A stretch of 64,000 nt of DNA from Cinnamomum chago (Eukaryota > Streptophyta > Magnoliopsida > Laurales > Lauraceae): positions 59,429,501-59,493,500 of the forward strand of contig CP142458.1 of assembly GCA_038049695.1 (NCBI GenBank), given 5' to 3'. Every line of letters begins with the position of its first letter. Positions within the stretch are counted from its first letter, which is position 1. The notes below the pieces were generated by a model. The model was not told the origin of the DNA. It saw only the letters and a list, made by a program, of their open reading frames with translations, and searched no databases. Shown here one piece after another: positions 1-64,000 of the stretch. A program made the translations under genes and the position numbers.

Positions 1-371
1 TCGCACGTACACGTGGGCCAAAGCGGACAATTTCATGCTAAGTTGGGCAGGGCTGTGACAGTTGGTATCAGAGCCGAGGACGACTCTATTTCTAGTGGGG
101 GAGAATGTGAAATCCTGGTCCGGGCGGTACTCTTAACCACGGGGCGTAGCGTGTCAACAACGGGCTTCAAACGATCAGTCTCCGTTAGCCCGCATCGAAA
201 ATATCCAAGTCTTAACCATGGCTTATAAGTCAAACCCTGTATTAATGTAGCATGAAGTCTTCTACAATTGTGCGGCTCCAAAAATCGTAAAAACTTCAAA
301 GTTAAGCGTGCTCAGGTGGGAGCAGTACTAGGATGGGTGACCTCCTGGTTAGTCCTTGAGTTGGGCGGGGT
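1..371 (+). mobile_element. Cassandra-type TRIM retrotransposon (5' LTR truncated by window edge)
   Basis: Bases 1-60 are the end of a 5' LTR (closing TGTGACA). A primer-binding site complementary to initiator-Met tRNA (TGGTATCAGAGCC) follows at 63-75, then a 30-bp interior and a polypurine tract (GTGGGGGAGAA, 95-105). The 3' LTR starts at 106 (TGTGAAATCC) and contains 5S rRNA-like sequence. There is no coding capacity. This layout is diagnostic of Cassandra. The 3' LTR lacks about 40 bp near its end and its terminal CTGTGACA; the copy at 35855 shares the same defect. Confidence 0.85.
300..358 (+). other. 5S rRNA-derived block in Cassandra LTR
   Basis: The stretch contains AGTTAAGCGTGCT, AGTACTAGGATGGGTGACC and CTCCTGG, matching the box A, intermediate element and box C region of plant 5S rRNA. 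It is a retroelement-borne relative covering only the 3' half of 5S RNA. It is not a functional rRNA gene. Confidence 0.85.
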
Positions 372-733
372 AAATGCGACAAAAAAATTTCGTCTCTATT
401 TCTTATATTTATGACAAAATATTTGTCTCGAATTTCTTCCTTTAATGACAAAATATTTTGTCACTAATTACTTACAAGTATGTTTCCAACATAGTGTATT
501 GGAGACGGAAAAAAAATTACTTGTTTCCAACAGTGTATTGGAGACAAAAAAAATCGTCACCAATTTATCTTTTTCAGTGACGAATTTTTTTTCGTCTCCA
601 ATACCTTTTAGCAACAAGGCTTTGGCAACGAAATGGGTGACGAAAAATTTTCGTCTAAATTAGTTTTGGTGACGAAATATGTACATTTTGGGACAAATTT
701 GTGTCGTCCTTAACCCCCAAATTTCTTGTAGTG

Positions 734-3700
734 TCCAGAAGGTACAGACGAAACACCAAGTTAGAGAGCTCGGACAGCTCCAGCTCGGTCATCACCAGCT
801 CGGACAGCTCCAGCTCGGTTAACTCCAGTTCGGACAGCTCCAGTTCGGTTTCAACACCAGCTCGGACAGCTCCAGCTCGGATAGCTCCAGTTCGGTCAGC
901 TCCAGCTCGGTTACAGAACCAGCTATGTAAGTCCTTAAATAGTTAAGGCACACTTTGTTACAGAACTCGGTGTCCGCTGCGGCTCAGTTACAGAACCGGC
1001 TAAGCGACGAGCTCGGTTACAGAACCAGCTATGTAAGTCCTTAAATAGTTAAGGCACACCTTGTTACAGAACTCGGTGTCCTCTGCAGTTCGGTTACAGA
1101 ACCGGCTAAGCAACGAGCTCGGTTAGGGATGACATTTTTAACCCGCCCCGCCCCGTACGAGTTTTCCCCGCCTCGACTCTTAGACGGGGTGGGGACGGGG
1201 CAGAAATCTATACCCCGAATCTGGGGCGGGGCGGGGATGGGTATGGTTCTTGCCCAGCCCCGAAATACCGCCCCGTAACCCACCCCGAAATACTGCCCCA
1301 TGCCCGGCCCCGAAATACCAGTACCCCATGCCCCGCCCCGTAACCCGCCCCGAAATTAATAATCCTCTAAAATATATATATTAGATTTCTTTTATAATAA
1401 ATAAAAATATTTATATGTAAATGTATATATTGATTTTATGTTGTTATTAAGGGTTAAGTAGATTGATTGAAGACTTTTTTTAAAGTTAAACATGTAATTG
1501 AATGAGACATTATAAAAGCATATAATATGATCTCATTCCCTCTAATTCAAATTTAATGAAGTTAAAGTTGTTAAAAAATCTATCTAAGCTTATTTTACTT
1601 TAATCATATATAATGTTAAATTGTGACAAGATAAATCATATTAAATAAAACGAATATAAATATATAATAGAATGATGGATCATGCTTTAATAGCAAAGTA
1701 AATTATAGTAACTTATAATAGCAAAGTAAATTAGAGTTAGTAACTTAATATGATTCTAATCATACTAACAACACTATAAATTATACTAATTTTAATTATA
1801 TGTAATCAACCTCTTTATTAGTAAGTGGAGTTCATTGGTCTTAAAGTGAGGTTCCTGCCAAATCAATGAGATTTAATGATATTGACCATCAACTATTAAT
1901 AATTTTGACTCGACTTGATCCTCGTTAAGATCTTCCAATCTTTTTCTTACCTGTGGTTGGTATGCATATGGTTGGGGCCCACCGCCCACACCATGGAAAG
2001 TTGGGTAAGCTTGTTGAGGGAAAATTGGAACATATATCATGTAGTCAGTTCAATACCATAAATGGAGTGAAACCATGTATTGATGGAGTTCATGATATTT
2101 TAGAAAGATATTGTCTTTTTTTATAAAGAATGTCTCAAAGCATATATGATATTTTCAAGTGTATATTAGTGGCTTTCATGGGCTTAGAGAAAATCTTATA
2201 AGAATAAATCTCACTTTAAATAGGTAAAATTTCAGGAAAAGGAAAATTTATATTATTAATATTAGATAATTGTAAAAAATTTAAACAATCTAATAGTGCC
2301 CCACACTTATAAAATATTTATGTAATCAACCTCTTTATTAGTGAGTGGAGTTCAATACCAGAAATGAAGTGAAACCATGTATTGATGGAGTTCATGATAT
2401 TTTAGAGAGATATTGTCTTTTTTATAAAGAATGTCTCAAAGCATATATGATATTTTCAAGTGTATGTTAGTGGCCTTCAAGGGCTTAGAGAAAATCTTAT
2501 AAGAATTATTGTTAGTAACTTAGGTAAATTATAGTTAGTAACTTAATATGATTCTAATCATACTAACAACACTATAAATTATACTAATGTTAATTATATG
2601 TAATCAACATCTTTATTAGTGAGTGGAGTTCAATACTAGAAATGAAGTGAAACCATGTATTGATGGAGTTCATGATATTTTAGAGAGATATTGTCTTTTT
2701 TATAAAGAATGTCTCAAAGCATATATGATATTTTCAAGTGTATGTTAGTGGCCTTCAAGGGCTTAGAGAAAATCTTATAAGAATAAATCTCGCTTTAAAT
2801 AGGTAAAATTTCAGGAAAAAGAAAATTTATATTATTAATATTAGATAATTTTAAAAAATTTAAACAATCTAATAGTGCCCCACACTTATAAAATATTTAT
2901 GCGGGGAGATCTTTTTATTATATTTTGGGAGTTTTTTTTTAATATTATTAAAGGCATAGAGACAACATAGATGAATCATTCATGTGTTTTTTACCATGTA
3001 AAATAAATTAATTTACCTTTTTTATTATAGTCAATTCAAAATTAATTTATTATATTTATGATTATACCACATCGGGGCGGGGAGCCCCGCGGGGCATGTC
3101 GAGGCGGGGACGGGGTATGTAACATACCCCGAATTACGGGGCGGGGCGGGTTCGGGGCGGGGACAGGGAGGTTCGGGGCGGGGACGGGGCAACCCAATTC
3201 CGGCCCCGCCCCACCCCGTTGCCATCCCTAAGCTCGGTTACAAAACCAACTATGTAAGTCCTTAAATAGTTAAGGCACACCTTGTTACAGAACTCGGTGT
3301 CCGCTACCAGCACGGTCAACTCTAGCTCAGTCAACACCAGCTCGGACAGCTCCAGTTCGGTTTCAACACCAGCTCGGACAGCTCCAGCTCGGTCAACACC
3401 GGCTCGGCGGCACGATCCTCTACTGTCGGCCTCGATGGCACGATCCTATACTGTCATCCTCGACGGCACGATCTTCTACCATCATCCTCGGCGGCACGAT
3501 CCTCTACCATCATCCTCGCTGCAACTATCAGCAGTTCAGCGACTACGCCACACTGATGAGATCGCCTTCGGGTCGGTTTTTACACCACCCAGGCGTGAAG
3601 CCTTACGGCCACTGATGAGATCGCCTTCGGGTCGGTTTTTACACCACCCAGGCGTGAAGCCTTACGACCACTGATGAGATCGCCTTGGGGTTGGTTTCTC

Positions 3701-4081
3701 TACCACCACCCAGACGTGGCAGCTCCATCTCGGTTTCAACACCAGCTCGGACAGCTCCAGCTCGGTCAGCACCGGCTCGGCGGCACGATCCTCTACCGTC
3801 GGCCTCGGTGGCACGATCCTCTACCGTCATCATCGACGGCACGATCCTCTACCATCATCCTCGGCGGCACAATCCTCTACCATCAGCCTCGCTAGCAGCA
3901 CCAGCTCGCTCAACAGTTTTAGCTCGGTGGCATCACCAGCAATTTCAGTCAGAACGATCGCACGTCGCCAACCGACACCAAGATCTAATTATCTGCGCTC
4001 AAAAGTGTTCAGAAAGCCCTCTCATCTTAGCTTCCGACTTCAAAGAGTTAGGACTTAATAAGTCAGAAGCTGGGGGGCTAT
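734..4081 (+). mobile_element. Ty3/gypsy-like element, 3' internal region rich in tandem repeats
   Basis: This non-coding stretch ends in a polypurine tract (GAAGCTGGGGGGCTAT, to 4081) directly before an LTR. It is made of tandem repeats: about 30-bp AGCTCGGACAGCTCCAG units (760-915 and 3330-3400); about 106-bp units with GTTACAGAACCAGCTATG (two copies at 908-1120, a third resuming at 3232); 60-bp GATGAGATCGCCTTCGGGT units (3 copies, 3553-3715); and 30-bp CGGCACGATCCTCTACC units (3408-3890). Minisatellites between pol and the 3' LTR are known in the Tat/Ogre lineage, so that lineage is inferred. No pol is visible; it would lie left of the window. Confidence 0.6.
1124..3230. mobile_element. 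hAT-type DNA transposon, non-autonomous, GC-rich ends
   Basis: The terminal inverted repeats are TAGGGATGACA on the left and TAGGGATGGCA (reverse complement) on the right. They are flanked by a perfect 8-bp duplication AGCTCGGT (1116-1123 and 3231-3238), the hAT hallmark. About 200-bp ends rich in GGGGCGGGG surround an AT-rich core without transposase. The core carries three copies of a roughly 170-bp segment containing GAGTGAAACCATGTATTG (about 2044, 2347 and 2626). Short ORFs in the GC-rich ends are composition artefacts. Confidence 0.9.
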
Positions 4082-5008
4082 TGTGTGGGGATAATTTCAC
4101 AATACCCACCGTGCTCAGCTCCGGTAAAAGTACCAGTTCGGCACCTCGGCTCAACCCATCTCGCCCTAACAATACTAGGCGAAATTAGGTTTCCGTAGTC
4201 AAATCACGAACAGAACCCCATTCTGGAAAGGAAACGGCGAGATCTTCAAGATCCATTCCTACGCAGTGGACTTCTTGTTTTTAGGCCGAATTCCATCATT
4301 TAGGCCTCGAAAAAGGCACTTCGGCCAGACAGCCACTTCGACCAGATAGCTCACCTCGGCCAGACAGCTCATCTCGGCCCAGTACTTCATCTCGGCCCAG
4401 TACTTTACCTCGGCCAGACTCTTCCATCTCGGCCAGATAGCCCACCTCGGCCAGACAGCTCATCTCGGCCAAGTACTTCACCTCGGCCAGACTGTTCATC
4501 TCAGCCAAGTAGATAACAAGACAGCCACGCTGCAGTACGAGCTAACAGACAGGATGAGCGCCCAACGGTCACATCCACCAGAGATCGAGGTATGGGCAGA
4601 TGGGACATCTACTTTTCACCTACCTCCACTGAGGAAGCTTCCGATTGGACTTCTCTCCCTACATATACAGGCAAGAGGTAAAACCCAAGGGAGGGGTCAT
4701 GGAGGCTCACACACAGTGCAGGGACCTCCCTTACTCTGAGCTCTCTCTTCTTCTCCACCTCACTCCACCATTTGTTCAGTGCCAGCACTAACTCAGGCGT
4801 CGGAGGGCCTTGCGCTGCCAGCAGCCAGGGTCCCTGACCGTTGCTTCTCCTCTCTTTTCCAGGTTCCAGGCGTCTGATCCTTCTCCCAAGCTTCCAACAG
4901 CTCCACATCATCTGAGCCCCTCCCTGAAACGGATAACTCTCTCCAACTGTTTGGATAAGTCCTCAAAGGCACCCCCTAATCTTGTGAGTGGTATTTTTTG
5001 CACTTACA
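4082..5008 (+). mobile_element. 3' LTR of the gypsy-like element
   Basis: The LTR starts TGTGTGGGGATAATTTCACA right after the polypurine tract and ends CACTTACA. The right boundary is confirmed because homology to the exon 2 of the neighbouring BAHD gene starts abruptly at 5009. A 20-bp tandem array of the type CTCGGCCAGACAGCTCATCT lies at 4310-4510. The 5' LTR and the other copy of the target duplication lie left of the window. Confidence 0.75.
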
Positions 5009-5545
5009 CCATGAATTCATCATCTAATTCTCATGTATTCATGAACTCTGGCAAGAGACAAATCTCCGAATCCACACAACCTCCTCCTTCACGTCCTGGA
5101 TATGAGGTCACCTTCCCATCAAACTTGTTCGCATATCGGCTGCAAACTGCCACAGGCCTCCCCCAACCAAAGTCATTCCCATAAATGTCGAATCTCGGAG
5201 AGCTCCCCATCATCATACTCCAACCATCAAACCTGCTCAGACGATTCAAAACAGGAGCCTTCACCCATGCATCCAAGGTCCCACGGACAACAGCATCTGT
5301 GTGGGTAGCCACGGATTGGTGCGGCAACCATCCAACCCATCCAAGATGATTGGAAAGTAGTTGGGCCACTGTGGTTGTGGCGGTCAGTGTTTGTATGCAA
5401 TTGCCAAAGTAGTGAGGAGGTAAGGGAGGTTGTAACCTTGATCGGTTTCCGGCCGCCTATCGGCAATTGGTCATTTGGTCGGATGACAATTTCCGTGCCC
5501 TAGTAGTGATTGATCTCCACACCAGCGCGCACAAGGCCTAAAAGT
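5009..5545 (-). pseudogene. BAHD acyltransferase exon 2 pseudogene
   Basis: Reverse-strand translation matches the second exon of the intact gene at 6896-7450, including DFGWGRP, a GWSMMMGSSPRF segment and LLPEFMN near the C-terminus. The reading frame is broken: the 3' half (5031-5369) and 5' half (5227-5466) lie in different frames, so at least one frameshift is present. The 5' edge retains an acceptor-like CTACTTTTAG. The C-terminal end is cut off exactly at the LTR boundary (5008/5009), so the gypsy-like element inserted in this copy. Exon 1 is absent. It is a tandem-duplicate relic of the adjacent gene. Confidence 0.85.
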
Positions 5546-6895
5546 AGCATGGAGGTCAATGGACATGTTATTATTCATTACTGAAAGTAAAAAAGAAAGG
5601 ATGTCAAAGTTGTTTTTGGATCTAAGAGAGATTTATATGAAACTTTTTGGACTCAAGAGTTAACTAATATGTTATTTTGACTTTAGCTGAGGGGAGTCCA
5701 CATCACCTGATTTCAGGTTTAAGGCCAAGTGCCCTGCCTCCCCAGCTATATAAGTTGAATTATATTGAGTGGCAGGGGTTGAGATTACTGATCTTCCCTA
5801 CCTACCCAACTCCAAACTTTTCGCTCAAGTTTGGTCCTTCTTACATTCTGGTTAAGTTTGGGTAGGCACTTTTGACTTGCTTAAAATATAGGTTGATGTG
5901 GTTCTAATAGATCTATAGCTTTGGGGTTTCAACCATAATAATAGATCTTAAAATTTAAAATAAACAATGGGCCCCCGCTGGAATTTATTCACTTGCCCAC
6001 AGTGCATATGAGCACCGTGTATCTGGAACATCTAATACATGGGGCACACCTCTGAAGTCCATCTTAGATGGTCCTAACTCATGGTGCGCGGGGTTGGAGC
6101 CAAATAGATAGTTGGATTTTGTGACCCAAAATTTCCATGTGAGTTTTAGAAATGGGCCCCAAATTCTCATGTGGGCTTTGGAGGTGGACTTAAGATAGGT
6201 TAGCAAAACTTGAATATAAAAACTTAATTAGTAATTTCCATCACAAAAAAGAAAGAAAAATAAAATTTAAATAAAATATTTATAATAATATTAAAACATA
6301 AAAAATGCCTAATTTAGGATCCTCGCTTTAGGCCACGAATTGTCTCGAGGGGGCCCTAGTAATAATAATTCATTGAAGGTGACATGTGACAGCTCCTCAG
6401 TTCCTTCTTCGTTCTTATAAGGTACCACACTACCACCTAACATCTGAGATGGGATAGCAGGCCCTGGTTTCCAATATTAGTAATAATAATTCATAGAAGG
6501 TGACATGCGACAGCTCCTCAGTTCCTTCTTCATTCTTATAAGGTACCACACTACCACCTAACATCTGAGATGGGATGGATTGAATTATTCATTGAAGGTG
6601 CCAATTTATCAAGATACAAAAGTTTCTTGAGCCACATATTTTATGCAAGAATGGAGAAATCCTCACTTTTATCAGTTTAAAATTCGTCATGTAATATATG
6701 AGTATTAATTAAGTAAAAAAAAAAAAAAAACTATTCCTTGATAGGCACATTACAGAGACAGTATAGAGACATGTCATAACACATTAGACATTATATGGAG
6801 AGATATACAAACCCGTTAAAATATTATTAAGAAAATAAAAAATCAATTCATTGGATACATTACACAATGTCTGAATCCACTCACCCAAAGCAAAG
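5546..6895. other. Intergenic, with a 120-bp tandem duplication
   Basis: No coding signal was found. Two copies of a roughly 100-bp segment (starting at 6358 and 6477, each with GACAGCTCCTCAGTTCCTTC and GGTACCACACTACCACCTAA) lie about 119 bp apart. An A-run of 15-16 bases lies near 6716-6731. The rest is AT-rich non-coding DNA and the 3' flank of the BAHD gene. Confidence 0.6.
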
Positions 6896-8933
6896 CTATA
6901 ATGACACAGAGTGGGAGACCGCATCCATGAATTCATTATCTAATTCCAAGGCATTCATACACTCTGGTAAGAGACAAATCTCTGAATCCACGCGCCCTCC
7001 TCCTTCACATCCTGGGTATGAAATCACCTTCCCAACAAAATGGTTCGCGTGGCCACTGCGAATTGCCACAGGCCTCCCCCAACCAAAGTCATTCCCATAC
7101 ATGTTGAATCTTGGAGAGCTTCCTATGGTCAAATTCCAAGGGTCAGACTTGCTCAGATAAAATATATTTGGAGCCCTCACCCGTGCCTCCAAGGTCCCAC
7201 GCACGGCAGCATCTGTGTGGGCTGTCACCGCTTGGTGCAGCAGCCATGCGGCCCACCTAAGATCATGGAAAAGAAGCTGGGAAGCTGTGGTTGTCGCAGC
7301 CACTGCTTGAATGCAATTGCCAAAGTAGTGAGGAGATAAGGGGGGCTCCAATCTTGATCGGTTTTGGATGGCGAGCCGGCAGTTGGTGGTCTGATCAGGT
7401 GGCAGTTTTCGCGCCCGAGTGACTGATCTCCAAACCAGTGCAGACAATGACTGAAAGTAGTAAGGATGTCAATGCGTATCTAATTATCCAAATATTTGAA
7501 AACAATTGAAATAGTCTAAAACTTGTTTTCCATATAGGTTTAAAATTAAAAAAATTCACTTTCAGAATGACTTATTTCCCTTATTGGATTAGGAGTTTTG
7601 GGAACTAGAATGGACCAGTTTGTATTTAGAATAAAGTCGTCATCACTTGGGTTAGATTAGGATTAATCTGCATATCTAAACACATTCAAATAACTTTGAA
7701 ATCCAATAATTTCGTGCCTAGGATAAACTCTTTTATATGGAATGAGTCAAGCTTGTGTTGGGCTTCTTCTTTTCTTTTCTTTTTTTTTTTCTAGGAATTG
7801 GGCTATTGGTCCTATAGTGATACATTAACTTAGATGACCAAGGGACCGATCCTATGTGTAAAACTAAAAACATGATGATCTTATATAGGATTCTCATTTC
7901 CTATATGAAGGGCCAGAAAGCATGATTCATTTCAATGGCAGAAATCCTAATCGGCAGGCTGTGGAATCCTCTCGCTGGAAAAATCCACCCTCATACACTT
8001 AAAACATCCCACCAAAAGTAATTTTATAATAGCACCATAAAACGAACAGTAAAAACCTAGAAACCGAGTTCTAAGCAATACCTGAAAGGATGAGATCTCG
8101 TTGGAGTTGCACTGCTCGTTCGCTTTCGCTTTGAGCCGTGCAATGGACTCTGGCGCGAAATGAAATATCCTCTTTCTCAACACTGGAGCCATGAATCTCT
8201 CTATAAACTCATCAGCTTTAGAAAATGGAAGGCAGACCAGAGAAGGATCGATATCCCCAAACCATCTCTGTGTAATTGGGGGGTTTGAAATACAATTACT
8301 TCCTTCTTCTCCTCTTCTTGCAATCTCAGACCACGCATTGACGAAATGCCAGAAAGAAGTCCCATCTACGACGGCGTGATTGATAGAGCAACCGATAAAG
8401 ATACCATCGACAAGCTCGGTCACCTGCACTGCAAGCAAAGGTATGGAGTGGCCGTCGTAATTAACTGCCCCATTCAAGGCGAAGAAGGATTCTACGATCT
8501 GGGGTTCATTGATCGGATGGAGAATGTCTGAAACTGCTACATCTGCAGCTGCGTGGATAAACTCCACGCCCGCATCATTGCAGTCTATATATACATATAA
8601 AGAAGATGATGATGAATGGTGTGTTTTGAAGCGGCCCGCTAGAGGGAAGAAGTGGACCAGAGCTTGGGATAAGGATTGCTTGAGGAGATGGATGATGGGA
8701 TTTGAAGGATGTTTATGTGAAGAAGGGGTGTAGAAGAGGAGACCCCTTTGGATGTATTGTATCGAGAGAGAGGTTAGGTCCCAAATTGTAAGTTGGCAGC
8801 GTTTGGGTGGTGGGGGGTCTTCCAGATTGCGCCGAGGTGTGACGGTGCATCTTGAGATGTGACGAACTTCAGGTGGAGGCATTGATGTGGCCAAGGCAGT
8901 GAATGGGAGACGATGGTGTCGGTGGTGACTCAT
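6896..8933 (-). CDS. BAHD-family acyltransferase (At3g50280-like), two exons, intact
   Basis: Exon 1 is 8933-8082 and exon 2 is 7450-6896. They are joined at TTTCAG|TCATTG across a 631-bp GT-AG intron (8081-7451), phase 0, giving 468 codons plus TAG. BAHD enzymes move an acyl group from acyl-CoA to an alcohol or amine in the cytosol. The catalytic HXXXD motif is HAVVD (residues 186-190) and the structural motif DFGWG is at 405-409. The N-terminal ISRCTVTP, the WDLTSLSIQYIQRGLLF segment and the exon-2 start SLSALVWRSVTRAR resemble plant 'uncharacterized acetyltransferase At3g50280-like' proteins. The substrate is unknown. Methionine 18 (8882) is the likelier true start (451 aa): family members begin at about that point, and a TATA-like motif lies only about 16 bp upstream of the first ATG. 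Length and both motifs indicate a functional gene, next to its broken duplicate at 5009-5545. Confidence 0.88.
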
Positions 8934-8944
8934 GTCTCCTGGTA

Positions 8945-8956
8945 TATATGGATACT
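8945..8956 (-). promoter_or_regulatory. Putative TATA box of the BAHD gene
   Basis: On the minus strand CCATATATACC precedes the 8933 ATG by about 12-22 bp and the 8882 ATG by about 65 bp. That spacing places a transcription start between the two ATGs and favours the 8882 start codon. This is inferred from spacing only. Confidence 0.45.
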
Positions 8957-11261
8957 AGTTAGGCCCTGCACATGCAAGGCACATGCATCCAAACATACTT
9001 GACATTTTTTATTTTATTTTTGGGATATTTTGTTTGATTTTATTCCAATATACTAAACATCTACCAACCTGGCTAACAAAAATTTGACAGTAATCACAAA
9101 GACACAATATGCAAAAGGCTAAGAACATATGTTTGACATTATTATGTTTTATTTATCTTGTACACGGCTTTGCCTTTTACAGTTTAACATTTACATTGAT
9201 ATAATGTGATTAATTTTCTCTGTGACAAATAATAGAAAATCGGATTATTATTTTTTTATATAAAGAAGGTGTAACGCCCCAATTCCGGATACCGATATAC
9301 TCGTTCGATTTCCCGAAATTGGCGCGCTACTTCCCGGAAAATCCGAGAACTTCCAAGATCGTAGGCCGCAGTGAGGTCCAATTTAAAACTTTTTGACCAA
9401 CATAGTTATAACATTTAATATTGCGGAAGCATAACGATTTAAACAAAGCGGAAGCAATAGGTATTGATAAATATATAAAGTATGAGCAGAACATATGTCT
9501 AATTAAAATGATTCAATGTTAATCAAAGTTATACATTTTCATTCTACCCTTCTCACTACAGAATATCTCTCAAAAACCCAAAATAACAATGTCCCTCAAA
9601 ACCCATGTATAAACTCCTCACCCTCCGGCTCGACATCCGTGTCGGCCGGGCCCCAAGCGTACTCTCCTGCCACGGGTGCCTCCACTAGGCCTAATGCGTC
9701 GTCGGAAATCTCTGGGTCAAGGCCTAAGCACCATAGAATGGGTCAGATCTAAACGATCTGGCAAGATACAGCATACTACTAACATAGCATATATATATCA
9801 AAGAAAATAAAGACGGGTACATAAGTTAAATGAATAGCAAGGGAAAAGAACTAGGCAGTTGTGCATTTAAATCATAAGGAATCAGTATAAATAGAAAACA
9901 TCTAAACTACTACAACAAGGTGGCACATTCACACGAGCTGGAATACCGCGGGATATTATACCGCGGCCCTCCCATACTGAACACAGTCGCGGTGGGGAAT
10001 CTCACCAGGGAATAACTAATCCCGAATATCACTCATCAACTCATCATCTCATAACTCCAGATCGGCACGGTATGGCACCTTGCCGTCTTAACCACACAGC
10101 TCATCATGATAGCTTCACCATACTCAACTAGCTCCTACAGGGGATGATCAGTCCACAGGCTGAGCTTAAATCAACCGAGTGAATGTTCATGCCGACTCGA
10201 GAATAACTCTAAGGTCTGTGTCTGTCTAGGCTTTGCCTTGCGTGAACAAGGTCCTGACAATACCTCTATAAGGTCCACACATCTCAATTCAGTCTCTGGA
10301 TCTCATTCAAGATCCAGGCCCACTCGTTGGATCCATACCAAGGCCCATCAGTACATGGCCTGGTCTAAAACCATCCAAACGAGGCAACCAATCCATCTAC
10401 CACTGACAAACAGTTCCATTATAATCCATATAACTTAACAGTCCAATAGAAACTATCTCTTCAAGCTAAAGGGTTCACATCACCACACTTAGGCCCAATA
10501 AGGGCCCGCCTAGACACAGACACGGGTCAATGATCTCCGAAATCACATCATCGGGTCACCTCTAGATACCCTAGGTTCAGGTCTTCCAATTATGATTAAT
10601 TAACGGTAAACAGCTAAACTAAAGATCTAAGAATGACAGAGTAATAATAATGAAGTATAAACTTCAATCAGAGAATCAACGGGAAAAGCAACGGTCCAAT
10701 CCTAGGTAAATGGGCCACTTTAGGTTCGGGTCTATCTCCGGTAATTCGATCTCTAAACGATGTCATTAATGCCGTAAAATATTGTATTTGGTGCTTAGTT
10801 AGTTAATGGCATCTATGACAACTCTTGGAGGTCGAATCATCTTAGATTATCAACCAAAACTCTAAACAGTGGTCCCCGCGAGTCAAGGTTGAGCCACACC
10901 GTTGACTCGGGCTTAGGACACTGACAAATACTCATTTGGATGGTCAATGGGCCCCACAACTGATCATATCTCCTAAGTGTTGAAAACTGGAACAATCAGG
11001 GTTTTCCAGGTGAACCTGATGTGTTGTGAGCTCGGTTGATTTCCTGGCCGGGAAGATCAACCGAGTGCACCGACAAACCTGAGTCAGGCTTCCTGGATAA
11101 CTTAGATCGTTTCTAAAGGTTTCCAGCGTGTCCGGTCAAACACCTGGCCTGGGTGATTGACCGCATACACCAAAAACCCTAGAAAGATGGATGTCCCAGT
11201 TTTAAACATTTTCTACTGTAAATCCTAAGTATCAGGTCATCTTTTCCATGAAATTTCAGTC

Positions 11262-11785
11262 ACTGAGCTCGGTCCTGCACTGAGCTCGGCCATGCACTGG
11301 TCTCGGCCATGCACTGCACTGCACTGGTCTCGGCCATGTACTGAGCTCGGTCCTGCACTGGTCTCGGCCATGCACTGCACTGTACTGGTCTCGGCCATGT
11401 ACTGCACTGGTCTCGGCCATGCACAGCACTGCACTGGTCTCGGCCATGCACTGCACTGCACTGGTCTCGGCCATGTACTGCACTGGTCTAGGCCATGCAC
11501 TGCACTGCACTGGTCTCGGCCATGTACTGCACTGCACTGGTTTCGGCCATGCACTGCACTGCACTGGTCTCGGCCATGTACTGCACTGGTCTAGGCCATG
11601 CACTGCACTGCACTGGTCTCGGCCATGTACTGCACTGGTCTAGGCCATGCACTGCACTGCACTGGTCTCGGCCATGTACTGAGCTCGGTCCTGCACTGGT
11701 CTCGGCATGCACTGATCTCGGCCATACACTGGTCTCGGCCATACACTGATCTCGGCCATACACTGGTCTCGGCCATGCACTGAGA
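11262..11785. repeat. Minisatellite of CACTGGTCTCGGCCATG units
   Basis: Roughly 20 units combine CTGGTCTCGGCCATG with variable runs of CACTG, giving periods of about 22-37 bp. Variants include TCTAGGCC, GAGCTCGGTCC and GATCTCGG. Open frames in nearly all six phases (HGRDQCSAV-type and LVSAMHCT-type repeats) are by-products of a stop-free repeat and not genes. Confidence 0.9.
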
Positions 11786-12109
11786 CCAGTTTTCAGGTTT
11801 TCTCCATTTCAACCCATTTTTCCACCAAATCACTTCCAATCAATCCCAAACTTCACCAAATCATCTCCAAACATCAAATAACTCTAATGCCCCTTAATTG
11901 ACAACCTTGTGGCCCATTGATCTTCCAAATGGGGGGTGAAACCCCCATCCATCAATGCCAATCCATCCCATAAACAAACAACTAAGCTCAGGTAGAGTTT
12001 CTATGACTAATTAGTGACAATCATGAAATCAAACTACAGAAATCAAAGGAAAGACAACATATATTCTAAGTTAACAGTAAGATGCACTTGCCTCTTTAGC
12101 TTGAGAATT

Positions 12110-12650
12110 GATTTGTAGAGAGAAGAGAGAAATAACAAAGAAGATGTGAGAAGTGAAGAAGAAGATGATGGTTGCTGCTCCCAGCTGGATGAAGAAGAAG
12201 AATACCCAGCAGCAGCTCTCAAGAATTATTTCCAGCACAACAGTAGTCTCCCAGTGAAGAAAAGAGAGAGGAAGAAGAAGAAGTGGCAGCTGCTGTAGCT
12301 CCAATGGGTTCCAGCAACAGTCACAGCTGCAGAGTCTTGGAGAAATGAAATGGGAAGGGAAGATGGGGTAATAACAACAGCTCTTGGAAAATTCCAGCAG
12401 AACAGTAGCAGAGAAGAAGCAGTTGCAGCACAGCCCAGGGGGAAACAGAGGAAGAGTTCCAGCAGAGGTTCAGCCCAGTAGAGAGGATGAAGAGAAGAAG
12501 ATGAGGTAGTGGGGTAGTGGCTGATGCAGAGGAGGAGGAGAGATGAAGGAGAAGGGTTGCAACAGCTGCAAGATGCTCCCAGCACAGTCACAGTAGAATG
12601 CTTAGCTCAATACGTTGGAAGAGGAAGGAGGAGAAGAGAGTTGCAATGGG
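12110..12650. repeat. Purine-rich (GAA/GCA) segment in the solo LTR
   Basis: The plus strand is strongly biased to A and G, with many GAAGAAG and CAGCAG runs. On the minus strand, the transcribed sense of the LTR, this is a pyrimidine-rich stretch downstream of the TATA-like motif, consistent with an untranslated leader. Confidence 0.6.
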
Positions 12651-13565
12651 AGTGAAGACAGTTGGGAGTTTTCTTGGGAAGGGGGCTGGAGGTTTTCTTG
12701 GGAAAGGGGTTAGCTTAGGTTTAGGGTTTTGGGGATAAGAGAGGTTTTATAGTTTTAAGGGGGGTGACTAATTACCATCTTAGCCCTAGGGTTTTCATGT
12801 AGTTAGGGTTAGGGCTGGGGGTAGTTGGGTCATTAGGCTGGAAGCTTCTAGAGAGGGCACCCTTTTGCACTAACCCAACCTTAATTAGTTAATTAAACTC
12901 TATTAATGGCCTAACTAGCACTAATAGCCTAGGTTTAGCACTAACACCCAATTAATTGAAAATTCTACTCAACTAAGCTAATCTAACTAGAAGCTAGGAG
13001 AATCTAACTAATCTCTCTAATAACCCCTAATTAGCACAGATAAAGAGTAATTAACCAAGATTAGCAAAGATTAGCAAAGATTAGTAGAGATTAGTAGGGA
13101 TTAGTAGTAATTAGCAATAATTAACCAATAATTAACATAGATTAAGATTAATTAGCCTATAAAATAGCATTTAGAGGGCCCACCAAGGGTGGGACCTCAC
13201 AGAAGGATTTTAGAAATATCCAAATAAATTGTGATTATGCAATAAGCTCAACCTCTTTATAAGTTCCTTATACAACATCTGAGGAATGGACCTTTGCCCA
13301 AAAATAGAAGAATAGAACACTGATAAAGCCTATATATATTCAGTTAGGCAAAAAAAAAATAAAAGAATACCATGGTGCGGTGAATGATATTGGAAAAAGT
13401 TAAACATGAACAAAAGTATTACCAAAATGGTCATAAGAATAGGTCTTGTATGATTCCATCCTTTCATATTAAATCATGAAGTTTGAAAGCACATGTACTC
13501 ATGCAATTCATGAGCTTTCTGCAAAGCCAAAGATCAGCTGCTATTTGATGTTGTCTCACAAGTAT

Positions 13566-14160
13566 CTAAGGTTGCTGCTGAAGAGCACTGATCTCTTTCC
13601 CAGTTGGGTCTTTTGCGACCTATGCAATAACATCAAATTCTTTATTTAGACCCACAAAAAGTCAACAAGAGAGTAAACCTGATCATTGATTGATCATGCA
13701 TAAAGCATATGGTTAAAGTAATTAAAACCTGGACAAGAAAACTAACATACTCAATCGAAGGATGGATCCAATCATCAATAAAAGGTACACATATATAAGT
13801 ATATAAATAAATTAATTAATAACTTTCTTAAAAAAAAAGAGACCGATTTCAATCATAGCAGAATCCAAAACAAAACAACAACAAAAATAGGAAAAGGCAA
13901 AAGCATAGAACATGAAATTTGATGAATACCCATAGCAGAAATCACATATTAAAACCATCAATTTATTAAAATCTCATCTGAATCAGCATATATCAAGAAC
14001 ACCCAACCTAACAAAAGATCATGCGTTAAAAAAGTACCATGATCAAGTAAGACGAAAAAGAACAAGTAACCACACCAAAAATCTGAGTAAAAGTCACAAC
14101 CCATCAAAAATCATTGAAAGAGAGTAAAAAAATAATTTCAAGCACTCAACTTTCTCACTT

Positions 14161-14194
<34 letters not shown>

Positions 14195-14971
14195 AGGAAG
14201 AAAAAGGCCAGGTAAGATTTCTAGTTGCTTTTGAGAAATAAAAATGTAATATACATATTTGAAATATGATATGCAATGAAACAATAACTTTCTTCTTGTA
14301 CTTAAGTAGTTGGAGTAGCTACAACCCAATATCTCTACATAATCTCACAGGAAATATATGCAAGTTGAAAGGAATTCAATTCCAATCAAGGAATTAGCAT
14401 GATGATTTTTTTTTTTCATTAGCTTCATATACACTTAATAGTAAAAAAATCAAAAGTGTAGCCCATATACCAGCCTCATCTATGCCGTGGAGTTGGAACC
14501 CTTTTTTTTTAATGAACATTTATAGCTATACTCTATTGAAGACCCAATAAATCACTCCTCTACCATGAAATATAACTGTTGCTGAGAGCGGAAAAAATTG
14601 GTTAGGGAATGAAAATGGAGTTGGGATCATGGAGGATTGCCCCTGCATTGTAGACAGTATAAACTGAATTCTCCAAGAACCTCCACAATGGGAATTTGAA
14701 TAATTTTACTCTCTCATTACAAAAATTTACGAGGATGAAACATAACAACAAACAATAACAACTATAATAAAAATGAATTTAAGAAAGATCCTTCAACAAG
14801 AAAGAGAACAAAAACAACAATAACAACAACTATAATTAAAAAAATGCAATTTAAAAAAGACCATTCAACATGAAATAGCAGACAAAGAAAAAAAAAAACA
14901 AAAACAAAAACACTCACATTATAGTAGACCTTAACTTGTGTGTCAAATTTTGACATCCAGTTTTGCAAATC
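13566..14971 (-). pseudogene. Two candidate exons of an unrecognised gene
   Basis: On the minus strand 14971-14918 is a 54-bp open segment (DLQNWMSKFDTQVKVYYN) bounded by TTTTTGCAG before and GTGAGTG after. 13619-13566 is another 54-bp open segment (VAKDPTGKEISALQQQP, then TAG) preceded by TTGCATAG. Both are phase 0 and would join in frame. The protein family is not recognised, and further upstream exons were not convincingly found. They may be the 3' end of a gene or a relic. Confidence 0.35.
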
Positions 14972-16564
14972 CTGCAAAAAGAACACAATCAAAATTATAA
15001 CATCAATATATATATATATATATTTTAAATATTTAGAACATCAAAATAACGCAAAGACATATTTAAAAAAGAGGGGAAATTCCGAAAAATACTAGTTTTA
15101 ATCCTTAAATCCAAGTTAGTAGCTCAAACCTCAATTCATTTAAATCCTGTAAAAAAGATAAATACATAAATAAAATGCTATAAGATTAATAAAACCAGTA
15201 TTAATAAAACCGGGTTTTTTTTTTTTTTTTTTTTTTTGAGAATGTGGCCCCTTCTTAGAAGTCTTTAGTAAGTGTGACTCTTTGGAACTTGTCTATAAAA
15301 GATAAGGGAACCCTAGACTTGGTATTATTCCATCTCACAAGAAAGACAAAAAGCGAAGAGATCCGCGGAGCTTCTCAATTGCCGGAATGCACATAGATCT
15401 CCGGCCGCGTGTCGGAGTTTCCCCATCCTAATCTAAATTAATAGAGTTTTCAACGTCAAAAAGCAATCTCGGACAAATAATAATAATAAGACCTTTAAAA
15501 ATAATAATAATAATAATAATAAGATTAATAAAGTATCAGTTGTCCCATCCAGTAAACTATTCCTAGGACTTCTACAGGCCACTCTAAGTTGTCCTGTGCA
15601 AAACAAAATCTAATTACATGCAGCCACCAGTCCATTGTCTTCACCCCATTGAATCGACAAAATAAAAAAAATGAGATGGATTCATTTTTATCAACAACAA
15701 AGTAGTAGTTGTGATTGATTGTGGCATTGCCTTTCCTGCGGCTTCTGAAGATGCCACTGTTTCTATTGTGCAGCAGCATAAAGAACAAATCCAATGTTCA
15801 TGTATTTAGTCTTTAGTTTTACACCCTAGCTAGAACCACACAACCACAGAGATGAGAATTACGATACAATGTAGCTAACCAAAAAAAGCCAATGCATATG
15901 TGATTATAAGACACAAAAGCAATAGAAAGTAAAAGTATTTTTAGAATGTTAAATAAAATCAATAACAAGCCAGAAATACATCAAAGCAAGTAGATATCAA
16001 AGAAAAGATTGGTCTGAGATTTGCCGTTATTAGCTAATCACCTAATCACAAGGGTTCCAGCAGCAGTTGAATTCCACCGAATATTAGAGATGGAATCAAA
16101 TGGCAATCCAAGCCAAAGATATCAAATTTTTACAATTAAAAAAAAAGAAGAAAAGGAAAATAACTAATATCAAGAAATAAAGTAGGACTGAGTGAAACTA
16201 TAGATCTCAAAAGAGGGCATCTCAATTTAGCCCTACACTTGCAGAACAAAACAACATACTCATTAGTTCAGATAAATTTTATATAATATAAACATATGAA
16301 ATCAAAATAAAATATTTTATTTATATCGTAAAATTAAATGATATTTTTTTATGACTTATACTGCCGGAGCCTAATATGGGGGCGTTTTGCTAGAATATTG
16401 CCATTTGCCAATGTAGCCAACCAACAAAGGCCATGTGTATGTGATTATAAGGCACACAAGCAATGGAAAGTAAAAGTATTTTTAAAATATTATAAAATCA
16501 ATTAAGAGCCAAAAACACATCAAAGCGGGTCAAAATCAATTGAAGGAATTGAAGCTGATTTGTC

Positions 16565-16840
16565 AATTGAAAGCAACTGCTTTCATATATATATATATAT
16601 TACAACAGCGAAAACCTCCTCCCCATCTCTTGTAAATCCTAAAAGCATGTTTCTTTCCAATAATTTTTTACAATAATTTGAGGTGTTGAGGCTTTTAGGA
16701 CATCTCAATTGAAAACAACTGCTTTCATATATATATTAGAACAGCGAAAACCTCATCCCCATCTCTTGTAAATCCTAAGAGCATGTTCCTTTCCGATAAT
16801 TTTTTACAATAATTTGAGGTGTTGAGGCTTTTAGGACAAG
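16565..16840. repeat. Tandem duplication, unit about 140 bp
   Basis: Two copies (about 16565-16702 and 16706-16840) share CAACTGCTTTCATATATAT, ACCTC(C/A)TCCCCATCTCTTG and AATAATTTGAGGTGTTGAGG. They differ by a few substitutions and by the length of the AT microsatellite. Confidence 0.85.
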
Positions 16841-17350
16841 ATGTGATGGCTTCTTCTAGGCATTTGCAGATTTCATGTTTCTTAATAAAACTTTTAAAAT
16901 TCTAGCCACTTTAAGTAACATCTAAACTGCTTTGTTTGAACTTGGAAAAACCAGCCCCTTTGCTTTTTTTATGAGATTTCTTAATGCTCAACTACAAAGT
17001 AGCATCCAAGAATTCCACTATGTCTGGAATTCAAACATTCCCTAGACAAAAGTTCTCCCAATTCCAACAAAGATAGGCTTTAAATCCCATCCAAAACATG
17101 TTTTTTCAAGTGCAACTGAATGCAATTAATCAACAATAAAAAGAGACCCAAGCAGTCCAATTTAGGTCTTAAAAAAAGGTCAAATTTAAGAGTTAGGATC
17201 CTCAGTGGCCTTTGTTGCATGGTGACTATGGTCTATGAGCGGACTAATTTTGCGACATCAGCACCAATGAGTGAATTTTGAAGTTTCAATTGGATTGGAA
17301 ACATTTTCTTTTAATGGAAACATGTTTACCTGATTTGTGTCAGATCAATC

Positions 17351-17536
17351 CTAAGAGGTAGCTCAGTTGGCCTAAGACCACGGTTTCTACCAGGAGGTTA
17401 TAGGTTCGAAACTGTACTACCACACTGGAGATACGAAGGAGTTTACCCAACTTCCCTATTGGTCCGGAGAGATTAATCTAGTCCAAAGGTTTGGAATCCT
17501 TTCATAGCAAAAAAATAAAATAAAATAAAATAAAAT
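17351..17536 (+). mobile_element. tRNA-derived SINE
   Basis: An A box (GTAGCTCAGTTGG, 17358-17370) and a B box (GGTTCGAAACT, 17403-17413) have the spacing of a Pol III internal promoter. A tRNA-unrelated body follows (GAGTTTACCCAAC...), and the 3' end is a simple (AAAAT)n tail at 17509-17536. The head does not fold as a complete tRNA, so it is not a tRNA gene. Target duplications were not identified. Confidence 0.75.
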
Positions 17537-17948
17537 GAAAAAACCATAAGCATAAATGGGTGCAGTGCTCGGGACCAATCCCTCTTGCAGAAGGGGTCCA
17601 GTTGTGGTTGCCCAATCCTACAATGATTTCTACCAAGAAAACTTGTTATATGGGGTAAACTGATCAACAAAAAGTGCACTCTCGTAGAACATGTTTTTCA
17701 GCTTTAAACGATTCAAAGTATGATCGGACAGTACTCTCCGCTTTTGCAACGTCATAAAAAGATTGCAACTTCATAAATAAAAAGAAAGCAAAGTATCTGT
17801 AAAATTAACAGTAAAGTTTACCAATTGGTCTTAATTAAACCATTCAAGAATATACTATTTTCAATAAATTTGAAGTCAAATAGAGTTTCCAACAGCAGCA
17901 CATGGCATCCGGATCTCTTACCAAACATGATTTATCCTGTTTGAACTA

Positions 17949-18434
17949 AGGGCACGTTTGTGTACATGTAATTTCCGTGGAAATTGGAAATTGCCACATC
18001 AGCAAAATCCATGGGTTTCAAATTCTTTGGAAAAGTTTTTCTGCGGAAGTCAAAATTTTATGTTTGGTGCAACAAGGTTTTCCTCGATGAATTAGTGCTA
18101 ATGTTGTTTGGTGCGGCTATGGATTTCTTTAGTGAAAATCATTTTTTAGTGAAAACTATTGGATGGGTGGGTTGGTATGTGTGTGGGGTGGGTGGGGTTG
18201 GGAGGGGAAGATGAAGAAAAAGGGTGGTTGGGTGGAGTGAGGGTGAGAGAGAGGAAATTAGGGGGTCAGTTTTCCGTGGAAATGGACTTCCCATACCCCC
18301 CCCATAGGAAGTCTATTTCCATGTCTAGAAAGGAAAAAACTGACGTAGCGAAAAAGCATTTCCGCGGAAAACTGCCACACCAAACACATGAAAAAGAAGT
18401 TTTCCGCGGAAATGGGCTACACAAACATGCCCTA
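17949..18434. mobile_element. MITE-like element with TIR AGGGCACGTTTGTGT
   Basis: The ends are imperfect inverted repeats: left AGGGCACGTTTGTGTA, right (reverse complement) AGGGCATGTTTGTGTA. Both are followed by copies of a TTTCC(G)CGGAAA palindrome. There is no coding sequence. The end type resembles hAT-family MITEs, but no clean target duplication was found. Confidence 0.7.
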
Positions 18435-19450
18435 AAGGTGTTAACATTTACTCCCACCGTACCTACATGGCTATGCCTATGCCTGTCTAAGTTGTCTTAT
18501 CATATCTAAGTTTGGAGCCTTTAAACTTTAAATAACTGGGCGCTTCTAAAGCCGGACATGTACAGATCTCAGGACCATGATCCAAGCCGGGTAGAGATCA
18601 GAGCACAAGTCCTTGTAACTAATTGGGATTCTGGTTGCGTTGGGACTTCGGTCTGGAGTATAATGAACCCAACCCAAACACCACCCATTTTCATTCCTAT
18701 AAGAGGGCGCTCTGAATTTGGAATCCACTGCAACCCATTTGAAAAAGATAAAAAGGGTAAAAAACGTTTGCTAGCAGCTCATCAACAGTGTAAATAGAAA
18801 CTTTGCTGACCTCAATTGACTTCTTATTCTCAACCATGACAGCTATAGAAAATATTGAATGAAAGGGACAGCTAGTTTAGAAGCAAATGAATTTCAAAAA
18901 CTTAAGTGACCATGACTCATTTGATTTGAGTCCATATTTGCCCTTTGCACACATAGTTATGTTTTTAGACTAATTGGTCTGTATGAATCAATTAAGAGAA
19001 ACAAATTCGTCAAATAGTAATTATATGAACAAAGTTGTCATTAAGCAAATGTAATATAGACAAACTTGCCATATTGTAAAAAATTAATACGTTTTTTATT
19101 TAGATATTCATGTCATTCAATTGACAGTCATATATAAACCTTTTTCAGTCATATAAAGGTTTTTTTTTTAATTCGAATACAATTTAAGTCAAATTGATCA
19201 AAAAATAAAATTGTCAATCATTATCAAAGCATATTATTTGTAATATTATATTGCATATAATAGTAAATTCTTTTTATATTAAGGCAAAAATAAACATTAT
19301 TATATTTATTTACATCTTAAAAAGTATTAGACGCTCTCAAATTGGTGAGATACAAAGCTCTTACTTTTAAAGTTTTATTCGTAATAATTTAAATCATGTA
19401 TTGCCTGCAAGTCAGATTTCACTTCAATTGAAGCTCATACTATTCTACGC
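18435..19450. other. Intergenic, nothing recognised
   Basis: AT-rich DNA without coding, RNA or repeat signal that could be supported. Confidence 0.5.
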
Positions 19451-19837
19451 TAGGGATGTAAATGGGTTCTCGATTCTCCGATTACTCGGATGTTCCGACC
19501 AGTTAAAAATTAGGTCCGAGTCTATATTTAGGCCTTGATAAGTAAATGGGTCTGGGTCCGGTTCTACCTTGGTTCGGACCCATGGACCCAAGACCCGACA
19601 TACTATCTAAAGTTTTGAAAATTTCTCTTAAAAATCATGTTTTTTTAATATCATTCTCTATTTAGACCTGGACCTAAATCCGAATATGTTCCATATATGG
19701 TCCTGGTTCCAATTCCGTAGTTAAGAAACCGATTCTGAAACGGTTTTGGGTCCGAATTCAGTTCTACTTTTTTCTTAACGGTTTTGATTTCGAGTCCACC
19801 ATATATCCGGATCGAAACCGTCCGGTTTACAATCCTA
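19451..19837. mobile_element. Degenerate hAT-like MITE
   Basis: The left end TAGGGATGTAAATGGG and the right end (reverse complement TAGGATTGTAAACCGG) are imperfect inverted repeats. Flanks TTCTACGC and TTCTATAT agree only partly as an 8-bp duplication. The interior is made of GGGTCCGGTTC-like motifs typical of this class. It has no ORF. Confidence 0.6.
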
Positions 19838-20071
19838 TTCTATATCAAGAAAAAATAATAGTAATTAACGTTCAGACCATAATAACTTCAAGCCACAGCA
19901 AGATCAACTACAATGTGAAATTTAAAAGTAAAAACATAAAATCAGAAAAGAGGAGGCAGTAATCAATACGATGATAATAATCAAATAAAGTAAAATTTAG
20001 TCCGATATATGAAAAGGATTAATAATTTTTAAATAGTTTTAACTCTCAAAGTCGCCGTGCATTAAATTTAG

Positions 20072-20262
20072 CTGGAGTCGAAGAAAAGGTGCAACGATTT
20101 GCTCGGGCGGCACTCCGAGAATCGGGATTCCAAAGCAACAACGAAGGGGACAATGCATTCATATACGGACCTATGTTTGAGAGCATCAAGGCGTGCAATG
20201 TTATTGTCAGAACTCTACAGGTCCGGGTGGCTGCATTGAAATTTAGAAAGTCCTTCAACTAA
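20072..20262 (+). pseudogene. Candidate terminal exon of an unrecognised gene
   Basis: After a possible acceptor (TTAAATTTAG, 20062-20071), 62 codons stay open to TAA at 20260. They encode a normal-looking soluble segment (GVEEKVQRFARAAL, FIYGPMFESIKACNVIVRTL, ending KFRKSFN). The composition is less AT-rich than the flanks. The family is not recognised, no other exon was found nearby, and the minus-strand frame here is a shadow. It could be a captured or orphan exon. Confidence 0.3.
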
Positions 20263-21312
20263 TCGAGCCCGTGACAGATTGATCTGACATCCTCATTAAT
20301 AAACATCACATGCAAATGACTCCCATTTCGACAACCAAATCTGGATAACATCACATGCATATTAAGTACGGACTGCAGCGGAGGCAGACTCACTTGGATC
20401 CAGATCCCCACTTTTGGACCACACAGTGGTGCCACATGGAAGAGAAATTTTTAAAGAGATATGAATTTTTTTTTAAAGTTGGAATGTGGCATGTGGCAAG
20501 TGTTTGAACCAAACAGGATCCATTTTCGACTAACTCATATCATCACTCCTTTTGAAAACAGCAGTAAAATGGAAGAACTCACGTTGAGATGTCATGAGAG
20601 GTTGGATGCAAACCCATACAGCATTCTTTCATACCACACGCTAAAAAGAGGAAAATGGACACCGACCAATCGGGGGTCCATGTTCTTCTTTGGATTCGGA
20701 TCCCCTATTTAGACCGAAATGAAAACTCCTATTTGATCGAATCAAGAGGAAGAAATTTTTTTGAGATAGAATTTCTTTTATTTTTCTATTTATGAGAAGA
20801 TGGGATATGATATCTCTCTCCAGTTGCACCCCGATCCAAACATGGAATCTCGAACCGAAAGGGTGACCTATTTTAAATGGTGGCCAATCCAAATCCACAT
20901 CCACCATGTGGATCACCATCAGATAGCCAAATAGTGACACTCCCATTTACAAAGTACGCGTCATCCCTTCTTTCCCCTCTTTTATATCTATGTACCTTAT
21001 TAAAAAAGAGAAGAAGTTGTCCGCCTGCTTAAAAAATTCTCTCCATACCCAGAGCCCATTGGAATGACAAATCTATGCGTGCCCACTTGGAAGGCCCACT
21101 TGCTGATGAATGTCTACTTGCTTTACATGCTTGTTGATGAAAAATTCGTTACACACCCTGGGCCCACTTTAATGCTAGGTGTCTCATTAGATGCAAGGTG
21201 GGTTTTATTACTTCAAAATGGGTGAATAGCGACACAGACATGGTAGTAAAAACCATTAATTTGGACTGTGGTTTTTTCAGACACATGATTTTTCATAAAC
21301 CACAGCTGCTCC
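20263..21312. other. Intergenic, nothing recognised
   Basis: Mixed AT-rich sequence with no supported gene. It would be the upstream flank of the 5' UTR-like segment that follows. Confidence 0.45.
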
Positions 21313-21636
21313 TTGTGGTTGACTTCATCTAAACACGAGCCTAAAATTGTATCTGCCCTATTCCACTCCCGCGCCCGCCCTCTCCCCACTTTCCCTCCGG
21401 CCCTCTGTTCTCTTTACATAAACAAGGCTGCTCGGTCTTTAGGGTTTTTTTTTTCTAATCCTCATTCTCTCTCCAGCCTCTGTGCTCGTCTCCCCTCTGT
21501 GCTCGTCTCCGACTCCAGTCCTCTCTCTGCTCGGCCGACGGTGGTGTACTCAGGTCTTCATCTCTCCAGCGGCTACTTTTTTGGGTTTTCTTTCATCTGA
21601 GTGAATAGATCAAGTCGATCTTAATCAATTAGGTAC
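21313..21636 (+). promoter_or_regulatory. Pyrimidine-rich 5' UTR-like first exon with donor site
   Basis: The segment has many CTCTCTCC and CTCCGACTCC runs and a TTTAGGGTTTTT motif typical of plant housekeeping-gene leaders. It ends in a plausible donor (CAATTAG|GTACGTTCG, about 21633) followed by T-rich intron-like sequence. No in-frame start codon was recognised with confidence. If this is a real first exon, its first intron was invaded by the 15.9-kb CACTA composite beginning at 21900. The rest of the gene was not identified. Confidence 0.4.
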
Positions 21637-23426
21637 GTTCGATTCCTTCAAATGCAGTCTTTGATTTGGTTTTGATTCGTTGTTGTTTGATCTTTCTTGT
21701 TTTGCAATGAGGTTTGGAGTTGTAGGTCTTGGTGTTTGCGTTGTGGTTTGATTGCCCCTCTTTTGCAAGTCGTTGTGCTCTTGAATTCTTTTACCTTTTT
21801 TCCTGGGGGAATTGCCCCCTACAGAGATTGAAAGCCAAGGCATTAAATCAGTCCACTCTTGGGGGTTTACTTTTGTATTCATTTTCTATATCATATATTC
21901 ACTACAAGAAATTTGGGGTTTAAGGACGACATAAATTTATCCCAAAATATACATATTTCGTCACCAAAACTAATTGAGACGAAAAATTTTCGTCACCCGT
22001 TTTGTCGCCAAAGCCTTGTCGCTAAAAGGTATTGGAGACGAAAAAAAAAATCGTCACTGAAAAAGATAAATTGGTGACGATTTTTTTTTCTCCAATACAC
22101 TGTTGGAAACAAGTAATTTTTTTTCGTCTCTAATACACTATGTTGGAAACATACTGTCGGATGTGAATTTTGATCCCCCAGGGGAGGGAAATCGCCATTC
22201 ATCTATATGTGCTATTTAAATTTTTACATCGAAAATGAGGATTCCGACTACCCTCAAAATCGACGGATCACGATCGCCAGCTACGGTAACGGCCGTAACA
22301 CCGTTCTTTGACAAAAGCCAAAGAAAAATGGGAGAAAATAAAAGGGTGGGTTCTTCTCTCGTCTAATGTGCTGCCGGCAACACACGACGGTTTTCCTGTC
22401 ACATTAATTTGGGTCTTTTTGGGTCTCTTTAATATAGGGTCAATTCAGGGTTATGAGTTAGAGTCCAAATAAGGTTAATCCTCACATAGCATAATCATGG
22501 TGTATCCAAGTAAAATCAAATAATTAAAATAAAGAAAATAAAAAGGGGGAGGTGCCAAATATTTAAGAAGAGGATCGGCCCCGTTCCCGGGTACCCCCTT
22601 CTAATCCCTTGGCAAAATAGGGTTTAAAGGCTGACTTTTTCAAACCAAAATGATGATGCAAATGAGACTTTGACTTGTGATTTCTGTGTTTTTCGTGTGC
22701 GATACACGAATGATAAAGTGAAAAGCCGATGGGCTGTGATTGATTGAAGGTGGCCGATGGGCCGGTGTTTGTTTTAGAGGGCCGATGGGCCGTGATTGAT
22801 TTAGAGGTGGCCGATGGGCCGAAATAAAAGTATGCAACATGTGTGAAATCACTCATCTCATCTAATTTATTCTCATTTATTCAATTTTAGAAGTCAGTTC
22901 TTTGTTCCCTTTTATCATTAAGTTCAATTAAATATTTGGCACCTGAGGTGGAGGAAGAAATAAAGGAAAAATCTTTTTGGGTTTATTTTGTTGGTTTTAT
23001 AGTTTTTATGGATTTTTGATGTTGGGCTAGAAGGGCCTAACTAAGGGATTTTACTTTGATTTACGTGATTAATGCTTTATTACTGATCATCGGATTAACC
23101 CTAACCTAAGGTCCTAGACCGCCCACATCAGCTCTCCCAGTCCCTTAACGGAACAAGAAAAGTGATGGGACGAAGCCTAATGCTCTAGCCTATCTAATGG
23201 AGGAATCTGATTTATTCCTAGGGTGCTGATAGCTTAAGCTTGATAACCCTGCCTAAAGAATTTGGTTAATTAAGGTTTTAGTCGATTCGGTTTGTTTTAA
23301 GCTATGAGTTGATTAAGAATGATTTAGGGATGTTTTAAGGTTCTGCTTAAGTTGTTTAAGGCTCGTGGATTTCGAGTTTTAATTCGAGAAGTGAAATGAT
23401 GTTGAAATCGACGGACAGGATTGGCG

Positions 23427-24740
23427 GAGGACTTGGGCGCCCAGGGAGTGGTGCCCAGGTGTCTCTGGTGACTTGGGCGCCCAGGCAGTGGCGCCCAAGT
23501 GGCTGTTTCTCGGTGGTTTGGCTAGTGGCGGTGGTGTCGTTATTATCTTCAGAATCTCGGGGATTCTTACTTGTTGAATTCTAATGTTCCAAATTGTTTT
23601 AGTTCTCTGGTGTTCAAAGGTCAAAATTAGTCGGGTCCGGATTTGGAAACAAAACCAAGAATTCGCATTTTAGTGCAAACGAAAGGATAGGCGCCAAGGG
23701 GGTGGCGCCTAGGTGATTGTTTGTTGGTTTGTAAAGGTTTTGGATGCTAAGTCTGAATCGATTAAAGTCTTAAGTATTTTAAGTTAAAAGTGTTTTAATA
23801 TGTGGATTGGGATTGGTTTGAATGTTAATTAATTAGGCTAAGACGTTGGTCGGGGTTCTTATGAAAACAGGTAGGCTGGGCACCCAGGGTGTGGCGCCCA
23901 GGTGGAAATGGAGGATGGGCGCCCAGGGGGTGGCGCCCAAGTGGTTTGTTCTGTGGTTCGGGTCGGTTTTATGTTTTTGATTTATTTGAGGTTGAACTTT
24001 TATAGTTTGATGTATTTTAAAATAAAAGTGTTTTGCTGTGTCGTTAGGATTAAATTAAGTTCTAATTAATTAGGTCTTTTTGTGACTCGGGAGGTTAGGC
24101 GACCAGAGGGTGGTGCCTAGGTGGATAGTCTTTTAAGTTTTGAGTTGGTTCAATGATCTTTAAGTTAATTTGAAGTCGGACTTCTGACTTCAATTGTTTT
24201 AAATTCTGAAGTGTTGATTATGATTGAATTCGGGATTAGTTTCAAATGGGGTTTCCAAGTGACTGGGTAGGATAGGCGCCCAGAGGGTGGCGCCCAGGTG
24301 TCTCGGAAGGATGGGCGCCCAGGGAGACTGTTTTTATGGTTCGAATCGGTTTTATGTTTTTGATTTGAATTGAAGATCAAATTGATTGAGGTTTCAAATC
24401 TTTTTAAATTGACAGTGCTTTAATGTATTGATTCGGGTCTAATTAGTTAAGTTTTAATTTCAATTGATGGTCTCGAGGGGAATGGGGTAGGATAGGCACC
24501 ACAGGGGTGGTGCCTAAGTGGATTGATAGGCTGGGCGCCCAGGGGGTGGCGCCCAGGTGTCTGGTTCTTGGTTTTGTGCTGGTCTTGTACTTTTAAGTTG
24601 ATTCGAGTTCGAATTGATTCGGGTTTCAGGTTTCTCAAGTCTAAAAGTGTTTTATTATGTTAATTAGGATTAAGTTTGGGTTGTGATTAATTAGAAGTTT
24701 TAATTAAGGGTTCCTTAGTGATGGGATAGGATGGGCGCCA
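23427..24740. repeat. Dispersed palindromic GGGCGCCCAGG...GGCGCCCA repeats, left block
   Basis: Units of the form GGGCGCCCAGGGGGTGGCGC followed by CCAAGTGG or CCAGGTGT recur near 23427, 23477, 23690, 23877, 23915, 24270, 24305, 24485 and 24532. Each unit is two GGGCGCC/GGCGCC palindromes about 12 bp apart. The spacing is irregular (40-250 bp), so this is not a simple tandem array. Confidence 0.85.
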
Positions 24741-24745
24741 AGAGG

Positions 24746-26322
24746 TGAAAGTCCAAGATCGAATCCTAGAGGGGGGGGGGGTGAATAGGGTGAGCTCTAA
24801 GACCTAGACCAATTTTTAATTCTTTTAGCTTTTAAGTCTATTATGCTTTGTAGGAGAAATAAGGAAATCAACCAACCATGCATAATCCATAAAAAGAGAG
24901 CATAATAACAATCACCATAACACAAGCACGTATAGTGGTTCGGCCAAATTGCCTACATCCACTCCCGGTACACCTACCGGTATCCACTAACTTCAATTAA
25001 GGTTTAGGATCACCTCAAACCTTACACACAACAATATGCTTTTCAAGGGTTAGCACCAACCTTTACAACATATACTTTTCAAGGCTAAGTATGAACCTTT
25101 ACAACTTAGAACTTTTCTCTTAAACAATATGCCTAATGATGCATGGATAAAGAGAGCAATGAAGTGCAAAGAAATGCCTCTTAAAAGGCTAGATTGAAAA
25201 TGAAACTCAAGTTCTAGAACAATGCATGAAAATGACAAAGTCTATGTGAAATGCATTTTCTAGAAGATTACTCTTTCTCTTTTAAAAGATATGAACTTAA
25301 ATGATGCAAAGATGTTTAACACATATTTGAGAAAGAGTTATATGTCTAACACAAATGATTCATAATGAAAAGCAACTTGTTTTCAAAAAGATGATCTAAA
25401 GGCTAACAAGTTGATTTTTGAAACAAGAAACTAAAATCATGTGTTTCATAGATCATATGTTGCATTCATAAGTCTCATGTGATTTTTAAAGAACTAAGCA
25501 TGTTATGAAGATCAACATCTTAATAGGAAAGCAACTTGTTTATCATGCATTGGAAAATAGATCAAAGATTCAAAACAAAACATGATTTTGAAAAGAGTAG
25601 GATTAAAGGAAGCACACCCATTTGAAGATCAAAGGTTGAATAAGAGGAATGGCTTCATAATCCTTGTGAAAATGCTCCTAAGAAGTTGCTTAGCCTTGGC
25701 CTCAAAGGTCTCTCAAAAATCAGCAACTTTCTTCAACCAAAAAGCCACCTTTTATAAAGTTAAAGTTGCCAACGGCTAGTTCTCGGTCGACCGAGAAACA
25801 GGTCTCGGTCGACCTAGAAAGCACAACGGATATAAATCTGACCGTTGGAGCTACAGTTAAAAATTCTGCAGAAATGACCTGCAGTTGTCTCGGTCGACCG
25901 AGAGGCAGGTCTCGGTCGACCGAGACCACTGCCTGAAACTGCCCAGAAATTGACAATTTAGAGAAACTTGAGGCTTAAGAGGGCACCTTCCACAGGACTT
26001 TCAAACACATCTACCAAGCATTTAATCATGACTAAAAGAAGATGAAAACTGAGAATTTAAAGCCATGAAAACTCCAAAACACAAAAATGAATTTAAAGCT
26101 AGAAACTTTGGAAAGCTTGGAAGGAGTTTTGAAATCAAAAACTCTAAGAACTGAAAAGGCAACCTGAACATGTAAACCATGCATGATATTTGATAAAACA
26201 AAGATTCAAGAAGAAGAAATATGCATGATGCTACTATGAATAAAGCCATGAATGAATGCGAGAACAAGCTATATGAAAGTGAATGCATCCAATCAAATTG
26301 CAACAAAACTAAAACTCTAACA
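24746..26322 (-). repeat. 3' LTR of the copia element (1577 bp)
   Basis: It matches 31657-33235 almost completely. It contains four CTCGGTCGACCGAG-type palindromes (25782-25926), one with a CTAG variant. Repeated palindromes in the LTR are a reported feature of Sireviruses. Confidence 0.95.
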
Positions 26323-26645
26323 ATCTCCCCCTTTGCAATTTGATGGCTACTCTTGAAGCTTGAACTCTCTTTCAATTTTCTCTTCAGCTTGAACTCTTGA
26401 AGCTTGAACTTTTGAAGCTTAAACTTTGGATATTTAAGGAGCTTTGGATAATTAAGGAGCTTTGGACATTTGGGAGCATTTGGATCTTTTGGAGCTTTGG
26501 ATTTTCCTTGCAGGAGCGACGACAAAAGACGACCAACCTAGAAGCTATACACAAAAAGCACTCTAGGCAAAGCTACTCCCCCTCAAACAAAGCAACCCTT
26601 TTTAAATCTTCTCCCCCTCACTTGGTGAACTCTCTCCCCCTTTGA
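26323..26645 (-). promoter_or_regulatory. Multiple polypurine tracts
   Basis: The tract abutting the LTR reads AAAGGGGGAGA on the minus strand (26323-26334). Further GAGGGGGAG/AAAGGGGGAGAG tracts lie at about 26576, 26611 and 26632. Several such tracts upstream of the 3' LTR are a reported Sirevirus signature and prime plus-strand DNA synthesis. Confidence 0.8.
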
Positions 26646-26760
26646 CATCTAATTGCAAAGGAGCCTGCCCATCAAAGATAAAACACATAACCTTGTTAGT
26701 AGCACCTGCTTATAAGAGATATAAAAAAAAATTAGAAACAGGTGAGAAGCCAACAAGAAG

Positions 26761-29700
26761 TTAGAATTCAGGGCAAGGGCCAATGCCCAATTGATGTCTC
26801 AATTTAATGAAACGATCATTTCCAAGGGGTTTAGTGAACAGATCAGCCAATTGGGTATCTGTAGGGACAAACAATAGTTCAATAGTGCCTTGGTCACCAT
26901 GATCACGCAAGAAATGATAACGAATGTCAATGTGTTTAGTGCGTGAGTGCTGAACAGGATTTTTTGAAATACTGATGGCACTAGAGTTGTCACACATGAT
27001 AGGCATGCATTGTTGTGGAACATTATAGTCTAATAAGGTTTGTTTCATCCACAACAGCTGGGCACAACAGCTACCTGCAGCAATATATTCAGCTTCTGCA
27101 GTAGACAAAGATACATAATTTTGCTTTTTGCTATGCCAGGCTACTAAGCAATTTCCTAAGAAATAGCAGCAGCCACTAGTGCTCTTCCTATCATCTATGG
27201 ATCCTGCCCAATCTGCATCACTATATCCAATTAATTGCAGAGTTGAGTCATGAGGATACCAGATACCATAATGAGAAGTCCCATTAATATATTTTATGAT
27301 ACGCTTAACAGCTTTAATGTGAGACTCTCGGGGGTCAGATTGATACCTAGCACATATCCCAACGCTAAACGAGATATCAGGGCGACTAGCAGTGAGGTAG
27401 AGAAGGCTTCCTATCATGCTCCTATAGAGTTTTTGGTCTGCTTTCTTACCCTGAAGGTCACTAGAGATTTTAGTAGAGGATCCCATAGGATTGCAACTAG
27501 TCTTAGATTCTCCTAATCCAAACTTTTTCACTATTTCTAGAGCAAACTTGGATTGACTAAGAAATATACCTTGATCAGTCTGACTAACTTGTAATCCTAA
27601 AAAGAACTGAAGGGGTCCTACCAAACTCATTTCAAACGTGGAGCTCATTAACTTAGAAAATCCTTGAGCAAGATGATCAGATGTTGATCCAAAAACAATG
27701 TCGTCCACATATATTTGAGCAATGAGAATATCTTTACCAACCTTTTTAATGAATAGAGTCTTGTCCACATTCCCACACTCATATCCATTTTCAAGTAAGT
27801 GACTTGTCAGTTTTTCATACCAGGCTCTTGGGGCTTGTTTCAATCCATAAAGAGCCTTTTTCAACTTAAAAACATATTCTGGGTGATGAGGATCCTCAAA
27901 GCCTTGAGGTTGAGTAACATACACATCTTCCTCAATTTCACCATTCAAAAAGGCACTCTTCACATCCATTTGAAACAGTTTAATCCTCATGCTGCTGGCA
28001 TAAGCTAATAGAATTCGAATAGACTCCAATCGAGCTACTGGGGCAAAGGTTTCCTCAAAATCAACTCCTTCAACTTGAGCATATCCTTTGGCTACAAGTC
28101 TAGCTTTGTTCCTTATGACATTTCCTGATTCGTCCAGCTTATTCTTGAAAATCCATTTGGTGCCAATTTGACTTTTGCCTTCAGGAAGAGGTACAAGATC
28201 CCACACATCATTCTTTCTAAACTGATTTAGCTCATCTTGCATGGCAACAATCCATTCAGACTTGGTTTCTGCTTCAGAGAAATTCTTGGGCTCAATTTGT
28301 GAAACAAATGAATAGTGAGCACACAGATTATGAACCTGTCTTCTTGTCATGACTCCTTTTGAAATATCTCCAATGACATTATCCAGATTATGATTTCTTA
28401 AAAGCTTTGTGGGCATAGTGGGGACTGAGGGAATCTCTTCTTCAATTTCAGATGAAATATGCTGCTCAACTGAGATCTCTTCTTCATCATGAGGAGTTTT
28501 CTTAATTTGATTAGCTTCATCAATTACAACATGAGCTGATTCCATGACAGCCATAGATCTAAGGTTGAAAACTCTATAAGCCTTGCTTTTATCAGAATAT
28601 CCTAAGAAGATCCCTTCATCAGATTTAGAATCGAACTTTTCAAGCTGTTCTCTATCTCTTAAAATATAGCACTTGCTACCAAACACCTTAAGATACCCCA
28701 GATTAGGTTTTCTTCCAAAATACAGCTCATAAGGGGTTTTGTTAGTGTTCTTTGTCAGATAAACACGGTTAATAAGATAGCATGCGGTATTGACAGCTTC
28801 AGCCCACAAGTTTCGCGGGAGATTTTTCTCATTAAGAAGGGTTCTGGCCATTTCTTGAATAACTCTGTTTCTCAGTTCAGCTACTCCATTTTGCTGAGGA
28901 GTTTTAGGAGCAGAGAATTGATGACAGATCCCATGGCTTTCACAGAAGTCTGCAAATCTTTCATTTTCAAATTCACCTCCATGGTCACTTCTTATCTTCT
29001 TAATTTTGCAGTCCTTCTCAACTTGAATTTTCTTGCAAATCCTTATGATATTATCTACTGCATCAGATTTTGCATGAAGAAAGGCAACCCATCCAAATCT
29101 CGAATAATCATCAACCATCACTAGGATATACTTTCTTCCACCAATACTTTGAACAGGCGCTGGTCCAATGAGGTCCATATGAATGAGTTCAAGGGGACGA
29201 GTTGAGGATATATCTTTTATACCTTTAAAACTTTTCTTGATTTGTTTACCCATTTGACAAGCTTTGCACAATTCTGATTTGAAGTCACCTAATTTGGGTA
29301 TTCCTCTAACAATTTCTTTCTTTGATAAGATCCTCATCAGCTTGTAATTAATATGTCCCATTCTTTGATGCCACAATTGATTTTCTTGAACTTTAGACAT
29401 TAAGCACATGGATTCATTCTCACCACATTCTTCTATGGTGTAGATATTATCTTTAGTACGTAATCCAGTCAGCAGAACTTTATGGGATTTCTCATCCAGA
29501 ACTTTGCAAGATTTGCTATCGAAGACAACTTTATTTCCTTTGTCACACAATTGACTTATGCTCAAGAGATTATGCTTTAAACCATCCACAAGGAAAACAT
29601 CTTTTAATGTAGGCATTTGATCTCCTCCAACACAGCCTTTTCCTATAATCTGAGCTTTCCGATTATCTCCAAAAGACACATTACCTCCATCATAGTCCTC

Positions 29701-31578
29701 AAGAGTGATAAATCTAGAACGGTCTCCAGTCATATGCTTGGAGCAACCACTGTCCAAAAACCATCTAGAATTTTCTTTAACTTTAAGAGCGGTTTGAACT
29801 AAGAAATTTTTTAAACCTTTCTCTTTTTCAATCCAAGTAGCCTTAATGAAGGTAGAGGTAGAGGTCTTGGGAACAAATTTGAAATGAGCTCTAGAACTAT
29901 GTTTTTGAGACATCCTAAACTTAAAAGGACAGTTAGGAACTAGATGACCTATTTGATTGCAAAAATGACAAGTCCATCTAGAGGAAAAGAAGATTTTACC
30001 TATAGGCTTGAGATGAGTCCTAGTATTATGTTGAAAGCTATTCTTCTTGCTACTAGAGGAGCATTCATAACCTATACCATTCTTGTTACCAAAGACTTTA
30101 TTCAAGCCTAACATTTGATAGAATTTGTCATTGCCTAAGGTAAATTTTTCAACAACATGTTTTCCCTTTTCAAGTTTCATTTGAAGAGATTCTGATTCTT
30201 GTTGACTAGATTCTAACAGACTTTGTAACTTATGAATTTCTTTTTCAGCTTTAGCAAGATTGTCATTAGAGGTAGTCAACTTAGATTGAACATTTTTTAT
30301 CTCATTGTCTTTCAAGATTAATTGATCTTTTAAAACATCTAGATCATTCACAAGCCTTTTAGATTCACTTTTTAAGCTTTTATTTTTCTTGGTTATGACT
30401 TCACATAGTTCATATAGTTCCTCATAGGCTTGATGAATATCATTGTCACTATTCTCTTCATTTACTTCTTCTATTAATATGTTATGATCATTGTTTTCTT
30501 CAATGGGAGTGAAGAGAAGCCAAGAAGTGGAATTATCATTATCTTCATCATTTTGAGGTTCATTATTGTCACTACTTTCATCTTCATCATCATCCCAAGT
30601 TATGTTTAAGACTTTCTTTCCTTTCTTATCTTTCTTTTTAGATTCCTTAGGGGAGGGACAATTTTGAGCAATGTGACCAAAGCCTTTACAGTTATAACAT
30701 TGCACATCCCTTTTGGTAAAAGATCCCCTTGAGTTTCTTTGAAATTTTTCATTTTTAGAATCTTCAGAATATTTATAGTTCTTTTTGTTCTTAAGGAAAT
30801 TCTTGAACTTCTTAGCAAGTAAAATAGTGTTTTCATCATCACTCTCACTCTCATTGTCATTTTCTTTATGTTGGGAGCTAAGAGCTACACCTTTCTTCTT
30901 GCTAGGGGCTTCAAAGTCTAATTCATAGGTGAGAAGATTTCCTCTAAGTTCTTCTATTTTGATCTTGTCCACATCTTTGCTTTCGGTTATAGCAACTATC
31001 TTAGGTTTGAACCTTTTGGGAAGAGATCTTAATATTTTCCTAACAGCTTTGGACTCATCCATCTTCTCTCCTAGACCTATGAGGGAATTGACAATCTCCA
31101 TGAATTTATTATAGAACTCATCAAATGTTTCTTCCTCTTGCATTTTGAGTTCCTCATACTTAGTAGACAACATTTGGATTTTAGCAACTTTGACTTGATT
31201 GGTCCCTTCATGAGTGGTCTCTAAGGTATCCCACACTTCCTTAGCAGTAATACAATTTACTACCCTATTGAACTCTTCTTGGGACAAGGCACAAAACAAG
31301 GAATTTTTTGCTTTAGCATTTAGATTTGCCCTATCTTTCTCTCCTTGAGTCCAATCTTTCTTGGGCTTAACTTTGATAGCAATGACATGTCCTTCAGAAT
31401 CTTGTTCAGTGATAATGGGATCATGATACCCTTCTTCAATGATACTCCAAACATCCATATTTTGAGATTCAAGAAAGACTTGCATCCTAATTTTCCAATA
31501 CCGGTAATGAGAGCCATTGAACAAGGGAGGTCTATTGGTGGCATGGCCTTCTCCTAATTGGGATTGCATGGTGACCAC
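26761..31578 (-). CDS. Copia gag-pol polyprotein, uninterrupted (1605 aa)
   Basis: The order is gag, protease, integrase, reverse transcriptase, RNase H, which is copia order. Visible landmarks: gag start with [21 protein letters not shown] knuckles [14 protein letters not shown] (about 292-305) and [14 protein letters not shown] (about 537-550); protease [13 protein letters not shown] (about 608-620); integrase zinc-binding HQRMGH...CKACQMGK (from about 730); DDE acidic residues in HMDLIGP (about 803), RSDHGGEF (about 865) and NGVAELRNR (about 903); [15 protein letters not shown] (about 1204) and YVDDIV (about 1292); RNase [19 protein letters not shown] (from about 1453). A coiled coil (about 385-470) lies between the two knuckles. 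The fourth codon is a second ATG and may be the real start. No stop or frameshift is present, so activity is plausible. Confidence 0.97.
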
Positions 31579-31641
31579 AAAAGCTAAAACTCACTCTAAG
31601 GATTCTAACTCTAGGTTGTTAGACCTAAGCAAGAGCACCTA

Positions 31642-31656
31642 AGCTCTGATACCAAT
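31642..31656 (-). promoter_or_regulatory. Primer-binding site (initiator-Met tRNA)
   Basis: On the minus strand TTGGTATCAGAGCTT follows the end of the 5' LTR. It is complementary to the 3' end of plant initiator-Met tRNA and is the site where minus-strand synthesis starts. Confidence 0.9.
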
Positions 31657-33235
31657 TGAAAGTCCAAGATCGAATCCTAGAGGGGGGGGGGGGGTGAATA
31701 GGGTGAGCTCTAAGACCTAGACCAATTTTTAATTCTTTTAGCTTTTAAGTCTATTATGCTTTGTAGGAGAAATAAGGAAATCAACCAACCATGCATAATC
31801 CATAAAAAGAGAGCATAATAACAATCACCATAACACAAGCACGTATAGTGGTTCGGCCAAATTGCCTACATCCACTCCCGGTACACCTACCGGTATCCAC
31901 TAACTTCAATTAAGGTTTAGGATCACCTCAAACCTTACACACAACAATATGCTTTTCAAGGGTTAGCACCAACCTTTACAACATATACTTTTCAAGGCTA
32001 AGTATGAACCTTTACAACTTAGAACTTTTCTCTTAAACAATATGCCTAATGATGCATGGATAAAGAGAGCAATGAAGTGCAAAGAAATGCCTCTTAAAAG
32101 GCTAGATTGAAAATGAAACTCAAGTTCTAGAACAATGCATGAAAATGACAAAGTCTATGTGAAATGCATTTTCTAGAAGATTACTCTTTCTCTTTTAAAA
32201 GATATGAACTTAAATGATGCAAAGATGTTTAACACATATTTGAGAAAGAGTTATATGTCTAACACAAATGATTCATAATGAAAAGCAACTTGTTTTCAAA
32301 AAGATGATCTAAAGGCTAACAAGTTGATTTTTGAAACAAGAAACTAAAATCATGTGTTTCATAGATCATATGTTGCATTCATAAGTCTCATGTGATTTTT
32401 AAAGAACTAAGCATGTTATGAAGATCAACATCTTAATAGGAAAGCAACTTGTTTATCATGCATTGGAAAATAGATCAAAGATTCAAAACAAAACATGATT
32501 TTGAAAAGAGTAGGATTAAAGGAAGCACACCCATTTGAAGATCAAAGGTTGAATAAGAGGAATGGCTTCATAATCCTTGTGAAAATGCTCCTAAGAAGTT
32601 GCTTAGCCTTGGCCTCAAAGGTCTCTCAAAAATCAGCAACTTTCTTCAACCAAAAAGCCACCTTTTATAAAGTTAAAGTTGCCAACGGCTAGTTCTCGGT
32701 CGACCGAGAAACAGGTCTCGGTCGACCTAGAAAGCACAACGGATATAAATCTGACCGTTGGAGCTACAGTTAAAAATTCTGCAGAAATGACCTGCAGTTG
32801 TCTCGGTCGACCGAGAGGCAGGTCTCGGTCGACCGAGACCACTGCCTGAAACTGCCCAGAAATTGACAATTTAGAGAAACTTGAGGCTTAAGAGGGCACC
32901 TTCCACAGGACTTTCAAACACATCTACCAAGCATTTAATCATGACTAAAAGAAGATGAAAACTGAGAATTTAAAGCCATGAAAACTCCAAAACACAAAAA
33001 TGAATTTAAAGCTAGAAACTTTGGAAAGCTTGGAAGGAGTTTTGAAATAAAAAACTCTAAGAACTGAAAAGGCAACCTGAACATGTAAACCATGCATGAT
33101 ATTTGATAAAACAAAGATTCAAGAAGAAGAAATATGCATGATGCTCCTATGAATAAAGCCATGAATGAATGCGAGAACAAGCTATATGAAAGTGAATGCA
33201 TCCAATCAAATTGCAACAAAACTAAAACTCTAACA
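31657..33235 (-). repeat. 5' LTR of the copia element (1579 bp)
   Basis: It pairs with 24746-26322. The four CTCGGTCGACCGAG-type palindromes are at about 32695-32839. By eye it differs from the 3' LTR at about 33049 (A versus C), at about 33144 (C versus A) and in the G-run length. Confidence 0.95.
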
Positions 33236-33240
33236 AGAGG

Positions 33241-35215
33241 GTGGTGCCCAGGTGTCTTGGAAGGATGGGCGCCCAGGGGGTGGCGCCCAAGTGGACTGTT
33301 TTAAGTTTTGTTGGTTTTGCGTTTTCGAGTTAATTAGAGGTTGAGTTGATTCGGGTTTTAGTTATTTCAGGTTTAAAATGTTTTACTGTGTTGATTCGGA
33401 TTAGTTTGAGGTTTTAATTAATTGACTCAAGCTTTAACCGGGGTGTTTTAGAGCACGAGGAGGTTGGGCGCCCAGGGGGTGGCGCCCAAGTGGCTGGGGA
33501 AAGATGGGCGCCCAGAGGGTGGCGCCCAGGTGACTGTGGAAGGATGGGCGCCCAGGTGACTGTGTTTTGGGTTTTAGGTGTTTTATGTTCTTAGTTCCTT
33601 TTAACCAAAATTAATTAGGCCTTTAAAGGAATTAAAGGTGTTCTTAATGATTTGATGGTTCTGAAATTAATGAATTATGATGTCCTAGTTAATTTAGGGT
33701 TTATCCTACTTAGGCGCTAAATCCGATAACTTAAACTATCTAACTATTATTTTTGGGTTTTCTGGATATCTTTTTAATTCGTTTTTGGTTTCCTCTCTAA
33801 TTTACTAAAGAGTAAGGAAAGAGAAGAAGTGATTTTATGTTTTATAATGTTTTTGGGTTTTTTGTATGACTCTATGATTCAAATGATATGATGTGAAGTG
33901 TGACAAAGATGGTAATTCGGAGTTCAGAACGCATCAAACAACCAAACATATCATTATCAAACAATTTCTAGGTAAACTAAATGCGGAAGATCGGAAGTTG
34001 TGCACGAAAGTGGAAAAATCCACTTGGGCGCCCAGGGGGTGCGCCTATCCTGCTCAGTCAGGGTTTTCAAGGGATCACAACGAATGCGCAAAAACCCTAG
34101 TATTTTCAACACAATTTCCGATATTCAGCGACTGATGTGAATTCCTAATGTGAACTACTAATGATGCAACTAACAAATCTACGAGAAAACGATGCAACGG
34201 GCGAAGGGTTAGAACCCGAACCCAGTCTCAGAAGGGTAGGCGCCCAAGGGGTGGCGCCCAGCCTTTCTGCCAAGGGCTTTTCGCGATCTCTTTGATGTAA
34301 ATGACAATAACGATACTATTAATGCGAGATCTAACCTAGTTATGCAATTAGAGTTACGAAATAATGCAGATCTACTATATTAGAATGAACCTAAACATGT
34401 TTCTAGTATGATGAGATGCTATAATATCAGTTTTAACACAAGCTAATGTAGATCTATGATGCTCAAATGATCCTAAACATATTTCTAAGCATTTATACCA
34501 ATGGAATGTAGTAAAAGAGAGGGGAGATCTAGGAATACCGGTAGATGATGCGTTTTTCAAGTTCCTAGAACGAAGCTTTCGCAAAATCCCATAGCCTTAG
34601 TTGAAGATATGAAAGCCTTCTTCTCTACCTCTTCTTCTTCTTCTCTAGATCTGAAACTCTTTCTCTAATGGTGGCTACCTCTCATTCTTCTTCCTTATTC
34701 TCTATTTTCTCTCTTTTCTTTTTAGGGTAGCTCCCTTTGCTAATGGGGTTAAGAGGGATTATATAGAGGCTTTGGGACGAGTTTAAGAGGGCTAGGGCTT
34801 CATTAATTCGTGCTTCTAGAAGGTCTCACGCATCCCAAGGCGGCTTAAGTTGTTTTAGGGTGAATTAGGGTTTGAAAGAGGGTGGGCGCCCATGGGGTGG
34901 CGCCCACATGGTCTGCGCAGCCTGGGCGCCCACAGGGTGGCGCCCAGGTGGACTAGGCAGTCTGGGCGCCCACAGGGTGGCGCCCAGGTGGACTAGGCAG
35001 TCTGGGCGCCCACAGGGTGGCGCCTAGGTGGTTCGGGTTTGTCTTCGGAGCATGGTCCCTATGTTTGCGTGGTCCCGGGCTACTTTCAAGCCATTCTAGT
35101 GGAATTCGGAAGGTGGGCACCCACCATGAGGTGCCTAGGTGGCCCTGGGCAGTATGGGCGCCCAACATGGGGCGCCTAGGTGGAATTCAGTAGCCTGGGC
35201 GCCACATGGGTGGCG
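33241..35215. repeat. Dispersed palindromic GGGCGCC repeats, right block
   Basis: More units of the same family lie near 33265, 33468, 33503, 33546, 34024, 34230, 34884, 34923, 34968, 35013, 35113, 35156 and 35197. At 34920-35030 three consecutive 45-bp units (CTGGGCGCCCACAGGGTGGC) form a short tandem array. Confidence 0.85.
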
Positions 35216-35854
35216 CCTAAGTGATTTTGACATCCTCTTGGGACAAACTTCGGAAGCCCATAACTTTTGACCCGCTTATCGGATTTGGACGTTCTATATA
35301 TAGTCGGAAAGCTCTCGGAGCGTAGAATCTTGTGGTCTAAAAATCCTAATGGTCAGAGGTCAGGAAAATAAGGGATACTTGGATCAATGATCCCAACCTC
35401 CTAATTCATGTTAATCATATCGTATTTAGGCAAACTATGTGTAGTTTCTCTAAGAATTATCTGAGTGTCTTCTATAAAGTCTGGAAAGGGTTCGGAATAG
35501 TGTTGTAGTCCATTCCTTGTTTGAATAGCGGGTTGGACTCGAGATCTCAACGTGATTCGGCCTTTTCTCTCACAATTTCTATGAATTGTCGAACTAAGTC
35601 TAAGATTATCAACAAGCATCTTCATCGTCATTAATTAATCTCAATTATGTCATTAACCATTCAATTGTGGGTGAAATGGGGGCATCATTATATGTGATAA
35701 ATGTTTAAGGCTATCATAGGGGCCAAAATGAGGTGTCTACACATACTTGTAAGTAATTAGTGACAAAATATTTTGTCATTAAAGGAAGAAATTAGAGACA
35801 AAAATATTTTGTCATAAATATAAGAAATAGAGACGAAAAAATTTTGTCGCATTT

Positions 35855-36476
35855 ACCCCGCCTAACTGAAGGACTTCCCAAGAGGTCACCCATCATAGTA
35901 CTGCTCCTGCTTGAGCACGCTTAACTTTAGAGTTCTTACAATTTTTGGAGCCGCACGATTGTAGAAGACTTCATGCTAAGTTAATACGGGGTTTGACTTA
36001 TAAGTCATGGTTAAGACTTGGATATTTCCGATGCGGGCTAACGGAGACTCATCGTTTGAAACCCATGGTTGACACGCTACGCCCCGTGGTTAAGAGTACC
36101 GCCCGGACCAGGATCTCACATTCTCCCCCACTAGAAATAGAGCCATCCTCGGCTCTGATACCAACTATCACAGCCCCGCCCAACTCAGCATGAAATTGTC
36201 CGCTTTGGCCCACGTGCAAGCGCGAGGACTTCCCAGGAGGTCACCCATCCTAATACTGCTCCCGCCCGAGCACGCTTAACTTCGAAGTTCTTATGATTTC
36301 TGAGGACGCATGGTTTTAAAAAGCCTCACGCTAAGTTAATACGGGGTTTGACTTATAAGTCCTAGGTCAGGACTTGGATATTTCTGATGTGGGCTCACTG
36401 AGACTCACCGTTTGAAGCCCGTGGTTGACACGCTACGCACCGTGGTTAAGGGTACCGCCCGGACCAAGTTCTCACA
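35855..36476 (-). mobile_element. Cassandra TRIM, complete, within CACTA copy B
   Basis: On the minus strand the 5' LTR is 36476-36166, beginning TGTGAGAACTTGG. The initiator-Met primer site is 36163-36151 and the polypurine tract GTGGGGGAGAA is about 36131-36121. The 3' LTR is 36120-35855. Both LTRs hold 5S-like sequence (about 35867-35930 and 36226-36288). The 3' LTR shows the same truncated end and junction with TAAATGCGACA as the copy at 1-371. It has no ORF. Confidence 0.88.
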
Positions 36477-37019
36477 GTAGCAGAGACTCAGAGAGGTAGG
36501 TGTACCTGGCGGTGGCAGACTCCTGGATGGAGGAGGATGGGCACAAATGATGGTGATTGGTGATGGTGGTTGCGTTTGGGAATTCTAGGCGAAAGAGACT
36601 GAGAGAAGTAGAGATGAGAGGGATCACCGATCAGGGATGGGTCTGCACTGTGCGTGTTGATGGAGGGTGATGATGATTGATGGGGATCAATGAGCCATGG
36701 GGTTGTTGCTTGAGACGATGGGTGGGAGATGTTGGAAAAGGATTTTGGAAAATGGGGAAAATGGTTCTTCTCTCCTCTTCTGGAAAAGGGTTTTGGAAAA
36801 GGGGGAAAAGAGTTTTGGAAAAGAGAGACCGGGATAGATGGAGGGACAAAGGGGGAAATGGGTTTTGGAAAAGAGGCGTTGGATTGGGGTGGGGGTGGGG
36901 GTGGGGGAGGGGGATGGACGTTAGGGCCTTGGGGGTCCATTTTAGTCATTTTAAAGGCTTTTCCAAAGCAATACTTGTAAGAGAGGAATAGGCTCAAGTG
37001 CGAACGAAATTGGTGTCAC
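36477..37019. other. Non-coding internal part of CACTA copy B
   Basis: The left half has mixed composition. 36720-36920 is strongly purine-biased on the plus strand (GGAAAAGGG and GGGGTGGG runs), which leaves frames open on both strands. No protein family is recognised, so the ORFs here are not called. Confidence 0.5.
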
Positions 37020-37615
37020 CGCAAATGAAATTGGCGCCTTATTTTGGTGACCAAATATTTTCGTCTTCCATAACTTATCCTTAATAGTAACGAATTATGT
37101 TCGTCACAAAAACAAATTATATTTTGTGACAAAAATTTTCGTCTCCAATGAGCTAAAATAATTCGCGCTAAAGCAAATTAAATTGGCGTCTTATTTTGGT
37201 GACGAAATATGTTCGTTGTCTATAACTTATCCTTATTGGTGACGAATTACGTTCATCGCAAAACAAATTATATTTTGTGACAAAAATTTTCGTCTCCAAT
37301 GAGCTAAAATAATTTGGCACCTTATTCTAGTGACGAAATATTTTCGTCTTCCATAACTTATCCTTATTAGTGACGAATTAAGTTCGTCACAAAAACAAAT
37401 TATATTTTGTGACAAAAATGTTCGTCTCCAATGAGCTAAAATAATCCGCGCCAAAAGCAAATGAAATTGGCGCCTTATTTTGGTGACGAAATATGTTCGT
37501 CTTCCGTAACTTATCCTTATTGGTGACGAATTACGTTCGTCGCAAAAAAAAAATTATTTTTTGTGACAACAATTTTCGTCTCTAATGAGCTAAAATAATT
37601 GGCGCCAACTTTTTG
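37020..37615. repeat. Subterminal array of CACTA copy B, about 150-bp units
   Basis: Four units each contain TTATTTTGGTGACGAAATAT, AACTTATCCTTATTGGTGAC, TATTTTGTGACAAAAATTTT and TCCAATGAGCTAAAATAAT. The repeated GTGACGAA motif in both orientations fits transposase-binding subterminal repeats. Confidence 0.85.
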
Positions 37616-37768
37616 TAGACGAAATTTTATTTTCGTCTCCAATACTTTTGACAAAAATGAAAATAGACGACAAAATTTATATTTCGTCCCCTTTGGGTGT
37701 TCTTTTAAGACAAAAAAAAAATTCGTCTTCAGATTTCGTCACAACAGCCTAAATTTCTTGTAGTGATT

Positions 37769-38122
37769 ATTTTCACCTAATATGAAACTCGTGAGTTATC
37801 TGTTGCTGTTGGTTTGAGGAAGTGAAATGAAATTAACATCATATCAGGAGGATCAGGGTTTACAAATCAGAACTTGTCAAACCTGAAGCCAAGCCAGAAA
37901 AGGCTGTTAGAAAGCTTTGCATAGCAGAGTTTCTGCACTATCAGGAACCATCAAGATACATTAAATCGGCACCCATGGACAACACTGAGTTCCATGGGTG
38001 CCGTTTCACATGTTATGTCTAGGGATACGAATGGGTTGGTTTCAATACAATTCAATGGCAGATCTGAAACCAGAACCAGACCTAATTTAATTTATAACAG
38101 TGGATCTGGACATAACTCCACT
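37769..38122 (+). other. Spacer between two CACTA elements, with a possible exon scrap
   Basis: 37845-38020 contains an open frame (RVYKSELVKPEAKPEKAVRK...) ending in TAG. It looks like coding sequence but is not recognised. 38021-38122 begins TAGGGATACGAATGGG, like a hAT MITE end, and is cut by the next CACTA element. Confidence 0.3.
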
Positions 38123-38689
38123 CACTACAAAAAAGGACTTTTAGTCTTGCTTTTGAATTGAGCTTTTGTGTCGCTTTTACAATAAAGTGACACAGTATGG
38201 TCTGATGTGTCACTTTAAAGGAGGAGTAAATAAGGAGGAGGTTTGTTGTGTCACTTTTCTATAACCCGACACACACAAAACAAATCTATATCTCGTTTTA
38301 TTCTTAAAGTGACACTAGCGGAGCAAATTTTTAAAATAATCCAAACTAAATATTGAGGATGGTTTTCCCCACTAAACAAAAGTGACACAAGAAGTTTGGT
38401 TGTTATTTTCTTTTGGGAAATCTACCCCATATAAAAGGGGCAGTTTTGGTCGACACAATGCCCATATCTACCCCATATATATTTTTATTTATTTATTTTC
38501 TACCCATATTTATTTTTTTATTTTTTTATATAAAAGCGGCAGTTTTGTTTTTTATTTTATTTTATTTTTTATATCTCAATGCCCATACACATGCCATACC
38601 CATGTATAAAAATTGCCATCATACACGTGCCATACCCATATATATAAAAATGAGAACAAGAAGAAACCCTTGTTGGCCTCCTAAGTCCT

Positions 38690-40159
38690 AATCGGAAACC
38701 TTTTTCGCTGGTCTGCCCGCTCTCATCGATCCACCGCACGGACCTCGAGCCATCGATCGCCGAAGGCCCAGAGGCGGACCCAAGTGATCGTGATATGGGG
38801 CGGTCGCCCCAGGTCGATTTTGAGATTCTCCTTAAAATGGTATTGGCCCGTGGCCCACGCCTCACATGTCTGAAAGGAGCGCCCCATATCTAAAAGGGTG
38901 GAACGAAAAAAAACCCCAACTCTTCGATCTTCCTTTCGTCTTTCAACCTTCCTTCTTCTTCGACCTCAGAGTCTCAGACCCTTCGTCCTTTGATTGCACG
39001 AAGCTCTCTCGCTGTTCTGGTCAGACGTCTATGAGTATGGCGATCTTTCAGCTTTAGGTAAATCTCTCTCTGTCGCCTCTCTCTCCCTCACTTTCCCTCT
39101 CTGCCTTCTCCGTTTTTAATGTCTAAGTATGTCGCCTCTCGCTCCCTCTCACCCTTCATTAGGCACTGCACAAAGAAGTTAGGGTTCTCAGTTATGTTTG
39201 TTTGATTTCTGTTTCATGGTTATAGGTTAGGGTCGTTTTGATTTAGGGCTTTTTGTTTATGATATTCTTTGTTACATTACCTGATTTTATTTAGGGTTGT
39301 TTTGATGGCATATGATTGCATACTAATTGGTGTTTGGGAAATGGAAATGGGAAAATGGCGATGTTAATTACATCGGTTATGTCTGGTTATGATAGTTCCA
39401 GTTTGAAGAAGTCTCTGAGCCCCTCATGATCTTAAAGTTTCATTGGCTTTGCTCTCTCTTTTGTTTTCTTTCTAGAAGTGGGATTTACTATATTCTGGTT
39501 GAAATAACAATGATAGCATTTTTTCTAAGATTTATTCTTAATAGCCGATTTTTGGGGTTTTGGGTATGCATCAATTAAACATGAAACGGAGCCCCTAAGA
39601 ATGATCTGATGGATTATATAGTTAATGGGAATCTGATTGTTGATAGATTATTTTCCATGAATGAATTACCAACAAGGACATTTTCAAATTTGTTTGGTGG
39701 CATAGTCAGCTCCTTAATTTTTTGCTTAAGGTTTCCAAGCACTTCTTTGTTCCAAGTCTTGAATCATATGTTGTTCCAAAATCCCCATTTTAAATTAGTT
39801 GAATGAGAAATGTCCTTTTTTTTTCTTATAATGTAGGACTTGTTACATTATTTGATGTTGTTGTTGTAATGGAGGGTGAAGTTAGGTTATATTTTCCTTT
39901 GCCGGTTTCATATGTGTGTTGATTGGGTGGAGTTTGGTTTTTGATTGATGAGCTTTTTTTTTTTGGTTCTTAATTAGCATGAACACCAATTGTTTGATGA
40001 AATGCTACTAAAAGTTATTATTATAAGTTGTGCTTGTACTAATCTCTAAGCCAGATAGTCTAATCTTCTAATATTTGTAGAAAGTCAACCCCAAATGAGT
40101 TGTAGTTCTGCCTTCTCATTTGGAACCACATTGGTGGTGTTTGTTTTGTGGCTAAGATT
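38690..40159 (+). other. Captured leader/intron-like sequence in element C
   Basis: Pyrimidine-rich segments (CTCTCTCTGTCGCC, about 39062-39160) follow a plausible donor (TCAGCTTTAG|GTAAATC, 39055), then 1 kb of T-rich intron-like DNA. A hAT-like end CAGAGGCGGACCC lies at about 38769. No protein was recognised. Confidence 0.35.
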
Positions 40160-40299
40160 GTACACTACTAGAGATTTGAGCATTGGCTCATGAGAAGGCG
40201 GGCGGCCGCTTGCGGTGGATGCAAAAGGTCCATTAGCGACCGCCATAAGCGGCCGCAATAGACCAAAAGGCGGTCGCTAAAGGCCCGTATATTCATCCT

Positions 40300-40559
40300 C
40301 GCGCCAAGCCCTCTCTTTTCCTTCCCACTTCTTTTTCCCCTGCTCCCGCGCTCTGCATCTCCTGCTCCTTCTCCGCGCGTCCTTCTCCTTCTCTGCCTCG
40401 ATCGCTCATCTCTCTCTCTCTCTCCCTTTCCTCTCTCTCTTCTCTCCCTCTCCTTCCCTTCTCTCTCTCTCTTCTCTCCCTGCGTTCAGTACCCTCTCTC
40501 TCTCTCTTCTCTGCCTGCGTTCAGGACCAGCCGCCAGCGCTGATCCTCCCTTCCCACTG

Positions 40560-40594
<35 letters not shown>

Positions 40595-40800
40595 TTGCAC
40601 GTCCCTCACCTCACGGCTTCGTCTCCTTCGGCATCTCCCTCGCCAGCGCATCCTCATTGTCTCTCTCTCTCTCTCCGGCCGGCATCCATCAGGTATTCAT
40701 CACCTCACATGCACACAAACCCTAAATCCCTAAATCACTTTCTCTCTCTGCCTCTCTCTCACACATCAAACCCTAAATCCCTAAACTTCTAACTCTATCC
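40300..40800 (+). promoter_or_regulatory. Captured TC-rich leader sequence
   Basis: Long CTCTCTCT runs and repeated AACCCTAAATCCCTAAA motifs resemble a plant 5' UTR, with a possible donor CATCAG|GTATTC at about 40691. It may derive from the 5' end of a captured gene. Microsatellite expansion contributes. Confidence 0.4.
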
Positions 40801-40889
40801 CTGATTTTTTTTTAATTTTATCTTCTCATATTTCCATATTTTTGTGATCTGATTTAAATGTGGTGTAGATGATCATACATGAATCTTAT

Positions 40890-41095
40890 ATTATGAATGT
40901 TTATGTTAGAGGCTGATGAGCAATGGCTTAACAGAAGCACCTTATATTATGAATGTTTATGTTCGAGGCTGATGAGCAATGGCTTAACAGAAGCACCTCT
41001 CATGCCTGAATTTGTTTATGTTAAGAGGCTGATGAGCAATGGCTTAACAGAAGCACCTCTTATGCCTGATTTCAATATTTCACAGTGGAAGGGAC
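40890..41095 (+). repeat. Three 60-bp tandem units with an open frame
   Basis: Three copies of GAGGCTGATGAGCAATGGCT followed by TAACAGAAGCACCT stay open as RLMSNGLTEAPLMP-type repeats. The protein is not recognised and the frame is only 92 codons, so it is recorded as a repeat. Confidence 0.6.
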
Positions 41096-42529
41096 GTGGA
41101 TCCAAGGAATCATGGTATTTCATTCTTTATACAAAGAAATATAACATAACCCAGGTTGCAGTGTTGTGTCCATAGCTGCTTCATTCTTGGTAGTGTTACA
41201 GAAAGAAGTGTTGTTCTAAGGGCCCTCTTTGTATATTGAGCCACTAGTCGATAGGTGTTGATCCTCTGCTTTTCCAGTTTGATTAATTATAGTTGTCGTC
41301 TTCAGGTATTCTTTAATTTCCCATGTTTCTTCCTCCCTTACCCACACCTGTAGCTGTTTGTCTTGGTGGAGAGGAGGTTGGCTATTGTTATATGATAATT
41401 TTTTATATAACCTACTACATCAAGGGAATCATGTATCATAGACTTCTGGTATATGTGCAGCAGATTGCCTTTTCGCGGTTTCTGTTTAGGTTTTCTTTCC
41501 CCTTTCTCCAATTAGGTTCCATGTTTCTTCAATTTTTCTCTGTGTGCCATTTGGTTCAGAATTTGATGTTTTGTTTCTCGATTTGAATAGCTAAAATTTG
41601 AACTAGGGTGTTTCTGGAATTGATTTTGAGAGGGTTTTTTTTTTCTTTTTTTCTTTTTTTTTTCTTAACAATTTGATGAATGTAGAAGCTTATTGGTGAT
41701 CTAGGTCTTATGTTTATATTACTTGGGTTTTGTTTGTATTTGATTTTATTGGTTGGGTTTTGATTCATGGATGATTGTAGCTCGTAATCTTATGTTTATC
41801 GGTTGCTTTCATAATAAGAAGTCAAGGTCGTTTGCTAATAGGTATTTAGACTCTTTGACATGGTGTTTCTTATATGTTTGTATTACAATGTCCATTGAAT
41901 TTGCATCTGCCTTATTTTATGCTTTTATTTTACTGATTTTTAGATCTTCATATCATATAAAAAAAATGGACTCCATGAAACAATTATTATCAGGGATGGC
42001 AGGCCTGTGTGGATCACCTGGTTCCTCTACTGTGATCAATCTAACCATTCACAATCACTACCTCCACCCATGTCTATGAATTGTTGACATGAGATGAATA
42101 TGGTAGGGTCACAGCACATATATTTACATTATAAAAATGAAGTATTTGATATGATATAATAAGTAGCCTATTTTGCCTGGCATTATAGTTGATCATGCAA
42201 ATTTTGACACATATCTGACTTGATCTAATGCTTATGATCTAGGCAATTTTGAGCACCTCAAAACAGTACCTCCCTCGATCGGATGATTCCTATTCTTTGC
42301 ACAAAGTCAAGGACAGGGTCATAGGGAAAACTTTCAAACCCTCATCCTCTCATGCTTCCATGTGGTTTCCATAGCTTGACCGTTCCGACCTTAGGAATTG
42401 TGAGCTCATTCCAAAAGTTGACTCAATGAATGGGGCATGAATTAATTTTTAGTGCCTTCCACAAGTTTAGGCATGTTTTCAAGCTGGGATGGCCCAGGCA
42501 GAAGCTTTTATACATGTCAGGTACTTATT

Positions 42530-42734
42530 CACTACACCAAAAATCGAAAATTGGAACGGAAAAGCGTTCCTAATCCTCCCGTTCCTAATTCGTTAAACCG
42601 TTCCAATTTCCGTTCCAATTTGGTACCAACCGTTCCTAATCCAAATTGGAACGGAAATTGGAACGGTTTAACGGATTAGGAACGGGAGGATTAGGAACGC
42701 TTTTCCGTTCCAATTTCCGATTTTTGGTGTAGTG
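42530..42734. mobile_element. Palindromic CACTA-type MITE (hairpin), 205 bp
   Basis: It reads CACTACACCAAAAATCG... to ...CGATTTTTGGTGTAGTG and is flanked by ATT (42527-42529 and 42735-42737). Nearly the whole element is one inverted repeat: two 93-94-base arms with about two mismatches around a loop of about 18 bases. A transcript would form a long dsRNA hairpin. It is nested in element D. Confidence 0.92.
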
Positions 42735-43384
42735 ATTGGACCTAAAACTTTGTTAACTGTATTCAAGCCAATGAATCCTGAGGACTTTCTATCTCCAACA
42801 TTGAGAGAGACTGTCTTTGTGATAGAATCTTTCATTGCCTTGGTGGTAGCTTTCATTTTAATGAAATCTTTTTGTCAGCTAGGAGAGAGACTATGGAAGT
42901 GAAATCTCACCATACTTTTGAGGTAGACTAATGTCTATATAGCCAAACAAGAGGATAGAACTTGCTTGTACGTGCATCTGATTATTTATTTATTTATTTA
43001 TTTTATTTTATTCTGAGCTTTCTTTCTCGTAGTTCCTCTCAGTGCTGAGAGGGCTCTCTTTTCATAGTATTGCCTTGTTATTTCTCGGGCTAGAAGACGG
43101 ACACCTATAATGTTCCTTGGTGTGATTAAATTATATTTTCAAGTTCAAACCTCATGGACTGATAGAAAGTATACTGAAATAGGAAACAGAATTATGGTTG
43201 GTTGATATCCTCCGATACATTTAGTCTTTTAATTATATCGCATCTGCAGTAGCCAATATGACAGTCTAGATCATCCAATCAGCAGCCACCAATATGATTC
43301 ATAGGCTGATGTGGTTTTTATTTATTCATTTAAGATTTGTTGTTGTTTTGTTTATTCTTCTCTCTTTTTTATTCCTTCGTTAGT

Positions 43385-43460
43385 TTTTTTATTTGATAAT
43401 AGAAAATTCATTAAAACAAAGAAAGGTTTACAATCACAACAAACAGAGCATGTAGTAGGA
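43385..43460 (-). mobile_element. LINE-like 3' end relic
   Basis: On the minus strand the sequence AATGAATTTTCTATTATC followed by an A-rich tail resembles the 3' terminus of plant LINEs, which often end near a ...TTAATGAATTT... motif. It is short and degenerate. Confidence 0.3.
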
Positions 43461-43997
43461 GTTTGTCAGTTAGAGTCGTTGGATTTCAAATCCATTTTGA
43501 GCATTCTTAATCATGATTCTTAATTTTTAACCACTTATAGAAATACAATCATTGGAATTTACATACATAAGACGAACATGCCCTAGAGGAATGAAGATTC
43601 AGAGAACAGGTTTTAAGTGCACCATCATTTTCTTTTAATGTTTTTTGAATGGTGGTAATAAAATCTTTATTTTGGCTTTTCTTTAAGAGTTCACTGTTGC
43701 AATAGGGCACTACTACTATACTCTAGTCTAGATCTATATAGCATCTTGGTTTGTTTGTGAGAGATGCATACAAGCTTGTAGTGTTACTGCATAAGGCTGT
43801 GAAACCACTATGTGCAGCTTAAATTCCCATTTTTGTGTGTGCTTCTTCAATTCTAATTTTTTTTTCTCTTATGTTCAGGTTTGTTTGCATTCAAGTGTAG
43901 TGTTATAGCCACTTCGCATTTGGTACAGCCACTGACCGCGATTTTCATCCATGTCAGTCAGTGTGTCAATTGTTACTTTTATATTGCTCTAATCATC

Positions 43998-44379
43998 AAT
44001 TGAAATCAGCTCTAATGAACGCGTCATCCCATCATCTAATGAAGTTAGAAGTCCACCTCCCTCTTCTTCAGTTAAAAAGCCAAAACTTCTGGATGGTTCT
44101 GTGCCTAACAAAATTAAGGCAAAACATGAAGTTAAAAAAGAAGCAAAGATGGATGTGCCTAACAAAATTAAGGTAGAGAAGGAAGTAAAAAAAGAAGCAA
44201 AGATGGATGATGATGATGATCACATACCAATTTCCCAGAGAGTGAAAAAATCGGTTTCATTAGACAATCGATCCTTATCAAAGAAACCAACAAAGGTTGT
44301 CACCTCCCAATTGAAGAAAACAAACAAGAAATCAAAAAAGATTATAAAAGCTTCTAAATACTCAAAGTATCTCAAATAA
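43998..44379 (+). pseudogene. Captured exon encoding a lysine-rich segment (topoisomerase I-like?)
   Basis: The frame runs VIPSSNEVRSPPPSSSVKKP, then two VPNKIK..KEVKKEAKMD repeats, an acidic DDDDD and a basic tail ending KYSKYLK with TAA at 44377. The P/S-rich start, the KKEAKMD acidic/basic alternation and PISQRVKK resemble the disordered N-terminal region of plant DNA topoisomerase I, but no catalytic region is present. The assignment rests on low-complexity similarity and is weak. It lies inside CACTA element D, so it is probably captured. Confidence 0.3.
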
Positions 44380-45405
44380 CAGTCAGTTTGGGTATTGGTG
44401 GAATTGCTAATTAAGCTTTGCCATGTGTTGATAAGAGCCCTTAGCATTGTTGGAAGGTGCTCATTGTTGCAACTACAATCTTAAGGCATTGAGACATGTT
44501 ACCCATAAAATTCAATTTCTGTGTGTGTCTGCAGTATTATTTTTCCAACACTTGACATGACTTTTTTCACTAAGTGAAATCATATCAGCATTCAGATTTG
44601 ATGGTGATTTAGTTTGATAGACTGGAAAGGCAGCATAATGCTTTGTGCTTGTGGTCTTTTATTCTGCGCTTCATGAAATGGATTGTGGAATATAATATAT
44701 AATGGTCTTTTTTTCATATTTTTCAACCCACTTACGGTACATTTACAAGTACTAGTGATTACAAGGATAGGTAGTTTGCTGAACTTGTCCTCGAGTCCCA
44801 TGGATTTTCAGGAGGAAAGTAGTTTGCTAATTTATAAGTACCATTAAAAAAAAAGGGCAGCTTGCTAATTTTTATGCCTGGTGCTGTTTGCACGTTATTG
44901 GAGACGATTCATCCCAAATCTCTTCCAATGAGAAGACCGGAGAGTGACACATTACCTGTATACTTCATAATCTTCTGATTTGCATTATCTCTTTGCAGAT
45001 GAAGAATGCAGATAGTGCTTGGACTTCTTTTAGTATCTTGCACCTGTTCGCATATTTTTCAATCTGTGCCTGCTTAATTCATGAATGAGTTATAAATGGT
45101 TTGTCCTATAATTATCTCATTCATGACTTGAGGCAGGAATCAAAATTCAGTTACTAATATGACTTTTTTTGTGGTTGGTGTCTTGGTGAAACACACTTAC
45201 CATACCAATGTGTAAATGGATGGCAAATTCATGTTATTTCCATTTACACTTCTTTAGTTCCTCTTGGAGAATTCATGTTATTTGCCATGAATGGCAAATT
45301 TTTCAAGCTTTTAATATTTCGATTGACATTCTTTTAGCCCTAGATTTCCACTTCCTAAAATTTAAATGCGAAGAGCAGTACCAATTTTGTTTGATTTAAT
45401 TGCAG

Positions 45406-45482
45406 TTACAGTTGTTGATAGTGGCATTAAGGCGCTGGAAGTTCTTGGCTTGAATGAGAAGGTTGAATCTCCTACTGTCAAT
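45406..45482 (+). pseudogene. Captured internal exon, family unknown
   Basis: A 77-bp open segment (TVVDSGIKALEVLGLNEK...) sits between a good acceptor (TTTGATTTAATTGCAG) and a donor (AAT|GTGAGTC). It looks like a genuine plant exon but is not recognised. It lies within element D. Confidence 0.4.
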
Positions 45483-46199
45483 GTGAGTCAATTGTACACA
45501 ATCTGTTTTCTTAAATTTTTTGCTTCTCTGCACACTTTACTCATCAATATCTTTTACTTCTTACTTTCTTTTCTTTTCTTTTTTATCCCGATCCAAGTTC
45601 CATGAATACAAGTATGCAGAGACTAAAATTCTGTATTTTTTTATCCAGAGGCAGGGCACACACACAATGCGATGCCATATATGTCCCCTGAAATTTAGAT
45701 ACGACATGTATAATTACATTCGGTCACTTTCCTATTTCATCTTAAATTAAATCCCCATTTTGAAGTGGTGAGTGGAGTCATAGCCGATGGGGGTTGAGTC
45801 AAGAACGAACTGCACTTGTGGAATCTCTTGGTTCTTTTTTATTTTATCTGTTTTTCTTGATTTGTGTATGTTGTTGATTTTGATTGCAAAGGATTGGAAA
45901 GGAAAAGAAGGGGAAATGGGAGCTTTGAAAAGGGTCAAATGTTCTCTTAATGCAACTTGATTTCTGCTAATACTTAGTCTTATGAGGCCTGAAGTGAAGT
46001 AATACAATTTATTTGAAAAGATGCTGAGACAGACACCATTAGCGCTAGTTTCAACAATCTCATGCATGCAATTTTTGCTTAAAAACAGAGGGGCCTTGTT
46101 TTGATCTGTGTCAGTGGTTCTATGGTTGCTGGTTTTCAAATGTATGAAACGTTTGAAACTGATGCCCCAAAACCCAGGGAACAGTTTTGACATGGTAGA

Positions 46200-46345
46200 A
46201 CCACACCTTAGCCCAGTTTGTATTCTTGGCCTAGTAGCAGTACCTTTGGGTGAATTACAGTCAGCCATGAACATCTTGCTTGGCAAGAAATACTTGGCCA
46301 ATGTAGCTGCTGATTTTGGTCTCTCAAGGTCAAGGCCACCTTATA
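46200..46345 (+). pseudogene. Receptor-like kinase domain scrap
   Basis: The frame reads SAMNILLGKKYLANVAADFG followed by LSRSRPP. It resembles the catalytic and activation loops of plant receptor-like kinases (NILLDxxYxAKVADFGLSRS) with small insertions. No upstream HRD motif or downstream APE motif is in frame, so only about 25-30 codons are recognisable. It is probably a captured fragment in element D. Confidence 0.4.
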
Positions 46346-47147
46346 TCATCCCCATTTGTTAATTACTAATCTTTTAGGTAGCTTTATGTTTCTTCATCCA
46401 CAAAGCTTTAGAAGGCACCATCTAACACAGAAATCGGATGTACACTTGTTCAGGGTATTTGCTTTAAGTCCTCTGTAATTTGCTTGAGAAATTATATTAG
46501 AATACGTGCTCGAAGTCCTTTGTAATTTATCTGTGAAATTATATAAGAGTAGGACTAGAAGACAATAATAAGACTCACTCTCCAATCCCAAATCTCATCA
46601 ATCAACCCCACTGTCTTGCGTCATTTGTCAATATTCACTCTCCCATCATCCTTCATTAAGCATCAATGTACTCCAAACATCAATATTGGGAGGCTTCCCT
46701 ATATGGTGGCATTCCTATAAAGGTGAGAAAGGTAATTTCATGGAGTTGGAATGTTAATGGGGCGGAAGGGGTACTTTGTCATTGTGAATTTGCTATCCTA
46801 CAAATTCCTTCTAAGATTGTGGTGGAGAGTGGCTCCTTGAATACCAGCTCTTGAGTGACACACGTCTACCATGCCCCTTTGGTCTAATGGCTTCACCAAT
46901 TGTTTGGCTAAGCAAGGGGTGCATACGACCCTTCCTTTTGTTGCATTTTTTGTAGTTTGTATCTCTCTTTGGGAGAATACATAACCATGATAGACATCAT
47001 CGGAATAGAAACCAAATTTTTTTTTACTCTGTTGTACTTGTGATCAATTTAATGGTAGGCTTTTCTCAAGTTATAGTGAAATTTGATTTTCTGTCAATAA
47101 TATAGGTGAAAATTCTCGGCTGGGTTCTCAAATTATAGTGAACTTTT

Positions 47148-47450
47148 GTTATGTTTTTTTTTTTTAAACAAAATTCATTAAGATCAGAGAAACAAAAAAA
47201 AAAGACCCTTGACCTGGGGGAAATGATCCCTTTCCCACAACCAGTCCAGGGAATAACCATCCCAAAAGAAGCTTTTGCCAAGGCAGAGAATAATACTTGG
47301 CCAAAACATGAGCAACCTCATTATCAGTCATGGGAACATATAGAAACTAAAGAGAATGGGATTTGGGATTCTCGTTTTTCCAAAAATCTCCCGCAAGCAA
47401 ATGTTGGGCCATTTATTATTAGCCCTTTTTGAACTTATTTGTGTCATTGT
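47148..47450 (-). mobile_element. LINE/SINE-like 3' fragment with poly(A)
   Basis: On the minus strand the sequence ends CTTAATGAATTTTG followed by a run of about 14 A (47153-47166). The body is non-coding. The structure suggests a truncated poly(A) retroelement. Target duplications were not found. Confidence 0.35.
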
Positions 47451-48065
47451 GTATTACTTAACCATCAATTTCTAGGAAAAAAAATGAATGACGGATTAGG
47501 ATATTCAAGTCTGGGAGATTCTTGGTGTAGATCCCTTCCATAATTGTTTGAACAACATTCTAGTATGGCCCATAAACTTACTCCTCTTTACAATTCTACA
47601 CTTCACAAATTTACTTCATGCAGATGGGAATTCCTGCCTTTTTATGATCATCAATCAAGGACACAAACCCTATCACACGTTTGGATGTTGAAAGAAACTT
47701 TGGGTGAATGAGAAATTAGTTGGAATTTGGAATTTGGCTTGCATGCAATCAGTCTACCTTTAATTAGTTATGGGAAAGCAGAAAAGCAGCAAAATTTTGA
47801 CAAGAATTCTATAGAAGATATGTATTGTGTTGTAGATTGACAACCTTTAGACACAGTCTTCAGTTTATACATTCAAAATCTGGAATATTGCTTTGTTCCA
47901 CTGTGATGAACTGGGAAATGCTTTGCATGCATTTAAGGCATTGATCCCAGAAATGGGAAATTTTTTTAAAGGGGGGGAATTCTAAGCTAGTGAGAAATGG
48001 TCTTATTTGTTGAATATGCTGTTCCTGTTTATGAGTTTAATTGTTTGCTTTTTTTTTTTGTTCAG

Positions 48066-48885
48066 ACAATAATTGATCATGAGAAAGGAGGGATTTCTTT
48101 TCTATGGAGCTGGTCATATTGGAGCACTTTTGTGCTTACATGGTATGCTACTTATGAACTTGGAGCTATGATTGGTTTGTTCACATCTCTTGAGCAACTA
48201 TGCATAAAGTCATTGGGACTTGTTTGACCAAGTAGAGTATCAATTTTTTACTTGCGCGAGTTGTGAAAACCTTAGCAATGTTTTGATTTAGTTCCTTGGT
48301 TGATATGGATTTGATTTGCTCTCTCTCTCTCTCTCTCTAAAAGTTTCCAATGTCTGAACTTTGACTGTGAATGGAATTCATTTGGTGCTCCATGTAGGCT
48401 AGACTTGACAGAGTTGCTAGCCAGCAATCCCAAAAACAATCGCTGCACAAGTAACTCCTGGTGCGTTGCATGTTCCTGATAAATATAATATGAGGGAAAC
48501 AGCCGATTCTAATATTACAATCATAGTCTGATACTCTGATTTCACTTAGAAAGTTATTCAACAGCCGCACACTTTTCTATTTAACTTCTGAGTTCTGATT
48601 ACTGTTATCTCTATAAATCATTTTTGTCTTTTGTTTTTTAGACAAGAAATGCTCTAGTATTTTTGTAACTTATCGATGCTTACAACTACACATTCATTAT
48701 TTTTATTATGATATTTCTCTATGCAGGGTAGTGGTGCCTGCTATTCAAGGTTATGAAGATGCAGGGGATTTCACAGTGACTGAACGACTGAAGACTAGCA
48801 TACATGCGAACTTAATCTTCTATTTAAGTGTGGGGTCAATTGGACTTTTTGGACTTGTTCTCCTCATAATTATGCACAGAATTTG
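48066..48885 (+). pseudogene. LMBR1 domain-containing protein 2 homologue fragment (two exons)
   Basis: Exon 48066-48142 (acceptor TTGTTCAG, donor ATG|GTATGC) encodes TIIDHEKGGISFLWSWSYWS then TFVLTW. Exon 48727-48885 (acceptor CTATGCAG, donor TTG|GTTTGC) encodes VVPAIQGYEDAGDFTVTERL, then KTSIHANLIFYLSVGSIGLF and a membrane-like GLVLLIIMHRIW. Splicing joins them in frame at T-W. This is the N-terminal third of the plant LMBD2-type multi-pass membrane protein. The first exon (MWVFYLI-type) and everything downstream are missing, so only an internal piece was captured by CACTA element D. No stop codon is present within the two exons. Confidence 0.8.
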
Positions 48886-49675
48886 GTTTGCCTTCTATCA
48901 ATTGACCCCTGTTTAAATTAAATTGATTTCATTTTGCATGGACCCACATTTTTATAATGTAACAACTGTAATCAAGAAAGCAATACTTATTGTGGCAACT
49001 TATCATATATGATGCAGACACCTTCTATCATGGAGAATATTTTTCTTTTTCCTGTAATTGTAATGGATATATTTTATTGAAACTTTTGTAATGTTTTGAA
49101 TGCAATTAATATAAGACTTTCTTTTTTTATTTGTAATTTTAATTGATGGTAGTAGTTGTATATATTTAGGCTTTGTTATTTGTAATTTTAATTGATGGCA
49201 GTAGTTGTATATACTCAGGTACAGGTACAGGTATAAAAAAGGGAAAATCTTAAGAAAATACGGATTTTTTTAAAAAGAAAAAAAAGCCAGTGGCGGTCGC
49301 TAAAAGTACTTTTAGCCGTCGCTAATAGTTTCAAAAATTAAAAAAATAATAAAAATTAAAAAAAAAAATAATGTATTAGCGACCGCCAGATGAGTATTAG
49401 CGACCGCTAATACTTAAAAAAAAAAAAAAAAAAAATTCAAAAAAATGAGGCATTAGCGACCGCTATATGTAGTATTAGCGACCGCCATGGCGGTCGCTAA
49501 AAGTCCAAAAAAAAATTTTAAAATTTACATCGCGGTCGCAAAAAATATTAATACCTTTAGCGATGAGGTTTTCGCGGCCGGCGCTTGGCGGTCGCTAAAG
49601 AGTATTAGCGACCGCCAATTGACTTTTAGCGACGGCAAGTGGCGGCCGCTAAAAGTCAATTTTCTAGTAGTGGTA

Positions 49676-51229
49676 GGGAGGAGTTGGTAATGATGATGAA
49701 GTTTTCGTCTTCCACAGAGATGCTACACTTGGAAAAAGAAAGAGAAAAACAAAAGAATGGGATGGAAGTTTAATTACAAATTTTGATTGCCACCATGCAG
49801 CAACATAATGGAGCCAACATCCAGGAGATGAATGATTTGTTCCAGCAGGGTTGTGCAATATATGAAAAGTATATGAGCAAAACACCATAAATAATTGAAT
49901 GGGTTGGATTGCTTGATCAGTATGCTTTGCACACCGCGCACCAACATAATGGACCCAAGACCCAGGAGATGAATGATTTGGCCCAGCAGGCCCCATGTCA
50001 TGTATGACAGTGGTGATGATTACTATGTGGATCTCAACAGGCCTCCAATTACCTGAACCCCAAAAAAAAAGAGACATAACCAGATTGATCATCTGGTCCT
50101 GGGTCCGACCCGGTGTAGTCCCAAATATCTGATTGATGTGTAATATATTTATCTGTAAATATATGCTAACGACAAGTAATTAAGGCCATCAAATGGTGCA
50201 GATGACTGGTCTGAGTACTCATATTTTTGCCTGATTTGTGCTAGCTAGGTTTACTCATGTCCAGAGAGGTTTGTATAGATTTAGCTGTTAAGTTTAATGT
50301 TACTTCTTCTAGTGCTCTGTTGAGTGATTCAACTCTGATCTAAGCTTCTTTGATAAGTTTGGGCTTTTGTTGGTGTTTCTGTGTGTGACTCGATGTGGTC
50401 TATGTTGTTTGTTGTTTGCTTTGATTTTATATCTTAATGAACTCTATTTACAAAAAAACGAAAAAAAAAATTAAATAAATAAGAATCAGCAAAACCCCAC
50501 TCTGGCCACCGGTCTTACCCACAATGACACAGTTCAACCCTGGCATTGGCAAAAGATGAAAGCTCTATGAGAATTCTCCTGCATACTAATTGCTGAGTGC
50601 ATGTGTTGGATTTGCATTACACAAAAACCTAATCATGAAAAAGGGTGGGAAGATCAAATGATATTTGGAGATCATGCAATGTGACCGGGCACACCTGTAC
50701 CCGCATTCCTATTCAATGCATTATGGCTGCTGTTTGATGACACAAGCATTCAAACAAGAAAAGGTTCAACTGTCACCCATATCATTATTAGTGTTATCAT
50801 CATACATGATATGGGTAAGACTTAAAAGATTCCATCATAATCTCTAACAAAGGAAGATTCTAACAACTAGGTGGTCATGGGCCGGGCAAGGCTGAGCCTA
50901 GCCTAGATTAAACTGAATTTGGCCAGAATTTTTGTTTCAGTCGACCGCGGTCCGGCCGGCTAGCTTTAGGAGTAGCCTTTGGTTTGATATCCTTCCAAGT
51001 AGACCCCATGGCTAAGGGTTAAAAACCGCTGCTTGGATACCCAAAAAACCCAAATAAAAAAAAAAAAAAAAAAACCCATCATGGGTCCAATATTTAAACC
51101 CATTTTTAATTCGGGTCTGGTTTTGTTTCCATAGATTTCATGCTTGACAACTTGGTTACCTGATGCCACTGCCATATATTAATAACAGTTATGATAAAAT
51201 GGAATGTGATTTTTATTGTGAATACTCTT
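49676..51229. other. Non-coding part of element C with diverged duplication and LINE relic
   Basis: Two diverged copies of about 90 bp (49790 and 49937; both with CCAGGAGATGAATGATTTG) are present. 50220-50470 looks like a LINE 3' end (TATATCTTAATGAACTC followed by an A-rich tail). No gene was found. Confidence 0.45.
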
Positions 51230-51235
51230 GATGTC

Positions 51236-51380
51236 TTTGGTTTCCATTCAATGTATTATTGTTAAGGAATGCATGTCATCACTGTCAGACTCCATCCTCC
51301 TAAAGATTTTGGTCTGGGCTTTTGAATTCTCCAGAGGCCTTAGACAAGGAGATTCTTTATCCTATGCCAATGCATTATTG
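51236..51380 (+). pseudogene. LINE reverse-transcriptase relic
   Basis: The frame WAFEFSRGLRQGDSLSYANA matches the conserved S-R-G-L-R-Q-G-D-P-L-S motif of plant L1-type reverse transcriptases. The frame is open for only about 60 codons and no other RT motif was found. Confidence 0.6.
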
Positions 51381-51718
51381 GGGCTGAAGTTCTACCCATT
51401 TTCTGGTTATGGTTCAAAGTAATTGCTAGAAGCCCAAGTGCTACCCATGTGTTTTGAGGTGAACACTAGTTTCATTTTCATTAATACTTCAGTAAGTGAC
51501 ATTATAAGGGACTTGAGGACACTTTAGACGAATATTGCAAGGCTTTTGGATGGTTAGTTTTGGATTCGATAAATCAGACTTCTATTATAGTAAAGGTGCG
51601 CGTAATAGAAGATGTAGTACTAGCTAGTTTTCTTACACAAAAGAATGAGTAAAAGTTCCTTAGCTAGTTTTCTTACACTAATGACTACACTAACTTGCTT
51701 TTCCTCGAAACAGGTTAT

Positions 51719-51832
51719 GGAGTTGGCCAGCATAAAGACATACACCACCAAAGAAATAGATAAGATCCAACTCGAGTTTATCGACTTCATCCAAGGATTT
51801 CTTCCTTTATAAAGGTATACCTAGGAGTTCAA
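51719..51832 (+). pseudogene. Candidate exon, unrecognised
   Basis: After an acceptor-like TTTTCCTCGAAACAG the frame VMELASIKTYTTKEIDKIQL then EFIDFIQGFLPL runs to TAA. It looks coding-like but short. The family is not recognised. It lies inside element C. Confidence 0.25.
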
Positions 51833-52046
51833 TTTGTATAGTTGAGAAGATTTCATAGTAAGGCTTAGTGACGATACACTTAATTTAATGTGCATTTCAG
51901 TTTTTAGGCTTAGTGACTACCTGTTTCTTCATCGGACTATCATCAATGTGAATTGATTCATGCATTTTTGTCTGCATCATGCACTTGGGTAGGTGGAGTT
52001 TTTTAGTTCATGATGCATTTCACACTTCATCACATATCATTAGGAA

Positions 52047-52067
52047 GGGGGGGGGGGGGGGGGGGGG
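52047..52067 (+). repeat. Run of 21 G
   Basis: It is an uninterrupted homopolymer. It could form a G-quadruplex, or its length may reflect sequencing or assembly error. Confidence 0.9.
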
Positions 52068-53275
52068 ACTGTCGACTGTGATTAACTTGCATAGTTTTTA
52101 GTACGTTAATGCTTATTGGGTGTTAGTTGTAGATGGTGATAGGAATACTAGGTCATCATATTAGTGAATTATTGATTGCTCCTAGTTTGCTTGCTACTAT
52201 TATCTTCTGACATGTGAACTGCTAGTGTTTTAATTGCTCTTTCTCTAGTGACAAAATGTTTTCTCTTTAACATGAATCCTTGATATTGTTGGTTAAACTC
52301 TCATTCTTACTTGATTATATTATTGATACATAGTCAAATTGTTATTATTTTGTAGGTGAATGAAGAACTTAATTAAACGGAGATGGAATGCCTTTTGCTA
52401 AGTGGATCTACTAATTAGGTTAAGTTAATTTTGGTTAGTTAGGGATTTCCGGAAATTGTTTACAATGTAGCTTGCCTTTTTTTGGATGCTTTTGTGAAGG
52501 TTTTGGATTATGTCGTGATGCTTTGGTTACAAATTCGAAGGTTAATGTAAATAGTTTGGATTATGGATGGATTCAAATTGGCTATGTTTTGAATAGTTTG
52601 TTTGATTCAGTGCGTGGACGAGCAAGTACGTTCCTTAATGTGAATGGTGATTAATTTCCAATTAATGAAATGGTTCTTATTGAATGTTGCTATCTATATT
52701 TTTTTGCATCTTTTGTAAGGCAGGTTTAGTGATTTGAAAGTGTATCCATACTGCAGCATGTTATTAGTAATGTATATATTGCATTTTTATTTAAAAAAAA
52801 AATTGAAAGTATCTCGCTTCTATGGAAACTGTCACAACTGATGACTACTTGTGTCACTTTTGGTCCGAAAACAACATATTGATCACTGCTTTTGAAAAGG
52901 GAGACAACAAAGTTATCGAATTGTGACGCTTTTAAGTTATTTCAGTGTCACTTTTGGGTTTAAAGTGACACAAGTAACCATTTTTTTATGTCACTTTGAT
53001 AACAGAAACTGACACAACAAATGTATTTCTTGAGACACTTTTACGAACTTTTAGTGACGCCGGCAGATAAGACGCTTGCATAGTAATCAGAAAAGCGACA
53101 CAAACCACTTTTTAAGACACTTTAAAAGTGACTCATTAAGACATTTTTTTTGTAGTTACTGGACCCAACTCAAAATTTGAAAGATCTTATCACTCATGTG
53201 CTTTTGGTATATGGAATATGTATTTTCAACTCAACCCACAATAAGCTCGTGATAAGCAAATTGATAGTCACTTAC

Positions 53276-53471
53276 ATCAATGATGGCAGAATCAGGAAAC
53301 ACCTATCTGCCGACGGATCCTCATGGCAAGAGCTGCAGGCATTCCAACCGGAATGATGTAGTTCATCACCAATATAAGGCACAGGTGTTCTATGAATTAC
53401 TTTTGAATAGGTAGGTGAGCTTGGATCAACATCAAGTGTGGCCAAGTAATCGGCCTTCTCTATTCCTGTTC
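53276..53471 (-). pseudogene. Selenium-binding protein (methanethiol oxidase family) exon fragment
   Basis: The 196-bp exon has an acceptor TATTCTAACAG and a donor GAT|GTAAGTG. It encodes [40 protein letters not shown] and [19 protein letters not shown], then LILPSL. This is the N-terminal part of plant selenium-binding protein 1, including the conserved CSSC motif. Neighbouring exons are absent. Part of it is repeated at about 53630-53735 (GGTGAACTTGGATCAACATC), giving a broken second copy. It is an isolated fragment 115 bp right of CACTA element C. Confidence 0.85.
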
Positions 53472-55422
53472 CTGTTAGAATATAAACATGAGCACTGCTG
53501 TACATCAAAAGCATGGCAACCAAGCCATGACTCCATTTCTCCACAGCCAAGACTCTTTACATATGTGTGTGCTGTGCATTTTGTGTGCGTGATTCATTTC
53601 ACTTTCATAGTTATATGAATTACTTTTCAATTAAGTAGGTGAACTTGGATCAACATCAATTGTAGCCAAGTAATCGGGCCTTTCTTTATTCCTGTTCAAT
53701 AAACATGGGCACTGATGTACAGGAACAAAGATAAGACCTCATTTCTTAACATCCAAGATACTTTACATATATGCACATTCCCATACATGCTATTCATTTC
53801 AGTTTCATGTTTCTTGGCTTCTCACACAAAACAGTTGACACTTCCAATTATACAAAACCATCTAATACAATTTTTTCCCTTTCTTAAACACTTAAAAATA
53901 CCTACTTGTCATTGCAAAATTTGTCCAATAAAACTTTTTACAATAATCAACATAATAAGAAATATATAAGCATTTCAAATATGATAGATTTGATACAATG
54001 ACTTCATTAAAAATACCAAGTATCCACTTAATTACAATCTCAGTATCCTATTTGTAAAAATACCAAGTATCCACTTACAATCTCAGTATCCTATTTGAAA
54101 CAAGTTAATCATTTCAACTAAGTCATTTCATGTGAAACATTTAACCCATTATGTTAATTTCTTTTTGATGAAATTGTGTGATGTTTCTAATCTTCCTTTC
54201 ATAATAACCTACTGAACTCAAAAGATAATCTTTCTTCCATAATAACCTACTGAACTCAAAAGATCTCGTATAATAAGGGTTTTTACAATACGGAATAGAA
54301 GTATAAGAAGATGGTTTCAAATTTCGCAGAGGAAGAAGGATGTTGTTAACTGAGAAGAGGGTTAAGAGTTTTTTCTTGGGTAGAAGCTGATGTACAATGA
54401 GTGCTATGTTGGGTTTCATTAATATGCAATTTTTGTCTTATCCCCCTTGAATGTTGGGGCAGAACTGTAGAAGAAACAATATCTGAGTTTGGGTACTCTC
54501 AGAATTTCTTGATTTCTTTGATTTGGGATAGTAGGTCTCTTCTTATCACTGTTAATTGATTTTTATTTATTTTTCAAGTTTTGTAATGTTTCAATATTGC
54601 CTTTTATCATTGGACACTCGCTTGGATCTGGCAAGGGTTATGAGAATTTTGGGTTCTAGTCTACTTGGCCTCCTTCTAGTTGGGTATCTCTAGTATGGGC
54701 TCAGTGACTTGTTTGGGTGGCTTAATGCCTCTTCGCTTAATTGCTTTTATGTGTGTTGGGGGTGCTAGCTTCCTAATTTTGTAGTTTGGCACAATGCATG
54801 TTGAAATAAGGATAAAAGATGTATGATTTAGGCAGTGGTAAAGTTTTTGGTCAACATATTATTCTCCAAATATCTCCCCCTTTTTATAGAGGGAGATGCA
54901 CTTCACTTTGAGGAATGTCATTTACTTTAGATACATCTTCAATCAGCTTCGAGCTGTACAAGATCTGGGAACGCTTGTTTGTGCCAATCCACTTGGACAC
55001 TGAAATTCGTAGGGTCCGAAGCTCTAACACTAATTGATGTAGGATCAGGCCACTATGGCTGTGCCAATCTGATTGAACACTGAAACTAATATGGTGAGAT
55101 GGACGTGCTCCTAAATGTCAAATTTTTAGGTGAAGGTTGAAAGATGATCTGTGATTCAACATCCTAGATCAAGCCCACAAAGCAAAGAAATCCATAATTG
55201 GAGAAAAATTCATAAGGAAAGAACTAGATGAAAGCCTCTTTCTTTTTTTTTTTAAAGAATAAAACAAGAGAGAATAAAACGATTACTCTTTTTTTTTAAG
55301 GTAATAATCACTCTTATTTGTGGTAAAGGGAAGTGGATGACCAACCTAGTAAACTCCCTTTCAGAATTTCTTGACAACTTTAATATCCCTGAGATTATCA
55401 GATTTTTGTCCTTTTTCTTCAG
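53472..55422. other. Intergenic with short tandem duplications
   Basis: Includes the partial second copy of the selenium-binding exon (53630-53735). Small tandem duplications lie at 54012-54100 (ATACCAAGTATCCACTTA) and 54197-54263 (ATAACCTACTGAACTCAAAA). Nothing else is supported. Confidence 0.55.
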
Positions 55423-56820
55423 GATTACACTCTTGTCTGCAGTATGGATAGTCATAAGTCAGTAGTATCTTCTCTAGCTGTATGTAATGGCATTCTTTAT
55501 AGTGGAAGTTGGGATGGAACGGTTCGGTTATGGTTGCTTAGCGATCATAGTCCTTTGGCTGTAGTGGAGGACGAATCATCTGGAAATATTTCCTCCGTTC
55601 TATCACTTTCAGTGGACCGCCTTATGCTTGTTGCTTCTTATGAGAATGGAAATGTGAAGGTTTGTGATGCTTTGCACCTTTCCTTTTTCTGTCTCATTTG
55701 CATTTTCATGTTTTTTCTCCTAGAGAGAATTATTCTTCAGCTTGTGCTTTTGTGTTTTTCCCCCCAACAAATCATCCCAAAATTCGAGAACAAGGGTGAA
55801 ATGCACCAAGATTTGTGGGTGTGATTGTTGTTTCTGGTAGGATTCTTGTGGTGGGTCAAGGCGAGGGGATATCACTATTTTATCCAAGTAAAATACCTTT
55901 TTCCATATGTTGATAGTTTTCTTAATCATAAACGTACTTCATCTGGTTTTCCTTGTTTCAGATGTGGAAGAATGATGTGCTTGTTAGCTCAACGCGAACT
56001 TTTGATGGTGCTATATTTGCCCTTGAAAAGGTTGGGAAGTGTCTGTTTATGGGAGGTTGGAATAAGATAGTTGAGATATAGGTTGGTTTGGTTGCGCATT
56101 GTTGAGGTCAACGTCCACCATCGCTCCTGAGCGGTCATAATTGTGGTTGAGCACTCAACCTCACCATAAAACTATTGTTGTGCCGTTTCCTATCACCAAT
56201 TGGTTTTGGGATAAGTGGTAGCTCAATAGGGTGTAAAATCCTACAAGTGGTATCAGAGCCTGGTAGGTCGGGTGTTCGAAACACGGGACACGCGCATTGA
56301 GCGTTCATAGCAGGAGTCGCGGCGGGTGTGACATTGAGGGAGGGATTGTTGAGGTCAACGTCCACCCTTGCTCCTGAGCGGTCATAATTGTGGTCGAGCA
56401 CTCACCCTCACCATAAAACTATTGTTGTGCCGTTTCCTATTACCAATTGGTTTTGGGATAAGTGGTAGCTCAATAGGGTGCAAGATCCTACACGCATTCT
56501 AATGCTTTCTTGTGTTCATCAATCATATACCGGTTCCTAGGTACTTACATTGAAAGGTCAAAAAAATTTTCCCTGTCCCCTAAAGTGGTAGCCTTTCAAC
56601 TTATTCATAAACTTTTCCATATCCTTGAAGCAATCTTGCATGTCAATCACCTGTCTGATTACAGTTTTCTTACATGGATTTTGATTTGTAGGAGATGTCA
56701 GAGGATGAGTTTCAAGTGGACATGAGATCAGTTGGGACTATTACTTGCGATTCTGTAATAACTGCTTCGTTACATTGGCTGGGAAAGCTCTTTGTAGGAC
56801 TCTCAGACAGGGTTATCAAG
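55423..56820 (+). pseudogene. WD40-repeat protein fragment, three exons, premature stop
   Basis: Exons 55423-55659, 55962-56081 and 56692-56820 have GT-AG borders and all are phase 0. They encode about 160 residues with WD40 features: SLAVCNGILYSGSWDGTVRL then W, a second blade VKMWKNDVLVSSTRTFDGAI, and LFMGGWNKIVEI. The third exon has VITASLHWLGKLFVGLSDRV then IK. The last codon of exon 2 is TAG (56079-56081), probably a mutated CAG, so translation would stop there. N-terminal and C-terminal exons are not present. A complete TRIM (56100-56492) sits in the second intron. The specific WD40 family is not certain. Confidence 0.75.
56100..56492 (+). mobile_element. Complete TRIM retrotransposon, 393 bp
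   Basis: The two 146-bp LTRs (56100-56245 and 56347-56492; TGTTGAGGTC...CCTACA) differ at about 7 sites. The initiator-Met primer site TGGTATCAGAGCC is at 56248-56260 and the polypurine stretch GAGGGAGGGAT is just before the 3' LTR. The 5-bp duplication CGCAT lies at 56095-56099 and 56493-56497. The 100-bp interior has no coding capacity. It lies in an intron of the WD40 fragment. Confidence 0.95.
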
Positions 56821-58804
56821 GTACCCTTTTGACTCTATATTTTGGCTGATGTTCATAAGGATTCCTCTTGAATGGTGAGTGTTCCTTGTGTATCTGTAAT
56901 GCAAGCATGTTGAAGTCTGGAGTTGGTGACATTTCATAGTCAAACTTAGAGGGCCTGTTTGCTAGCAAAAAAATGCATGCCTTAGGCTTCTCGTGTTTCG
57001 TAAGTATTTTATGAGTGAGAAAATTAGGCGGAACCCACAAGGTTCAGAAGTTCTTAAAGCTTGGTTGAAATCTCGAAAAGAAATTTTTCATTGTTCAGCA
57101 GGGTTTCATTTTTCACAAATAGCGGTTGGTGGCGAACTCATTCTATCCTCTTATGATGGTTATTTTTCTCTCCCAATGATGATTCAAACTGAAAATGGCT
57201 CTTCATATTTAAGAGATTTCTTTGCTAGGGAAACGACCCTCGAGCATTGAAAAAAAAAAGGAACAAGAGAAAAAAAGGACACCCTTAAGTTGTTGCAATT
57301 ATGAAATCAATCTCCTTCACCCCTCCTTGTATTCTTCAGCTCTTAAATAATCTTAAAGAAGATCCTTTAAACAAGAATTCCTATGAATTATATGAAAACA
57401 AACAACTACCAAAATTCATCCTGTATGTAGGTTCATTTGTAATTCATCCTATGCACGGGCTTAATCACAGCACACAAGCTTATAGCTCATCCATACAATA
57501 TCAATCCCAGACAGTGCTTGGAATGTTGACATATGCATTCTGGAGGTATTTCTTAAAGAAAAATATCTAAAGTTGTAACAAGAAGGAGGAGGAAAAGTAA
57601 AGAAAAGAAAAGCAATCTTATTGCAATAATTGTACATAAGGGGATTAAAAGGTCAAGCTGGACAGAGCTTGACTTTGATCTCAACTGCCTGCCTGATTCA
57701 CTGTTGCAGCTCAGCCTTGTTTCCCTTTTTATCAAGCTTGAGCTTGGCCTGTTTTCCCTTTGCTGTTTTGAGCTTGATTATAAACATGCAGAGCTTCAAG
57801 CTGGGCTTGATTTGCTTTTGAGCCAAATGGAGCTTATATATCTTCAAGTTAGTGGCTTTTCAAGGAATAATCGAAGATATTTGTAGCAGTGGTGTTATCA
57901 GGATCGATCAGGATTTAGCCCATAATCTCAATTATCACTCAAATAATTCCCCTATGGTGTCTCGAACCTTTCACATGTTTCAGGTTGGTTTTAGTGAAGT
58001 ATGCGTTGTACCTTTTGAGTCCATAAAAGTTTAACATGTTTTGGACCAGTTCATTCATCTAGGGTCAGCTTGGTCAGTTCTACGTCTCCACTCATCCCTT
58101 TTCAAGGTTAAGTTGTGCGGCACTCTGCAATTTAACATGTTGCGTCTTTTTACTTCATCCCTAGTATTCACTGGTTTCCCCAGTATGCTGTACTTGGACT
58201 TGTGATGCCCAAACACAGGTCAGGGGATCTAGAATCTAGACATGATTATGCACTTTTAGAAATCCAAGATAAAAATAAGGATGTGAGTATCCTGCCCATA
58301 ACATAATACTTTTTCATACTAATATCCTTTTAACAGTATTATTTTCTTATTTAGAACATCCCTAATAAATGAAAATATTCACTTTGTACATTCTTTTCTA
58401 ACATTTTATTGTTGAAAAGCAGGAAAACAGAAATAATATATGAAACAATGAACCCAGGATTGTACATAAGTATCAGTGCACTACTTCATTTTGTTAATCT
58501 TATATTGCAGATATGATTATGTATTGTGCAGGATCAAGCTTCTGTAATAATAAATGCCTTGAAAGTCCATGGTTGCCAACCAACCAATTCCCTCTGCAGA
58601 GGTTATTAACAAAAGAGCTACAATCTATTTGGATGCTAATGTACACGGTTTCTAAAACACAAGAATGAATTCCATAATTTGGGATTTGCTGAGATTAAAG
58701 TGATCATCTGAAATCATGGTGGTGTTTGTGATTCAATATTATTTTTTGTTGTATTATGATTATGTTGATCAAATATCATCAAGAGAGAGAAAGAGAGATC
58801 AAAC
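56821..58804. other. Non-coding region
   Basis: No gene or RNA was recognised. A short segment at 58575-58615 (CCAATTCCCTCTGCAGAGG) resembles, on the plus strand, the start of the minus-strand MATE fragment at about 59095, suggesting an inverted duplication of a MATE gene piece. Confidence 0.45.
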
Positions 58805-59118
58805 CATATCATGGCACCAGAAGCTACAGACAGCTTTACAAACTCCCATAGCCCAAACTAGGCATCCATAGAGAAACCAGGCCATGTAAGAGGACACCTC
58901 CACAAAGTGTAAGCCAACAGCCACAAGGGTGAGATCCACCATGAGAAGTTGAGCACACAACTAGCCCCAGCAATGCCTAGGTTGAGCCAATATACAACCA
59001 CCCAGCTCATCACCACATGAACCAGAAAAGAGGCAGCTGACACATAGGCAATGACCGGGGTCCTCAGCCGGCAAAGCAAGAACCTATGCAGAGGGAATTG
59101 GATGGCATAGGAGAAATC
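58805..59118 (-). pseudogene. MATE (DETOXIFICATION) transporter exon fragment
   Basis: The frame runs SYAIQFPLHRFLLCRLRTPV, IAYVSAASFLVHVVMSWVVV, GIAGASCVLNFSWWI and WRCPLTWPGFSMDA. Then comes TAG (58858-58860), after which FGLWEFVKLSVASGAMIW continues in the same frame to a donor-like ATG|GTTTG. This is the mid-domain of plant MATE antiporters, which export metabolites or xenobiotics. One exon only, with an internal stop: a gene fragment, possibly carried by the CACTA element that ends at 60555. Confidence 0.85.
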
Positions 59119-59205
59119 TTATTTGGCAGATAATTTGAAATCAGAAATTCACATGTGAGTTAATTTATCTCTCTCTTTTTTTCTAAAAAAAGATTATTTT
59201 TGCAG

Positions 59206-60027
59206 GAAAGAGTTGCTAGCTTGTATGAGGATAACCCTTCAATTGCAAAGAAAGATTTAGATCATGATGCAGTAGCCTTGGTATGTGCTGTAATTATATT
59301 TCTCATACATGATTTTATTAACCATCAAATATAGTGACGAAAACATACTATCACGAACATGGATTGACATTGATTTTTTTTTATACAGATTCTTGGTCGT
59401 GATAATCGTGGACGTGTAAAAGGCTTGGGCGACGAAGTTTCAAAGACCACCATCAAGTATTCAGATCCTTACAAGAAAGCATTATAAAAGGAACAGGAAT
59501 CACAAGTTATCCTACAAGCTCAAGTGGATAATTTGGACAGACGACTACTGGAAGTGGAGTCTAGGGATATAAGGCGTGAAATGGAGGGGATGTTTGCGTC
59601 CCTATCTCAAGCAAATACACAAATGCGGCCTTCTACCGAACGTGGAAGCTCCTCTCAGGTATTAATATATAATAGATTCCTTCTTAAATGTAATGAAATG
59701 TCTACATTGATATAATAAAAATTAATGTATTCCTAATGATGTATGTAGGGGAGCCAAAGTTCTCAGAGTCTAGCTGTACACTTGGACCAAACAATCACAC
59801 ACACAAGAGGCCCATCTTTGTGTGAGTTGCAGCACATGACAAAGAAAAACACAATTGCTTATGGAAGACTACAGGGTATGGAGTTACCGGAGGCAGGTTT
59901 CTACATGATTGTATTAGATGAGATTGTTGATGGGAATGTTGACTTGTTCGACGGGGAACGGAAGTTAGGAGATGTCATACTAGGAGATGTGCTTGATTGG
60001 CCTATAATTAGGACCATACTTTATTAG
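59206..60027 (+). pseudogene. CACTA TNP1-like accessory protein gene, decayed
   Basis: Three exons, 59206-59280, 59389-59658 and 59749-60027 (stop TAG), have GT-AG introns. Exon 1/2 encode ERVASLYEDNPSIAKKDLDH and ILGRDNRGRVKGLGDEVSKT, the G-R-x-R-G-V-x-G-x-G region typical of the En/Spm accessory (TNP1/TNPA-type, Transposase_23/24) proteins. A coiled coil follows. The C-terminal exon ends GDVILGDVLDWPIIRTILY. TAA at 59485-59487 interrupts exon 2, and the frame continues beyond it (KEQESQVILQAQVDNL...). TNP1-like proteins bind subterminal repeats and assist the TNP2 transposase. Upstream exons are missing. Confidence 0.75.
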
Positions 60028-60555
60028 TTTTCTATTATTACTTTTAGGTAAATGTTTTGAGGGTATAAGTTTGAGTAAATGTTGGATGATGGATATTGTT
60101 GGCCTATTTTTTTGGTTGATACTTGGATATTATATGGCTGCATGTGGTTTTGATGAATGAAATTATATTGTTATTTGGGTATTGTTTGGATGGCTAATAT
60201 GTGGATGTTTGAGATTTAGATGGTTGATGGATATGGTTGTTTGAATTCCTTAAATGGATTGTTATGGATACTAAATAGGTTTAATATTTGAAATATTATT
60301 TTTTTTCAGGAAAAATAGAAAAAACTACAGTCGTTGACTATCGTTTTTTATCTTAAACAAACACAACTTCAGTTAAAAAAAACGACAGACTATGAATGTC
60401 GTATTAGAAACTAAATTTTCCACAGCACTGGGCTGTGGTTTTTTCAAAATAAAAACCACATATGAGGACTGTCGTTTTCCAAAAGCTACACTCCAAATCG
60501 ACACACAAAAAACGACAGTCTGTGACTGTGGTTTTTTGGCTGTTTTGACGTAGTG
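60028..60555 (-). mobile_element. 3' end of a CACTA element (copy F)
   Basis: The element ends ...GACGTAGTG at 60555; on the minus strand this is CACTACGTCAAAACAGCC. Repeated AAAACGACAGTC / GACTGT(G/C)GTTTTT motifs in both orientations (60325-60540) are the subterminal repeats. The TNP1-like pseudogene precedes it. The matching 5' end was not found. The selenium-binding, WD40 and MATE fragments to the left may lie inside the same element. Confidence 0.8.
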
Positions 60556-62119
60556 AGAACCTGACACAGTGTCTTGCACTTCATATGCATCGTACTAGTT
60601 CTATTATAACACACTTGAGGTTTCCTCATTCTACTATGTGCCACCAGATGAAAAGATAAAAAGAAAAAAAGAAAAACAATAGGAGAACAAAGAGCAATTG
60701 CATCAACACCAACATCAACTCACCAACCAAACTTTACTAAACAAAGAGCATATTAAACAATGACACTGCTAATTAGTACTAATTATAGACATTCATGTCC
60801 CGAAAGAGACTTTACTGCAAGGGCAGCTCCTGCACATAAAAGCAAATAACCCATCTGAGTATTCAGTAAAAAAGCATAACCAACACTAAATCTTCAACTA
60901 TGTTTCAAAAATAGAAAAGAGGTTCTTCAATTGTGCGTATGAGTGCAAGTCTACTATGTATATATAGTCATTATTTCATGTTGTCGTCCGTAATTGTCAC
61001 TAGTCACATACTCGTATCAACAGTGAGTCCAATGAGAGGGCCATAAAAGGATTGCTACAATTATTAACTTTTCTTGTTGCTATTGAATAGACTCCAAAGT
61101 CCCAGCCAGTTTTACCTGAAGAGTCCAAACACCTTTGGGACCTCGAAAATCAGTTATTCCACAAGAAGTTGAAATCCCTAATCCTGTAAACACTACCAGA
61201 TGCTTACTTTTTGCAAGATTAAACAAAATCCATAGGAAAGTTGAATGTCATCAAACAGATGGAGTTTTGGAAGTGCATGTAACGATAGTATGCATTAAAA
61301 AAACGAAAGAAAGAAATTGTTGACATTCATCATTTCAATTTTTAAGTTCTGACCTTTTGTATCATCGAAGCAAGCGCTTCAATCTATTTAATCGCAAACC
61401 ACAACAATATATAGAAATCAGTAAAACAAAAGATGGCATGCAGCCATGAAGAATCAACAGCTAAAGCACAAGAGAATCTTTAATAGAAATGTGGAAACAT
61501 AAACAACAAACATTACACTAAACCCAACTTGACCCAGTTGTCATGTCATAATAGCAGAAAAGTGATGCTATGAACCAAAGTAGTAAAATTATAGAAACAA
61601 AAATAAAAAATTATTATTATTCATGATTCCCACTTCAACTTAATATCAGAAGTCAAGTATCATAAAAAAAATAATTTGGATCCTATCTCTACATGATAAA
61701 CGAGTCACATCTCTCACCAACCATAAAACACCATGACTAGGAAACAAAAGAAAAGAGGATAAATCAACGTAGTAAGGTAAAATCACAGGCCTAACATTTT
61801 ACGAACTTGAATTTTGTGCCCGACATGTTTGTTTATAACGATATCGTTACCATCATTTATAGTTTCTTCATCCATTTTTTGTGTCCAACAAGAAAATAAT
61901 GGTGACTTTATGTTGAGATGCATAAACAATAAGAAATACTCACGATTTCACTCAAAATCTAGTTTTCAAAATTTTATGATAACAATATCGTTACAATTAT
62001 TTATAGGTTCTTCTCCCATTTTTTGTCTCCAACAAAAAAATGACAGTGACTTTATAATGGGGTAAATAAACAATGAGAAAGGTTCAAAGATTTGGCTCAG
62101 AAATGCATTTTCCTAATAG
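60556..62119. other. AT-rich intergenic with a diverged tandem duplication
   Basis: Two diverged copies of about 120 bp (61838 and 61978; each with ATATCGTTAC, TTTATAG, CCATTTTTTGT and GTGACTTTAT) are present. No gene was recognised. At about 62120 the composition changes abruptly to GC-rich retroelement sequence. Confidence 0.5.
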
Positions 62120-62745
62120 GTATAGAAATAAAGAAATCGGAGGAGAAGCTCGCCCAATACGCAACGGAACAACAGGCGGCGAAGGCCGAGATCATTAAGT
62201 TGCGGGGCGAGAATAATAATTTGAGGGGCGCCGTTGATGACAAGGCGAGGAGGGCGAGCCAACTGGAGGCCGAGCTTGTAAAAATGCAAATTGAATTGGC
62301 TGAGAAGAAGGCCGAGCTCGAGACCTCCCGGAAGGAGCGGGCCGATGTCGAGTCCACCTTGCGTACCCAAGTCGCAAAAGCTTACCAAGATGGGGTGGAC
62401 TGGGCATCGGAGGATTATGTGGCTCAAATCACAGATCTGAGTCCGGTGCTATTCGAAATGGGGTGCAGGGAGGCCCTTTGCATGTATGGGGTTGCCGAGG
62501 ATGACCCCATATAAGCGAACCTCCCTAAGTTCCAATCCGCAGCACCGAACCCGGAGTCAGAGCCTGGCTCCGTCCCTCCTGAGGCCCCTCCCGAAGCCCC
62601 AGGCGCACCTCCTCCGGCTCCGATCCCCGCCAAGGTCGAAACGGCCCAGGCTCTCCTTATGGCTCCTCCATCCGAGGCTTCTGGCACCCCTGCCTCGTCT
62701 GTTCCTTCAGAGCCGAAGAATAAGGATGTGGCGTCCAAGAAATAG
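62120..62745 (+). pseudogene. Antisense extra ORF of a gypsy element (coiled coil, Pro/Ala-rich tail), broken
   Basis: The frame is open from about 62092 to TAA at 62512-62514 and then continues in frame to TAG at 62743-62745, so the TAA is probably a nonsense mutation. The first 100 residues form a Lys/Glu-rich heptad coiled coil (EEKLAQYATEQQAAKAEIIK, ...LEAELVKMQIELAEKK). VAKAYQDGVDWASEDYVAQI follows, then an acidic end and a Pro/Ala-rich tail (EPGSVPPEAPPEAPGAPPP). It lies opposite to the pol fragment at 63712-64000. Extra ORFs between pol and the 3' LTR, sometimes antisense, are known for Tat-lineage gypsy elements. The 5' end appears cut at about 62120. Confidence 0.6.
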
Positions 62746-62872
62746 GATTCTAGGAATTAGCTCCTTTTTTCTCTTCTTTGATGTAAGTTTTCCTTTCTTT
62801 TTGAATTGTACAAAGCTTTGTAACCATTTCTCTGATAAATGAAAAACTCATTTCTTTCAATTCTTCAGCTGC

Positions 62873-63340
62873 TTATTTATTTCTTTCTTTCCGCAATGTG
62901 GTGTGGATGTTCTGGTGCCATAATGCGACCAAAACTTGCAAGTGACTGAGGTCGGTAAAGAAATCAGACTTTAACCAACCTTCCCGTCTCGGGATGACGA
63001 ACCTCTTTGGCTTTTGAATTTCCCGGGTGGCCTGGGTCGGTGAGTTCACTAGGCAGACCTTGTTGCCTCTTGACCGATGGCTAGGCTTCAATAACACGCT
63101 CACGAGGGAAGTACCTTAGAAAGAAACTTGTAGTTGGTTTTGGACTTACACCTTGAGGTGCGGCCCTGTTGCTGCAAAGCCGGGGTCGTGCCTTTATTTT
63201 TGGTGACCATTTCGAGAGGTCTGGACCGAACTCGTGGGCAGGCTGAATTCCGTGACTTTAGATAGTTGGTCTTGCTCATGTTCCGAGGGGATGGCCTGTC
63301 GTCTGAGACTGCTGTGAGGAGCAGCGCCCTGGCCCTGTGG
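62873..63340 (-). mobile_element. Gypsy element 3' non-coding region
   Basis: GC-rich sequence lies between the antisense ORF and the tandem repeats. No protein was recognised on either strand. It is assigned by position only. Confidence 0.45.
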
Positions 63341-63645
63341 CCGGTTTCAAGGAGGCTGGCGCGAGGGCCGAAGCCTTGGGGAGTTGGTCCTATGACCGAA
63401 CTCAAAGAGGCTGGCGCGAGGGCCGGAGCCCTGGGGAGTTGGCCCTATGGCCGAACTCAAAGAGGCTGGCGTGAGAGCCGGAGCCTTAGTCCTATGACCG
63501 AACTCAAAGAGGCTGGCGTGAGAGCCGGAGCCCTGGGGAGTTGGCCCTATGGCGGAACTCAAAGAGGCTGGCGTGAGAGTCGGAGCCTTGGTCCTATGAC
63601 CGAACTCAAAGAGGCTGGCGCGAGGGCCGGAGCCTTGTTTATAAC
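63340..63645. repeat. Tandem repeats in the gypsy 3' region
   Basis: Six or so units contain GAACTCAAAGAGGCTGGCGC followed by GAGGGCCGGAGCC; alternate units add TGGGGAGTTGGCCCTATGG. The resulting periods are about 40 and 60 bp. ORFs on both strands here are products of the repeat. Confidence 0.85.
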
Positions 63646-63711
63646 TCAAAAGACATAAGGCAGGTTTCTCCCAAAAGATCGTTTGTAATTGATTTATCAC
63701 TTTGAATACAA

Positions 63712-64000
63712 CTAGAAGTAATACTTCTTGAGGTGCGCAGCATTCCATGGTTGTGGCAACTCTTTGCCATCCATCCCCTCAAGTCTGTAGGCCGACCTCC
63801 CTGAGATCGAGACCACCTTGAAGGGGCCAAGCTAGTTCGGTGCGAGTTTGCCTTCGTTAGGATCTTTATCTGCTGGAAGCGCTCCTTTTAAGACTAGTTC
63901 TCCAACTGAGAATCTTCTTTCTTTGACCCTTTGATTTTATCCCCTGGACAGTTGCTGTTAATAAGAAGTCAGTCGCACGAATGTCGCTTCCCTTCGTTCC
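63712..64000 (-). pseudogene. Gypsy pol C-terminus (integrase end), premature stop
   Basis: Minus-strand translation gives VKERRFSVGELVLKGALPAD, KDPNEGKLAPN, stop (TAG at 63832-63834), LGPFKVVSISGRSAYRLEGM, then DGKELPQPWNAAHLKKYYF and the natural TAG at 63712-63714. This is the LAPNWEGPY...PRPWNAxxLKKYY end of Ty3/gypsy pol seen in Tat-type elements. The internal TAG replaces the usual TGG. The element continues beyond the window. Confidence 0.85.

Follow-up and report, generated by a model that had tools for sequence, protein, structure and literature searches.

Borders and neighbours of the element

The window analysed here, a 64-kb stretch of Cinnamomum chago DNA, contains a 9.5-kb unit with CACTA-type ends, termed element C, and three further CACTA-type structures, lettered A, B and D. 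The borders of element C are as follows.

40160..40162, no strand: left GTA target duplication, from the terminal-pair scan
40163..49672, + strand: CACTA element C, 9510 bp, with terminal repeats, target site duplication (TSD) and subterminal repeats
40163..40172, + strand: left terminal inverted repeat, CACTACTAGA
40233..40280, no strand: left subterminal repeats, GCGGTCGCTAA, 2 copies, one per orientation
49293..49652, no strand: right subterminal repeats, GCGGTCGCTAA, 12 copies with at most one mismatch, both orientations
49663..49672, - strand: right terminal inverted repeat, TCTAGTAGTG
49673..49675, no strand: right GTA target duplication, from the terminal-pair scan

The CACTA superfamily is recognised by terminal repeats that start with CACTA, a 3-bp TSD, and direct and inverted subterminal repeats lying close together at the ends. 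Element C shows all of these: its terminal bases match at 10 of 10 positions and begin CACTA, GTA flanks it on both sides, and GCGGTCGCTAA is clustered at its ends in both orientations. We scanned the window for CACTA...TAGTG pairs spaced 100-20000 bp apart, with perfect terminal repeats of at least 10 bp and identical 3-bp flanks; three pairs were found, where 100 first-order Markov sequences gave on average 0.01 per 64 kb. With up to one mismatch allowed, GCGGTCGCTAA occurs 14 times in the window (0.17 expected), every copy within element C, 2 at the left and 12 at the right; none of 100 shuffles matched this count. The subterminal motif common to both ends gave a local score of 61, the maximum from 200 mononucleotide shuffles being 32. 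An earlier note had described a CACTA transposon with clean ends and a GTA duplication at this position, and the perfect 10-bp repeats, the GTA/GTA flanks, the rarity of such pairs and the 14 internal subterminal repeats confirm that description. The perfect terminal repeats extend no further than 10 bp. As to the duplication, excerpts of two papers give 3 bp for CACTA elements (PMC8978399) and 5 nt for those of rice and maize (PMC8903248); element C agrees with the former and differs from the latter.

The other three structures lie around and inside element C:

21900..37765: third large CACTA element, A, beside B; TSD ATT
38123..53157, + strand: outer CACTA element B, enclosing C; TSD ACT, terminal bases identical at 11 of 12 positions, with TGTCACTTT as subterminal repeat
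42530..42734, no strand: palindromic mini-CACTA element D, 205 bp, inside C; TSD ATT

The ends of B were identified by eye, its right end being without the last base of TAGTG and hence absent from the pair scan. Neither the enclosing element B nor the small element D had been noticed in the earlier reading. A location of element C in the intron of a host gene, like that of Tgm-Express1, was considered and abandoned, the flanks having proved to be the ends of B. A Pfam search of 49 open reading frames (ORFs; those of A of at least 60 aa, minus its Copia part, and those of B outside C of at least 50 aa) returned nothing convincing at E<=0.1, the best match being VirB3 at 0.0054. Stacked as they are, with C in B, B beside A and D inside C, these elements offer a relative order of insertion at one place.

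Coding capacity and cargo

No transposase family was found at E<=1 in a Pfam search of 60 of the 85 listed element C ORFs (at least 45 aa); by the test that an autonomous element encodes its transposase, element C is thus, on the 60 ORFs searched out of 85, not autonomous. The weak matches in these 60 ORFs (Elongin_A 0.0046, RIF2_lid 0.016, DUF4220 0.03, the rest at least 0.083) were taken as chance. When 13 of the 60 were rescanned singly, the RIF2_lid match fell antisense to the topoisomerase piece described below and an NADPH_Ox match (0.22) fell in 41744-42076; the Elongin_A and DUF4220 matches were not located among these 13. Three tandem copies of a 56-nt unit (40885-41056, start-to-start distances 56 and 60) lie within an open stretch, 40897-41172, whose candidacy as coding sequence we set aside as chance, Pfam giving no match at E<=1 and the best PDB match having E 0.089.

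The interior carries the following candidate and identified host pieces.

40285..40692, + strand: TC-rich leader (82% C+T); TATA-like string at 40288, possible donor CAG/GTATTC
43991..44032, + strand: DNA topoisomerase I fragment, residues 21-34 of protein P0002, 14/14 identical
44035..44376, + strand: DNA topoisomerase I fragment, residues 313-426 of P0002, 103/114 identical
45406..45482, + strand: open stretch of 77 nt bearing AG/GT signals; splicing would put it in frame with the LMBD2 exon
46249..46359, + strand: weak but probable scrap of a protein kinase (NILL...DFGLSR region), from PDB sequence matches
48066..48142, + strand: LMBD2 exon, residues 57-82 of Persea protein P0021, with an intron acceptor directly before it
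48143..48726, + strand: LMBD2 intron, GT...AG, retained between both exons
48727..48885, + strand: LMBD2 exon, residues 83-135 of P0021, with GT directly after it at 48886

The LMBD2 piece, claimed from the outset as exons with their intron, is confirmed: it matches Pfam LMBR1 at 2.3e-18, and the two exons are identical to Persea americana LMBD2 (P0021) at 79 of 79 residues, an agreement that indicates a host in the Lauraceae close to avocado; PDB sequences gave no match. Only internal exons are present, residues 57-135 of 743. Since the intron is retained, the piece was acquired from genomic DNA rather than from cDNA. What had been described as a lysine-rich exon was likewise borne out, and can now be identified as part of the DNA topoisomerase I N-terminal region (103/114 and 14/14 residues). 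The two blocks lie in different frames, about 278 codons between them are missing, and the piece, broken by this change of frame, has a stop at its end. A protein search gave E 2.0e-47, with PF02919 in all 18 proteins returned at E<=1; the identification stands on this search and on the alignment to P0002, the piece itself matching nothing in Pfam at E<=10 and nothing in PDB below E 3.1.

The remaining pieces fared less evenly. For the kinase-like scrap, all 42 PDB matches at E<=10 are kinases and the reversed peptide has none, but the best E is only 0.01 and Pfam gives no match at E<=10; from its sequence, 46249..46359 is probably, if weakly, a piece of a protein kinase. The supposed exon with good splice sites is indeed a 77-nt open stretch with AG and GT in place, but a relative is lacking: none of 83 candidates from about 5.8 billion proteins (candidates being proteins of some 330-1050 aa) matched at E<=10, nor did PDB or Pfam provide any match. 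The TC-rich leader is real, but its proposed host origin found no support; it may be a host 5' UTR or element C's own leader. Of the pieces of several unrelated host genes originally proposed, then, LMBD2 and topoisomerase I stand and the kinase is probable, whereas the 77-nt stretch and the leader are not supported as such. With LMBD2 and topoisomerase I, no fewer than two unrelated genes have contributed to the cargo.

Could the ends nevertheless be coincidental, the whole being ordinary host sequence, for instance a decayed LMBD2 pseudogene region beside other genes? Most of the 9.5-kb interior is indeed without a recognised coding match. However, end pairs of this kind are expected only about 0.01 times per 64 kb and the subterminal repeats, grouped at both ends, all lie inside the borders, which argues that the ends are not coincidental; moreover LMBD2 is represented by internal exons only and the topoisomerase I piece has an internal deletion. 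We consider this explanation very improbable. For the same reason, that each gene contributes only an internal piece and that topoisomerase I is deleted internally, a single continuous host gene order in related species behind these fragments is unlikely. The central interpretation, that fragments of unrelated host genes lie in a CACTA element, is supported. Two features define the Pack-CACTA type more closely, coding DNA between the terminal repeats and cargo from more than one locus: element C has the LMBD2 and topoisomerase I pieces (its non-autonomy referring to 60 of 85 ORFs), and these belong to two unrelated protein families. We therefore regard it as a non-autonomous, gene-capturing CACTA transposon of Pack-CACTA type with host pieces aboard, at a probability of roughly 0.9.

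Proposed assembly and possible expression of the cargo

As the LMBD2 cargo shows no difference from the Persea protein over 79 residues, its sequence suggests a recent capture in the Lauraceae lineage. In the scheme we envisage, host DNA would have been enclosed by two CACTA insertions of the same family and then moved as a single unit, or alternatively the host pieces would have been copied in during gap repair; the cargo would have been trimmed after entry, as in the topoisomerase deletion, and element C would then have inserted into an already resident element B. A transposase from another CACTA element would presumably bind the subterminal and terminal repeats and so mobilise the whole unit.

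The repair route can also be taken as a rival account on its own: the transposon is genuine, but its host pieces would be filler DNA from double-strand-break or gap repair in an older CACTA element, not the product of joined insertions. The shortness of the pieces, the unrelatedness of their genes and the internal deletion of one would suit such an origin, and gene duplication through double-strand-break repair at CACTA insertions is cited in the wheat study (excerpts of PMC4290129); against it, the published Pack-TYPE families favour the joining of neighbouring insertions (excerpts of PMC8903248), and element C, a single copy, fits both routes. We hold this origin to be a real possibility, though somewhat doubtful.

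Given that the identified cargo lies on the + strand and that the LMBD2 piece has splice signals, a transcript crossing element C could splice the cargo as cassette exons, by analogy with what is reported for soybean Tgm-Express1. A bolder proposal is that the cargo forms a young chimeric gene, transcribed and retained under selection, in which a pyrimidine-rich promoter leader, the 77-nt exon and two membrane-spanning LMBD2 exons share one frame. The identified pieces all share the + strand, joining the 77-nt stretch to the LMBD2 exons gives an in-frame open stretch of 113 codons and then a stop, LMBD2 has no residue change in 79, and captured genes in wheat are transcribed and conserved (excerpts of PMC4290129). 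Yet the chance of an in-frame join is one in three, recent capture likewise predicts unchanged LMBD2 residues, the 77-nt stretch has no relative in protein, PDB or Pfam searches, and the topoisomerase piece has its change of frame and terminal stop. On the sequence as it stands such a gene seems distinctly improbable; were it real, the nested CACTA elements of Cinnamomum chago would be a factory for new exon combinations.

Comparison with known CACTA systems

Other plants already offer cases of gene capture by CACTA elements: soybean, Arabidopsis, maize, wheat and Chenopodium are documented, and sorghum and Ipomoea are cited (excerpts of PMC1947982, PMC8903248, PMC4290129 and PMC8978399); element C is a fresh example. 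In a literature search on CACTA with Lauraceae, CACTA was absent among the matches listed, and the avocado genome paper (PMC9531333) does not use the word in its main text. A clean Lauraceae case provides a concrete locus for asking whether such exons undergo splicing, attract small RNAs directed at the parent genes, or disappear.

On wheat chromosome 3B, 140 CACTA gene-capture events are reported (excerpts of PMC4290129); there, as in element C, pieces of host genes lie within CACTA elements, but the wheat captures were found through repeated families and come with expression data, while element C is known from one sequence. The Pack-CACTA and other Pack-TYPE elements of Arabidopsis, rice and maize make a 5-nt duplication, whereas that of element C is 3 bp; the host species named in the excerpts of PMC8903248 do not include that of element C, which is known from one copy. 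The CACTA elements of Chenopodium (excerpts of PMC8978399) retain transposase domains, while the scan of 60 out of 85 element C ORFs detected none, but they resemble element C in their terminal and subterminal repeats, 3-bp duplication and captured fragments. Soybean Tgm-Express1 (Zabala and Vodkin 2007; excerpts of PMC1947982), 5.7 kb long and situated in intron 2 of F3H, differs from the 9.5-kb element C in lying in a gene, where element C lies in a further CACTA element, and in that spliced transcripts show its cargo, whereas that of element C is known from DNA; the two are alike as CACTA elements that hold exons and introns of unrelated host genes, five in Tgm-Express1 and at least two in element C, with their splice signals kept.

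Borders and coding content of the CACTA element

The transposon under study, element C, opens with CACTACTAGA at 40163 and closes with TCTAGTAGTG, whose last base is 49672, and GTA flanks both ends. A scan of the 64 kb for CACTA...TAGTG pairs (spacing 100-20000 bp, perfect terminal repeat of at least 10 bp, identical 3-bp flanks) found three, where 100 first-order Markov sequences averaged 0.01:

21900-37765: element A, left of element B; 15-bp terminal repeats, target duplication ATT
40163-49672: element C; target duplication GTA
42530-42734: element D, a 205-bp mini-CACTA inside C; CACTACACCAAAAATCG ends, target duplication ATT

The subterminal motif GCGGTCGCTAA has 14 matches at up to one mismatch (10 of them exact), and 14/14 lie within C, in both orientations: two on the left (40233-40280) and twelve on the right (49293-49652). 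Its expectation is 0.17, and 14 was reached in 0/100 shuffles. Local alignment of the left and right ends of C scores 61; the maximum among 200 mononucleotide shuffles was 32. Since pair scan, motif counts and end alignment all beat random sequence, the borders are genuine, at exactly the positions proposed in the earlier note.

Stop-to-stop ORFs of at least 45 aa that overlap C number 85, and 60 of these were scanned against Pfam. The only strong family was LMBR1 (2.8e-09), and no transposase appeared among the 11 families at E<=1; on these 60 of 85 ORFs, C is filed as non-autonomous. An open stretch inside C contains three tandem 56-nt units (40885-41056); no relatives of it were found.

Host gene fragments inside the element

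The earlier note had read C as a multi-gene capture. Two genes now account clearly for part of the cargo, located by tblastn with P0021, an LMBD2-type protein of Persea americana, and P0002, a DNA topoisomerase I relative:

43991-44032, plus: topoisomerase I piece 1, P0002 residues 21-34 (14/14)
44035-44376, plus: topoisomerase I piece 2, P0002 residues 313-426 (103/114)
48066-48143, plus: LMBD2 first exon, P0021 residues 57-82
48728-48886, plus: LMBD2 second exon, P0021 residues 83-135

The proposed LMBD2 exons with intron are upheld. The spliced peptide (48066-48142 + 48727-48913) matches Pfam LMBR1 at E 2.3e-18, with no match among PDB sequences. When the second exon region was searched against proteins, 320 of 365 candidates scored E<=0.001. 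Among the matches listed (120 of the 320), the closest by identity is P0021 (100%), followed by P0022 of Cinnamomum micranthum f. kanehirae (96%); over both exons, 79/79 residues are identical to P0021 and 77/79 to P0022. This match also suggests that the host belongs to the Lauraceae, close to Persea. The lowest E-value among those listed belongs to a Camellia protein, P0020, in which the captured region is present twice. This protein (Camellia sinensis TEA_019978, annotated LMBD2-type) carries the doubling near its N-terminus, perhaps through an annotation error or as a further rearranged copy.

The two exons are still separated by an intron with GT and AG intact, a pyrimidine-rich acceptor precedes the first exon, and a further GT follows the second (48886); the remaining P0021 matches in the window lie outside C, at E 1.0 and 4.0. 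Because the intron is kept and only an internal stretch is matched, the captured piece is an internal two-exon stretch acquired as genomic DNA. About 175 replacement sites (an estimated count) show no change; at a neutral rate of ~1.5-3e-9 substitutions per site per year, a Poisson bound would put the capture at no more than roughly 6-11 million years ago if the piece is unconstrained.

What had been described as a lysine-rich exon, the open stretch 43993-44379, can now be named as DNA topoisomerase I. Pfam gave nothing at E<=10 and PDB a single match at E 3.1; in the protein search 18 of 552 candidates scored E<=1, PF02919 being present in 18/18. Among those carrying a name are DNA topoisomerase 1 of Actinidia, Coffea, Hibiscus and Mangifera, and the top match is P0002 (E 2.0e-47), a EukProt Trinity transcript. 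Pieces 1 and 2 lie in separate frames with 2 bases between them, ~278 codons of the P0002 reference being absent at that point. P0002 appears to be closely related to the parent, judging from a ~17-residue repeat in piece 2 that it shares and that is a gap in P0003, P0004 and P0006.

The other proposed cargo is weaker. A putative kinase scrap (46249-46359, plus strand; NILLGKKYLANVAADFGLSR) matched only kinases in PDB, 42/42 at E<=10 (best E 0.01; plant FERONIA, 1.3), and its reversed peptide matched none, but Pfam gave no match for the forward peptide; it is probably a protein kinase remnant. The putative exon at 45406-45482 does have AG and GT signals, but no relative in Pfam, PDB or the protein search; joined to the LMBD2 exons it makes an in-frame open stretch of 113 codons, the chance of a frame match being 1/3. 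The TC-rich leader (40285-40692) is confirmed in composition: C+T makes up 82% of it, and it contains a TATA-like string (40288) and a possible donor. Captured host origin is one of two readings: the leader may be a host promoter with its 5' UTR, or may belong to C itself. Element B, which encloses C, likewise has a pyrimidine-rich stretch in its interior (near 38900-39150), weaker at 63% C+T, and close to the left end a possible donor (39058).

Nested and neighbouring elements

Two further elements frame or interrupt those found by the scan:

38123-53157: element B, outer CACTA enclosing C; flanked by ACT on each side
24746-33236, minus: LTR retrotransposon interrupting A; LTRs 99.7% identical over 1580 bp, 5-bp duplication AGAGG

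Element B, spotted by eye, begins CACTACAAAAAA and finishes TTTTTTTTGTAGTT; the terminal bases match at 11/12, and the pair scan omits B because the mismatch is the very last base. All TGTCACTTT sites in the window (9/9) are subterminal repeats within 310 bp of its ends. As C lies within B, it presumably entered later. Element D is a near-perfect palindrome (fold -165.6 kcal/mol; mean of 200 shuffles -48.1) and, if transcribed, would form a long hairpin, a possible small-RNA source. The LTR retrotransposon, which we take to be Copia, has one open frame of 1609 aa and is a recent insertion. Pfam revealed no convincing host gene in A or in B outside C (49 ORFs), and no transposase family in the scanned ORFs of A. 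A shortened relative of A, truncated by the window edge, occupies 1-733 (minus strand), matching 22155-21900 (94%) and 36225-35741 (92%).

Elsewhere, minus-strand acyltransferase gene pieces, presumably BAHD, lie at 7947-8951 and 5034-5456 (Pfam Transferase, 2.6e-50 and 4.8e-25), with a duplicated stretch (5009-5577 / 6925-7490, 77.5% identical). Right of B is a plus-strand WD40-repeat gene exon (55393-56829; Pfam WD40, 6.9e-07); for two more open stretches, taken as possible exons, Pfam gave nothing at E<=1.

Proposed mobilization and capture, and known parallels

A transposase from another CACTA element would recognise the terminal and subterminal repeats of C and move the unit. Host DNA would have been acquired as genomic DNA, via joined neighbouring insertions or via repair filling; passages of PMC8903248 and PMC13317346 support the joining route for Pack-TYPE elements. 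Titles and abstract openings among the matches listed from the open-licence literature mentioned no gene-capturing CACTA in Lauraceae. Such elements are otherwise a known class, which C joins as a new case: 140 CACTA capture events are recorded on one wheat chromosome (PMC4290129), and soybean Tgm-Express1 carries five host fragments (PMC1947982). A transcript crossing C could use cargo pieces as cassette exons, conceivable because the identified cargo is on the plus strand and the LMBD2 splice signals are kept; such use is reported for Tgm-Express1 (PMC1947982).
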